From Pycnopodia helianthoides (taxonomy: Eukaryota > Echinodermata > Asteroidea > Forcipulatida > Asteriidae), in contig CM063255.1 in NCBI GenBank assembly GCA_032158295.1, forward strand, positions 620,001-684,000: a stretch of DNA of 64,000 bases. Reading direction: 5' to 3'. The translations under genes were made by a program, and so were the position numbers. Of this stretch, positions 1-64,000 are shown one piece after another (the stretch's first letter is position 1; each line of letters begins with the position of its first letter). A model generated the notes under the pieces. That model saw only the letters and a program-made list of their open reading frames with translations. It did not search any database and had not been told where the DNA came from.

Positions 1-283
1 GTGACGTAAGCTTTCCATATCTGATTAGTAATTTGTTACGGCTTGCACCTTCGATCGTCTGCATGCAGTGTGTGCATAATGTTTGTACACCCTATAATGT
101 TGTTTTAAGTGTGAATTGACTGCGAATCTCCGCGTGAAATGTCCGCGAAGTGCGAACTTGACCATCAGTTATTGTGATTCTTCACCAACAGCCACTGCGG
201 GCGCTATTCATTCATGCTTTTCTACGCAACATACCTAAACATTTTATAGGGTCTTCAAATACTTTCCTCAACTCAGTCGGTTT
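1..283. other. Intron or intergenic sequence at the left edge
   Basis: No coding signal seen. A GTAAG string at 5-9 could be the 5' splice site of an exon truncated at the window edge, but only four bases of it would be visible, so this cannot be tested here. Confidence 0.3.
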
Positions 284-632
284 CTACGGAGCCCCTAACG
301 GGACAGGTAGAAAAAAAAATTAAAAAGGTTAAAAAAAATCCAATATTATTTCGTTCCCTCGAAATATTATTTCGTTACCTCGAAATATTATTTCGTTCCC
401 TCGAAATCATTTCGTTCCCTCGAAATGTTAATTCGAGGGAACGAAATAACATTTCGAGGGAACGAAATAATATTTCGTGGGAACGAAATAGTATTTCGAT
501 GTAACGAAATACTATTTCGAGGGAACGAAATAATTTTTCGAGGGAACGAAATAATTTTGTATTTTGTTTTACTTTTTCAATTTTTTTTACCTGTCCCCTT
601 AGGGGCTCTGTACCCTTTAGGGGCTCCGTACC
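284..632. repeat. Palindromic MITE with inverted TTTCGTTCCCTCGAAAT array
   Basis: The left end TACGGAGCCCCTAACGGGAC is mirrored at 595-632. Between them lie about four copies of CGTTCCCTCGAAAT-type units facing about six inverted copies (CGAGGGAACGAAAT), so nearly the whole segment can fold into one hairpin. It ends about 30 bp before the exon at 666. Confidence 0.75.
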
Positions 633-665
633 AATTGAGTTGTTTTAACATTTTTTTCTTGACAG

Positions 666-734
666 AGTGCTTTAGAAGTTGTCGCCAGTGTGGGGTTTTC
701 TGTCGGCCCACTTGTAGGCAGTGTCTTGTATAGT
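666..734 (+). CDS. SLC18B1-like gene 1, first visible exon (TM5, motif C)
   Basis: Acceptor CTTGACAG, donor GTAAGT, 23 codons, phase 0 to 0. It encodes ALEVVASVGFSVGPLVGS, the antiporter motif C helix of MFS proteins. Upstream exons are outside the window. Confidence 0.78.
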
Positions 735-3700
735 GTAAGTATAGTCAGATATTTCATTGACCCCTCAGTGAATCTCCGCGAGGGCTCCCGATGGCCTATC
801 AAACATCACAATGTGTGTCCGTGTCCAGATGGAGGCTACAGCTACGGCTACGGCTACGGCTGCGGCTGATGCTAAGAGTGTTGCTAAGTGCAACTCATGC
901 TTCACCACACACCATGATCCAGCCGTAACTTTGCCATAGCCACCAATTTGGACATGCCCTAGTGCTGGGAATTTGAGTAAGACGCATGCCAATATTTCAC
1001 TTTTCTATTTCTTGTACGTTGCGTGTTGAGTAGCTTTCAATGTTTGATGACGACTGACGAAGATTGCCATAAGCTGAATACTCAGTGTACAACTGTTATT
1101 ATTGATTCGGCCGAGGATCAAACCTCATGCCACAGTCATGCATGTTCCTTATCCACATGACGTCATTTAAGTAGGACGCCCTTGGCTAGAGATCAAAAGA
1201 TGGTTGTTCATTGGCCCATCCTGTTAGACGCGCGTACAAAGAGCAAGTTCGGGTAGCGAACTAGAGTGGACTAGACTTAGCCATAGTCGATCTAGATGTC
1301 ACTGGAACGCTGCGTGCGTATGCGTGGTTTGACAAGCTAGACCAACTGGATCAACCTATAGCCCCAGAGCACTGTTTCTCTAGTCAACTAACGAAGTTAC
1401 GTCACCTTGTCAAAAAGGCGGTTGGGTTCAGTTTTTTGTTCACTTTTGCAATCACACAATAAGCTGGTTGAACGACAATGGTAGCTTTTTGGCAATGAAC
1501 TATTATGTAAATTATTAAGATAATTATCATTGCACGATATTATGCAAGTAATTGTTTTATGGGCTAATACGTTTGTTCTGTTTGTTACGTCGACGATCGT
1601 CGCTTTGTTAATGTTTGGTTGCCATATATTTGACGATTCAATCGACTATACTCGTTATAGTGAACATTGACACGATTGATTTACATGGAATTGACACAGG
1701 GTTAGCACCCGAACTTGCTCAAAGATATACGTTTCATCGTTTTGCCTCTGGTATGGCGTCAATGTGTTAACAATGAAGTTAAAGGAAACAATCGACAAAA
1801 TGAACATGCTCCTATACCAAAGACTTAAAGTTGTTATACAGAATTGGTTGAGCTAACGAAATAGTTCCAGACTGTGTTAATTTGTTGTGTAATCAACCGT
1901 ATTGTATGAAATAGCAAACCTGTGATTTGGGCTTTGACCCGTTCTGCGAGTCAAAAAAAAACATGCCCAATTTTTAGCATGTAAACGCAATGTCCATAAT
2001 TCTGGTTGTATCAACTGACACACCAGCTGTTGCGGATTTTTTAAAAGGTTTTCAGACACAGTTTTCTCGAATATGATTTCGTTTGAGAGGAAAATATTTC
2101 ACAGAAAAAATGGTTTAGTGTGTGAACTTCGTAAATCAGTAAGCAGTCAGACTAAGTGTTTTTTTGTTATCCTTACCAATCATGTGTAATACCTTTCAGC
2201 TGGGAGGGATAGGTTGGGATAGGAAAGAGAAGCGAGAGGAGGGACAGGCTGAGGTTGAGCAAACAAACCACGGCCCAAGACAGAATGTTAACAAAAGAAG
2301 AACTTCAGCAATTTAACCGATAGCAGACAAATGAGCTGACGTATAAGCAGACTTTTCTCCGCTCAACTTCTTGAAGCTGTTATCATTGCAGGGGACCAGT
2401 GTCAGCATTGTAAACCACGTGGCTTGTCAGCTAGCTCAGCTAACAAGCAATGTATTGCTGTCCTTGTTGATCTCAGGGCCCCGTTGGAGACCACATTGTT
2501 TGTGAAAGGGTTACCCTGGTAAATGATTAGAAATAAATAAATAAATAACATAAATAAATTCAACGGCCGTGCGCAAGTCCCCCACCTGCATTATTCATCG
2601 GTTAATTATTTTATGATATTAAGTCTGTCTGTATAATTTTGTACTATTATTAACCGTTAACTGGGCAAAAGGTTAACATGTGTCCCAAAACGTGATTGAA
2701 CCTTTGTACTTTTAAACTTTCATTAAAATACTTCCAGCCTAATTAGTTCGTAAATCGTAGTCATCAAGTAATGATTATACAGGCTACATGTTTTAGCATA
2801 AATTTACAGCGAATGAATAATGCTGGTGGGGAGCGAGCACGCTGCTGAATGATTTTGTTGTTTACATCGGCAGCCCTACCCCCATCCTAAAGATACATAG
2901 TGAAACTTCAGGTCCTGAAACTGTTGAATCCGGAGAGTTCGTATAGTTGGGGGTGCAGGTGGGGCTGGGGGGGGGAGGTTCCGGTGTAATACAACAGAAA
3001 CAATGCGGTCGGCTCATCCTCAGTATAATGTTGGAATACATATTAGGCTGTACATCTAACAGACTTCCTCTGATAAATACCTATCGATATGCTCATGTGT
3101 GTGGCTAAGAACAGATAAATTTTTAAAAAGGAAACTTCACAGCCAGTTTTTCCTTTAAAAGCAATTTAAACGAAAATCAGGGTCGGCATTTCAAATGCTA
3201 ACCTTAAAAGCCCGGGCCGTATTTGGGTCGGGCTACATTTAGGTGCAAGTTTGAGCTACCTTTAGATCGGGGCTAAATTAAAGTACAAGTTCGGGGCTGA
3301 ATTTAGTTTGGGAAACATTTAGGTACAAGTTTGGGGCTACATCTAGGTTGTTTGGGGGCTACATTTACGTCGGCTACATTTATAGGACCTCGGTCTGCAT
3401 CTAGGGGCCGCACAGACCTAGCATTCTAAAGCCTAATAATTGAAATGCATTTTGTTTACTTGTTTAGGCTTCTTTCTAAAGTGTTTTATTGTTGGATATT
3501 ATTATTCTCATATTTGTTTATTTTTTTTTTATAGATTGGCGGATTTAAAGCTCCTTTTATTGTTCTTGGAGGTGTAGATTTATTCATCTTGTGTGTTAAT
3601 TTCATTACGATGCCCGAATATGGTAAGAAAAATTAGATTGTTTACCCTGATTCGTACCAAATCTCTTAATGAGTATATTAATGATCCAAATTGAGGTAAA

Positions 3701-6700
3701 ATACTACTCTGATTGGTACCAAGTCTCATCATGGGGATATCAATGATCCAGATTGAATTTAAATAATACACTGAGTGGTACGTATAGATGGATTGCAATA
3801 CGCGTCATTGACCGCCATCTTTGATGAATTGTGCACGCGTGAAGAGCTATCATTGGCTGAGAGTCGTGCGTAGCGCGTACACGCGTGCACTTTTCCATCG
3901 TTTTACATCAAAGATGGCGGTCAATGACGCGTATTGCAATCCATCTATTCTCCTAATGAGAATAACAATACTCATTTTCATCCAAAGTCAGGAAATACAT
4001 ACACGGAAATGGCATCTCTTTCCAAACAAGATCCCAGTCAAGGTTTCCAAAGAAGCCATAATTGAACCAGAATATTATTCCCTCTAACCTAGGTTTGGTT
4101 ATATTGTTGGAACGAAAAGTCATACAAGATTAGGCCCTGGGGGATTATGTATTATTAACATTCTTCCACTGTCTTCCTACAGGGGCTAAAACTAATAAGA
4201 TGGGTCCGTTGCTACAAGTCTTGAGCATTCCAGCCATATGGCTCGCATCATTCGCTATATGGACTGGATCTACCCTCATGAAATTCCTTGACCCCACCCT
4301 ATCTCTGCATCTCGAAAAGGTATATGCAGGTACATAGAGTAACTATAATAAGAATAAGATGACCCTCAACTTCGATGAAATGAAGCTGGTTTATTTCTGT
4401 GTCAAGACTAATTTACTAATTGTAAACAGTTGTAAAAAGAAGGGAAAATGAACACTGTTTTATTAAATAAAATATGGAAACGTAACTGTGGTTAAACCCT
4501 GATTACAATCAACGTTATCCGTCAATGGTGTGCGCAGTACTATAATAATGAATCCAGCTGGAACTTTGATCAAATTAGCACAAAACAATTGTCTTTCTAC
4601 TAAATCTTCCCAAAACAAAAATCTTCAAAATAAAACTCCCTTTAAGACTTTGAAGTCTTCAAAAACGGGCATCAAAACAAAATCCACAGAAGTTGAAATC
4701 AAACAGTAGTACTACCGCTACCACTACTTATCGGTCTGTATAGCTTCTTGAAGTTTAAATCTCCCACAAATCTTTTTCAGTTTCTCATATGTTAAACTCT
4801 TTGGGCCGTTCTCGATATTATTAATTACTGGCCTGTATTGGTTGAGGTTTAGAAGCAGAAGCAGAAAAGTTCATCAGCCTCCAAAATTGATTGGCCGATC
4901 TGATTGTCTGATCACATCACAGCCTCTGTTGGCCACGCCCACTCTAAGTCAACTTAGGCTCCTGCACTATAGTGTATTTTAAATTATACAAAATGGACGT
5001 CTTTCGCCAAACGCATTAATTATTCTATAATACTAGCAGTGTGACGTCAGACGTTTAGGCTACGCTAACTCAGCGAGAAATGTGGGCTCTATCGGGTGTC
5101 TTCTATTACTACTGAAAGCAGCATATTATACATTAGACAGGTTTGTTGTAAGCTCATAGCAGTTGATCTGAATTTGAGTCTACACAAATCAATGTTGTAC
5201 CTTACTTTTAACATAGAAGTTTTATTTAGGTTGTGTTTTAAAACCCTCGGGAAGCAACGTGGTAAAAAAATTCTCCACATATTGCAAATATGGTCATAAT
5301 TTTTTTTTTCAATGGGCCAAAAAAAAACACGATTTTTTGTATTCGACATCCCTTGTATACACCACAAGCCTGTAGACTCCCATTGGCCAGGCTACAACCA
5401 CTGCCGAGTAAGAATTATTTAATGACAGCAGTCCCAAGGGACAGCTATGCCCTTGGGAATTGTAACTTGATATCTTAGTGAGCCAACTCCTTGTGCCATT
5501 ATCTCGTTGTGTCAACCCTGTGCCGCCCAGAGCTAAAACAGGTCGTAAATAACACACACTGCTGGCCCAGACAAAAGCCCTGTGGAGATTAAAATTGCTT
5601 TGGGCTTGCAGGAGGGGGTCATTGACCTAAAAAACTGGGTGGTGAAAAAAATCTCTACCTGGATCCACCGCGTTTTACAGAAGGGCCCGCTGCTCCGAGG
5701 GTTAAGAGGGTTGTATTTTTGATTAATTTGACAGCTTCATTTTACTGTTGTTGAGAGAGGATTGATGTTTTTGCTTCTTGCGTTCTGCTATGGTTCTACT
5801 TCCATTCTGTCGGGTCGGTTGGCAGACAAAAAGGTAAGTTTGAGATTATTGTAACGTTAACTTCTAAAACGTCGTCTCTTGTCCATTAGTAAGCAAAATC
5901 ATAACTTAAATAGCAGAAAAAAAGACAGGCAATTGTTTTCAAAACAGTCGAATACGGGTATCAAAATAGCTGTGTCACGCTTGCTCTATCATTGGTCTCT
6001 ACAAATGGGTCTCATAGTTCAAAAACTTTAGCCATTAAATAATAAAATTACCAGCGCTTTGAGACTCCCGGCCCATAGCTAAAGCGATTTATAAACATTA
6101 GTTGTTATTATGAAGCCACTTGGAAGCGTAACCCAGAAGATAGGATGGATTTTATTTAGGAGTGGCTATTACTGTCTAGCCCTTGGATAAGAGATTTGTT
6201 GTACAATCCTTTGGGTATTTCTAGAGTGATGGTAATTGATTGAGCAATTTTATTTTTAAAATATCAACCCAGGGTACTTTGACATTTTTCATGGCTAGGT
6301 TTCAATAAGAAACTTTGAAATTTTGAGAGTTTTTTTTACCAAATGTTTGGCGGAGTATACAACATTATAAAATTACCCTACTATCTAAAACAATGTGGTG
6401 ACAACGTGAATAGTTGTTTGACACTGCGCAATTGTTTTTCTATATCAAAGAGAGGTCAGCCTCGGTTTGGGTACAATGATTGTGAAAGGAAGACAAACAA
6501 ACTAATAGTTCAATAATAATACTTTGGGGTTTTGTTTTGTTTTATTTAGTTTCTGTTTTAGTTTTTAGTTTTTGTGGGTCTTTTTAATGTCAAATTTGTC
6601 CACACATCTTTTGAAAATACATGTTTTTATAAATTGGTCATTACCATTTTTTGTTTCTTTTACTTTGTAAGACAGCCTCTTTGCAGGTTCATTGTTCCAG

Positions 6701-9700
6701 TTTAAAACATTATAATAATTGAGAATGTTTGATTTGTTTGTTCTAGAAAACAACACGAAAAATGTTAGCGATTGGGATGGCAGGTGGTGCAGTATGCTTC
6801 CTACTCATTGGACCTTCACCATTTCTTAACTTTTCCCCGTAAGTTAATATTATTGACAAAGCTGCTAGGGCTGAGTTGCGAAATAGCGGTATCAGTTTTT
6901 TGGGTGGTCACATGGTTGCTCGAAACCATTTTTGGTCCAAATGCAGCACAACCCAATGTTCAGTCTGGTCTGGTACCTTATGTGCATGCGGGTTTGTTTG
7001 GGGTTTTTTTATTTTGAATTTTTGTGACCGAAAAATTACTTCTAATCACAAGTTGTCGCAACTCTCTTCATAAACGGCTCTGCCTTCCCTACCCTAGACA
7101 CGCCCTCTCTTGATGACCCTAAGCACACCCTCCCACATGATATAAAATGCCATGTTCGAAACCACGGTTTGAGCTTGGGATTGGGCTTTGGCTTGGGCTA
7201 GGGCTTAAGCTCCGTCAGTTGCTAAAGAAGACGTGCGCTTTCATTTATTATACGGGGCATCCAGCCGTGGTTTCGCAAGGGCCTATCAATGCTGTAGTGT
7301 TTTGATTTGCAACTGGTAAATTCCTAGTATAGAATGCAGGTATGACGGCTGAAGTTTTCATACTAATCGGGACGACAGTCACTGTTCATCGCCGTTTTTC
7401 AGAACTACCATAACCGTAAAGAGAATTAAAAATCTAGGCCTGTTGATCCCTTGCACAATGCGGAACGCACCTCCGCACAATGCACGTCTACCATTTTCCC
7501 TTGGGAGACCCTTGTGAACTATGTAAAATGCACATCGCGCGTGCGCACTCTCCCTACTGGTTGGCAAAATGAGTGAACATCGGCCTCTTTGTATGGGACT
7601 GATGGTGGCGTGATGTACACGCGTTTGTGCGACTGCCCAGTGCACAACTCTACCGTTTGTGCGACTGCCCAGTGCACAACTCTACGGCGTTTGCCTACCA
7701 AGTGTGTCTATACGCATGCGTGAATGTAATTAGCATATTTCATGGGAAAAGTCCATTCCTTTGTGTACATTTTGACTCCCAAAATGGCGGACAGAAAAGG
7801 TGCATAAGTGCGCTGCGCGTTGTGCAAGGGATCAATCGTTTCTCCAATCCTGTACATGAACAGTAGACTAGTGGGGTTTCTAAAAAAGGGCCTTGTATAA
7901 GGTTCAAGGAGCATTTTTTTGTAAAAGTGGGGAACCAGGTGTTTTAGCATAATTTGGGTATGCTGATTCTGAAAAAAACCGGTTCCCAAGCGAAATTTTG
8001 AATTTTTGACCATCTAATTTGCATAAACAAAATGGCCGTAAAATTGCCAATTTTGAGCCTTTTTTACCATTTTCTGCAATATCTCTGTAACCCAGCGAGC
8101 AAAAATGAAAAATGATATGTCTGTACCCATGTATTAAAGGTCAGAGAATAGGATTAAGACATTTTTGAAGTAATTAGTGGTAAATGATACTCATCAATAT
8201 GCAAATTAGTAGCCGCCATTACAGAAAAATCGTTTTCTCCACTATCTATGTAACAAGGCAAGCAAACATGACAAATGAAGTGTCTTTACCTATATTTTGA
8301 AGGTCAGAGAATATAATGAATATAATTCTGAAGTAATTAGTGGTACACAATACTCATAAGTATGTTAATTAGTGATTGCAATTACATAAAAAACATTTTT
8401 TTTCTCCAATATTTCTGTAAATAGGCAAGCAAACATGACAAATGAAACGTGTGAAATGAAAACTATGTTTTGAAGGTCAAAGGAAAGGATCAAGACAATT
8501 CTGTAGTATTTTAGTGTTAAACATACACATAAATATGCAAATTAGTGGCCGCCATTTAAAAAAAATGTTCTCCTATATCTCTGTAACTAGGCAAACAAAC
8601 ATTACAAATGAAGTGTCTTTACCTATGTTTTGAGGGTCAAGCAATGTGATCAGTGATAAGACATGCTTTTTTTCAAATGAGCTTGTTATAGCTACCAATA
8701 CCTAATTATGCAAATGAGCTAGTTATAGCTACCAATCAGTTCATGTATCAGTGCTAAATTGATAGGTTCCAAACTTTACCCCCAAATACTACTTGATGCT
8801 ATTACAGGCATGACAGGGCAACTGGTCTCAATTACAAATCCTTTATGCTTAGTCGGGTATAGATTAAACTGTTTGTTTAACTATAATCGTGTTCATACAA
8901 GGAGTTTGATCATCAATCAATCTGTCAATGACATGTACATATTGCTGTGCATTGTAACCTAGATTTGCAGCATATCGTCACCGTTTTCACGAAGAGACAA
9001 TTTTGGCCATTCAACAAACATTCTTGTTTGGAGAAAACCCTGTTCGAAGTTAAACTATTTTTGAAATCACTGTTTCGGACACTGTTTGTCATTGAAACGT
9101 TTAATTTTCCAAGCATGAAAGTGGAGATCTTAAATCGTGCAAATCTTTTGCTATTTTAATTATAGTTGGTTTTATTAATGAGTAATTAACTGTTTAACAC
9201 AACTGTCTGTTCGTGAAACTGCAAAACGAGGTGAGTGTGCAGCGCGTCGTGTGCGCGTTGTGTACAAACCAATGCGTAAACGATGATTGTCTGTTCGTGG
9301 AAACGAATTTATCTAGGTCATACATTATTGTCCCTTCGTGAAAACGTAAAACGCAGAGTATTCGTTTTTGGCACCGTGCCAGCGCTATGTACTTCAATGT
9401 AACAAATGACAAATCTAAAATTGTCTGTTCGTGAAAACGAAAACCTTATAGTTTGGTCAAAATGTCCTTGTGCTAATAAGTGTAATTCAAATAGTATATC
9501 GTTTTATCTCTTGAAACTTGGGGAAAATGTTGATGTCAATAGTAACATTTAAAATATGTAAAAACATCGGTTTGCCAAAATGTACACTTTTTGTCATAAT
9601 TGACTCTTCGTGAAAACGGTGACGATATGCAACGTCGCATCCTGCATTGCTTCTGGCATGCAAACGCAATCATTTTCAGGTAACTTCCAGGAAGTGGACC

Positions 9701-12700
9701 CAATGACATCAGTATGGGCTATTATAGTCCTGAATCACCATGTGTTCCCATCCCATGTCAATGGGCTCAGGTATGGCACATTGAGGATTTCTCAAAATCA
9801 TTGCTTGATGGCGTACATGCATCAAATTGGAGCAGAGAGCACACTTGTTGGGACATTGATTATAGTTTCCCAGTCTTAGAGAACAACAGTGTACGCACAT
9901 CATATATTCTGCACACAATGTCTCTGAAGATTGATGTCTCCTCTTTGAGTTCGCGGATTCCTAAGCTTTTGAGCAGTAGAATGTGAGAGGTCGTCTTCAG
10001 TCGACGCCATCTCGGGAGCCTCCTAACGGTTGCTTTTGGCTCACCCTGGCCTAGCAACATCAGCGTCCTCAGCTCAGCAGTTTCTTGTTGCCATGCGCCC
10101 TTCTTCTGCTAGTGATTCTCCTACTGCCCCTTCTCGACGGGTTCCCACAGCACTAATGGGCATGCAGAGACTACATGTAGCTCCAAATGACACAAACAGT
10201 GGTCAGCCGACCTTATCCTTCGTTTCCTGACCTTTGCAGATACTCTGAGCAGGGTGCCATAGAGCTGGACACGCGGTCGTTGAGTGCCATCCTTAGCATT
10301 CGGGTGTAGACGCCGTCTATAGTTCTCTCTCGGGCGTGGCTGTCATAGTCCACCTCTTGGCTCCATGAAGAAGTACAGACTTAACTGTAGCCACAAACAG
10401 ACACCTCTTGGTGTCGTTGGTCAGACCAGATCTCCACACACACTCGCTCATGCCATGAAGGGCCTTCCGTGGCAGAGCTTTCCTCACTCTCATCTAGCTC
10501 TAAGTCGATCCTATGTGGGCACAAATGTATTTGAACTCCTCAACAACCTCTTGGGAAGCGATAAAACTGTCTTCCGAGTTGAACGCCATCATATTGGTCT
10601 CCTTTGAGTTTAACTGAAGCCATACTCTGCTAAATTGGAGCTCAACAGCTGCCAGCAGTGGTAATCACTGACCTGGACTTGGTTGATGACAATTGTCTCC
10701 TCTCCAACACGATGGAACAAGCACAAGAAGTGCTGATGGTGCATGCTCTTTGAAGACTGCGGACCTTTTGGTGGCATCCTTGACTGTCTCTTCTCAAGAT
10801 GGCATACTTTATTTTCTCTTCTCAAGAAGACGAGTCATTATGTTAAAAAGCTTCAGGATAGACTATGTCTTTAGTTAAGTTATCTGCCAGATTGAACTTG
10901 GTTTAGCAAGTGATATAGGAACTGGCAGAATGTGCCTCTTCCAAAAAACAGAAACAATTTATGTGGCTTCCTGTCCTGATAACAAAATTGATCTTGCACA
11001 TTTCCTGTCTGAGAAACTGTGTTTTCAGGCACCTGATGATCAGAACATTCTTGTTGCCGGGGGATTCAGAGAAGAACCTGAAGTTAGATTGTCAAAGTCA
11101 ACCACCGATTTGACTAAACTGAGAGCCAAACATAATGAAGCTGACACTAGGTTGGTGTTACATGCTGTGCACAGCCAGTCTAATACAGTTGTTTTGTCAT
11201 CAATGGATACTGGTTCTTGTGCTTTTGGTTTCCAACTTCTCACATGCACAATGTGAACACCTTTGGATGTTGCCTGGTCCCGCCATGAAACGCCAATATA
11301 TGCGGCTTTCCATAACCTACCAGAACCTATACCACAAGTATTAAACAGGAACAAATCTTTTACCATTTCATGCATTAAATGGGTGTGTCACCACGTCCTA
11401 CTTAGCAAATCAGGCATGCAATGTTCTCTAAAACTGGAAAACCAGAAACAATGTCCCCAATGAGTGAAGCTCTCCGCTTCAATTTGATTCATGTACGCTA
11501 TCATTATCAAGCAATGATTTGGAGAAATGCCCACTGTGCCATACCTGAGCCAGTTAATTTGGGATGGTAACACATGGTGATTCAGAACTACAGCCCATGA
11601 TGATGTCATTGGGTCCAATTCTTAAAAGTTACCTGGATATGATTTCGTTTGCATGCCAGAAGCAATGCAGGATGCGACGTTGCAAATGCTGCAAATTTAG
11701 GTTACAATGCACAGCAATGTGTACATGTCAGTAAAAGTTTGATGCTCAAACTCCTTGTATGAATACGATTATAGTTAAAACAGTTTATTTTATACCCGAC
11801 TGAACATAAGGGATTTGTAATTGAGACCAGTTGCCTCATCATGCCTGTATTATCGTCAAGTAGTATTTTGGGGGTAAAGTTAGGAACCTAATATTTTAGC
11901 ATTGAAACATAAATAGTTATGCAATTCATTGGTAGCTATACTAACCCATTTGCATAATTAAGCATTGGTAGCTATACTAGCTCATTTGCATATTTAGGCA
12001 GCTGGCTCACCACTGATCACATTGCTTGACCCTCAAAACATAGGAAAAGACACTTCAATCGTAATGTTTGTTTGACTAGTTACAGAGATATATGAGAAAA
12101 ATGATATTTTGGTAATGTCGGCCACTAATTTGCATGTTTATGAGTATTGTTCCACTAATTACTTCAGAAATGTCTTAATTCTTTTCTTTGACCTTCAAAA
12201 CATAGGCAAACACGTTTCAATTGTAATTTTTGCTTGCCTAGTTACAGAGATAGGAGAAAATGTTTTTTTCTGTAATGGCGGCCACTAATTTGCATATTTA
12301 TGAATATTTTTTACTACTAATTATTTCAGAAATGTCTTAATCCTACTCTCTGACCTTCAAAACAAAGGTACAGACACATCATTAATCCTTTTGCCCGCTG
12401 GGTTACAGAGATAATGCAGAAAATGGTTTAAGAAAGGTCAAAAACTGGCGGTTTAGCTGCCATTTTGATTATGCAAATTAGATGGTCAAGAACTCAAAAT
12501 TTCGCTTGGGAACCGGTTTTATCTGATTCAGCATAACAAAATTATGTAAAAAAGTCTGGTCCCCCACTTTTACTACAAAATGCCCCTAACAGTCACAATT
12601 TTCAGAAATCCCACTAGTCTACAGGGTTTGTTTGTACTATTGCATGTATTTATTTCTCTGATGAAAATAACCAATAGTCGGAAGTATGTAGCCGTCCTCG

Positions 12701-14940
12701 CAATAGCTATTGCTGGAATTTCTGTCGCCTTGCTCAGCATGCCGGCACTTGTGGACATGTTCAATACCACTGAGTAAGTGGCATTATTATTAAACTTTTA
12801 AAAAAATTATTTATTGGATCAAAAACATTTTGAAATCGTACAGATAATCATTTTGTCCTGCCATGTACATCGGAGTGGACTTCTACTGTCGCTTATCTTA
12901 TTATTTATCTTCACTGCAGTAATCTGAGATATAACTGGTCTCCTCAACGTTTCGACTTTTTGTATTCTAGTCACAATGTCAGAAGAAAAACTAAAAAATT
13001 CTTCACAGCTTTTACTAAAATTATATAAGTGCCAAAAACATGAACACTCGTTAGGAAACTTAGTCAACCAACGAGATGTGTTGTGTGTATAACGTCAGGT
13101 GGATAATAACTATTTATAAAGTGTCTCTGAATGCTCCGAGTGAATTAAAGTTGAGTAGAGAAGATTTACATTGTATATAGGTCTGCCAACGTACATGTAC
13201 AAACGTGTTTGCCCCCCCCCCCCTTGTAGATGGTATGGAATTACCCTCGATTTAGAAACATCAAGCATTGTGGCCGGACTTTGGGCTTCATCATTCTCAT
13301 TAGGGTGAGTTTTGAAATGAAAACATTCATGAAACGTTATAACGGAGTCATGCGGCATATGGAACCTCTGCTTATGACGTCACAAGCCCAAAACAGTGGC
13401 TGAGAGTGGTGTTTCCATTGTTTCACATCAACGATAGCGGCTAATGCAAAGTTTATCATCAGGGCCAATTTCATGGCTCTGCTTACCGCCGAATTCTGCG
13501 CTTGCGGTGACCATTCTCCGCTTACTGTTCAAGCGCCGAATTTCTGCGCTAGCTGTGTAAGCGTAGAATGCCTAGTAACGTGGAGTACGCACGCGCACAA
13601 GCCGAAAATCCCCGCTAACCCGTGAAATACGCTTGACGTAAGCGCGGAATTCCCTGCTTCCGCAAGCGCCGATTCTTTGCTTACGGTAAGCAGAGCCATG
13701 AAATTTGGCCCAGATGTCTTTCTTTCACAGTGCCGTCAGTCAATGGGTAGCCTTCCAGAATTCGCCGTAGAAGCTTCTACAATCGAGCAATTTAAACTCT
13801 CAGAGTGCTCCACCGTCAGATCAGGCCCAATTTCATGGCTCTGCTTACCGCCGAATTCTGCGCTTGCGGTGACCATTCTCCGCTTACTGTTCAGCGCCGA
13901 ATTTCTGCGCTAGCTGTGTAAGCGTAGAAAGCCTAGTAACGTGGAGGGCGCATGCGCACAAGCCGAAATTCCCCGCTAACCCGTGAAATACGCTTGACGT
14001 AAGCACGGAATTCCCTGCTTCCGCAAGCGCCGATTCTTTGCTTACGGTAAGCAGAGCCATGAAATTGGGCCCAGTTCATTGTCATTCTCTTTGTTTCATA
14101 TCCACCACGTTTGCGCACATTAGTTTTGAATTTGGTGCATTAACTGGAAGAAGAAGAGGAATGATTTCAAGTTAGATTTGTTTTGTTGTTTTTCACAGCG
14201 CCGTGGTTGGTCCCATCGTAGGAGTTGTTTTAACACAACATCTTGGATTTGAATATGCAGGGACAGTCATGGTGGGTTTTTGCTTGATAGGCATGCTCTT
14301 GGTTTGTGTCTTCGGAATGTGGGAGTATCAATGTGGGAAGGGGTAAGTTCGAAGTTTCACAGAGATAGGTTTTATGTTGATCGTTATTACTTAGACTTTC
14401 ATGGACTCTAGGTGGCAGCAGACTTTACCAGGTGATTCCATTGTTCTTTTTATTGATGTGCACATGGTCAGAACTGAGTAGGCCAATGGATTGGCTTAGT
14501 TTCTCGACTGCAAAGCTAAGCAAAAGTTGTTTGTCCCTTTCTGTTAAAACAACAGCTGGTCGACACCAACTTAAAGCGGATTTGTATCCTACTGTGGGCC
14601 CATATTGGATTTTTGGCTTATAGTTCTATTATGATAATAAGCAACGCCATAAAATTGCGATCATGTATTTCTGCTTCCCCCACGCGTCTCAATGCCTCAT
14701 TTGTCATGTTCTTCGGCATCGTCCGACACTAAGATACCAATATTTGTTTAAAATCATTAAAAAAATAGAGCACACAATCAGGCCCTAAACCTTTTCTTAT
14801 TTACAACATAAAAAGGTAAGTTTTCACAGAAATAATTCATGTTGTACTTTCCTTTTAGGAGACGATTACCTGCTTCCAGCTCCAACACAAAGGACTATAC
14901 ATCGTTGGATGGCCGAAATCAGTCCATTCAAAAACGTTGA
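666..14940 (+). CDS. SLC18B1-like MFS transporter, 3' part (nine exons)
   Basis: Multi-pass membrane transporter of the major facilitator superfamily, closest in my judgement to SLC18B1, the vesicular polyamine/amine exchanger group. Exons: 666-734, 3535-3622, 4183-4319, 5735-5833, 6747-6838, 12678-12773, 13230-13304, 14199-14342, 14859-14940; all have AG/GT borders and the phases chain without a break to a TGA at 14938-14940. The first exon carries a motif C-like VGFSVGPLVGS (TM5). Later come LDPTLSLHLEK (TM7), a motif A-like GRLADKK after TM8, and hydrophobic TM9 to TM12. The N-terminal half (TM1-4) lies off the left edge. A second copy with the same exon structure lies on the - strand at 55501-63397. 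Substrate cannot be read from the sequence; another SLC18-type carrier is possible. Confidence 0.82.
735..3534 (+). other. Intron of SLC18B1-like gene 1
   Basis: Non-coding. It holds an AAATA simple repeat near 2530-2555, a G-rich tract near 2961-2980 and a degenerate GGGCTACATTTAGGT-type tandem near 3220-3420. No other feature recognised. Confidence 0.6.
3220..3420 (+). repeat. Degenerate GGCTACATTTAGGT tandem repeat
   Basis: At least five spaced copies of a motif close to GGGCTACATTTAGGTACAAG, irregular spacing of roughly 30-50 bp. Non-coding intron sequence. Confidence 0.55.
3535..3622 (+). CDS. SLC18B1-like gene 1 exon (TM6)
   Basis: Acceptor after a T-rich tract ending ATAG, donor GTAAGA, phase 0 to 1. 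It begins IGGFKAPFIVLGG, a typical loop-TM6 sequence of SLC18B1 relatives, and ends in MPEY at the start of the central loop. Confidence 0.78.
3650..3780 (+). repeat. Two-copy tandem repeat of about 65 bp
   Basis: Two adjacent copies share TGGTACCAA(A/G)TCTC, AATGATCCA(A/G)ATTGA and the ending AATAC(T/A)CTGA. It lies just after the 3535-3622 exon. Confidence 0.55.
3784..3948. repeat. MITE with near-perfect 43-bp inverted ends
   Basis: The left end ATAGATGGATTGCAATACGC is repeated in reverse complement at the right end, and the match extends over about 43 bp through CCGCCATCTTTGATG. A diverged copy lies at 15949-16102. Confidence 0.85.
4183..4319 (+). CDS. SLC18B1-like gene 1 exon (central loop and TM7)
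   Basis: Acceptor CCTACAG, donor GTATAT, phase 1 to 0. It encodes the end of the central loop and the TM7 helix, closing with FLDPTLSLHLEK, a conserved stretch of this family. Confidence 0.78.
4320..5734 (+). other. Intron of SLC18B1-like gene 1
   Basis: About 1.4 kb with no further coding or repeat structure that I could support. Confidence 0.5.
5735..5833 (+). CDS. SLC18B1-like gene 1 exon (TM8, motif A-like)
   Basis: 33 codons, phase 0 to 0, acceptor TTGACAG and donor GTAAGT. The hydrophobic TM8 is followed by SGRLADKK, the basic motif A-like loop of MFS carriers. Confidence 0.78.
5834..6746 (+). other. Intron of SLC18B1-like gene 1
   Basis: About 0.9 kb of AT-rich sequence. Nothing else seen. 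Confidence 0.5.
6747..6838 (+). CDS. SLC18B1-like gene 1 exon (TM9)
   Basis: 92 nt, phase 0 to 2, acceptor TTCTAG and donor GTAAGT. It encodes KTTRKMLAIGMAGG and then GPSPFL. The paralogue exon at 63306-63397 is also 92 nt with the same start and GPSPFL. The following 5.8 kb intron contains the transposon at 7863-12622. Confidence 0.8.
7443..7835. repeat. MITE with TTGATCCCTTGCACAA inverted ends
   Basis: The left end TTGATCCCTTGCACAATGCG is mirrored by CGCGTTGTGCAAGGGATCAA at the right end. Inside, the 31-bp segment GTTTGTGCGACTGCCCAGTG... is directly duplicated at about 7623-7684. It sits 27 bp before the large transposon. Confidence 0.8.
7863..8973. repeat. Left inverted arm of the large transposon (outer part)
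   Basis: Reverse-complement partner of about 11690-12622. It includes an internal degenerate repeat of about 180 bp (TATGCAAATTAGTGGCCGCC... with AGGCAAGCAAACATGACAAATGAA) present about four times between 8080 and 8660. Confidence 0.8.
8974..9626. mobile_element. Nested hairpin element with TTCGTGAAAACG repeats
   Basis: The ends ATCGTCACCGTTTTCACGAA and TTCGTGAAAACGGTGACGAT are perfect inverted repeats, flanked by AT on both sides (8972-8973 and 9627-9628). The element interrupts the left arm of the large transposon at a point where the right arm is continuous. Variants of CTTCGTG(A/G)AAACG recur about six times inside. Confidence 0.8.
9905..11404 (+). pseudogene. Decayed transposon-borne gene of the EADTR / GCDTTSY family
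   Basis: Fragments in shifting + strand frames resemble a widespread uncharacterised protein family of invertebrate mobile elements. At 10930-11225: VAGGFREEPEV, HNEADTRLVLHAVHSQ, VVLSSMDTG. At about 11240-11410: CEHLWMLPG and LPFHALNGCVTTSYLA in another frame. The family's EADTR and acidic DTD-type motifs recall PIN/FEN-like nucleases, but that is my inference. Here the DTD position reads MDTG and the frame breaks repeatedly, so the gene is dead. The upstream part (9905-10900) has only short ORFs. Confidence 0.6.
11405..12622. repeat. Right inverted arm of the large transposon
   Basis: Reverse complement of the left arm without the nested hairpin. It ends GTCTAC at 12622, 56 bp upstream of the TM10 exon. 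Confidence 0.82.
12678..12773 (+). CDS. SLC18B1-like gene 1 exon (TM10)
   Basis: 96 nt, phase 2 to 2, donor GTAAGT. It encodes RKYVAVLAIAIAGIS and MPALVDMF. The exon starts 56 bp after the end of the upstream transposon. The paralogue exon at 61330-61425 has the same length. Confidence 0.8.
   Translation, partial: SEVCSRPRNSYCWNFCRLAQHAGTCGHVQYH
13230..13304 (+). CDS. SLC18B1-like gene 1 exon (loop and start of TM11)
   Basis: 75 nt, phase 2 to 2. The acceptor CTTGTAG follows a C-rich tract; the donor is GTGAGT. It encodes EWYGITLDLETSS and AGLWASSFSLG. The paralogue exon at 60814-60888 is also 75 nt. Confidence 0.8.
13462..13711. repeat. Palindromic MITE, copy 1 (GGCCCAATTTCATGGCTCTGC ends)
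   Basis: About 25-bp inverted ends (GGCCAATTTCATGGCTCTGC / GCAGAGCCATGAAATTTGGC). The interior is rich in GCGCTTRCGG and GCGGAATTC motifs and GC-rich compared with its surroundings. It is in the intron 13305-14198. Confidence 0.85.
13824..14072. repeat. Palindromic MITE, copy 2 of the same family
   Basis: Nearly identical to 13462-13711 in the same orientation and the same intron, separated by about 110 bp. A recent local duplication or two insertions of the same family. Confidence 0.85.
14199..14342 (+). CDS. SLC18B1-like gene 1 exon (TM11-TM12)
   Basis: 144 nt, phase 2 to 2, acceptor TTTCACAG and donor GTAAGT. It encodes VVGPIVGVVLTQHLGF, then the last helix and WEYQCGKG. The paralogue exon at 56073-56216 is also 144 nt. 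Confidence 0.82.
14859..14940 (+). CDS. SLC18B1-like gene 1 terminal exon (cytosolic tail)
   Basis: Acceptor CCTTTTAG, phase 2 in, short hydrophilic tail beginning GRRLPASSSNTKDYTSLDG and ending at TGA 14938-14940. The paralogue tail also begins GRR but then diverges. A candidate poly(A) signal AATAAA lies at 15131-15136. Confidence 0.75.
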
Positions 14941-17189
14941 ACGTTCTGGGTTTGATTCCCCTATTCGCCTTTGGTTTTCAACACTTAGGAGCAAACCTAC
15001 AGATCGGATATTCAATTGGCAGAGTGTAGTACCCTTCTCAATATTACGTCACATTTCTGTAGCAATGTGGGAGGTCTACCATGCTGGAGTACTTTATGCA
15101 CATAACGATATTGCATAAGAGATAAGACATAATAAAACCACATTAATCTCCGAAAAGAATAAGTCACATTGCTCGTAAAAGTTTAAAAACACTACAAAAG
15201 ATAACACATTTAAAAAGTAACAAAAAGCATATAAAACATTGACAACATGAACGAACATCCACGCAGGAGTGGTATCAAGTGAATGTTGCATTTCGCATTC
15301 AGCACAAGTTCGTGCAAATAAGTACTCCACCATGATAAAACAGTGGACGTCATCTGAGACTGGGTGTTCGCTACATGCACGGATCCGCCATATGCGCGTA
15401 AAGAGCCTCGACATGTATCTGTTTGGATGAAAGTTGCATTACATTACAGTGACAATACAGATATATATAATGCTTCTAGAAATTCAGACTGCTTTATGCT
15501 GTCCCTAATTCGAGGCTCTACACGCAAATGGTTGACCGTGCAAAGGGCGAGTTCAGAGAAAATCCAGTGATTACGTTTGAAATTTTTGCCATTAAAAGCC
15601 TATGAAACATTAATCAATAATTGACATAAAGGACGGTTCTTATGCAAGCCCTTTCTCTTGCTATTCCGTTATTTATTATTATGTTATTGTATAATAATGT
15701 GACGTGGAGGTCAAAACAAATCCATTGTGTGTGTGTAAACAGTTCAAAACACTGAAATAACTAGACAAAACAGCTTTTAATTTTTTTGATTTTCTTCTTA
15801 TTTTTAGTCTTGAAGTTCAATATTTGAAACAGGGGCCGATATTAAAGGACTCGCCTAATAATTACGCTACTGCACAGATACAAAGGCAATTATTTTTGTT
15901 CAATGGCAAGCAATTGTTGACCGTCAGTAACTCTTTGATTCTCTGTGCATAGACCCCTTGCATTGGCCGCCATTTTTGACGAAACGTGCACACGTGAAAG
16001 GCTATCATTAGCTGGGAGTTGTGCGCAGCGCATACACGCGGGCACGTTTCCATTGTTTTTCATCAAAGATGGGGACAATGACGTCAAGTGCAATCCATCT
16101 AGTTGGTGGGTCAGGTTGAACCATGATTGGGAAATGTCCCTGTAGGCGCGCCACCGTACGCCTGCATGTAAACGTGGTTCCAAGTCTGTGATCTTGGCTT
16201 TATTGCCTGGAATAGCGCCCTCTTGTGGATTAACCTCTGTCATTAGCCTGAGATTGCGAGTTAGGGCATTTTGATAGCTAATCTGCGGGGTTGTTTTGCG
16301 TGGTGATGCAGAAAAATAACTGTGATCTCAGGCTTGAAATCAAGTCTAGAGTGCATGCAGTGCGCATAGAAAAACAACACCCTTTTCACTCTGTTTCCGC
16401 CTAGCTTCAATTCCACTGTTGCGTATCATAGACTTTCAAATTTTAATATATTTTTAAGTAAACTTTTACCTCGGTCATTGTTGGTTTATTTTCTGAGACT
16501 CAAGGCATAATTTATTTTGTGTGCGAAAGCTAAACTCCACCTTACGGAGTGATGGGCTTTGAATTACAAGGCCCCTAAGTTACAGAAAGTATTGTTTGGC
16601 TCATAAAATAAACCTTACCTCATAACCTTTCTTCTGATGTAACAGTTATTTTGATTGTTGTAAAGTTTTCCTCGTCATTTAAGACTAGGCCTAGTAACAG
16701 AGCTAACCAATAAACGATCTTGTAGCACATCCCGGGCACGATTTTAACCGACGGCCCACGTTTAAAGTGGAAGCTGTGTTTGACTGTTTTTTTCTCCGAG
16801 TAAGTTTGACGGATAAAAATCATGTTTAGTAGTAATGGTTTTTTTCTAAAATAGGCCTATGGGATAGAAATGAGAAAAGTTGTAATTTTATCCAGCAACG
16901 CTGGGACATTTTCCTCAGCAGCTTGTACCATTATAAAAAAAGGGTAAGTCTGTTTGTGCACATGAGGGACTACACACGATACAACATGTAACCCACACAA
17001 TAGTTTATACGAATAACGGTTAATTGACAATATGAAAGAGCCTTTTTAGAGGGGGAATTTAAATTCGTATGAAAACATTAAAAATAATAACAATAATCGG
17101 TTGACCGTGATGCCGAAAGTTCAATCCCCACTTCAGTGGGTGCACCCCAATAGGCCTAGTATTATTATTGAATCAGTTCAGCAAAGAAA
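14941..17189. other. Intergenic sequence downstream of SLC18B1-like gene 1
   Basis: Likely 3' UTR up to about 15150 (AATAAA at 15131), then AT-rich sequence. A MITE copy is at 15949-16102. No gene recognised. Confidence 0.5.
15949..16102. repeat. Diverged copy of the 3784-3948 MITE
   Basis: Shares ATAGA...GCATTGGCCGCCAT at the left, GGCTATCATTAGCTG in the middle and GCAATCCATCTA at the right with the copy at 3784-3948. Confidence 0.7.
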
Positions 17190-17560
17190 ATATTTCAGCC
17201 CAGAGAGACAGGGGAATATTTTAACCTGGCCCACGGGACCGGGGAAATTTTTTACTCGGCCCAGAGGGACCGGGGAATTTTTTTACCCGGCCCCGAGGGA
17301 CCGGGGATTTTTTTTAACCAAAAGTTTGCAAAAAATCATTTTTACAAGTTTTATGGTTAGGGGAATGTGGTTGGCCGTCTTGTTGTTCATGACAATGGCC
17401 TTCGCTACCCGGCTCACGGACGGGACCAGGGAATTTTTTTACCCGGCCGGCCCAGAGGGACCGGGGAATGTGGTTGGGCCGTCTTGTTGTTCATGACAAT
17501 GGCCTTTATTAATTACCCCTACCCGGCCCAGAGGGACCGTCCGGGGAGTTTTGTTACCCT
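17190..17560 (+). repeat. Degenerate ~30-bp GC-rich monomer repeats
   Basis: Repeated GGCCCAGAGGGACCGGGGAA followed by T-runs and ACCCGG, period roughly 30 bp near 17190-17320. A 45-bp block (GGAATGTGGTTGG... TCATGACAATGGCCTT) is duplicated at 17358-17402 and 17462-17507. The monomer is related to the half-unit of the 61-bp satellite at 19371-22785 in the opposite orientation. It lies outside the left foldback arm. Confidence 0.65.
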
Positions 17561-17679
17561 TCACTTCAGAGAGAAACACCCAAGTCAGAATCAGCAGCCC
17601 GTCCGTGTATCTGGAGATGAAGGTCGACTTCTAAAAATGACGACTTGTCCTAACTGGTCGAGTTGACCAGCGTACAGAA

Positions 17680-18420
17680 CATCCCAACCGAGCTGAAGCT
17701 AGCACAGTATTGGGCCCAAGATAGCCAGCCGCGTATTCGCGGAGCAGCCAGCCGCGTATTCGCGGAAATAGAACACATGCAGTACAGGGAGGTGACAAAA
17801 TGGCCCATTTCTGTCTGCGAGTCCGTTATTTTATCCGAACGAATACTGAAATATTAGCCATAACTTGCAGATTTTCATTAGATAGTATTGAAATGTTATA
17901 GCTAAATCTCATTGAAAAGCAAAAAACAAAGAAAATAAAAGTAACTAAATAACAAAAAAATAAGCCGCAAACACGGAGACAATGTCCGTGTGTTATGTAA
18001 TTTTTACGCTGTTTAAATACTATTTTAATATTTTGAAAAGAGTTTGTACCCTTCGTTATGAGTAAAAATGGCAGTTTTAGTCCAGAATCTTGAAAACTGA
18101 TACACTATATCCAATTTTTGAGCTGGCTAATTTGGTCCACTAATTAGTGGTTAATTAACCACAGTTATACGTACGCCTTTTTCCATATAAAACACGCACA
18201 ATTGCATATGCGGTTGAGTCAACTACCTATTGTAAAGAATTTGTACCCTTCATTATAAATAAAAGTGGAATTTTTAGTCCAGAATCTTGCAGACTGATAC
18301 ACTTTGGGCATTTCAAATTTTTCAGCTGGCTAATATTTTTTCCACTTATTAGTGGTCAATAGTTAACAACCCCAGGTAGCAAGCCCTTATTGAACCCATA
18401 ATGGGAAACATCTGGGAAAT
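17680..18420. repeat. Left arm of the foldback, with two ~190-bp units
   Basis: Reverse complement of the right arm. The unit TTTGTACCCTTCRTTATRA... TTTTAGTCCAGAATCTTG... ACTAATTAGTGG occurs twice (starting about 18046 and 18240). Confidence 0.78.
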
Positions 18421-18429
18421 ATCTGGGCC

Positions 18430-18840
18430 ATTATGTGCGGCCTGAAAGTTTTTAGCCGGCCCATGGCACAGGGGAAATGTTTTACCCGGCCCGAGAAGCC
18501 GGGGAAAGTTTTTACCCGGCCCACGGCACAGGGGAAATGTTTTACCCGGCCCGAGAAGCCGGGGAAAGTTTTTACCTGGCCCACGGCACCCGGGAAATTT
18601 CATATAGGGCCCGAGTAGCAGGGGAAAGTTTTTACCTGGCCCACGGCACCCGGGAAATTTCTTATCGGGCCCGAGTAGCAGGGGAAATTTTTTACCTGGC
18701 CCACGGCACCCGGGAAATTTCTTATCGGGCCCGAGTAGCAGGGGAAAGTTTTTACCCGGCCCACGGCACCCGGGAAATTTCTTACCCGGCCCGAGTAGCC
18801 GGGGAAAGTTTTTACCCGGCCCGAGTAGCCGGGAAAGTTT
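18430..18840 (+). repeat. 60-bp satellite array, about seven copies
   Basis: The unit combines GGGGAAAGTTTTTACCCGGC and CCGAGAAGCCGGGGAAATGT type half-units. It is homologous to the 61-bp array at 19371-22785 but in inverted orientation. Confidence 0.82.
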
Positions 18841-18844
18841 TTAC

Positions 18845-19115
18845 CGACTTGTCCACAAGTCTACGCTTTTGCCAATAAAGGTGCGTACTGACAACGTAAA
18901 CAAGACTAACAATACGCACGCATCACCACGCAGTGTTATCTCCGAGACAATCATTAAACGACTTGTCCACAAGTCTACGCTTTTGCCAATAAAGGTGCGT
19001 ACTGACAACGTAAACAAGACTAACAATGCGCACGCATCCACACGAAACACCACGCAGTGTTATCTCCGAGACAATCATTAAACGACTTGTCCACAAGTCT
19101 ACGCTTTTACCAATG
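18845..19115 (+). repeat. Tandem repeat of about 114-124 bp, 2.3 copies
   Basis: CGACTTGTCCACAAGTCTAC begins each copy at about 18845, 18959 and 19083. Each contains GGTGCGTACTGACAACGTAA and CACGCAGTGTTATCTCCGAG. The second copy has a small internal insertion and the third is truncated. Confidence 0.8.
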
Positions 19116-19154
19116 TATATTAAGAAAAGAAAAGCGTATTTTACGTGTAGACAA

Positions 19155-19216
19155 GTTGGCGCAATTAGATAGTTCATGGTAACTCTGATAGCAGGGTCCT
19201 TGGTTCGAATCACCTA
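19155..19216 (+). repeat. tRNA-like fragment (probable SINE head)
   Basis: A-box-like TGGCGCAATTAGATAG and B-box-like TTGGTTCGAATCACC are spaced as in a tRNA promoter. The anticodon arm and acceptor pairing do not form a convincing functional tRNA. Confidence 0.4.
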
Positions 19217-19299
19217 GAAACAACAAACTTTCTTTTTTCTTATTAGAAAACAAATTGTTACTATATATTGAACAAAAAGTAGGGTGGTGGTGGGCAGTA

Positions 19300-19367
19300 A
19301 TTTAGGGCAAACGGTAGAGTCACCGACTTGAAGAGCAAAGGTTAGTAGTTCGAATCCCCCAACTCCC
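19300..19367 (+). repeat. tRNA-like fragment next to the 61-bp array
   Basis: GGCAAACGGTAGAGTCA resembles an A box and TAGTTCGAATCCCCC a B box. Acceptor pairing is unconvincing, so this is probably a SINE or tRNA relic. Confidence 0.4.
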
Positions 19368-19370
19368 CGG

Positions 19371-22300
19371 TGCCTCGGGCCGGGTAAAAACTTTCTCCGG
19401 GCCCTGGGGCCCGGGTAAAGGTTTTCCCCGGTGCCTCGGGCCGGGTAAAAACTTTCTCCGGGCCCTGGGGCCCGGGTAAAGGTTTTCCCCGGTGCCTCGG
19501 GCCGGGTAAAAACTTTCTCCGGGCCCTGGGGCCCGGGTAAAGGTTTTCCCCGGTGCCTCGGGCCGGGTAAAAACTTTCTCCGGGCCCTGGGGCCCGGGTA
19601 AAGGTTTTCCCCGGTGCCTCGGGCCGGGTAAAAACTTTCTCCGGGCCCTGGGGCCCGGGTAAAGGTTTTCCCCGGTGCCTCGGGCCGGGTAAAAACTTTC
19701 TCCGGGCCCTGGGGCCCGGGTAAAGGTTTTCCCCGGTGCCTCGGGCCGGGTAAAAACTTTCTCCGGGCCCTGGGGCCCGGGTAAAGGTTTTCCCCGGTGC
19801 CTCGGGCCGGGTAAAAACTTTCTCCGGGCCCTGGGGCCCGGGTAAAGGTTTTCCCCGGTGCCTCGGGCCGGGTAAAAACTTTCTCCGGGCCCTGGGGCCC
19901 GGGTAAAGGTTTTCCCCGGTGCCTCGGGCCGGGTAAAAACTTTCTCCGGGCCCTGGGGCCCGGGTAAAGGTTTTCCCCGGTGCCTCGGGCCGGGTAAAAA
20001 CTTTCTCCGGGCCCTGGGGCCCGGGTAAAGGTTTTCCCCGGTGCCTCGGGCCGGGTAAAAACTTTCTCCGGGCCCTGGGGCCCGGGTAAAGGTTTTCCCC
20101 GGTGCCTCGGGCCGGGTAAAAACTTTCTCCGGGCCCTGGGGCCCGGGTAAAGGTTTTCCCCGGTGCCTCGGGCCGGGTAAAAACTTTCTCCGGGCCCTGG
20201 GGCCCGGGTAAAGGTTTTCCCCGGTGCCTCGGGCCGGGTAAAAACTTTCTCCGGGCCCTGGGGCCCGGGTAAAGGTTTTCCCCGGTGCCTCGGGCCGGGT
20301 AAAAACTTTCTCCGGGCCCTGGGGCCCGGGTAAAGGTTTTCCCCGGTGCCTCGGGCCGGGTAAAAACTTTCTCCGGGCCCTGGGCCCGGGTAAAGGTTTT
20401 CCCCGGTGCCTCGGGCCGGGTAAAAACTTTCTCCGGGCCCTGGGGCCCGGGTAAAGGTTTTCCCCGGTGCCTCGGGCCGGGTAAAACTTTCTCCGGGCCC
20501 TGGGGCCCGGGTAAAGGTTTTCCCCGGTGCCTCGGGCCGGGTAAAAACTTTCTCCGGGCCCTGGGGCCCGGGTAAAGGTTTTCCCCGGTGCCTCGGGCCG
20601 GGTAAAAACTTTCTCCGGGCCCTGGGGCCCGGGTAAAGGTTTTCCCCGGTGCCTCGGGCCGGGTAAAAACTTTCTCCGGCCCTGGGGCCCGGGTAAAGGT
20701 TTTCCCGGTGCCTCGGCCGGGTAAAACTTTCTCCGGCCCTGGGCCCGGTAAAGGTTCCCGGTGCCTCGGCCGGGTAAAAACTTTCTCCGGGCCCTGGGGC
20801 CCGGGTAAAGGTTTTCCCCGGTGCCTCGGGCCGGGTAAAAACTTTCTCCGGGCCCTGGGGCCCGGGTAAAGGTTTTCCCCGGTGCCTCGGGCCGGGTAAA
20901 AACTTTCTCCGGGCCCTGGGGCCCGGGTAAAGGTTTTCCCCGGTGCCTCGGGCCGGGTAAAAACTTTCTCCGGGCCCTGGGGCCCGGGTAAAGGTTTTCC
21001 CCGGTGCCTCGGGCCGGGTAAAAACTTTCTCCGGGCCCTGGGGCCCGGGTAAAGGTTTTCCCCGGTGCCTCGGGCCGGGTAAAAACTTTCTCCGGGCCCT
21101 GGGGCCCGGGTAAAGGTTTTCCCCGGTGCCTCGGGCCGGGTAAAAACTTTCTCCGGGCCCTGGGGCCCGGGTAAAGGTTTTCCCCGGTGCCTCGGGCCGG
21201 GTAAAAACTTTCTCCGGGCCCTGGGGCCCGGGTAAAGGTTTTCCCCGGTGCCTCGGGCCGGGTAAAAACTTTCTCCGGGCCCTGGGGCCCGGGTAAAGGT
21301 TTTCCCCGGTGCCTCGGGCCGGGTAAAAACTTTCTCCGGGCCCTGGGGCCCGGGTAAAGGTTTTCCCCGGTGCCTCGGGCCGGGTAAAAACTTTCTCCGG
21401 GCCCTGGGGCCCGGGTAAAGGTTTTCCCCGGTGCCTCGGGCCGGGTAAAAACTTTCTCCGGGCCCTGGGGCCCGGGTAAAGGTTTTCCCCGGTGCCTCGG
21501 GCCGGGTAAAAACTTTCTCCGGGCCCTGGGGCCCGGGTAAAGGTTTTCCCCGGTGCCTCGGGCCGGGTAAAAACTTTCTCCGGGCCCTGGGGCCCGGGTA
21601 AAGGTTTTCCCCGGTGCCTCGGGCCGGGTAAAAACTTTCTCCGGGCCCTGGGGCCCGGGTAAAGGTTTTCCCCGGTGCCTCGGGCCGGGTAAAAACTTTC
21701 TCCGGGCCCTGGGGCCCGGGTAAAGGTTTTCCCCGGTGCCTCGGGCCGGGTAAAAACTTTCTCCGGGCCCTGGGCCCGGGTAAAGGTTTTCCCCGGTGCC
21801 TCGGGCCGGGTAAAAACTTTCTCCGGGCCCTGGGGCCCGGGTAAAGGTTTTCCCCGGTGCCTCGGGCCGGGTAAAAACTTTCTCCGGGCCCTGGGGCCCG
21901 GGTAAAAACTTTCTCCGGGCCCTGGGGCCCGGGTAAAAACTTTCTCCGGGCCCTGGGGCCCGGGTAAAAACTTCTCCGTCCCGGCCCTGGGGCCCGGGTA
22001 AAAACTTTCTCCGGGCCCTGGGGCCCGGGTAAAAACTTCTCTCCGGGCCCTGGGGCCCGGGTAAAGGTTTTCCCCGGTGCCTCGGGCCGGGTAAAAACTT
22101 TTCTCCGGGCCCTGGGGCCCGGGTAAAGGTTTTCCCCGGTGCCTCGGGCCGGGTAAAAACTTTCTCCGGGCCCTGGGGCCCGGGTAAAGGTTTTCCCCGG
22201 TGCCTCGGGCCGGGTAAAAACTTTCTCCGGGCCCTGGGGCCCGGGTAAAGGTTTTCCCCGGTGCCTCGGGCCGGGTAAAAACTTTCTCCGGGCCCTGGGG

Positions 22301-22785
22301 CCCGGGTAAAGGTTTTCCCCGGTGCCTCGGGCCGGGTAAAAACTTTCTCCGGGCCCTGGGGCCCGGGTAAAGGTTTTCCCCGGTGCCTCGGGCCGGGTAA
22401 AAACTTTCTCCGGGCCCTGGGGCCCGGGTAAAGGTTTTCCCCGGTGCCTCGGGCCGGGTAAAAACTTTCTCCGGGCCCTGGGGCCCGGGTAAAGGTTTTC
22501 CCCGGTGCCTCGGGCCGGGTAAAAACTTTCTCCGGGCCCTGGGGCCCGGGTAAAGGTTTTCCCCGGTGCCTCGGGCCGGGTAAAAACTTTCTCCGGGCCC
22601 TGGGGCCCGGGTAAAGGTTTTCCCCGGTGCCTCGGGCCGGGTAAAAACTTTCTCCGGGCCCTGGGGCCCGGGTAAAGGTTTTCCCCGGTGCCTCGGGCCG
22701 GGTAAAAACTTTCTCCGGGCCCTGGGGCCCGGGTAAAGGTTTTCCCCGGTGCCTCGGGCCGGGTAAAAACTTTCTCCGGGGGAAA
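19371..22785 (-). repeat. 61-bp GC-rich satellite array, about 56 copies
   Basis: On the + strand each unit runs GGTGCCTCGGGCCGGGTAAA, then AACTTTCTCCGGGCCCTGGG, then GCCCGGGTAAAGGTTTTCCCC. The period is 61 bp, seen directly because each successive 60-base line is offset by one. The unit is a dimer of two ~30-bp halves, each a GGGCC/CCGGG core followed by GTAAA. At about 21875-22060 only the second half-unit is amplified as a ~31-bp monomer. The - strand has no stop in any frame; because 61 is not a multiple of 3, every frame cycles through the same 61-residue peptide, giving ORFs of 1,220 and 1,196 codons that are repeat artefacts. Confidence 0.95.
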
Positions 22786-23479
22786 ATGTGTCAATGAGAG
22801 TGGAAGATGATTGTATGATCCTGGTAGGTTTATTAATGAGTATATATGCAAGACGAGGATTATATATCTGATCCAAAACATCCTGTTGCTGGCTGTGATG
22901 ATTACAGTAGATAAGGTTGAGATTAAAGTCACCAGAAATTAAGCAAGACTTGTTTTCGTTGATTATACAATGGATTATTTTGTGGAAGCAAGTAATAAAA
23001 TCATTAAAATGGGCATTTGGGGGCTTATAAACAACACCTGCTATGATAGTCTAGTGTTTACAAGAATAAATTTATACAAATGTAATTAAGGTGAAATCCA
23101 GGGGGAAATAAATGAAAATAGGAAGATCATTCCTCTATCAAAGACGGGGAAAGTTATGTTGTCAGTCTTTCGACGTCAGAGGTGAGAGTGACCCTCCGAC
23201 GCTAACCGGTATAGTGGGTGAATTAAGTGAATAATTTATAAAGAACCCGGATGTGTTTTCTTCTAACTGTTACATTAAGACAAAATTTGAAATAAATATA
23301 CAACTATTTATTTTGATGCTTATTATTATTAAACTGTCCAGAAATTAAATAAAATTCATGAGATTTAAAAGTTTATCTTATTTGTATGCGTTGTTCTAAG
23401 TTGAACACTAACCTTTTCGTAATTTTGATTGGGGGGGGAATAAAAGGGAGTAATAACATTTTTATTCACGGCAAATTGT
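22786..23479. other. Unique AT-rich spacer between satellite and right foldback arm
   Basis: About 700 bp with no ORF of note, no repeats in this window and no recognisable signal. Confidence 0.5.
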
Positions 23480-24455
23480 AATTGTAATTTAAATAGCTAG
23501 TTTACTCAGCCGCATAGGCAATTGTGAGTATTATAGGAGAAAATGGCGTCTATATAATTTGGATTAATTAACCACTAATTAGTGGACCAAATTAACCAGC
23601 TCAAAAATTTGGTATGCCCAGTATAATAGTCTTCAGGATTCCAGGCTAAAAATCACAAAAAGATTAATAATGAAGGGTACAAATTCTTTACAACTACGAG
23701 GTAGTTGACTCAACCGCGTATGCAACTGTGCGTGTTTTATGGAAAATGGCGTTTGTATAACTGTGGTTAATTAACCACTAATTAGTGGACCAAATTAGCC
23801 AGCTCAAAAATTTGGTATGCCCAGTGTATCAGTCTTCAAGATTCTGGACTAAAAATTCCACTTTTATTTATAATGAAGGGTACAAATGTTTTACAATAGG
23901 TAGTTGACTTTACCGCAAATGCAATTGTGCGTGTTTTAGATGGAATAGGCGTCTGTATAACTGTGGTTAATTGACTACTAATTATTGGACCGAATTAGCC
24001 AGCTTAAAATTTTGATATACCCATTGATCAGTCTTCAAGATTCTGGACGAAAACTTCCACTTTTACTCATAACGAAGGGTACAAACTCTTGTACAAAATA
24101 TGTTTCAGTATTTAAACAGCGTAAAAATATTATGACATAACACACGCACATTGTCTCCGTGTTTGCCGCTTTTTTGTTATTTAGTGATTTTTTTCTTTGT
24201 TTATTACTTTCCAATAATTTATAGCTATAACTTTTCAATATTATTTAATGAAAATATGTTAGTTATGGCTAATGTTTCAGTATTCGTTCGGATAAAATAA
24301 CGGTTTCGCCGACAGAAAATGAGCCATTTTGTCACCTCCCTGTACTGCATGTGTTTTATTTTCGTGAATACGCGGCTGGCTGTTCCGCGAATATGCGGCT
24401 TGCTATTTTTGGGCCCAATACTGTGCTAGCTTTCAGCTCGGTACATCCCATTGAT
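23480..24455. repeat. Right arm of the foldback, with three ~190-bp units
   Basis: Reverse complement of the left arm. ATTAACCACTAATTAGTGGA and GAAGGGTACAAA recur three times at about 190-bp spacing, one more unit than the left arm. Confidence 0.78.
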
Positions 24456-24649
24456 TGGTTTATTAATGAGGTCGCTGGTCCCAGTCTGCTTTTTGTCAAA
24501 CGCTAGTACAACCAAACACTCCGCGCGCTGTACACAGGTACCAGTCTATAAGCGTGCGCCATTTTGTTGAATTATCCACGAAAGCAGTTGAATTGTGAAG
24601 TCGTTTTTCGACCAATTATATCTATTATATCAACTGGACATTAATAAAA
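24456..24649 (+). promoter_or_regulatory. Probable SF1 promoter and 5' UTR
   Basis: A compact segment between the foldback arm and the SF1 start codon. It contains a TATA-like CTATAAGC at 24546-24553 and, at 24555-24566, GCGCCATTTTG, the reverse complement of a YY1-type CAAAATGGCGC, a motif common near start sites of housekeeping genes. The exact start site is not visible. Confidence 0.45.
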
Positions 24650-24890
24650 ATGGCAGGTACAGGTGCAAACAGTATACCACTTGGAACCCTTCATCCTATT
24701 CTGCGTGGTCAAAAGGTGCCAGGAGGTGGTATAACGGGTCCGATTGGGATGACTATGATGGGTGGAAGCGGTGAAAGCTCCATGTTGAACGCTGCAAGAG
24801 AAGCAGCTGCACGGGTTACAGCGAACATCATGGGGAAAAGACCCGCTACCAACGTGGGAGGAAATGCCGGCAATGCAGCTAAGTCCATGG
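24650..24890 (+). CDS. SF1: SF1 exon 1 (N-terminal region)
   Basis: Starts [12 protein letters not shown], comparable to MATGANATPL of vertebrate SF1, then a Gly/Ala-rich stretch without known domain. Donor GTAGGT, phase 1 out. Confidence 0.88.
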
Positions 24891-27800
24891 GTAGGTTTTA
24901 TGGATAAGGGAAGATCGTTTAAGGGTATAATTTGATACAATGGCCAAGATTAAACTAAGATATTTTGTGTGCAATTTGTGCTCAAAAGTGAAACAGATAT
25001 TAACATTAAATCTTTTGACTTTTTTTGTGAAACTAACAAATAAACTCACAAACTCCATTAATAAATCTAGTCATAAAGAGGCCTGACAACTAAAAAAAAA
25101 ACGTTGGGTGAATGAAAACAAAGTTAGGGTCAGATTGGTTTTCGCAACGTGTAGTTGCGATAATCGTAACCCTCCATCCTTCCGACGGTCGGGAGGATAA
25201 TCGTAACCCTCCATCCTCCCGACGGTCGGAGATGGAGGGGATAATTATGATTATCGCAACTGCGCAACGTGATGCTAATTTCTAGCCAAAATTATTAAGA
25301 AAGATACAATAAGAATGAACTTCGAATCCATCTGGTTTAGCGAGGTGCAGCGGGTACCAACAGGAATTTGATTCTCCAAAACTTGCTCTGAGGTGTGTTT
25401 TGTAGATTCAAAATTTTGACAATCTTGGATTTGGATGTTCCTTGTCATCTCATCCATTTGTGATTTGTTGTGTTACATAACAAATAAAAACAATACAGCA
25501 CTGAAGTGAAGATTGGTATTGGTAGTTGTACATGGATGTAGTTAGGCGGAGTATCCAGCCTACATGTACGTGTAGTTGACTGTACAAACGATGATGTTTT
25601 GAGGTACATGTAACACATCAGTTAGTTTAACTTTAAAGGCAGTGGTTAGTTAGCCGGCAACTTAAAATGATCCCAAACACTATTTTGCCAGCAGTCCTCT
25701 CTAAGTCTAATCTTGGTCAATTTTCGAGAGACAAAGCATTTTCCAGCAAGTAGACTATTTTGCAGTTTTTGCCTCCAGTGGTAGAAATGACTGGTACCTT
25801 GCAGGCGGTCTTCTCTGGTCATTACATGCATTCAAGACATTTAAAATTCAATACATTTATCTTTTTAACTTGTTTTTTATAAATGAATTTTCCTTATTTT
25901 GGGGCTAGATGTAGAGCATGACCACATACATGTAAGGGCTACGATAATTGTGACGATCCTCCTAAGGAATACAAGGAGAGCCATAAACTGCTCTCCTTAA
26001 ATTGATGCAAGGAGAACTCTTTATTTTATTTATTAATTTATTCATTTATTTATTTTTGACCAAACCAACAGCGAACTCCTCAAACTTAGTGCCAGTCAGA
26101 AGCCATACAACCATTAACTGCCGTGTAGTCAGGGATCACACCCAAGTTTACAATACAACCTGGGAAGCGGCAGCCACGGGATCACCTTGAGGGGATGCAA
26201 CTTTTTTAGTTTTAAATGTCAAGTATTGAACCACAAAGGAAACTGACTGGGTAAATTTCCAATAGTTCGGGGTTGAACTAAGAAAAATTTACTAGAGCGG
26301 GATTTGAACCAACGACCTCTGAATAAGTTGTTTATTAACATTTTCTACAGACTCGTCAAATTGGCCTCCTGACAAGAAACGTAAGAGAAGTCGTTGGGGA
26401 GGAGAAGAGACAAAGACTGTGGGAGTTGCATCCGTTATTCCATCAGGACTCAACAAAGACCAAGAGAAACAAGTATTAAGTAAGTAACACCCGCAAATAT
26501 TCAAAGAAATCCATTAAGCAATTTATTAGGATCCTTTCTCACTCAAAATCCAACACTAAACTATGGTAACTCAACTCCCCTGAACTGGTGGACTCTGATT
26601 ATGGTGGTATGCCTGATCCCATGTAAAGATCCGTTTACTAGTGCAGTCCCCAGTTTAACACCATTCAGTAATTCAACACCCAAACTGTTGGACTCTGATT
26701 ATGGTGGTATGCATGATTCCATGTCAAGCTTAACCAGTTTGCTGATGCAGTCAGATCCAATAGAATCACAGAAAACATGCAGTTGGATTTTGATGGTTTG
26801 AGGGTAGTTCGGTTAAGAAGTAGATTTATCTGTATCCTCAAGTGATGAAATGAAAGTGTCGTCTGTTTCATGAGCCAATCTTGTTTTATATTAAGTGTGT
26901 TGAGAGGTACGGTACAACTTCAATATTTTGACATTAATGCTAACCACTTAACCTAACAGGCATTTAACAGGCATTCTGCTGAATGCACACAGTTCAATAA
27001 AAGATAAAAGTGTGCAGCATGAAGAGTGCAACAAATTCAAGGAGGTTAAGGGGCCTAACTTGACCTCATCTTAACCCTATTGAAAAGCTCCTGAAGACAA
27101 TTAAATTACTATCATTGTACATGTACTTTTTTCCAAGTAAGTAATATGATGATTTATGTTGGCCCTAATGTATTAATTTTTGTGTTGTGTTTGCTTCTCA
27201 TATACCCATAATTTCTGTTTACATGTGCTGCATACATTGTATTAGAATTTACAATCAAACTCATTTTTAAATTATGGTGATTTTTCCATCTTGAAATCAT
27301 TTGTATCATGAAGAACTTTAAATTGTACATTGCAATGTTAATCAATAACCAGTCCTGAAACGTATCCGTATTTTCAAAAGCTCTTTCAGTTGGCTTTTGA
27401 TAAAATATAAGAATTTCTTGTGAAGTTATCCATCATCAAAGAAGGTAACTTTGCTTAAACAACACGGATTATCTTCTTCTCCTCCTTTTTATCAATTAGT
27501 ACTTTCTTCCAATCCCAAAAGATGGTGCTTTGACTGAAACAAATGCCCTGACTTTCATAACTTCATTAAGTTGTGGGACCCAATCCCATGGCCTTGATTT
27601 TGACAAGCTTTCTAAGACTTATAGGTTTTGGAATCAACACAATTTCTTTATCAAGGGAAGATTTTTTGATCCATCCAAATCAAAACCATCTCAGGGTTTT
27701 CCCTGATGCACAAGCTAGCGTATCAGGCCGATAAACCCAACTACATGTACGGGCGTAGCTACTAGATGCATAAAAAAAAACTTTAAAAACAAACATCAAC

Positions 27801-30800
27801 AACAGGATTTTTTATATTTTTTTATGACTTTTAAAATTAAGGTCAAAATCACAAAAAGCATAAAATGGAACCATTTTAAATACTTCAGATTGCATCGTAG
27901 AGCTTTTAAAACCAAACATGTTAAACATGAAGTAAAATAATTGCCAAGACCTTGTTCCAATTCAGCGTCCTTCGACCTAACTTGCACAATTTGGGTGCAG
28001 AATGGCCCACAGTTTAAAAAAATACTGGGGAGAGCACTGTGTCTAATTAAACTTCCATGATTGTTGTTTTTTTATTTTTATTATTATGAATTGGTTTGCA
28101 TTTGGATGTACTTGATTGTGTGTTTCCCTTTTCTAACCTTATTCAAAACTCCACAGTGCACTTGCAGATTGAAGAGATAGGCAGACAGCTGCGATCAGGT
28201 GACCTTGGGATTCCATCACAAGAGGATAGGTTTGTCTAACCACAGTGTAACCAGTTTCTTTCCTTCTCAACTTTTAATTCTCTCATTTTTGTTGTTGTCA
28301 CATTTGCTGGATAGTGGATTTAGTGCGTCAGTCAAATTGCTTAACTTGTTTTTATTACAGAGCTTTACCCATATTCTCAGAGTTCTGTTGGAAAAATCCC
28401 TGTAAGTGTAATATATCGGACAGGGAACTATTTTGTTCAGCAATTTTGCCAAGCAAAAGATTTAGACTGAACTTGTTTTGTGCACACTATGAATGCTAAT
28501 ATTGAGTAGCAAATGATGATGCTTAAGTAGCAACTGATAGCATTTGCTACGCTACTCAACGGAAATCTTTCACTGTCTGATTATTATGATAAATGGACTT
28601 GAATTAATGGACGTATAAACCGGCATCTCGTATCTTCCGAGCTCGTATAAACAAGAGACGACTCTATATGAAGAACATTTATATAAATGTATCTTCAGGT
28701 ATATTTTAATAAATACACACAAATGTTCTTGAAAGAAGTAAAGTAGTCACCAAGAGAGAAAGAATTGGTAATCAATGACTAGAAACACATGGTCTGTAGG
28801 AAAGGCTGTTGTAAACTTGTTGAGTTAATGATCTTAGGTGTATACATCGTTTGTGCTGAAGCCGATTAGCACCTTACCAATATTGGTTATTAATTTATTT
28901 AAAATAGCAGAAAATTATGTTTTAGTCGATGAAATGCTCTTTGATCTACTTCTCTAATGCTGAGGATACTTTTCCAAGAAGTTCCTTGAAATCTAGAACT
29001 CTGGGGTATATGAAAAGTTGGAAAAAGCCATCATTTCAACATACCTCCCAAAATTTGGATTCTAGTTTCAGACCTTTTTGTCAGTAATGACTTCCTCCCC
29101 TGTAATAAACTTGTAATTGAGTTTGTGATGAACCAGCTGTATAGGGGCGTAGTAGTAACTTGACATTTCATCACAAGAACAACCCTAAAGCCCGGTTCAT
29201 ACTTCCTGCGAGTGTGAATGCGAAGTGAATTTTGACGTCAGAGCTCTGTTTGCTGCGAATGTCTCGCAGGAGTTGAGCACATCTCAACTGATGCAAAGCG
29301 TTTGTTGCGAATTTGTGACGCCAAAATTTGCTTTGCATTCGCAGGAAGTATGAACCAGGCTTAACAGTGCTCAAAATTAACACTGGAGGTCTGAGGCCAG
29401 TGGTTTTAGCATCGGGCCTGTACACCCAGGAACAGACAAGTCCGGCGGTCTTGTGTTTTTGACCAAGTGTTGACTTTCAGTCTGATAAATCTCTTTCTGC
29501 GAGTACTAAAGAATTCTCACCCATAATACAAATGAGATAAATCTTCTCTTAGTGCTTGTTCAAATTTAAACAGTTCAAATCCTAAACTATGTACATGTAG
29601 GTAAATATATATTTCTCATTTCAATGTTGGGCTTGTAATAAAACATTCTGGTCCAGTAAACATTTTGATCTACATTGTACCTGTACATGTACAAGCCCTG
29701 CGGTCCTGTGGATTTGACCCTCTATTTCAAGCCCTGGGTCATTGTAGTGTATATTGATTAATAACTAATAAACTCATGTTTAGAACAGACATTGCTGGTA
29801 AACGGCAAAGCGGCCAGACTTACTGCAGGTTTTTCTTGCTGGTAAACGGCAAAGTGGCCAGACTTACTGCAGGTTTTCCTTGCTGGTAAACGGCAAAGCT
29901 GCAAGACTTACTGCAGGTTTTCCTTGCCGGTAAACGGCAAAGCTGCAAGACTTACTGCAGGTTTTCCTTGCCGGTAAACGGCAAAGCGGCAAGACTTACT
30001 GCAGGTTTTCCTTGCTGGTAAACGGCGAAGCGGCCAGACTTACTGCAGGTTTCTTGCTGGTAAACGGCAAAGCGGCCAGACTTACTGCAGGTTTCTTGCT
30101 GGTAAAATGGCAAGTCTCCTGTCTACTGTTAATCCTTTAATTGACGTGGATCAATAATTTTTTTTAAATTCCAGAAGTTTTTTTCCATTTAACTAGGTTA
30201 TGTTTGACAGAAATCTGAATACATTTAAGTACTTCCAGGCATACCTAAAGTTTGTTTCTTAAAAAAGTTGCTTTCGGAATAAGAAAGAGGTTGGTTCTAT
30301 AAGACAGATGTTTAATGACCACCTTCTCTCCCAATCAATTTAACAATTTATTTTCCACAATTCAGAGTTCCTAATTGACTTTTTTTTCCAACAAGGTTTG
30401 TGTGGATCTGCAGCTTTTGCAACAAGGCAGACTCCATCAAACTTCAGCCACCAAAAATTCAAATAACCAATTTTTACCTCCATTACAAGAATTAACCGTT
30501 CTTTTTTAAGGGCGGCATGGACAGTGGAGAGAAATTCTAACCATTATTTCTCCTGAATATCAGTGACAATTTTTACTTCAAGGCAACCCACTTAGAGAGA
30601 AAGGAGTTGCTAAAAAAATATTTTAACAAAATCATCAAAAAAGTGTTAGACAGAACTTTTTAAGCACAATGAAAATTGCTTAAATAAATAGTGTAGGCCA
30701 ATCTCTTTCAAGATAAGTTTGTATTTAGAGATTAATGACATATTGAACATGTTCCCAATTCTTAAAACTGGTAAGCAAAAACATTGGCTAAGCACAAAGA

Positions 30801-33800
30801 AATCTTGCTTAGCAGAATCGGGTTACCAGCCAAAATGCCATCAAATTTTGCCACCACTGCTCTGCTAATTATTTGCTTAGCAGAGGAAATTGCTAAGGCA
30901 ATGTTTTGCTGCTTAACAGCTTTTTTGAAGTTAGGCCAAGTACCAACATCAGTTTTCGGTGACTGGGTTACTGCTATACGTTTGAATGCAAAGTGACCTG
31001 AAGGTGCACTAAGCACAAACAGAAATCCATTCTAACCATGGAATGCAGTCATTCATTCAGCTACTGTGATCAACAAGTTATTAAAGTGAACATGAAGTTA
31101 GGCCAGGCTGTTTTCAGCTTAAAGGTTTTATTTACAAACAGCAAGATAATAATAGAATTTACTTCATAACTTTTGACTCTTTTTGTTCTCAAAAGAGTGA
31201 TAAAATGTTGACTTAAAGAAACTTGAAGTGGCTTTTGTTTTTTGACTTCAGACCACATGTATAAAAATAAGGCAACACTATATTAATATCTGAACTAATT
31301 GTTATAGTGTAGTTGATAGGAAATATTTGAGGTTTTAAGGTAAAGTTTTCCAGCTAACTCTTGTGGCTGTTCACTGCAGCATATATGTTTGGTTAATGCC
31401 CAAGTACCAAGGTGTCTTAATGATTGGCGAATTAATACATTTACTTGGTGAAGGATTGAGGTTGATTGGAAAATGGAAGGTCTTTGTCATAAAAACCTAG
31501 GCCTGTTCTGGCCTTCTTGTTTTCCATACTTCTATGTGCTGTAAAACCAGACATTTGTTGTAAAAAGTGGCAGTAAGGCATAAGCTTTGATTTTACACAT
31601 AAATCAACAAAATGGAGACATCTTCTAACATTGAGTTCTTTTTATTTTCTACCTCCCAGATCTCCATCTCCTGAGCCAGTATATAACCATGAAGGCAAGA
31701 GGTTAAATACTCGTGAGTATCGTACTCGCAAGAAGCTAGAAGAGCAACGTCATGTTCTCATTCAAGAAGCTATGCTGGTCAACCCAGAGTATAAACCACC
31801 TGCAGATTACAAGTAAGGGATGGGTCAGGTCATTAATGCAGGAATGATGTCACATTGATGTGTTGGTTATTTGGGCATTGGTTGGTACACAGCTTGAAAG
31901 TCAATGGTCGGAGATGCACCTGCTACTAGCGTTGTGGTGGGCAGAACTAGAAAGATCTGTGTATTTCAGTCGTTTTTTAACTCCAAATTAATGTGTTTCT
32001 TGGCTGTCTGTTGAGCACATTGAGGTCCCTGGTACACAGTTTGAAAGTCAAGGGTCGGAGATGCACCTGCTACTAGCGTTGTGGTGGGCAGAACTAAATG
32101 GATCTGTGTAATTCAGTCGTATTTTACTCCAAATTAATGTGTTTCTGGACTGTCTGTTGATCACATTGAGGTCCCTGATGGAATGTACTTTGTAAGAAAG
32201 TATAAAAAGGGCTCATCAGGCCGGTGTTTATATCCGGTTTCATTGGCATTGAACGACTGAGAACATTTGTATTCCCCCTGGACAGGATGCCAGTCCATTG
32301 CAGGTTACTCCCTGGCTCTCACCGTGTGGAGAGAAGCAATAGACACAATCGGCGACCGTAGTCACGTGACTCATAGTGGGTATAAGATGTAAACAAACCA
32401 AGCAAGCAATATGCAGTGTGCATGGAAAAGCATGGCTGCTTCCTACCTTACGGCAGAAGCACTCGGGCGTAGCCATGCGTTTCCATGCACACTGTTCGTC
32501 GCTTGCTTGGTATGTTTACATTTATACCCACTATGAGTCATGTGACTACGGTCGCCAATTGTGTCTATCATGATAAAGAGCACAAGGACACAAGTGTCGC
32601 AACTGGCCTGGCAAGGATTCAAATCCACATTCAAAACGTTCAGAACTTGAGTACACCACCCTAGATCGCTTGGCCACAACACCCCATAGACTGTTATAGA
32701 ATGATTTCTAGTTTTAAAATATTGATTGCTTTGAGTGCTATGGTTAAAACTACGACTCCCGAGGTGATCCTTGGCACATTCTATTTTCTCATGGTGGAGC
32801 GGAGGTAAAATAGAATGCTGCGGGATCACTGAGTGAGTTGTTGTTTTAACCATGGCATGAGTAAAAGCAGTCAATATTTGTTTTTTAACACCCCATACAT
32901 ATATTGTGCCTAGACGTCTAGGTACCAAGAAGCTGCTGTTGCTATGGGTATAGTACATTGGTTGCTATGGGTATAGTATATTGTTTGCTGCATAAACAGT
33001 GCGTCGCGTTTGCACAGCTTTCTAGTAAAAGTAAGACATCATGTGACGCGCTCTAAACCAATCACGAGACAGAATCGTTGTAAACGGTGTTATAATTATT
33101 CTTGTTTGTTGACAGGCCACCTATACAGCGTGTGAGTGATCGAGTCATGATCCCTCAAGATGATCATCCAGATATCAACTTTGTAGGACTTCTTATCGGA
33201 CCACGGTAAGCTAGCTTTCTGCTCCAGTTTAAAGACGCTCAGGGCTCCTTAAGCTTTATAATCTTATGATGTTATGCATATATGTAATTTGACTTGGACG
33301 ACTTCCCACAGAGTTCTGATGAAGGTTACTCATTGGCTCATCCTATGTGACCTGCTGTTTATCTCCTGTGTTTCATCTTCATTTTCACCTCTAAGATGGT
33401 GGTGGGATGAGGTCTTCATCTTAATACACCTCCAAGCATGGTGTTAACTTTGAATATCCTAGGTGCAGATTCACAAAGCTACTTAAGCGAAGACAACTTT
33501 CTGCCGTAAAAAAAGCCCCAAATTAGTAGGAAACCAGTCACAGGCAGTTCTTTTAATATGGTATTTTGACTGGTAACATAATTCTGGTATGCAAAAATTG
33601 GCCGAGTTTGTAGCTCTCTGTTTCAGCTGTTATTAAAAGTGTACCTCAATGAGTACTTTGAAATTGAATCCCCCGTAGCCCAAACCTTGAGTTTGCTCAA
33701 TTGGAAGTTTGGCTGCAGTGTAATTCTGGTGGCTTAAGGTGCTTTGTGTTAATATTGATTTTGATCATTTATGTCTTCAGTGGAAACACCTTGAAGAAGC

Positions 33801-36800
33801 TAGAGAAAGATACAGGAACTAAGGTGATGATCAGAGGCAAGGGCTCTGTCAAGGAGGGGAAAGTTGGACGTAAAGATGGTCAGCCGTTACCTGGTGAAGA
33901 TGAACCACTCCATGCTTTAGTGACGGCTAATACATCAGAAGCTGTTAAGAAGGCTGTTGATCAGGTACAGGTTGGCTAAACAAGTAGTGTAGGTGAATGG
34001 CTCAAATTGTAGATACACCTGTTTTGTTTACACCTGTTTAGTCCATCATGAACAACAAATTGAAAAACTAATCATAATTTCGCACTTACCTCTAAATCAA
34101 TCAACCAGCTCTTTGTGAGCAAAGAGTAAACAAGCTTTAGAAGCTTCGTGTTTTATTCTTTCTCTATTCATATTGGTGTAACAAAAATGTCATACCCAAG
34201 ACTGGAGCCACACACAAAAGAAAGGTAACATGTAAATTTTCCAAGCATTAAATACATGTATGTGGAGGCAATTGCTTCCATACCATGGTGTTTGACTTAA
34301 AAGCCCATGGACTTTATGTCTATAGCTACACAAAGAGACAAAGACAATTGCCCCTGTCATGACTGTCTTTGCGTTGATGTCCTGTAAGATACAGGTCTTG
34401 TACTTCACCAACACAAGGAGGGTATTTGGCCCACACCCATGAGTTTGCCTAGGTACCCTTTGACATTTTAGACATTTTGTTTATAGTAAAACAATTTTAC
34501 CAATATCCGTTGAAAATAAAATGCTGAAATCACCAAATATTTGCAGTGGTTTCTTCAAACCATCAAACATAGCTGTGCACTAAACTCACAAAATGTACCA
34601 AATTGATCTGAATATTTAAAATAAAAGCTATTGACATGTGATTTTTCATAAAGCTCAGGATAAGGGTCTACTTGTTGAGAGGTTTAGTGACATTTGCTAG
34701 CGTGGAATTTTAATCTCTGACAGGGCAAGGTCAATTTTTATTTTGCAAAGGGCACTTCCATTGAAAAATCTTGGGAAACGTCAAGGCCAAGACCAGGGGA
34801 AACAGAGGCCATGGCCTTCAGGGCCTCCATGTAATTCCACGGGTGCATTTGATGACTTGTCTTTAGTTTATTTTTATTGTTATTATTATTTAGGTTCAAT
34901 CGCTGGTTTTTATTCAGCATGCCTGTCTGACAATACTGAAATATTTTTGTAACATGGAATCAAGAAGTAAAGACTTGCTGTTCTTATTTTCTTCTTTCAC
35001 TATCATTTTCATTTTTATGCAAGATAATTTCAGTTAGTGCAAGATAATTTTTTTTAAATTACGTCAACTTCCTATGGTTATTGTTTTACTAGGATCCTTT
35101 CCTCACTCAAAAGAAATCATGGTATTACTCAACACCCACCAAACTGTTGGACACTGCATATGGTGGTATGCTTGATCTGTGTATAAAAGCATTTAAAATC
35201 AGTTTACCAGTGCATTCCTCAGTCCAACACCATACAGTAACTCAACACCCAAAGTGTTGGACTCTGATTATAGTGGTTTGCCTGATCCCATGTAAAGCAC
35301 AATAAGTTTTACTTGTGCAGACCTCAGTCCAACAGAATCAAACAAACCATGCAGGTGGATTTGGATGGGTTGGGAATAGTTATGGATAATGTATGCTTGA
35401 CGTTAATGCTATTGTATGCAGCTTTGCTATGCACTGCTTTGATCTAAACTTTATCATTACTGTGCATGATATGTTTAAACTCTTTCCATTTTATACAGGC
35501 AAGAATATGATATATTGCATGTTACTTCACAACTTACACATCATCCATTAAATGTGATGAGTTTTCATTATGGTGATTTGATATGTAACAAACTTCATGT
35601 ACTAATCTCTTCATTAATCCTCCCACTCTTCGTAAGCATTTTGCAGTGAGTTGACCAACCATTACTAACCATTCAACAGCACTGTTTGTAAATGATGGCA
35701 CAACTGTGCACAGAACTACATGTAACTGTGTACATTGTGTGTACTGTTTAGGCTGGCATAGTTTATCTGTCATTCAAAACCACATCAATGGATGATCTTG
35801 AATGGTCCTGAATGGTCACACAGTAGGAGGGTTGACTGTGTACTATGTACATTACATGTAGATGCATTCACCACATTATATTATATTGCAGGTTGGTATA
35901 GTTTATCTATCATTCAAAACCACATTGGATGATATTGAATGGTTGCACAGTAGAGGTTGACTGTGTACTGCGTAAATGCATTCAGCACATGATACATTTT
36001 GCAGGCTGGCATAGTGCATCTATCATTCAAAACTACAACGGATGATATTGAATGGTCAAACGTAGAGGGTTGACTGTGTACTGTGTAGATGCATTCACCA
36101 CATGATATATTGCAGGCTTGTGTTCACTATCATTGGGTACATGTATATTCGTTCAAAATTTGTTGCGAAAAAATCTTAAATGTTAACCAACAAAAATGAC
36201 CTGTGGTATGAATTCAAAAAGTAGTAATGGTCTTAGATTTCCACCTCAGTAGAGTCTTCCTTTGTGGAGAAAGGTTCTATTTGGATCAATATTACAGCCA
36301 TTACCACTCTTTGCAGTCCTTCAAAATTACAAAACAAAACAATTATGATATTACTTACTGATAAACTATTGTGTGAAGTCTCTATAAAGTAATCTAGCTT
36401 CAGCATTTGGAATTGTATTTTATTCCCAAGTCCCAACTGTCATATACCACTAAAAATCTGTATCTTCTAACTTCAGATATTTTAAGATTTCAGATTGGAA
36501 AAATCTACTTCAGATTTTTGCATGAGGGCTACGATTATTCCATCAGTATCCATTTTAAGATCGCTGTAACTCTGCACACTGTGTATTTATTACTAAAACT
36601 CATATCTGCATCATTTTTATTTAGCGCTTCATTGTTTTGTACTGCTGTTCTTTCATCCAGCACAAGGCTGTACGTTTGTACTGTTTATTTCAAATTTAAG
36701 AATCTTTGGGTAATTTAATAGGCAGTGTCTAACCTAAACCATGCCCTAGAGGTTGAAATGCACAATTCTAGATTTTGATCTTAGATACAAACATCATACC

Positions 36801-39800
36801 TTAGAAGTCCTCCATAGTTATCAGGATTTCCCAGCAAGGACAGAAACTTCTACTGTAGACTTTTCCCTCCCTTAAACTGCCTGCGGGCCGACCTGCATTT
36901 TGCTTGTGCTGCAACAGAACTGTTGGGATCAAGTAGGAAAGCAACACTCAGGTCACTCTAATTGAGAAATCATGTAAATGCCATAAGCGCCTTGGATCAA
37001 GCGTCACCCTGACAGCCACGCTCATGCCACCCACGATCAAAGACCTGTTGCTAAAGCACATTTTGCGTTAATAGCCGTACGAATGTTTATCCTGCCATTG
37101 AAGTTGTTTGTAGTTGAGATGAATTTAAGTTACATACATGTAAGCCAGTTTGAGATATGGTGGACACAATGATATGACACTGTTAGGTTTGGGTAAATCT
37201 GTCTGTATTCACCCAAACCAAACAGTGCTCTCATATAGATAGGTTACAGTATGACATAAATCGGCCATCTTTACGAGCAGTTTAGAACAAACAGTCATGC
37301 GTTTCATGTGAGAACGGCGTGCAACGCGCGCGCATTTCACGAAACTCATTGCAGGATTGGTCAGTGAACAACGCGGCTGCGTTAATAAGTTGAGCGTTTG
37401 ACGCACCTGCAAGCCAGAATGCAATTTGCCCGTAAAGATGGCGTCTGCTGGGAACTACATGTATCTATTGTGTCAACCATATCGTTATCTCAAAAAGGCT
37501 AATGATCTGGGCCCAACTTCATAGAGCTGCTTAATCAGAAAATATTGCTAAATAATTGCCTGCTAAGCAGAAATGAGCAGGATACCAGTCACAAATTGTA
37601 CATGTGGTATGGTAGTTTGGCTGGTAACCTTGTTCTGATAAGCATAATTTTCTTGTGCTTAGCTACTTTTTGTGCTTAAGCAGCTTCATGAAATTGGACC
37701 CTGATCTTGAACTTCAGATTAATGTATTTCTCTACAGTGCCTGCTAAAGATTCACCTGTAGGCCCAGATCACTGCATGTTTGCATCATGTCTTTATCATA
37801 ATTGATCCTTTGCACTGACATCACATGCGGCTACTGTCTGCCTACAATGGTCTGCCAATTTGGTAATCAAAATGCATGCAAATAATGGTGCAGGTCTCAC
37901 CATGCACGCCTTGCTTAAAATGGCTCTGCACCGCAATACATGGGAAATCTGACTGTAAAAATGGCATAAGCCAGATTTATAGAGTAATGATGTCAAACGA
38001 ATTGATTTGATATAAACCACGCATGGTATTCTTCCTGCTTTAGTCTGATTTCAGATTTTTGTTTTGCCCTTGGACAAATCTGAAAAAGCGTGATTGAATA
38101 GCCAGAAAAGTCTATTCAAGCCAACAAGCTTTGTACATGTACATGTAGGTGGCCCTTGTACTTGATAAGATGTTCCTACTCAATTCCAAGGGCCAAATAT
38201 CATGCCTGATAAACCATTTCAATGACTGAGTCCATGAGTCAATTCTAAGAAGATCAATCAAATCAGCTTAAAGTTGTTTTCATTCTCAACCCGTCCGTGT
38301 ACTAACCCCCTTTGCCTCCGCAGTAACTCCGCCCCTTGTCGAACATATCTCAATAGATACGACAAATCGTCTTCAATGGCATCGAAGCGCCCGAGGGTCA
38401 CAACGAGCTCAAACGGTCACAACTGCGCGAGCTTGCTGCCTTAAATGGTACGCTCCGCGATGCTGATATCTCAAGGTACCTAGGTGTCAGTAACAATAAA
38501 AAGTCAATGTTTGTGCTTGCGTACTTATATTGTGCCCCTTTTTTTCTTTTTCTTTTTCTCGCACCATTCTCCCCCTGCCTCCTCCTATGTGGATGTTGTT
38601 TGCTGCCCTCTGGTGTTGTTACCCGGTCTTTGTTTGGTCACCATCGTCGTGATTGTGTTGTAGATCCGTGAAATTATCAAACAGGGGATTGAGACGCCAG
38701 AAGGTCAGAATGATCTGAGACGGATGCAGCTGAGGGAATTGGCTCGTCTTAATGGTACACTAAGAGATGAGGATACTACAAGGTTTGTTCTAATAGCTTG
38801 CTCAATTTGCTTAGCGCAACAAAATCTCTTTAAAGGAACATTACAGAATTGGTTTTTGCTAACAAAACAGTTGCTGGCAGTGTAAGCACTTTATGTAATC
38901 CACCATATACATAAACTGACAAACCTGTAGAAGTTTGAGATCGATCGGCCATCTGGGTCACAAGAAAATAGTGAAAAACCGATTACACATATTTTGCATG
39001 AAATCATAGAGATTTAAAAAATGCATAAAATGCTAAAATGGAAAGTTAGTTTATTCATTTCTCATCACCATGGCATTTCAGACAGAAATATTTCAAGGGA
39101 TGTTTTCTACTATCACCATTAGACCGTGTAAGTTTTATGTAAATCTGTGATCAAAAAGTTTATTTTACAAGTTCTTTTCTTACCAATTCTGTAATGTTCC
39201 TTTAAGCAAAATCAGTTTGCCCACTAGATTTGTTCATTGTATATTGAATGTGATTGGTTTCATCTAAATTTGCTAAACACCAAAAAATATCAGTAAGCAG
39301 AATTAGTTTGCCAGCTAGATTTTTTCATTGTAAATTGTTTGTGATTGGTTTCATGTAAATTTGCTGAGCACAAAGTTCTCACTAAGCAGGATCAATTTGC
39401 CAACCAGACTTTTTCATTGTATATTTTTTGTGATTGGTTTTATGCAAATTTTTGCTTAGCAAATGTGTTGAGTAATATTTCCTGCTTTAAGACCAGGGCC
39501 CAATGTCATAGAGCTGCTTAAAGGCCCTGTACACTATTGGTAAGATCGAAAAACACAATGTTCACAGATTCACACATAACTTACATGATTTAAAGTAAGT
39601 AATGGTAGAAAGGGTTCCTTAAAATATTTCTGCCTAAAATGCTATCAATTCTGAGAAACGAGTAAAACAATAGTAATTATCGCGCGCGATAATTTGAAAA
39701 AACAGAAAACACATAAGATCTCTTTTCACTATTTTCTCGTGACCTCGATGACCAATTGAGCTCAAACTTTCACAGGTTTGTTTGTTCATAATGCATATGT

Positions 39801-42800
39801 TGAATCACACAAAATGTGGACACTGATTTTGAGCTGTTACCAAAAGTGTACAATACCTTTAAAGGTACTTTAAAAGTACACCTTTGGTTTTTGGAATCAT
39901 TCGATTGTTTAAATCCTATAAATGTAGACATTAAAACCAACCAGTGAAAATTTCATTTCGAAAGGTAGGAGCATTTTTGAGATATCGCCAAATATCTGGA
40001 GCGGTTATGTCCATGCAGGAATCAATCTGTAATTGGAATGCACAATCTGAGGAATGTTTTTCAGATTAAAATGTTTTTGATTCCCTCCCTCTAAAACCAC
40101 ATTCCTTAAAAGGGAATTATTTCTTAACATGATGTACATTATCAACAGATACAATGCTTCTTACCAAGTAAGTTTTTATGGCCATTAATTTTTTGGAGTA
40201 TTACCAAAGGTATACCCTCCCTTAATGCACAAAAAGTAGCTAAGCACAACTAAATTATGCTTACAAGAATAAGGTTACCACTCAAAATATCATGTCTCAT
40301 GTACCATCCTGCTCATTTGTACTTAGCAGAACAGTGTCAAGCAACATTTTCTGCATAAGCAGCTCTATGAAATTGGCCTGCATCCATGGTAACAGAAAAC
40401 ACTTGTTGACCAAATGACCAGATGTGATCTCAGATTAGTATGTTGTTTAAAACGGCAGATGAATTATTCTGATGAGTGTCTGCATTTCAACCTGTAAGAC
40501 GTTTTGCTGCAAACTTTAAGGAGGGCCTTCAAGGTTAAATTAAGTTTTGTGACGCACTCATTTTCCAATAGATAGAGTCCTCATGAAAGGGCAGAAAAAT
40601 TACAAGTCTCTAACCTCACGTTAAAATGGTGTAAAATATCATTTTATTTGAAGCTCTTTCAGAGAATAAAAAATTTGAAATACGACGTTATCGAACAACA
40701 AAAACAAATGGGTCTGGGGCTCTGTTGTGCATTCCAGAGAGGAATTATTGCACCAATCAAGAGCTCAAATGCAACCCTGTTTTGATTGAATATTATCAAA
40801 ATTCAGGAATGGACTAAAAATTCTCTGCACAAAAATGTGCAGACCATGTAATTGAAATGTGACTTCATCGATGATTGGACATTGACAAAAATTACACTGG
40901 AAGGATATCAAACACAGAGGCATTTTACACTCATTTAAACAGAGGTCAGAGACTTCTTTTTTGTTTTGTTTTTAATTTTCTGTTGGAAAATGAGTGGATC
41001 ACAAAACTGACCTTGGAGCCATTCTTTAATTATCAATCGTGGGCATAAGTGTTTATGCATGGCTTAGAATCATGATATGCAGTGGACTTTGATCTTCAAA
41101 AGAGCAAGGCCATTTTCATTTTTCAAAGGGCACTGCATTTGGAAAAGCTTACAAAACTATGGAAAACTTTTAAAGGGGGACCAAGGCCAAGACCAGAACA
41201 ACAGAGGTCTGCTTTATGTATTTCAAACGTACAATATATGCTGATATTGCTTATTACACACCTTTCAGAGCAGCAACGCTTATTATGCTTGAAGGGACTA
41301 TCTCACGAAAGTCTCGCTGAGCAGTTTGGTTCATAAAACTCAAAGCCAAAAGAGCAGTTTGGTTCATAAAACTCAAAGCCAAAGGTAGCAAAGCCAATTA
41401 CAAAGCTAACCATCCTACACAGCTGGTTTTAGAGTGGGTCAAAGTTCAGAATTCGGTACACCAAAAGGGAAAGAAGGGTGCGTAGCAGGTTTAAGGTATG
41501 ACTCCAGTATATGTCTTCTTATTACAACAAGACTGTCCTAACCATTTCTGCTAGTGTTGTACTCACAAAAAACAATAGACCCTTCTCACTGACGTTACAG
41601 CAATGGAGGAAGTCTGCCATGCTGGAGTACTATGCACCTGTAGGATACAGCGTTACGTTTAGAAACACATATCTGTGCAGTTTAGAAATGTCTGTGGGTG
41701 ACGTGCGCGTGTAATTCGCTAGCATGGCGAGCGATAAATAGTGACATCTACGTAGGGTCGGAATGAACCTATTTCCTCCTCTTGTGAAATAAATGCTGTG
41801 CTAACTTTTCCTCCGTTTAAAGTTTCAAATTCAGCTGACTCAGTTTGTTTTCATTCCCCCAAGATGTTCCAACTGTGGTGCCCTGACTCATCGTACATGG
41901 CAATGCCCAGAGAAGCAAAACATCACTGGCACCATACAGTGTTCCATCTGTGGAGGTACTGGCCACATTGCCCAGGACTGTCGTCAAAACCCTATGGGTG
42001 GTGGTGGACCCGGTGGTCCCATGGGTGGAGGACCTATGGGAGGACCCAACGGACCTCCACCTAGGATGCAAGGTCCTAGTGCAGCAGAGAAAGCCAAGAT
42101 GGACTCTGAGGTATGGTGTTACATTCTCTAGTCATCATAAGAAGTATAAACAGTGAAAGTAGTTTTAACACAAGACAGTCACAACAAACAACAACAGACC
42201 AAAAAGAACAATGACAGATCGGCAATGTATGAACAAAAAAGAAACATCAATGAAACATCAAACATTACTAAACCTATTATTTGGTTTTTACCCATACACT
42301 GATGTCATGTGTAAAGCACTGTATACTCAGTACTTTCCCAAGTCCTGTGGGAAAAATTCACTGGAATATTACTCAGTTGGGATTCAAACCCACACCTTTG
42401 CCCGTCTAGAGGAGTTGTCTTACCACTAAACCACTGAGATTGCCCGGTAGCTAGAGGACTCGGGAAAGGACTTCAGAAAGCACTGAGTATACAATGCGTT
42501 ACACACATCGGTGTAAAGTTTTACACCAAATATTTGTTATCCCTGATGCAAATTTAACATCTATTTAAAGGTATTGTACACTTTTGGTAACAGCTCAAAA
42601 TCAGTGTCCACATTTTGTGTGATTAAACATATGCATGAACAAACAAACCTGTGAAAGTTTGAGCTCAATTGGTCATCGAGGTCACGAGAAAATAGTGAAA
42701 AGAGATCTTATGTGTTTTCTGTTTTTTCAAATTTTTCAAAATTACTATTGTTTTACTCGTTTCTCAGAAACAATAGCATTTTAGGCAGAAATACTTTAAG

Positions 42801-45800
42801 GAACCCTTTCTACCATTACTTACTTTAAATCGTGTAAGTTATGTGTGAATCTGTGAACATTGTGTTTTTCGATCTTACCAATAGTGTACAGGGCCTTTAA
42901 TACTAAACCTTTCTATTTGTTTCTTTGATTTGTTTTCTTCTTCTGCTTTAGTACATGTCTCTTATGGCTGAGTTAGGAGAAGGACCCCCTATGTCTGATC
43001 CTAAAGTTGGCATGCCTCCATCTCATGGTCATGGTGTCATGCATCATATGGGACCCAGACCTCTTCTTTCAACACCGTCTGGTCAGGGGAATCAGAATCA
43101 TCCTCATCATCCACCACCTCTGGTAAGTCATTGTCTTTCTTCCTCATGGCCCTCAGTGGTTTGTATGTTTGAAATACTGAGTCTTCATCCAGTCTTATAC
43201 CTACATGGCGTGTTGTGGCCGATCGGATAAGAACACCGGACTCAAGCTCTGGTGTTTCTGATCAGCAGAGTGTGAGTTCCAGTCCCGGTCGTGACACTTG
43301 TGTCCTTAAGCAAGACACTTAACCATTATTGCTGCGTCGTTCGGATTGGTCGTAAAGCCATAGGTCCCTTGTGTTGTTGAATGTAGAAGAACCAAGTCGC
43401 ACTTACCGGTTCGCCCCTGGTGTTCCTGGTTTGATTGGCTGCATATTGCGCCAAAGAACCTTGTAAACCATTACATGGTGCTAAGTAAAGGAACAGGTCT
43501 CATACATCAAAAACTTAGCTCCGCATGCCTTGTAAGAAAAAATACTAAGCGTTTTGAGACGCCAATTTGTGTGATAAAGTGCTATATAAGAACTCAGTAT
43601 TATTTTTATTTTGTATAGCAGGGTTTGAAATTTAACAGTCCTCGGTCACCAAATGTGAGTGAAAACAGCGGCGGGCTAGTCAAGATCCTACCTTTACTAG
43701 TCCACTGGGCGAGTCAAAAAAGTGTTCCTTCTCACAATAAATAATTTAAGATGTAATCATAAATCAAGTTTTACAAGACAGAGACCAAATAAGGTATTGT
43801 GGCATCTTCTAGAAGCCTGGGCTTGTGGTTAGATGCCTGATGGACAGACAAACAGAATGCATTATTAGCCAGGTCAATTAATGTTATTAGCAAGTCTAAA
43901 CTTTGGATTTTTCTATCCATGGTTACCTGGAATACTAAGATGGATAAGAGTGTAACTTTGTTGTGGACTTGACCACAAGACATACTGTAATCAAGCCACA
44001 TCTTTTAATATTTGAAAAAGTTGTCTTTTAGTTCCAATTTCTCTTTGTGCTTCAGATGGGTCCAAATTTCCAACCTCCGTGGATGAACAAAGATCACCAC
44101 GGACCCCCAATGCAGAACAAGCCTCCTAGTCTCCTAGGTATGCCCCCTCCTCCACACCACCGAGGACCCCCTGGTGGGGGTGGAGGTGGCGGACCCCCAG
44201 GTCCAGGTCATCCACCAAACAACTTCAATGGCCCCCCACCCCCGGGTCCACCAGGTCAATTCAACATGAATCAACCCCCTCCTGGATTGCTACCTCCCCC
44301 TATGATGCAACCCCCTCCTAATATGATGAATGTACCCATGCCCCCTCCTGGATGGGCGGGGGTAACCTCCATGGGCAATGCCGCCTCCTCCTCCTGCATC
44401 ACAACATCCTTCAGCAGAAACATCAGTAACCATGACGCCATGTAAGTAACTGCTTAAAGGATGACTGTCATCATGATCATACATTTAGCAGCCTGTGACT
44501 GTACCATGAATTATGAACTCTAGCCCAGTTACTGCACGAGGGCCTACGGCTCAGTATCAGATGTAAAGCCATTAAAGGGGACTGTCATAATGATCATACA
44601 TGTAGCATGCCTGGGACTGTACCATGGAATTATGAACTCTAGCCCAGTTACTGCATGGGGCCTACGGCTCAGTATCAGATGTATAGCCATTAAAGGGACT
44701 GTTGTCATGATCATAACAGGCATGTGGCTTTACATGGAATTATGAACTCTAGCCCAGTTACTGCACGAGGGCTACGGCTCAGTAGCAGATGTATAGCCAT
44801 TAAAGGGGACTGTCATAATGATCATACATGTAGCAGGCCTGTGACTGTACCATGGAATTATGAACTCTAGCCCAGTTACTGCACGAGGGCCTACGGGCTC
44901 AGTATCAGATGTAAAGCCATTAAAGGGGACTGTCATAATGATCATACATGTAGCATGCCTGGGACTGTACCATGGAATTATGAACTCTAGCCCAGTTACT
45001 GCATGGGGGCCTACGGGCTCAGTATCAGATGTATAGCCATTAAAGGGGACTGTTGTCATGATCATAACAGGCATGTGGCTTTACATGGAATTATGAACTC
45101 TAACCCAGTTACTGCACGGGGGCCTACGGGCTCAGTATCAGATGTACAGCCATTACAGGGCCCTTACATTAAAGGGGACTGTTGTCATGATCATAACAGG
45201 CCTGTGGCTTTACATGGAATTATGAACTCTAACCTAGTTACTGCATGGGGGCCTAAGGGCTGCCTGTCCCATCACAAAGGGCGCCATCATTATTGTAATG
45301 TGACGGACAGCTCCTGCAGCAACTGGGTTAGAGTTCATTATTTCAGGTACAGAGACATGCCTGCTTTGATCACGAAAACAGTTCCTCTTTAATTGAGTCC
45401 ATCAGTTAAATATTGAAATAAATTAACAGCTCATGATGATACTCAAATTACTTTGACATGAACTTTACAGAAACACCATAAAGAAATGGAGAGAGTTTAA
45501 ATATTTATTGGGTATTAAAACTCCTTTCTAAATATATCTCAGTTTGCCGTTAGTCAGTGTAGTGATTCATGCATTACAGTGTTTGTTTGAAAATGATGTA
45601 TACATTGCTTTTATAACATGCTACAGTTGTTCATGGCCTTGCATTTCAACCCTAGTAGAGTCATTTTAATAGCTTTATTTGTTTATTAGCCTTTGAGAAA
45701 GACTGCTGGTGTCAGGCCATTACCTGTTTTATGCAATATGTAACACAGGTCATTCGGGTTGGTAAGCAGTTTGCAATAGTTATTTCCATTATTTCATTTG

Positions 45801-48800
45801 CTTTATAACATATCATTGAAAAACAAATGTTAAAATTTATGTATCAGAGTGTCAGTGCAAAAACGTTGTATCTCCTAAGGTAGCACTTGCGTTACGCACA
45901 AGTTTGAAATGGTAAAAATGTTGTATCTTGCTTAAAATAGCCCAGATGTACACAAAAAACAAGTCTGCGCCTAAAACAAAAATAACAGAGCACTTTTCGT
46001 GCAAGATACAAGTTTGTTGCAAAATAGCAATACAGCGTATTTGCACTGATGCAACGATATGAGTGCTTCATAAATCCATCTTATTTTGAAATTGTTTGAC
46101 TTTGTTTTGTCTGATTGTACAGCTCTGCAATCATTGACCAACATGCAAGCCTTGGCAATGCCAGTACCTCCACCCCCTACATCTCTCCTGGCTGCCCCAC
46201 CTCCACCACCCCCAAGTAGTGACCCACCACCACCCCCTCTACCAACAAGTGCACCCTGGCAGATCCAGACAAGTGCAGGTAAGGCTTCAATGCTTCCCTG
46301 AGTGATAGGTACTCTTTGAGAAACAATTTTTCACTAAAAGATTTTTTCTGATCCAAAATGAAATAAACAGTGGAGTTATTCTTGAGGTCGCATCTGATGT
46401 GAAACTGTTTTCACAGTTAACCATACTCATTAAGTTTGTATTTTTTTAGGCTTGTGAGGAGTTTGGGATTCTTTTGGCTGGGCAATGTTCAAAATCAGTT
46501 TAAGTACTCTTCTCTGTGGTGACTCCACTCTGTGGTGACTCCACTATGTGGTGACTTCACACTCTGAGGTGACTCCACTCTGTGTGTAGACTCCACTCTG
46601 TGGTGACTCCGCTCTGTGGTGACCGCTCTGTGGTGACTCCGCTCTGTGGTGACTCCACTCTGTGGTGACTCCACTGTGTGGTGACTCCACTCTGTGGTGA
46701 CTCCACTCTGTGGTGACTCCACACTGTTGACTCCGTTCTGTGGTGACTCCGCTCTGTGGTGACTCCGCTCTGTGGTGACTCCGCTCTGTGGTGACTCCGC
46801 TCTGTGGTGACTCCACTCTGTGCTGACTCCACTCTGTGCTGACTCCACTCAAAACTCAAAAGCCCCTGTGTTGTTAGTCTTTGATAAGATTGTTATGCCC
46901 TAGCCTTAGTGGGAGGAACGGTATCAAATCCCTCAAGTCTGTCATTTATGATTAATAGTGGAGGCGGTTAATTGAGCTTATGTCTTTCCTAGGTGGGAGA
47001 CCGGTGGCAACGAGTACCGGCTCTGTCACTACGCCACCATGGCAACGCTTCACACAAGGTATCTCATGTTGTGGCATAGTGTTTAAAGAAATGCATGTGC
47101 CTGCCGCTAAGTTTTGCCTTGTGCCTTTCCCAACCCTGTCATCTTTTCAGGTCTGCTCATTTTTTTCACTGCGTTCTTACAAGAATGTGCCTGCTTCAAA
47201 ACAAAATTAAATCATGTCTGCATTTTTTTTAATGAATTTAATCTGCCACTGAAAAGCCAGCCATTTTGGAAAATGTTTCCATTCAAAATGCTTTAAAGCC
47301 AGAGTTATTGCAACTGCATTGGGAGGTTGGGACAAAAACCAACACCTGTCATAAATTTCTTCAGTCAGCTTGAGGGAAATCAAAAATCAGAAACACAGAA
47401 AAACATCATCTGTCAGAAAATTGGCGTTTGTGCAAATAAACAATCATAATAATGTGTGCTGGCAAATTGGCTGCCAAACATCCGCAGAGAGAAAAACACA
47501 AGATGCTTTTTCCCTGTTTGAAGCTTGTAAATTCACTCTCCAAATGAATTCATAGTTTGTCCATTTATTTACTACTAACATGTTCTTAACTCAGTTTCTG
47601 TTGGAATTCACCATTCATCACCTTAGGCCAAAGTACAATGCAAATTCCATGTATAAGACCTGGGCCCAATTTCATAGAGCCTGTTAAGCTCAGAAAATTA
47701 GCTAAGCACAATCAAATCATGCTTACCCGATTAAGGTTATCAGCCAAAATACCATTCCACATTCACTATATATCAGGAATAAGAAATGTCAGACTTTTAT
47801 TTGGGTTTCAATTTTTTGCTGTATGCCTGTTAACAAAAATAGCTGTTATTTTTCCAAATAAAAAGGAATCATGCTTTTTGATCTAGCACTGAGGATTCTC
47901 TTCCCAAAAGCTTCTTGGAATCTATAACTCTAGGGGTTACCAAAAGGTGGAAATGCCATCATTTTAACAAACCCCTAGCATTTAGATCAGAGTTTCAGAC
48001 CATTTTGTCAGCAATGACTCTCCCCCCTGATTCATGACTGGTATCCTGCTTATTTTTGCTTAGCAGGAACATGTTAAGCAATATTTGCTGATTAAGCAGC
48101 TCTATTTAAATAAGGGTCATGTCACCTGAGGCAGTTATACTTACAAGCAACTAGCTCTAGGCAATCTTCTTGGATATGGAACCTTCACATTAAAATTTCA
48201 CATCATTTGCTTGGAGGACACTGTTCGATTTGTGTGTTGAATTTGTTGTACATGTTGGCAGTTGTGATTGGTCAGTGCATAAAAAGATGGAGCCATTACA
48301 TTGACGTTGATTGAATGGATTGTTATCAACTCAAGTTCTATCAAATCTTTGCCTCATCACCTTGGTACTCGTGTATCTTCTGCAGTTTCTTCAAGGTGTT
48401 GATTGATGACCTGTTTTAAAAAGTGTTTCTCTTTGTTTAAGCGCTTTGAGCACCTTATTGGTATATACGTGCACTGTATAGGACTCTATTATAAAGGAAT
48501 GGCCAAATCAAAAATTTATAGTACATGCAGTCTCAGTACACACAAATGATTCCCTATTTTTGCAAAATTTTCATAAAATTAATACATTTCCGTCCAACTG
48601 ACCAACTTTTATTTTTGGTATTAAGACACCGTTAGGAAATTATCTTTTGACATGTAGGCTGCGGTAATGTTCTTTTATCAAACACTGCAGTCGGTTGCCT
48701 TAAATAAGTTGCCTGTAAGAATGATCGCATGTGAAGGTGTCCAGGTACAAGACGTCATTGGTTTTAGGATCATATTATCCCCTTATTCTGTGCTGTACCT

Positions 48801-50455
48801 TCAATGTGTTCAAATGTTATTTTGCAAGATAAGGAATAACTTGTATTCTGTTTCAGGCCTGAAATAACATGGAGGCCATGGCCTGTTTCTTTCTGGTCTT
48901 GGCCTTGATGTTCTTTTAAAAGTTTCCCATAGTCTTTAAAATTTACCAGTAGAATTACCCTTTGCAAAATGAAAATGGCCTTGCCCTCTCAAAGAGGCCT
49001 TGCCCTCTCTTACAAATCATCAAATTATACTAATTATGTTCTGTTATTTTTTTTTTTTTTTTTCATGCTGTTTTCTGATCATTCAAAATTGTTTAACGGT
49101 TGGATTTTCATTCATTCAAACTGAAACATTTCTTAGGGCACTTGATATATGCTATATCAATGTTATAAAGTAGAGCTTTAAATGATGTGCGCAACATTCA
49201 GTCTTTGTGCTTAAGCTTTTTGTAAAGTAGCCCACTGGGCTAGTAACTGCAGTTTACTTGCCCCAAGGAAGTTTTAGTAGCCAAGATTTGTATTGTCATC
49301 AATGTATCTTTCTGATATATTAATGGAAGCGATCACAACCAGTTTAACGGTCAAATGAAGTTACATTCACACACTCAAAAAATAAATTAACACTTAGCAT
49401 TTAGAAATGCATCATTCACATCTGAAAAGGAGCATGAGCATTATGAAGAAGTAGGTTGCACAGTTTTTAGTCGCCCACAGGGCAAGTCGAGAAGTGGTGT
49501 TTACTAGCCCATAGCAGTTATTACTAGACAAAAGGTCTTTCACACTACAGAACATCTCTGTGTTGGACACAGATCCGATCCTTGTAATCTGGACTGACCT
49601 ATTCACACTACCATATTTCAACACGGTGTTGATCCATGCACAGCGCTAGATCCTTGTATAAACTAACCCTGCTCTGGAGGTGGATTGAGAGCTCTTGATG
49701 CTTTCAAAAATTCCCACACGTGTTGAAAGCCGTTTGTGTGAACGCTCCTTGGTTCAGTTTGGATCCATGTTGAGTGCAGGGCGCCATCCGCACTCTGTAG
49801 TATGGGAGTTTTCCACTGTGTAATGGTTGTTATAGAAAGTTGTCTGGTGTTGTATTGTCTTGACTTTCCGTTATTTTTATACATAAATCACTTTCTCATT
49901 TATTTCAGAGGGAGGAGTGAACGTATCAGCTGCAAGTCTGCCATGGCAACAAGCTACAGGTACCCTACTTCTTTTTCATGATCCTTTACTTTTTAAAAAC
50001 TCTCCTTATTTTTTCCTTTTCTTTCAATCTGGAACTACAGTAGTTAAGTGCCGAATCCCCACCCCCATTCACAATGTATTTTTTTTTAATTTTTTTTTAT
50101 AGTGGCATTAACAACAGCCAACATTGGATCATCCATGTTACCATGGCAACAACTTCTTCAGCAACAGCAAGTTTCCACAGCAACCACTCCAGTAACGGGT
50201 ACCCAGGCATCTCTGACTGTGCCACCCCCTCCCCTTCAATGGGCATCTGTACCTCCCCCTCCTCCAATGCAGTCTCCGCCCCCTATGGCCATGCCTCCAC
50301 AAGGAGCACCTCTCCCCCAATTTCAGCCCCCAATCCCACAGGGTCCTCCACCCCCTATGCCTGGGGTGATGCCATATGGCCAGCCCCCACCCCCTCTGTC
50401 TCAAATACCCCCTGGTCTTGGACAACCACCTCCACCCCCTCCCCCATCGAGTTAA
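24650..50455 (+). CDS. SF1: Splicing factor 1 / branch-point binding protein, 14 exons plus one alternative exon
   Basis: Nuclear protein that binds the intron branch point together with U2AF at the first step of spliceosome assembly. Exons: 24650-24890, 26351-26479, 28157-28229, 31660-31812, 33116-33205, 33781-33964, 38664-38782 (or 38357-38475), 41864-42110, 42952-43122, 44056-44441, 46123-46278, 46993-47058, 49909-49959, 50103-50455. Domains: [11 protein letters not shown] (residues 89-96), helix hairpin (about 112-147), SPSP (149-152), KH with GPRG (227-230), QUA2 (about 291-330), zinc knuckles (331-344 and 356-369), then a Pro/Gly-rich tail with PWQ motifs. Start: first ATG after the promoter, in AAAAATGG context. 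Phases chain throughout except for a one-base frame break in exon 10 (44363-44442). If that is an artefact the protein is about 805 residues, longer than human SF1 (639), mostly in the N-terminus and tail. Identification is firm. Confidence 0.95.
25140..25272. repeat. Hairpin repeat in SF1 intron 1
   Basis: CGCAACGTGTAGTTGCGATAATCGTAACC is mirrored by GATTATCGCAACTGCGCAACGT-type sequence. Inside, AATCGTAACCCTCCATCCTY with CCGACGGTCGG is duplicated. A small palindromic MITE is likely. Confidence 0.65.
26262..26330 (-). repeat. tRNA-derived SINE remnant next to SF1 exon 2
   Basis: On the - strand it reads AGAGGTCGTTGGTTCAAATC (B box), then CCGCTCTAGTAAATTTTTCT and TAGTTCAACCCC. This matches the 62097-62200 element (GGAGGTCGTTAATTCAAACT ... 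GTGAATTTTTCTTTGTTTAG). Confidence 0.65.
26351..26479 (+). CDS. SF1: SF1 exon 2 (U2AF65-binding ULM)
   Basis: Encodes [15 protein letters not shown], the UHM-ligand motif whose Trp (residue 96) docks into the U2AF65 UHM domain, then [15 protein letters not shown], the start of the helix hairpin. Acceptor TTCTACAG, donor GTAAGT. Confidence 0.92.
   Translation, partial: TRQIGLLTRNVREVVGEEKRQRLWELHPLFHQDSTKTKRNKY
26480..28156 (+). other. SF1: SF1 intron 2
   Basis: A dispersed repeat occupies about 26528-26790. The rest shows no supported feature. Confidence 0.55.
26528..26790 (+). repeat. Dispersed repeat with internal tandem (copy 1)
   Basis: GGATCCTTTCTCACTCAAAA start, and TGTTGGACTCTGATTATGGTGGTATG present twice in variant form. 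A second copy with the same order lies at 35091-35350 in SF1 intron 6. Confidence 0.65.
28157..28229 (+). CDS. SF1: SF1 exon 3 (helix hairpin)
   Basis: Encodes [20 protein letters not shown], the second part of the conserved helix hairpin. Phase 1 to 2, donor GTTTGT. Confidence 0.92.
29188..29362. repeat. Palindromic MITE (AAGCCCGGTTCATACTTCC ends)
   Basis: The 5' end AAGCCCGGTTCATACTTCCT and the 3' end AGGAAGTATGAACCAGGCTT are inverted, and both continue into TGCGA/TCGCA. About 175 bp. Confidence 0.85.
29792..30115 (+). repeat. 44-bp minisatellite, about seven copies
   Basis: Unit TTGCTGGTAAACGGCAAAGC followed by GGCCAGACTTACTGCAGG and a T-run. Copies differ at GCGGCCAG versus GCTGCAAG, and CTTGCTGG versus CTTGCCGG. 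Confidence 0.92.
31660..31812 (+). CDS. SF1: SF1 exon 4 (SPSP motif)
   Basis: Encodes [20 protein letters not shown], nearly identical to human SF1. The two SP serines are the sites phosphorylated by the kinase UHMK1/KIS in vertebrates. It ends in KPPADYK before the KH domain. Confidence 0.94.
31880..32180 (+). repeat. Two-copy tandem repeat of about 147 bp
   Basis: TGGTACACAGYTTGAAAGTC, GGTCGGAGATGCACCTGCTA and CTCCAAATTAATGTGTTTCT occur in both copies in the same order. Confidence 0.85.
32340..32568. repeat. Palindromic MITE (ATAGACACAATYGGCGACCG ends)
   Basis: About 100-bp inverted arms: ATAGACACAATCGGCGACCG through CTCATAGTGGGTATAA on the left, mirrored on the right. The arms also share AAGCAAGC and GTGTGCATGGAAA. 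Confidence 0.85.
32569..32695 (-). repeat. tRNA-headed SINE fragment
   Basis: The - strand has A-box-like GTTGTGGCCAAGCGATCTAG and B-box-like GGATTTGAATCC, followed by GACACTTGTGTCCTTGTGCT. The same head and tail words occur in the SINE at 43201-43607. Confidence 0.6.
33116..33205 (+). CDS. SF1: SF1 exon 5 (start of KH domain)
   Basis: Encodes [20 protein letters not shown] and the first half of the GPRG loop (split Arg codon). Phase 2 to 2. Confidence 0.94.
33206..33780 (+). other. SF1: SF1 intron 5
   Basis: 575 bp, nothing beyond splice signals seen. Confidence 0.5.
33781..33964 (+). CDS. SF1: SF1 exon 6 (rest of KH domain)
   Basis: Encodes [40 protein letters not shown] and VKKAVDQ. It ends in phase 0, so the next exon decides the QUA2 sequence. 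A second GT six bases on (after CAGGTACAG) is possible, but only the first GT matches the SF1 family. Confidence 0.94.
34722..34850 (+). repeat. Dispersed AAGGCCAAGACCAG repeat (copy 1)
   Basis: Ordered words GCAAGGTCAATTTTTATTTT, CAAAGGGCACT, CAAGGCCAAGACCAGG and ACAGAGGCCATGGCC. Related copies at 41103-41215 (+), 48856-49005 (-) and 63740-63830 (-). Confidence 0.65.
35091..35350 (+). repeat. Dispersed repeat (copy 2 of 26528-26790)
   Basis: Starts GGATCCTTTCCTCACTCAAA and repeats the TGTTGGACTCTGATTATRGTGG unit. Confidence 0.65.
35752..36120 (+). repeat. Tandem repeat of about 115-135 bp, three copies
   Basis: Each copy runs GCTGGCATAGTTTATCTRTC, ATTCAAAACCACA, GGATGATATTGAATGGT, GGTTGACTGTGTACT and GCATTCACCACATGATATAT. 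Confidence 0.85.
37509..37703. repeat. MITE (GGGCCCAATTTCATAGAGCTGCTTAA type)
   Basis: The left end TGGGCCCAACTTCATAGAGC and the right end GCAGCTTCATGAAATTGGACCC are inverted; the interior has GCTAAGCA and GGTAACC words. Same family as 39494-40381 and about 47660-48105. Confidence 0.75.
38300..38356 (+). promoter_or_regulatory. TACTAAC branch point and tandem 3' splice sites before exon 7a
   Basis: A perfect TACTAAC (38300-38306) is followed by a C/T-rich tract and CAG at 38321-38323, then 33 nt later by ATAG at 38353-38356. The second AG opens exon 7a in frame. The first AG adds 33 nt that begin with TAA in frame, so its use would end translation straight after the KH domain. Confidence 0.7.
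38357..38475 (+). CDS. SF1: SF1 alternative QUA2 exon (exon 7a)
   Basis: 119 nt in intron 6, phase 0 in and 2 out, acceptor CTCAATAG and donor GTACCT, no stop. It encodes a QUA2-like peptide ([20 protein letters not shown], then [19 protein letters not shown]), aligned without gaps to exon 7b at 38664-38782. 26 of 39 residues are identical, and 18 of those 26 use different codons, the mark of long purifying selection. Substitutions include KQ to FN, M to S and R to A in and before the QUA2 helix. It is GC-richer than its surroundings. With exon 7b it forms a pair whose joint inclusion or joint skipping breaks the frame. Whether it is expressed cannot be read here. Confidence 0.85.
38476..38663 (+). 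other. SF1: 188-nt intron between the two QUA2 exons
   Basis: Carries GTACCT at its 5' end, a long T/C-rich tract (38529-38590) and TTGTAG at its 3' end. At 188 nt it is not short enough to enforce exclusion by simple steric hindrance. Confidence 0.6.
38664..38782 (+). CDS. SF1: SF1 canonical QUA2 exon (exon 7b)
   Basis: 119 nt, phase 0 in and 2 out, acceptor TTGTAG, donor GTTTGT. Encodes [20 protein letters not shown] followed by [17 protein letters not shown], closest to the known SF1 QUA2 helix, which with KH reads the 5' part of the branch-point RNA. Confidence 0.94.
38829..39205. repeat. TTAA-flanked MITE, 377 bp
   Basis: The ends TTTAAAGGAACATTACAGAA and TTCTGTAATGTTCCTTTAA are inverted. 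TTTAA at both borders fits a TTAA target-site duplication, as made by piggyBac-type elements. Begins 46 bp after exon 7b. Confidence 0.85.
39530..39861 (+). repeat. TTAA-flanked MITE (AAAGGCCCTGTACACTATTGG), copy 1
   Basis: Left end AAAGGCCCTGTACACTATTG, right end CAAAAGTGTACAATACCTTT, inverted over about 22 bp. A copy in the opposite orientation is at 42564-42900. Confidence 0.88.
39859..40226. repeat. TTAA-flanked MITE adjacent to the previous one
   Basis: Left end TTAAAGGTACTTTAAAAGTA, right end ACCAAAGGTATACCCTCCCTTAA. Directly abuts the 39530-39861 element at TTAA. Confidence 0.65.
40516..41029. repeat. TTAA-flanked MITE, about 514 bp
   Basis: Left TTTAAGGAGGGCCTTCAAGG ... GTTTTGTGACGCACTCATTTTCCA, right TGGAAAATGAGTGGATCACA ... 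CCTTGGAGCCATTCTTTAA, inverted over about 50 bp with mismatches. Confidence 0.82.
41103..41215 (+). repeat. Dispersed AAGGCCAAGACCAG repeat (copy 2)
   Basis: AGCAAGGCCATTTTCATTTT, CAAAGGGCACTGC, CCAAGGCCAAGACCAG and ACAGAGG in the same order as copy 1. Confidence 0.65.
41319..41384 (+). repeat. 33-bp direct repeat, two copies
   Basis: GAGCAGTTTGGTTCATAAAA followed by CTCAAAGCCAAA, exact in both copies. Confidence 0.85.
41864..42110 (+). CDS. SF1: SF1 exon 8 (two zinc knuckles)
   Basis: Encodes [14 protein letters not shown] and [14 protein letters not shown], both CX2CX4HX4C knuckles, then a Gly/Pro/Met-rich linker and [10 protein letters not shown]. Human SF1 keeps only the second knuckle; yeast BBP has two. 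Phase 2 to 0, donor GTATGG. Confidence 0.94.
42284..42458 (-). repeat. tRNA-derived SINE
   Basis: The - strand has A-box-like TCAGTGGTTTAGTGGTAAGA, B-box-like GTGTGGGTTTGAATCCCAAC, and a tail with GGAAAGTACTGAGTATACAG and TGGGTAAAA. Relatives at 57385-57543 and, tail only, 54846-54912. Confidence 0.8.
42564..42900 (-). repeat. TTAA-flanked MITE, copy 2 of 39530-39861
   Basis: Reverse complement of copy 1: starts TTAAAGGTATTGTACACTTT and ends ATAGTGTACAGGGCCTTTAA. Lies 52 bp upstream of exon 9. Confidence 0.88.
42952..43122 (+). CDS. SF1: SF1 exon 9
   Basis: Begins [13 protein letters not shown], matching human [11 protein letters not shown], then a His/Pro-rich stretch. Phase 0 to 0. A TACTAAA 45-50 nt upstream is a good branch-point candidate. 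Confidence 0.92.
43123..44055 (+). other. SF1: SF1 intron 9
   Basis: Mostly a long SINE (43201-43607). The remainder is featureless. Confidence 0.55.
43201..43607 (+). repeat. tRNA-headed SINE with conserved core
   Basis: A-box-like GTTGTGGCCGATCGGATAAG, B-box-like GAGTTCCAGTCCCGG, core GTGTCCTTAAGCAAGACACT and CGTAAAGCCATAGGTCCC, tail AAGTGCTATATAAGAACTCA. This layout is common to deuterostome SINEs. Confidence 0.82.
44056..44441 (+). CDS. SF1: SF1 exon 10 (Pro/Gly-rich, contains an apparent frame break)
   Basis: Begins [18 protein letters not shown] and continues as a Pro/Gly/Met-rich segment to MPPPGWAG. From about 44375 the SF1-like reading ([16 protein letters not shown]) is in the +1 frame, and only that frame joins correctly to exon 11. 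The original frame would run on to a stop at 46217-46219 in the next exon. One extra base, or two missing, lies between 44363 (a TAA in the +1 frame) and 44442. Confidence 0.85.
44442..46122 (+). other. SF1: SF1 intron 10
   Basis: First 0.8 kb is a ~120-bp tandem repeat; the rest shows nothing I can support. Confidence 0.55.
44452..45260 (+). repeat. ~120-bp tandem repeat, about seven copies
   Basis: Unit contains CCATTAAAGGGGACTGTCAT, AATGATCATACATGTAGCA, CATGGAATTATGAACTCTAG, CCCAGTTACTGCA and GGGCTCAGTATCAGATGTA. It begins about 10 bp after the exon 10 donor. Two sub-types differ at CATAATGATCATACATG versus TTGTCATGATCATAACAGG. Confidence 0.92.
46123..46278 (+). CDS. SF1: SF1 exon 11 (PWQ module 1)
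   Basis: Encodes [18 protein letters not shown], a poly-Pro stretch and [10 protein letters not shown]. Phase 1 to 1, 156 nt, so it can be skipped without frame change. Confidence 0.88.
46279..46992 (+). other. SF1: SF1 intron 11
   Basis: About half is the 16-bp minisatellite at 46513-46852. Confidence 0.6.
46513..46852 (+). repeat. 16-bp minisatellite, about 21 copies
   Basis: Unit TCTGTGGTGACTCCAC or TCTGTGGTGACTCCGC with a few shortened units. Since 16 is not a multiple of 3 and the - strand unit lacks stops, all three - frames stay open for about 100 codons; these are not genes. Confidence 0.93.
46993..47058 (+). CDS. SF1: SF1 exon 12 (PWQ module 2)
   Basis: 66 nt, phase 1 to 1, acceptor TTCCTAG, donor GTATCT. 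Encodes [20 protein letters not shown]. Short, but flanks, phase and the repeated PPWQ motif support it. Confidence 0.78.
47660..48105. repeat. CTTAGCAG-type MITE with an inner insertion
   Basis: Outer ends TGGGCCCAATTTCATAGAGC and GATTAAGCAGCTCTAT are inverted. The inner part (about 47777-48022) matches 28920-29105 (GAGGATWCTYTTCCMARAAG, AGTTTCAGACC, TTTTGTCAGYAATGACT). Confidence 0.6.
48856..49005 (-). repeat. Dispersed AAGGCCAAGACCAG repeat (copy 3, reversed)
   Basis: ATGGAGGCCATGGCCTGTTT, CTGGTCTTGGCCTTGATG, CCCTTTGCAAAATGAAAATG and GCCTTGCCCTCT: reverse complement of copies 1 and 2. Confidence 0.65.
49909..49959 (+). CDS. SF1: SF1 exon 13 (PWQ module 3)
   Basis: 51 nt, phase 1 to 1, acceptor TATTTCAG, donor GTACCC. 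Encodes [16 protein letters not shown]. Its symmetric phase suggests an optional cassette. Confidence 0.8.
50103..50455 (+). CDS. SF1: SF1 exon 14 (terminal, PWQ module 4 and poly-Pro tail)
   Basis: Encodes [20 protein letters not shown], a Gln/Thr stretch and a long Pro-rich tail ending PPPPPPPSS before TAA at 50453-50455. Such tails bind WW and SH3 domains in other SF1 proteins. Confidence 0.9.
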
Positions 50456-50649
50456 AGTCCCCTATACACCATTATCATGATGCTGCTATGTTTAGTCTTG
50501 CTCTCTTTGTGTAAATAGCATTAGCAATTACATGATTTCTCATTCTACTGGCAAGGTGCCAGACTAATTTTCCCTTGCAGCCTCGGAAACAAGATGGCGG
50601 CACCATGATATTATAGGTCTGTAGGGCGTGCTTCATTTAGTAAATGCAG

Positions 50650-50815
50650 GTAATTGTCCCTGGTCATTGCCACCAGTCATTTCCCCTGAATATTGCCCCT
50701 GGTTATTGCCTCTGGTCTTTGCCCCAGGTCATTGCCTCTGGTTATTTCCCTTGGTAATTGGCCCTGGCCATAGCCACTAGTTGTTGTCCCTGGCCATTGC
50801 CCCTTGTCATTGACT
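50650..50815 (+). repeat. Degenerate ATTGCCCCTGGTC tandem repeat
   Basis: About nine copies of an 18-bp-like unit varying around CCCTGGTCATTGCC within the likely SF1 3' UTR. Confidence 0.75.
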
Positions 50816-53800
50816 GCCCCTACTTGCATGTAGGGATTCATTAAACATGTTCAAGTATGTGATTTTGTTTCCTTCACACACCAAAGCATTGTACTTATGA
50901 GCCCAATTCCGATTCACCATCACTTATAAGTAAGGCCTTCAAGCATCACACATTGAATGATCATGATACTGTTCTAAATCCGCTTCCCGTTGAAGAGTAA
51001 ATGCTCTATCCTGATGACCTCTTAGTATCATGGTCATCCTAGTAAGCGATAGGATCATACTTCACAGCCTTTACTTATAAGTGATGGTGGCTTGTCGAAT
51101 CAAGTGGAACCAAAGGTTCAAATACTCACATTGCTTGCACTAGGCATGATATTCTTATTTTAGTCTGATTTCTGATTGTTTCGTCCTTGAGAAAAATCAG
51201 AAAAATTGTGTTTAAATAGCCTGAAAAGTCTAGACCATGTGTACATGTGGGTCAGTCGATGTACTTGAAAAAAAGGTTTTTACTCTTCCCCGAGGGCCAC
51301 TCATCATGCCTGTTGCAGTACATTGCTTTTGTGTTTCTTGAAATATCCTTTATTAAGAGAATGTACACCAAGTTTGAGGTGGTGGTATATATTTGCAGCA
51401 TCACCTCCTTTTACAAGATGTTAAAAGCGTCATAGCAGTATTTATCTGTGTTATCTTTCATTCCAAATACAGATTTAGACAGTATTGGAAGTTTGAGAAG
51501 TTTATTGGAAATTATTCTAGCAACAAAATTGGTTTTTGCACTTCGTGCACAAGGTGGAATCTGGACTATTCCAATCCATTCATGAAGCGAAACCGAGTGT
51601 AATGGAAAAAGCAAGATTTCACCCAGTGGTTTTATTCTGCGACAATGTGGGAACAAAATGCATTCAATGCTTGTTTTATAAAACTCACACATAGATCCTT
51701 GTCTGATTTTGTTCTCAATAAACACAAAATAAACACAGGAACTTGTCCACCATACACTCTGAAAATTCTGTAAAACCTGTCTAAAGCAGTGTGAACAACT
51801 CCAAAACACCGGCTGCAACTTTGTTCCGTTGAGACGAACGGGTCGGGAATGTTTATTTTTAAAACAACACTGCCACTAAAACATCCTGGAATCATCCATA
51901 TAGGATTCCTCCCATCGCGGCAGTTTACATGGTACAACAAAGAGTGACAGGATAGGCGTGTTCCACCAATCAAATGACAAGGATCTGTGTGTGGAGTATA
52001 TTTCAACGTATTATTTTCATACTGAAACGTTCTCAAGAAAGGGTAAAGATGCATAATATGAGGCTGCAAGAACAGTTGATGTTGAATTGCATCGTCCGGT
52101 CAAAGTTCATTGGGTGTGTGGTTTGAATGTAAATACATTATTTTAAAAGGAGTTGTCTTTTTACAGGGATGAAGTGATTGATTTAAGATGAATTACTAAA
52201 GACGGGAAGATATTTGTTTATTATCTAGTCATAAGTAAAACCTGTAATTAAGAAATTATTGTTGCAAATGTTGTGTTATGTTTTTGATTACACTATCAAT
52301 CATTAAAAAAAGGAATTTTCATTAGTGTTCCAATCCGTGTGTGCATTGCCCACTGTGGTAATAAGACAATTTTTGGGTTAAATTTGTGCCAGTCCAACAA
52401 AGACAACCTTTTTTATTCAAAAAAAGTGGGTTTCCAATTGGTTTGTTTTCATATGTAAAACATCGGCAATTAATTCGCTTGTGAAATTTGCTTAGTTATC
52501 TGTTATTTGAGGAAATGTTTACATTGATTTTTTTCTTTTCTTTTCTTTTTAAAATTTTTAACATTATTCTGTTACGCGCATATCGAGAGTCAGAACCCAG
52601 GCCCCCCCCCCCGAAAAAAATAACAAATTAATAAATAAATCAATAAAATGAGATGGAAAGTATGCACAAATGAATATTTTGATACATCAAAAGCCAAGCC
52701 CCTCCCCTTTCAATAACAGGAGGGTTCTCAATCAAACCACATGTAAACTAAACTGTTTTAAATTTAGATGTACTGACCCTTATTGGATTAATGTTAAAGG
52801 TTCATCTGGTGTTTGATTACTACCCTGTACCTTTGTGGAAAATAAGGAAAACAAACCGAGATTTGAATTTGTCAGCTTTTGTTTCAATTGGTGGATACTA
52901 GCAATTGCTGTTAATTGTATTGACTATGTAAAAGAACAGTCTACATAGTGACAGCATTAGTCAGATCATCAGCCATAGCCGTACAGCTAAACCATCAATT
53001 GGGACTTTATCCTTACTTGGCTGGCTAGAATTAAATTCGTAGGAATGCATCATTTTAACTTATGCGCAAATTTCCATCAATAATAAAATAAGTTCTTAAT
53101 GTTAATGAAATCACACTGTGTATACATTGTAAGTTTTACTGTAAAAAGAACTGCCAATAAATTCAAGCATACTGGGAAAAACGGAAATCTTTCTCCATTC
53201 GGATCTACTGTCTACTACTGTTTTATCTACCAAAAGGACCTGTGGTATGAATTCAGAAACAATTATTGTTTTAAACGCCTCACATTTTATTTTGAGGACA
53301 AACTTACAGGTATTATACAGGATTGTAGAGCTGACAAAATAGTCGCAGACATTGTTCATGTTTTGTCTGATCAACCACATACAAGAAATGTTTTAGAAAA
53401 ATTCCCAGGATAATTTCCCATTTCCAATGTACTATAATATATAATACTCAATGCGTTTATGGCGAATAACATTTTTTATATGGCGAACAACATTTTTTAA
53501 CGACATGTTCATCGTCTTCACGTCATGAAACTGTCACCCCCAACCCAAGGCGAACCATCTGTAGTTTTTCGGGGGATATCGCGCCTCCATCCTGACCGAT
53601 TATTTCCATACTGAAAGTACACGTTTGCTACGCCAACGCTACGTACAACGACACAAGTGCTACTCCTGAAAGCGCTGGAAAATTGCGAAACTTCGTACAC
53701 TAACACTTTATGCACCAAACACGGTCACTCGTCAGAAACGTGAATGTCTTTTTTACCTGGGTAACGATCAAGGTCACAGCCATGTCATCCCGTACATTTT

Positions 53801-54845
53801 GCCCATTCAGTTTTTGTCAGAAAACGCTTCTCAGATTCAAACTTTTGGGGATAAAAAGTGATATCTTTTTCAATAACCGCAGTACTTCGAAGTGAAATGT
53901 TTCTCAAAATGCATTATACTATACAAAGCTGCGTAAGGTTTTATTGCCATTAATTTTCAGAGTCATTAACAAACGTATACAGCCCCTTTAATGAAATACT
54001 GACCTGCATAAATTTAAAAGGAGGATGTAAAACCAGACCTGCCAATCAGACAGTTCTCTGAAAATAAGCCAATCTTTCTAGTTCCGATGAACATTCAACA
54101 CATGGAAAAAGTTTGCAAAGTCCGGGCGATTTTCAAATTAATCAGAACATGGAAAGTTTGGTTTATTTTCAGGGAACTTTCTGCAGAATCAGGGAAGGAT
54201 TCTGATTCAGTGCAGTTCATGTGAATAAAATATAATAAAATATAGATACATTTGCAAATCTTAAGAAGATACTATAATTTTCATTAAAAATATACAACAA
54301 AGTATAAAAAATACAACTTTTAAAGGTTTTGATCGATCAAGTAAAAGTTAACTTCCGAAAGACAATCATCTTAAACTACAGAGGCTAAGACTAGGTCACT
54401 CTGCGGCAGTAACACATTAGCATAACAAGTTATTTCAGAATCATATTCTACACCATAGTGACAATTTAAACATTTGTCAAGCTTGTCCTCCATAAAATTA
54501 AGTTTACAAAGAGTACATTCCAGAATTAAGGCATCGCATAGGTACAAAAATCATATCAATATCAGTCAGCTTTTCTATGATAAAAATGATTATTCAAACA
54601 ATACATTGTTTTCTATAATAGCTGTAAAGTTTTTTCTGTTTCAACTAAATCAAATTCAGATAAGTTTCATACTTGATCAATATTTTGTTCTATCTAAACA
54701 AAACATTTTTCTTTTCTTTTGCAGCTTAATCAAATTCAGATTAGTTTTATTTCATTTGAGTCACAAATGGTCACCCTTCCCCCCTCGAATTACATTATTT
54801 GCACAGTGCAAATTTATAGAACCAGCGACAAACTAGACACAAGTT

Positions 54846-54912
54846 TTGGTTTTACCCATACACTGATGTATGTAAAGCACTGTATACTCAGTACTTTCCC
54901 GAGTCCTGTGAT
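54846..54912 (-). repeat. SINE tail fragment
   Basis: TTTTACCCATACACTGATGT and AAGCACTGTATACTCAGTAC match the tail of the 42284-42458 SINE. Confidence 0.7.
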
Positions 54913-55500
54913 ACAAATTTATCAACTACTTGTACATATAATAATAAAGAATGCATATATATAGGGCTCTTAAACAAAGATGCCACACCAAATTAAAACA
55001 GCAAATCATTAAAATAAGGAACTTTACTCATTAACCTTATTTTTATCATATGATGAAATTATAAATATAATAATAGACACGTCTTATCATCGCTTTATCA
55101 CACCCGAGGGTACCCCAAAGTGCTCGTTATTTGTTCAATAAGGTATGCAGAGCTATGTTTGAAATATAAGACCCATTTATCTACAGAGTGCTGTGTCACA
55201 ATCTGACAGCCATACCAAAAAACACTGGGGCAAACCACGTCCCTTAATGATAAGTGCACTTCGGCCAGAGATGCGGTTGGTACACGATATCTCTTTGCTA
55301 AATGTGGATAGATTTGACGTTCTTGTAAAAATACCGACAGTTTTTTTTTATGTTTTCCCAATAGTAGACACTGTATTCAGCTGAAACTTTGAAAACAAAA
55401 ACAATCTATGATGACCCTACTACTTTAAGGACACTACTAGTGTCAAGACCAGGTCTCTCCCAGACCGTGATAATCTCTCTAGGCGATTTCTTCACTGTCC

Positions 55501-55570
55501 TTATTCAGTGGTGATGGTGGGCATCGGGGGTTCTACCTCTTCGTACAGACGTGCCAAGGGAACACGCCTC
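55501..55570 (-). CDS. SLC18B1-like gene 2 terminal exon
   Basis: GRRVPLARLYEEVEPPMPTI to TAA; acceptor TTGTTTAG. Tail shorter and more acidic than in gene 1. Confidence 0.75.
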
Positions 55571-58500
55571 CTAAACAAAAAAATCAATTAACGAATGATG
55601 ATTTTTTTAAAGAAGAAAACATTCATATTCAGAACTAGTACCAGAGTATCAGAGATCAACATTTTTCTAGATGAAAACAATGCCGAAAGTATCACCATGG
55701 TTTGTAAGTGTCACTAAAGAGAGCATGCAAGCTTTAAAAAAAAATTACAAAATACAAAATACAAAATACAAAAATACAAAAATAAAACATGTAAGGCCAT
55801 TTCTGTGAAAACAATGGATTGGAATAAATGACTCTTCCAAAGTACAAATAAGTGCAAATGTTGAACACGGAAGTTTTGAGTGAATATACCAGGTTGGTCC
55901 AGATAACTGTATCCTATAGAAACAAGGTTGTTCCAAAACAAGGTTGTTCCAAAAACAAGGTTGTTCAAACAGTTAGAAATTAAATCAATGCATAACTTAG
56001 TCTTCCACAGCTATATGTAAAAAACAATTTTTCCAAATGATGAAGTGAATTCAACTAGACAATGTTACTTACCCCTTACCACAGCGGAATTCCCAAACTC
56101 CAAAGAAACAAATACCAAGCAAGGTTGCTATGTAAATACCAGCCAGGACGGTTCCTGCATTGTCAAATCCAAGATAGTCGGTTAGTGCACCCCCAATGAG
56201 TGGACCAAGCATCGATCTGTCAAATAAACAAAGAGCATGGTTACCTTGTAAACATCAAGCATATTTGCTCTTATATCTGCCGGCAGTGGCAGAAATTAAC
56301 AAAAAATACTTAGTTGTACCTTGTTTTGACTCATACAGAGATTAAGCATACCTGTTTTTACCCCAAATACCAACGCTGTATACCTTATCTCAATTTAAAG
56401 AGAAATGGACTTAAACTGCTGGTGATAAGTAAAGAGACAATTTTGTAAACATGTCTTTGTACTAAACGTTAAGTTAGTCGTGATTCTAAAGATTTGCTTT
56501 TTTGAAATAAGAATTTTTGACCCAGCCTAATTTGACACCTGACGACGCCATTGCAGCAGTTTCATCTACTAATAAATAGCTAACTATGTGTAATGTTTCA
56601 AGTTTATGTGAGCTTGGAAAGTGTGTCTTTTTTGGCCGACAAAAATGCTCACATTGGTGTTTGTGTCGATTCCCCTTATAGACTAAAACGAGCCGGTATC
56701 TGTCACAGAGCGAGCAAAAAAATGCCATAGAGCGTGGTAAAAGCATGACCATTAATTTGATAAAGCGCCAACATACTGCTAACGTTTGAAATGTTGGACT
56801 ACTGTAAACAGACATCGCGGACTTTGAACCTGATGATGATCAATGGAGCAGAACAGCCGCAGTAATTTCTGTATACACACACTTTAAAATGCCAATTAAT
56901 ATATATACATTGGCTTTAACGCCCATTTTGGACCAGAAGTTAGGGTCATAATGGTATCATCTCTATGTAAAAATCCTTTTTTTTTTGTTTATGAGTTAGG
57001 CCTAGGATTTTTTCAAATTTTAAACCTTGATGTAACATAATTCGACACCATCATTGCAGCGGTTTATCTTCTAATGATTATTTAACTATGTCTAAAGTTT
57101 GAAGGTTGTGTGAGCTTGGGAAGTGTGCTTTTGTTAGAGGACAATCGCGAGGGATAATAAGAAAAAGAAGAAGTATTAACAAAAACTAGACATACATTTT
57201 TGTAGAAACAAAAACAAGGGTGTTCGGTGTAGACATGTCCGAGTTACTGTAAACATGTCTCATTACGAAATATTAATATACTCTAGAGATTTGCAATTTG
57301 AAATAAGAAACATTGAAACATTTCAGAACGGATGACGTCATTATGATTTCAAAACTTATTTTTCAAGACTTTGGTAACCCCTTTAACCCTTCCATGTGTG
57401 TATTAAGCACTGTATAATCATTACTTTCCCGATTTTCGTAAATAAGAGAGAACAAAACAGGCACATTACTCGGGTGGGATTCGAACCCACGACCTTTGCA
57501 ATGCTAGAGCAGATTTCTTACCACCAGACCACCGAGCTAGTGTTTCTTTTTTTGGATGACAAAAGTGCTGTCGTTTAACATTTGTGCGTGGTTTAGACTA
57601 ACAAAGGCTCTTGCCAAATCAAGCCTGGTGTACATTCTGATCGATTAACTATCTGATCAATGAAGCGGAACAAACAGCCACAGTGCGTTTTGTTTTATAC
57701 ACAGTATACGGGTCAAAACATAGGTAACTTTTAATGTCCGATTTCGACCAGAAGTAAGGAAAAAATTGTTACTATTTCTGTGCAAAAGTTTGAGCAGGCT
57801 ACTAGACCTACGATCTGATGTAACAATTGTGATAAAATGTTAAGAAGATATTGAGATATGAATTTTTGAAACGTTCAGCTTCCGGTTTGAACCAAAAGTC
57901 GGGGTCTAATTGGTTCACGCTCTTTGCATTGTTTGTTGAGTGTTTAAAGCCCTTTCCGATGATGTATAGATTGTAAAAGTCAAATGTGTCGTTCAGGAGT
58001 TATGATTTTTTCAAATATTAAACTTTGATTTAACGTTTCTTAATAACTAATGACGTCATCGTGACGTAACTAAAGCGGTTTCATCTCCTAATAAGTATCC
58101 AACTATATGTGAAGTTTTAAGTGTGCTTTTGTTAGCGGACAAAGACGGGGGAGAAGAAGAAGAAGAAGAAAGATTAAGAAAGAAAAAACGAACAAAAACA
58201 AGAGGTGTTGCACGCTATGAAACAAACACTAGGTGTTCGGGTATCGCTGGGGTCAGTCTTGTGTCAACGGGTGAGCTATTTCATTAAGTTGAAGTTTGGT
58301 GCTATTACTGTTTTGTGGTTAGCCTAACAAGCTACACACTTAAAAGCAACAGTCTATTAAAAAAAACACGATCAAAAGCCTGACACTTGATTGTTAGCGA
58401 GGTTTGCATGGACGGCTATTTTAGAGACTGAGAAAGCTTTTTCCAAAATCAGGTTGCGTGAACCTTATACAGAGACTAGAGTTTTGCATACTTTGAGCTT

Positions 58501-61500
58501 TCTGTTTTGACCAGAAGTAAAGGTCAAAGGGGGTCATCCGTATGACCACAAGTGTTGTAAGCTACAAGACAAAACAAACATTTCAACTTTATGACATGTG
58601 GTTCAGGAGATATGATTTTTTAAGTAATAAGCTTTGATTTACTGTAACTTGACACCCGATGACGCCATGGTGAAAAAATGTGATTACATACTAACAAATT
58701 TTATAAGGTACAAGATGGTATGTAACTTATTCCATTCAAATGCCTTAAAAAAAACACCTTTACTTACCTGAGAATTACATTTTTGGATCATGCACAAATC
58801 CAATGGGGTATGTACTAACTAAGTGGTTCACCTTCGGTAAGGAATAAACTGCGGCGCAATCTCAGACACATTGCCGTGATTGCGCAACCCAGTGTTTTAT
58901 CCATGGGGTCAGATTTACCATTGCAATCGTGTGGCTATTTTTAGTGGCCTAGAATAACTCTTAGTAAAAGCACTACAAGCTACACACTTTTATTACGGTC
59001 CTAACCTGGTATTAATTTGAAGTTGATCTGATATACAGAAGATAATGTTTTTACCTGAAAGGTGTTTTTTTAAAGAATTACACAGAGAAAAACTTTGACC
59101 TTCCGGTACAACCGGAAGTAAAGGTCATGTGATTTTAACGTTATGTTTTCAAATGTTTACCATGTCTTGATCTATCATATTATGCTTAATACTGTAGCGC
59201 CTTTACTATTCAGAAACATACAGTTATTGGCATGAAGTCACTCCTTTTCTTCAACGGCGTGTAATTTGACACATGATGACGTCTTTGCGGCGGTTTCATC
59301 TACTAATGAATATCTAACTAAGTTTCAAGTTTTAAGTTTAAGTGAACACGGGAAGTGCGTCTTTGTTACCGGACAATCGCGGGGGAGAAGAAGAAGAAGA
59401 AGAAGAAGTACTTAAACAAAAACGAACAAAAACTAGAGCTTAAGTGTTTGTACGAACAAACACCGAGGTGTTCGGCTATTAATGGGTTGTGTCAACGCCT
59501 CAGCTATTGCATTTAGTTGAATTTGGTGCCATTACTGTTTTGTGGCGTACCTAACAAGCTACACATTTTAGCAAAAGTCAAAAAAAGCTCACGAACAAAA
59601 GCCTGGCATTTGATTGTAAGCAAGGCTTGCATGGACGGCTGTTTTAGAGACTAACAAACTATTGCCCAAATCAGGATGCATGAAGCTTGATCAGAGACTA
59701 GAGTACAAGCATGTTTGGACTTTGCGCCTTGCGGTCAATAGAACGAAAAGCCGCTCATAATGCAACTGTTATAGATCACGCATTGTGTGTTTTTTTAGTG
59801 CAGTTATTTTCCCGCGGTTTAACAGCGGGTCAATGCATACCCGATTTCAACCGGAAGTGAAGGTCAAATAGGTAACATCTGTGTGGCAAAGTTTGAGACC
59901 GCTTATAGACCTACAACATGGTGTAACATTTGTGAGTAGTGTATGTGTAAAAAATATGAATATTTCTTAAAGTATAAAATTTGAAATTTTCAACTTCCGG
60001 TTTGAACAGGAAGTCAATGTTAAATAGTGTAACATGTTGTGTATAATTGCTACATTTTTCAAGACCTCTCCGATGATGTATAGATTGAATTAATAGTTAA
60101 AGTACTTCTTGAGTTATGATTTTTTGAAGTATCAAACTTTGATTTACTGTATTTTGACACCTCATGATGTCATCATGACGTCACAACTACCTGATGGAGG
60201 TTGTATTACGGTCCTAACATGGTGTTAATTAGAAGTTGATCTGATTATACAGAAATTATTGTTTTACAAGGAAAGTTTTTTTTTTTAGAATTACACAAAG
60301 GGAAACTTTGACCTTCCAGTACGACCGGAAGTAAAGGTCATGTGAATTTTGCGTCAACTTTTTAAATGTTGCCCATGTCTTGGTCTGTCATATGACCAAA
60401 TATAACTACTGTAGCTATAATATTCAGAGACATACAGGCATTGGCCTAACGTCACTTTTTGAACTTAAATTTACTTGTAATTTGACACCCGATGACGTCA
60501 TCATGACGGCACAACTTTTAGAATCATCTACAAGTTAATGTATACCTACATGTAAAGTTTCAAGATCATGTAAGTTTAACAACTATGCATTTGCTTGCGG
60601 ACAAAAAACTCTGAGAAGAAGAATAAAAACTTTAAAAAAAAACATAAAAAAAAACACGAACAAAAACAATGAGTTGTTCGCGCTGTTGCACGAACACCTC
60701 AACAAGAGGTGTTTCGGGCGGAGTGCCCGAACACCTAATAATACTACAAACAGAAGTTTTACTGCGAAAGAATAAAGTTCACAACAAATCACAGATTCAG
60801 AACAACTACTTACCCTACTGAGAATGCAGAGATCCAAAGTCCTGATATAACACTTGTTTCTCCCAAACCTTGGGGTAGTCCATACCATCTATAAAAGGGG
60901 GAACATTTTAGTAAATTAAGTGTAAATTAATTATCAAGCAAACTTACATATAAAATTATGAGAAAGGGTTTTCAGTCACATTTCAACCAGTCTCCTGGCA
61001 GTCTCCATAAGGTGACTTGGTATTTTTGGTTGCTTCTACGTTGTTTACTTTTGAAAGGTGTTTTCAATTTAGTAATTAGCTGAGTTATTAAGCACATGTT
61101 TTTTCCCTGTATTTAATTTTAAACTTTGATATACGTATCTGTCAGGTTTTAGTCATTTTCTTTTTGGTAAAATTATTTTTTAATCTTAAGGGAATCCTGA
61201 CTCCAACCTCCAACTCATTACTAACGAGACTGATTTTAAGATCCAGAACTTTATTAAAAAAAAGACTGGTTTGATAAGAAAATTATAATAGAGTAATGAC
61301 TTGTGACATATGAATGTGCTTGAACTTACTCAGATGTGATGAACATATCGACAAGTGTCGGCATGATTAACAGGGCAAAGGATGCAGCACCAACAGCTAT
61401 TGAAATACAAGCTATGTACTTTTGCCTGTGGTCATAAAAGTAATAACACATTATGAGTAGCTGTCGGTTGTTTGCGGTAAAGTATAGCACTTCTGCAACC

Positions 61501-63397
61501 CATATCCAATTGAATAATGGAATGCATAGCACATATTTGTCCATTTTCATGAGTGTGTTTAATAATAAATTAATCTTCAAGCAAACTTGTCGCCGAGCTT
61601 TAAAAACGCAATACGCTGGGTTAGAACAGCGCAATACTCAAGGTGTGGTATGGGCCGCCCAATCTCGGTTTATATCACACCTCTGGTTGCTATGGGGCGA
61701 CCAATTGGAATCGAGGATTCACTATCACCAAAGCAATTATTAGATTGATGCAAATCTTAAGGTCAATCTTAGCTCAATGTAAAACGGAGACTTTTGTGTG
61801 AAAGTTCACTTGATATATCATTCTAACCTCTCTACTAATCCAATTTTAGCCCACCACCATTCTTTAAGGTAAACCACTGTCTGTTGATCTACAAGGTTTT
61901 AAGTAATCAAAAACCGAATTTTCTTGAAAATTTAGTATTTTTGTATTCATGGAATCAACATCTTGGCTCCATGAAGAATAATACTAACAATAATTTGGGA
62001 GGCTAATCATCCTTACTCACAGCTGAGAACCTGAATTGCGAAGGATGTGGCACCCCCGAACAAAGATATTGACAAAATAGGGAGACCACCAACATAGGGC
62101 TAGATAGCTCAGTTGGTAGAGCATGCACTGACGAGTTAATCCGGAGGTCGTTAATTCAAACTCCCCTCTAGTGAATTTTTCTTTGTTTAGCCCCAATCAG
62201 TATTAGTAGGAGACCAGCGTGTAGGTCCCGTGACCAAATTCTGAAAACTGTTTTTGTGTTCCCTGATGAATACCAATAATTTTTGACTTAGGCTGCCCCC
62301 TTAAAAATTGCATGCATTTCCGGGAGGGGTCAACAAAGGTTATACAGGGGTCAACATTCAAATATATTCGAATCGTGTCGATTTGCATATCAAATTACTC
62401 GTCTAGTCATGAAAATTCCAAAAATGTATAGTTTGTTATACCTCTGACCTTAAATGAAGGCGCTATGATCAAAAACGTTGAAAGGTCAATGCACTTTTGA
62501 ATGGCAGTCAAATTCACCAACATCCGATTATAATTATTTTATTGTATAATAGTATGTTTTCTGACATGGCAAATTCAACTAAGCAACTTTTAAAAGTAAA
62601 AGTGGTTGCCATAACCTTGAAATTTTACAATGGGATAACACACGCTATACACATAATTGCATATGCAATGGTCTTTTGCAATGATCTCCTACTAATTCCT
62701 CATTGATTGCACGCAATGCAAGGTCGTGCAACAAGGTCGTATCTCCAAGATACGACCTTTTGACCAGTCTAAAACCGCATGCAGTGTCTTTGCAACTAGG
62801 TCGTATCAACAATTTTCACAGTAATAAAGGCCTTAAACTTGATTTAAAGGTAATTAAGTTTAGATATCAGTTTTAATTTGTTTATTTTAAAAGTCTTCAT
62901 AGTTCATAATGTACAAATGGACTTGTCATCACAACCAGTAATTCTTTAAAACCTTAAAAACTGATTACGCAAAACAACCTAAATTGTAGCTACGATCTTG
63001 TTGCACTGACGCGACGAACTTATTATTCAAAAGCCTTTTTTATGACAGGAACTTTCAATTCTGAGAGGATCTTTAGTCTTTAAAGAACGTATGTAAAATC
63101 CAAGTTGAACTATTAACATTTTCTTGCATAAAACAAATTAAAAAGGCTATCTCAGTGCAGCTCCTACATTGGGCTTCTGGCAATCAGAGGACCCAGTTTG
63201 TGTGAAGTGGGCGTGGCTTACAGTAGAATTACGGCTTACTTACAAACAGGATTGAAACTTAGCATGTAAAAAACATGAAGCAGGAGAATCAGTTTTTAAA
63301 CTTACGGAGTTATTTTTAGAAACGGTGATGGTCCGAAGAACAAGAAAAATAGGGCACTACCGAAAGCTCCAAGTGCAAGCATAAACCTGGTTGTTTT
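55501..63397 (-). CDS. SLC18B1-like MFS transporter, second copy, 3' part (five exons)
   Basis: MFS transporter of the same SLC18B1-like type as 666-14940. Exons in coding order: 63397-63306, 61425-61330, 60888-60814, 56216-56073, 55570-55501. AG/GT borders, phases 0/2/2/2/2, stop TAA at 55503-55501. Lengths 92, 96, 75 and 144 equal those of gene 1; only the tail exon differs (70 versus 82 nt). Residues shared include KTTR, GPSPFL, KYIA, MPTLVDMF, EWYG, SGLW, LGFDNAGTV and CGKG. Covers TM9 to TM12; the rest lies beyond the right edge. The tail is GRRVPLARLYEEVEPPMP and ends TITTE. Substrate unknown. Confidence 0.82.
55571..56072 (-). other. Last intron of SLC18B1-like gene 2
   Basis: Contains AAATACAAAAT simple repeats (55741-55790) and an AACAAGGTTGTTCCAAA repeat of three to four copies at 55919-55968. 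Confidence 0.6.
56073..56216 (-). CDS. SLC18B1-like gene 2 exon (TM11-TM12)
   Basis: SMLGPLIGGALTDYLGFDNA then the last helix and WEFRCGKG; acceptor TTGACAG, donor GTAAGT. Confidence 0.83.
56480..60740 (+). repeat. Four diverged ~1.25-kb repeat units, Helitron-like end
   Basis: Unit ends at about 57240, 58226, 59484 and 60740, each with GAAGAAGAAG, then AACAAAAAC and a GGTGTTCGG hairpin. Units share CTTCCGGTTTGAACCGGAAG-like palindromes, AAGGTCAAA, TGACACCCGATGACGTCAT and, in the last two, GGTGCYATTACTGTTTTGTG and GCATGGACGGCTRTTTTAGA. The last unit closes with hairpin AGGTGTTTCGGGC / GCCCGAACACCT followed by AATA. The final CTAAT resembles a Helitron 3' end, which is my inference. No Rep/helicase gene is present. 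Confidence 0.65.
57385..57543 (-). repeat. tRNA-derived SINE
   Basis: The - strand has GCTCGGTGGTCTGGTGGTAA, then GTCGTGGGTTCGAATCCCAC (strong B box), CCGAGTAATGTGCC and a GGAAAGTAATGATTATACAG tail. Same family as 42284-42458. Confidence 0.8.
60814..60888 (-). CDS. SLC18B1-like gene 2 exon (loop and start of TM11)
   Basis: EWYGLPQGLGETSVISGLW then ISAFSVG; acceptor TTTATAG, donor GTAAGT. Confidence 0.82.
60889..61329 (-). other. Intron of SLC18B1-like gene 2
   Basis: 441 bp, nothing further seen. Confidence 0.5.
61330..61425 (-). CDS. SLC18B1-like gene 2 exon (TM10)
   Basis: QKYIACISIAVGAASFALLI then MPTLVDMF; acceptor ACCACAG, donor GTAAGT, phase 2 to 2. Confidence 0.82.
   Translation of the reverse strand, partial: AKVHSLYFNSCWCCILCPVNHADTCRYVHHI
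61426..63305 (-). other. Intron of SLC18B1-like gene 2
   Basis: 1.9 kb holding a SINE at 62097-62200 and repeated GGTCGTATC / GATACGACCT words at 62725-62815 that can pair. Otherwise AT-rich. Confidence 0.5.
62097..62200 (+). repeat. tRNA-like SINE (TAGCTCAGTTGGTAGAGCA)
   Basis: Strong A box TAGCTCAGTTGGTAGAGCA and a weaker B box GTTAATTCAAACTCC, then CTCTAGTGAATTTTTCTTTG and TTTAGCCCC as in the 26262-26330 remnant. The shared tail shows a SINE and not a free tRNA gene. Confidence 0.7.
63306..63397 (-). CDS. SLC18B1-like gene 2 exon (TM9)
   Basis: KTTRFMLALGAFGSALFFLF then GPSPFL; acceptor TTTCAG, donor GTAAGT, phase 0 to 2. Confidence 0.8.
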
Positions 63398-64000
63398 CTG
63401 AAATTAAAATAAATGCTTTCAAATTGTCACACAGTATGGTACAAACATATGGATACATGTACCAAAGACTAGACAAAGCAATGAGCACAATTGGAAAGGT
63501 TGTGGGTTCGAATCCCACACAAGGTGACCATGGATACTGCAGATTCGTGTCAGGCAAAACGTAATCTCAAAGTACAAATTGATCACCACTAAATCAAACT
63601 GGCTTTTGTCAATATCTGGTATCCTTTCATAGTAGACTTTGGGTATTCCTCATTTAGCATCAACTCAGACTCACAACAAGTAATACATGAATTAAGGGAT
63701 GTGTTTGCTAATAGTGTCGATGGGTGTCAATTGAGGTGCAGGCCTTGGATTACACGAAGGCCATCGAGGCCCTAGCCTCTGTTTCTCCTGGTCTTGGCCT
63801 TTATGCCCTCTCAAAGATGAAGACCCAGGCATGATGGAGGTGTACCCACAGGTTCAACAAAACGAACCCTCTTTCACAAAAAGCCTATCATAAATGCCCC
63901 CAAATATTTTGGTTTAGCGTTGATAAATTTACATTTTGTGACTAAATATTGCTCTCTATAATATCAGCAACAATCAGCAAACTGCCTTTATGCATTACAA
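63398..64000 (-). other. Intron of SLC18B1-like gene 2 at the right edge
   Basis: Contains a tRNA-like B box GTTGTGGGTTCGAATCCCAC at 63499-63518 (SINE fragment) and the dispersed AAGGCC repeat at 63740-63830. No exon homologous to the TM8 exon of gene 1 is visible before the edge. Confidence 0.5.
63740..63830 (-). repeat. Dispersed AAGGCCAAGACCAG repeat (copy 4, reversed)
   Basis: GGCCCTAGCCTCTGTTTCTC, CTGGTCTTGGCC and GCCCTCTCAAAGATG match copy 3. Confidence 0.6.

Follow-up and report, generated by a model that had tools for sequence, protein, structure and literature searches.

The SF1 gene of the sea star Pycnopodia helianthoides carries two adjacent versions of the exon that encodes its QUA2 helix, here called A and B. 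Our preferred reading, to which we give a probability of about two in three, is that they represent an old tandem exon duplication kept as a functional, mutually exclusive pair. It is favored by selection on A, the logic of the reading frame, and the anatomy of a predicted distant branch point in front of B. Counting against a coding pair, the coding acceptor of A appears to be the weakest of those we scored, and a stronger one just upstream would lead to a stop. SF1 is treated as a single general reader of the branch point.

SF1 is on the plus strand of the window, the whole stretch of 64,000 nucleotides that we analyzed, and most of its exons could be placed, between about 24.65 kb and 50.5 kb (Table 1). 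The nearest protein is Asterias rubens SF1, at 92% over 176 searched residues despite the presence of exon A in the query; the SF1 proteins of Patiria and Acanthaster come next. Joined with A or with B, the predicted protein carries a BBP-type KH domain (PF22675) and a zinc knuckle (PF00098). By eye, exon 8 has two consecutive CX2CX4HX4C zinc-knuckle patterns, where Pfam gives one. A KH-QUA2 query run against the whole assembly of this animal (479 Mb in 742 contigs) gave three matches, namely, exon 6, B, and A, all at one locus. Since the matches are confined to the SF1 locus, a retrocopy, a paralogue, or a second locus was rejected. The window also holds several tandem repeats. A 61-bp unit is repeated 55.9 times with 98% matches at 19364-22767, and a related 60-bp motif is found nearby, at 18444-18822. 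Later SF1 introns contain a 120-bp repeat of 6.1 copies (44454-45160) and a 16-bp repeat of 21.2 copies (46512-46850).

Table 1. SF1 features in the window (positions count from its first nucleotide)
Feature	Position	Strand	Remark
Exon 1, coding part	24650..24890	+	End by eye; protein start as in Asterias SF1
Exon 2	26351..26479	+	End by eye
Exon 3	28157..28229	+	
Exon 4	31660..31812	+	
Exon 5, start of KH	33116..33205	+	
Exon 6, remainder of KH	33781..33964	+	Phase 0 at end
TACTAAC, perfect branch-site consensus	38300..38306	+	Branch A 38305; ACTAAC is the STAR/Quaking site core
CAG, competing acceptor for A	38321..38323	+	
TAAC	38324..38327	+	STAR half-site; stop of the upstream-acceptor form; may serve the coding acceptor as branch site
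QUA2 exon copy A (alternative)	38357..38475	+	
Intron between A and B	38476..38663	+	188 nt
QUA2 exon copy B (canonical)	38664..38782	+	
Exon 8, zinc knuckles	41864..42110	+	
Exon 9	42952..43122	+	End by eye

An earlier note on this DNA had described a second intact QUA2 exon in intron 6 of SF1, and this exon is indeed there. As the note held, each copy is 119 nt long, enters in phase 0 and leaves in phase 2, is preceded by AG and followed by GT, and has an open frame. A recount gave the same protein figures: 26 of 39 residues are identical between A and B, and 18 of these 26 are written with different codons. At the nucleotide level, 75 of 119 positions agree. When the window was searched with A, B was found at an E value of 5e-14 and the next match had 0.8; no match in the window had an E value that would make a convincing third QUA2 copy. 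We compared the two copies together with their flanks. The similarity ends at the exon edges, so a recent copy with duplicated flanks was not found.

B is the conserved member of the pair. It is identical at all 39 residues to the SF1 of Asterias, Patiria, and Acanthaster, at 38 to that of the brittle star Amphiura, and at 36 to those of three sea urchins, while A matches the same seven proteins at 25 to 26 of 39. On its own, A nevertheless finds known structures by sequence: human SF1 with 41 bits and E 5.5e-10 (B, 62 bits), branchpoint-bridging protein with 37.6 bits and E 1e-8 (B, 39.3 bits), GLD-1 with 26.2 bits and E 5.5e-5 (B, 22.9 bits), and Quaking with 25.5 bits (B, 25.1 bits). Going by these sequence matches, A and B are each recognizable as the QUA2 helix of SF1/BBP structures.

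The reading frame was said to force a choice of one copy, and joining exons 6, A or B, and 8 in silico confirmed it. Exon 6 joined to A and exon 8 is open, and so is exon 6 joined to B and exon 8. Inclusion of A and B together places a TGA inside B, and skipping of both shifts the frame of exon 8 so that stops are reached. A and B are adjacent, of equal phase, and non-functional if both or neither are used, as expected of mutually exclusive tandem homologous exons. By itself, an open frame of 119 nt flanked by AG and GT is nothing unusual; it occurs in 9 of 23 other such stretches in neighboring introns. What is non-random in A is its homology to B and its codon pattern, not the open frame itself.

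The same note held that the copy is old and has been kept by selection on the protein. The codon pattern and neutral simulations bear this out. A and B differ at 12 first, 6 second, and 26 third codon positions, of 39 each; by the NG86 method, a dN/dS check on the pair gave a dN of 0.31, with dS saturated. For the neutral null, A was left free since the duplication while the protein of B was held by selection, and 3,000 simulations were run for each of two stop rules. When runs were stopped at 44 nucleotide differences, none of the 3,000 kept at least 26 identical residues. In the other 3,000, which ended once first- and second-position differences numbered 18, third-position differences never came to 26, and 2.6% kept at least 26 residues. 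Simulations with A under an omega of 0.05 to 0.15 resemble the data; with 0.2 a fit is possible, with 0.3 marginal. Neutral decay of A since the duplication is rejected, which means that selection has maintained the protein of A over most of its history. The simulation result is compatible with A having lost its function recently.

We also asked whether the changes in A are residues used elsewhere in the family. The first count gave 13 of 13, over 127 distinct segments, and was rejected as biased; that set held 120 matches chosen by likeness to A. With matches chosen by B alone, the count was 3 of 13 (56 distinct segments, p 0.30), and with these pooled with the matches of the 176-residue search that found Asterias SF1 it was 4 of 13 (68 segments, p 0.18). 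All sets under a stricter filter gave 12 of 13 (125 segments). In its unbiased form the comparison lent no support, and we rest no claim on it. Among matches chosen by likeness to B, 19 columns are invariant, and A departs from 3 of them. The multi-KH protein P0243 was left out of the family and residue-state counts, so that 166 of 167 proteins entered the latter.

What would an A form do? In the residue numbers of human SF1, carried over by alignment, the QUA2 alanine and arginine with contacts to base A2 are presumably A248 and R255. Both are present in A. Residues L244, L247, and L250 to R255, which are invariant or nearly so (126 to 127 of 127 segments), are intact as well. Of the contacts in the 2001 SF1 structure, presumably only R240 is changed in A, to lysine, and a lysine at 240 also occurs in the branchpoint-bridging protein and GLD-1 chains. 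The substitutions K227F, Q228N, M242S, and R249A are all at variable positions. Contact of a conserved QUA2 alanine and arginine with base A2 is reported in PMC2697983, and because both residues are kept in A, the proposal that an A form would prefer other branch points is not supported. From its sequence, we expect such a form to keep the core specificity and to differ in affinity or in its surface for partners.

The intron between A and B has an unusual layout. The 158 nt before B (38504-38661) are free of AG, against 18 to 120 nt before the other acceptors (12 counted, A's two included). AG gaps of at least 155 nt are absent among 621 in sampled SF1 introns, and there are 4 among 3,429 in the whole window, the one before B included. 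Within this zone is a pure pyrimidine tract (25 of 25, 38536-38560) that ends 103 nt upstream of B. The best branch-site candidate for B, TACTTAT with its A at 38527, is upstream of this tract, 52 nt from the donor of A and 136 nt from B; weaker candidates are 11 and 23 nt from B. With the splice and branch-site matrices that we used, only large score differences are meaningful, and the branch point of B at 38527 appears as a prediction of these matrices.

A similar layout is described for OGDH exons 4a and 4b in PMC7969005: a long AG-free zone, a pyrimidine tract far from the acceptor, and, in the intron between the two exons, a branch point close to the donor. There the layout enforces exclusive use of the two exons, with a steric threshold of about 50 nt between branch point and donor. 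The branch points of OGDH were mapped experimentally and in human are 25 to 41 nt from the donor, whereas the SF1 candidate is predicted and, at 52 nt, is right at that threshold. By analogy, joining of A to B would be hindered by a predicted branch point so close to the donor of A. An exclusive pair at work would need such an arrangement; a dead exon would have no use for it. Two other routes to exclusion were discarded: the intron is not very short, and U12/U2 incompatibility does not apply, as both donors begin with GT and by eye are unlike the U12 consensus.

The acceptor side of A is less straightforward. With these matrices, for which large differences alone count, the coding acceptor of A (38357) scores 1.71, the lowest of 12 correctly indexed acceptors, against 7.12 for an upstream acceptor (38324) and 4.82 for that of B; the donors of A and B score 5.3 and 5.4. 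These scores leave out the donors of exons 2 and 9 and the acceptor of exon 12. The CAG of the upstream acceptor has the branch A of a perfect TACTAAC 18 nt before it, and AGs more than about 8 to 12 nt past a branch point get chosen as acceptors, according to PMC7969005. Use of this acceptor would add 33 nt with an in-frame TAA first, and the protein would end in ...KKAVDQ. Inclusion of A brings a premature stop, as in a poison exon, from 38324 only; from 38357 the frame stays open. Another TACTAAC, with a YAG within 20 nt, is found in intron 6 at 35663-35669, and no QUA2-like match was listed there.

These features make an unproductive exon the main rival to an exclusive pair. A would now act as a poison exon: splicing to 38324 would put a TAA right after the KH domain, the mRNA would be degraded, and SF1 would limit itself through its own preferred branch site, the open frame of A being a remnant of an earlier role in the protein. 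The strong upstream acceptor, its perfect branch site, and the truncated product all speak for this. But a poison exon needs no frame, and that of A has been kept with a strong third-position bias. The coding acceptor, moreover, has a candidate branch site of its own, the TAAC with its A at 38326, which is 30 nt before it and beyond the competing AG, and the layout in front of B suits a coding exclusive pair. On balance we consider the poison-exon explanation unlikely.

The two acceptors of A may instead be alternatives under control. ACTAAC (38301-38306) and TAAC, 17 nt apart, match by sequence the bipartite element of STAR proteins such as Quaking, given as NACUAAY plus UAAY in PMC2697983. 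The window has 24 such sites, 16 on the plus and 8 on the minus strand, so finding one here says little by itself. PMC13004596 describes how, in mammalian cells, exons whose branch site is ACUAA are activated by SF1 and repressed by QKI, which keeps a dual site shut. The same source describes RAI14 exon 11, which likewise has an ACUAAC branch site and a nearby second site upstream of an alternative exon. In our case, however, the putative target would be SF1's own gene, with only a UAAC half-site, read from the sequence, as the second site. Exon A may code for protein with one acceptor and be unproductive with the other, a choice that SF1 and Quaking perhaps control. We infer that it is a regulated exon in which the choice of acceptor would decide between an alternative SF1 and no SF1.

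Residues typical of A were then sought in other animals. The SF1 "isoform X4" of the hemichordate Ptychodera flava (P0001, residues 263 to 301) shares K240, A249, and A257 with exon A, and each of the three occurs in none of 166 other proteins (matches with a readable QUA2, a set largely of arthropods). Across a wider set of 127 segments, to which matches chosen by likeness to A belong (mostly fungi where named), 59 have K240 and 59 have A249. Ptychodera X4 differs from Glandiceps at 9 of 39 residues in QUA2 and at 1 of 61 in KH, an excess with a Fisher p of 0.0008, or of 0.006 when 40 residues of the zinc knuckle are added to KH. Between Glandiceps and Saccoglossus, 1 of 39 QUA2 residues differs. 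The QUA2 segment of X4 may come from a second QUA2 exon; on these sequences, either this hemichordate would have an A-type exon or the residue states would have arisen twice, by convergence. P0247, a contig protein resembling echinoderm SF1, differs from Asterias at 10 of 39 QUA2 and 4 of 61 KH residues and has, of A's residue states, only Q224; another alternative exon or a fast lineage is possible for it. We consider unlikely the full scenario in which an alternative QUA2 exon inherited from the common ancestor of echinoderms and hemichordates is combined with SF1/Quaking competition at SF1's own branch site and an unproductive acceptor.

Ptychodera was also the best match of the search directed at A; no A-form starfish protein was seen in this database, which is clustered at 90%. 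Since an A form would hide there in the cluster of B, this negative is weak. Together with the coding acceptor of A, the weakest scored, it fits a dead or dying duplicate, long used, that recently lost its acceptor and is now intronic. That account is less probable still than a poison exon. The frame, length, and borders of A and the nearly invariant L244, L247, A248, and L250 to R255 are all intact, and in front of B the AG-free zone and the far-upstream pyrimidine tract persist. We find it most improbable that the likeness of A to B is due to chance or that A is a retrocopy fragment or a misassembly, given how far B stands ahead of the next window match, a homology limited to one exon with its own splice borders, and a single locus in the genome.

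The kind of arrangement is known. Exons Ab and 3 of U2AF1, which give U2AF35a and U2AF35b, are the closest known case: they too arose by tandem duplication and are used exclusively, in a core factor of the 3′ splice site, and according to PMC5224494 a transcript that has both exons, or lacks both, acquires stop codons and is lowered by decay. The U2AF1 exons are in another gene and domain, are 67 nt long, differ by only seven residues, and have been shown in RNA (PMC5224494); in SF1, 13 of 39 residues differ and the pair is known here from genomic sequence. No description of a QUA2 exon pair in SF1 was found in the open-licence papers searched, and within the reach of those searches what is new is the gene, the domain, and an acceptor that refers to SF1 itself.

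Returning to the exclusive pair, either A or B joined to exons 6 and 8 would yield an open branch-point-binding protein. Exclusivity would be doubly enforced, by the frame, which can be read directly, and by the layout of the A-B intron, whose anatomy is seen and whose mechanism is borrowed from OGDH; joining of A to B would be inefficient, with the predicted branch point of B about 50 nt from the donor of A. The acceptor of A is the probable point of control over its inclusion: here the TACTAAC and the TAAC half-site span the competing acceptor that would give a stop. SF1 and a Quaking-type protein could compete there, so that the gene might set how much SF1 is made and of which kind. The two isoforms would probably read the core of the branch point alike, their differences being in fine affinity or in contacts with partners.

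If this is true, the animal would have two versions of SF1 that differ in the helix gripping the 5′ half of the branch site, and the earliest recognition of introns would be tunable across genes. Comparing the two forms, a pair supplied by nature, would be a way to study the contribution of QUA2. With U2AF1 as the other case, SF1 would show that two core readers of the 3′ splice site have diversified through exons duplicated in tandem. Through its TACTAAC/UAAC acceptor, SF1 would, in turn, offer a direct test case for competition between SF1 and Quaking and for the control of SF1 by itself.
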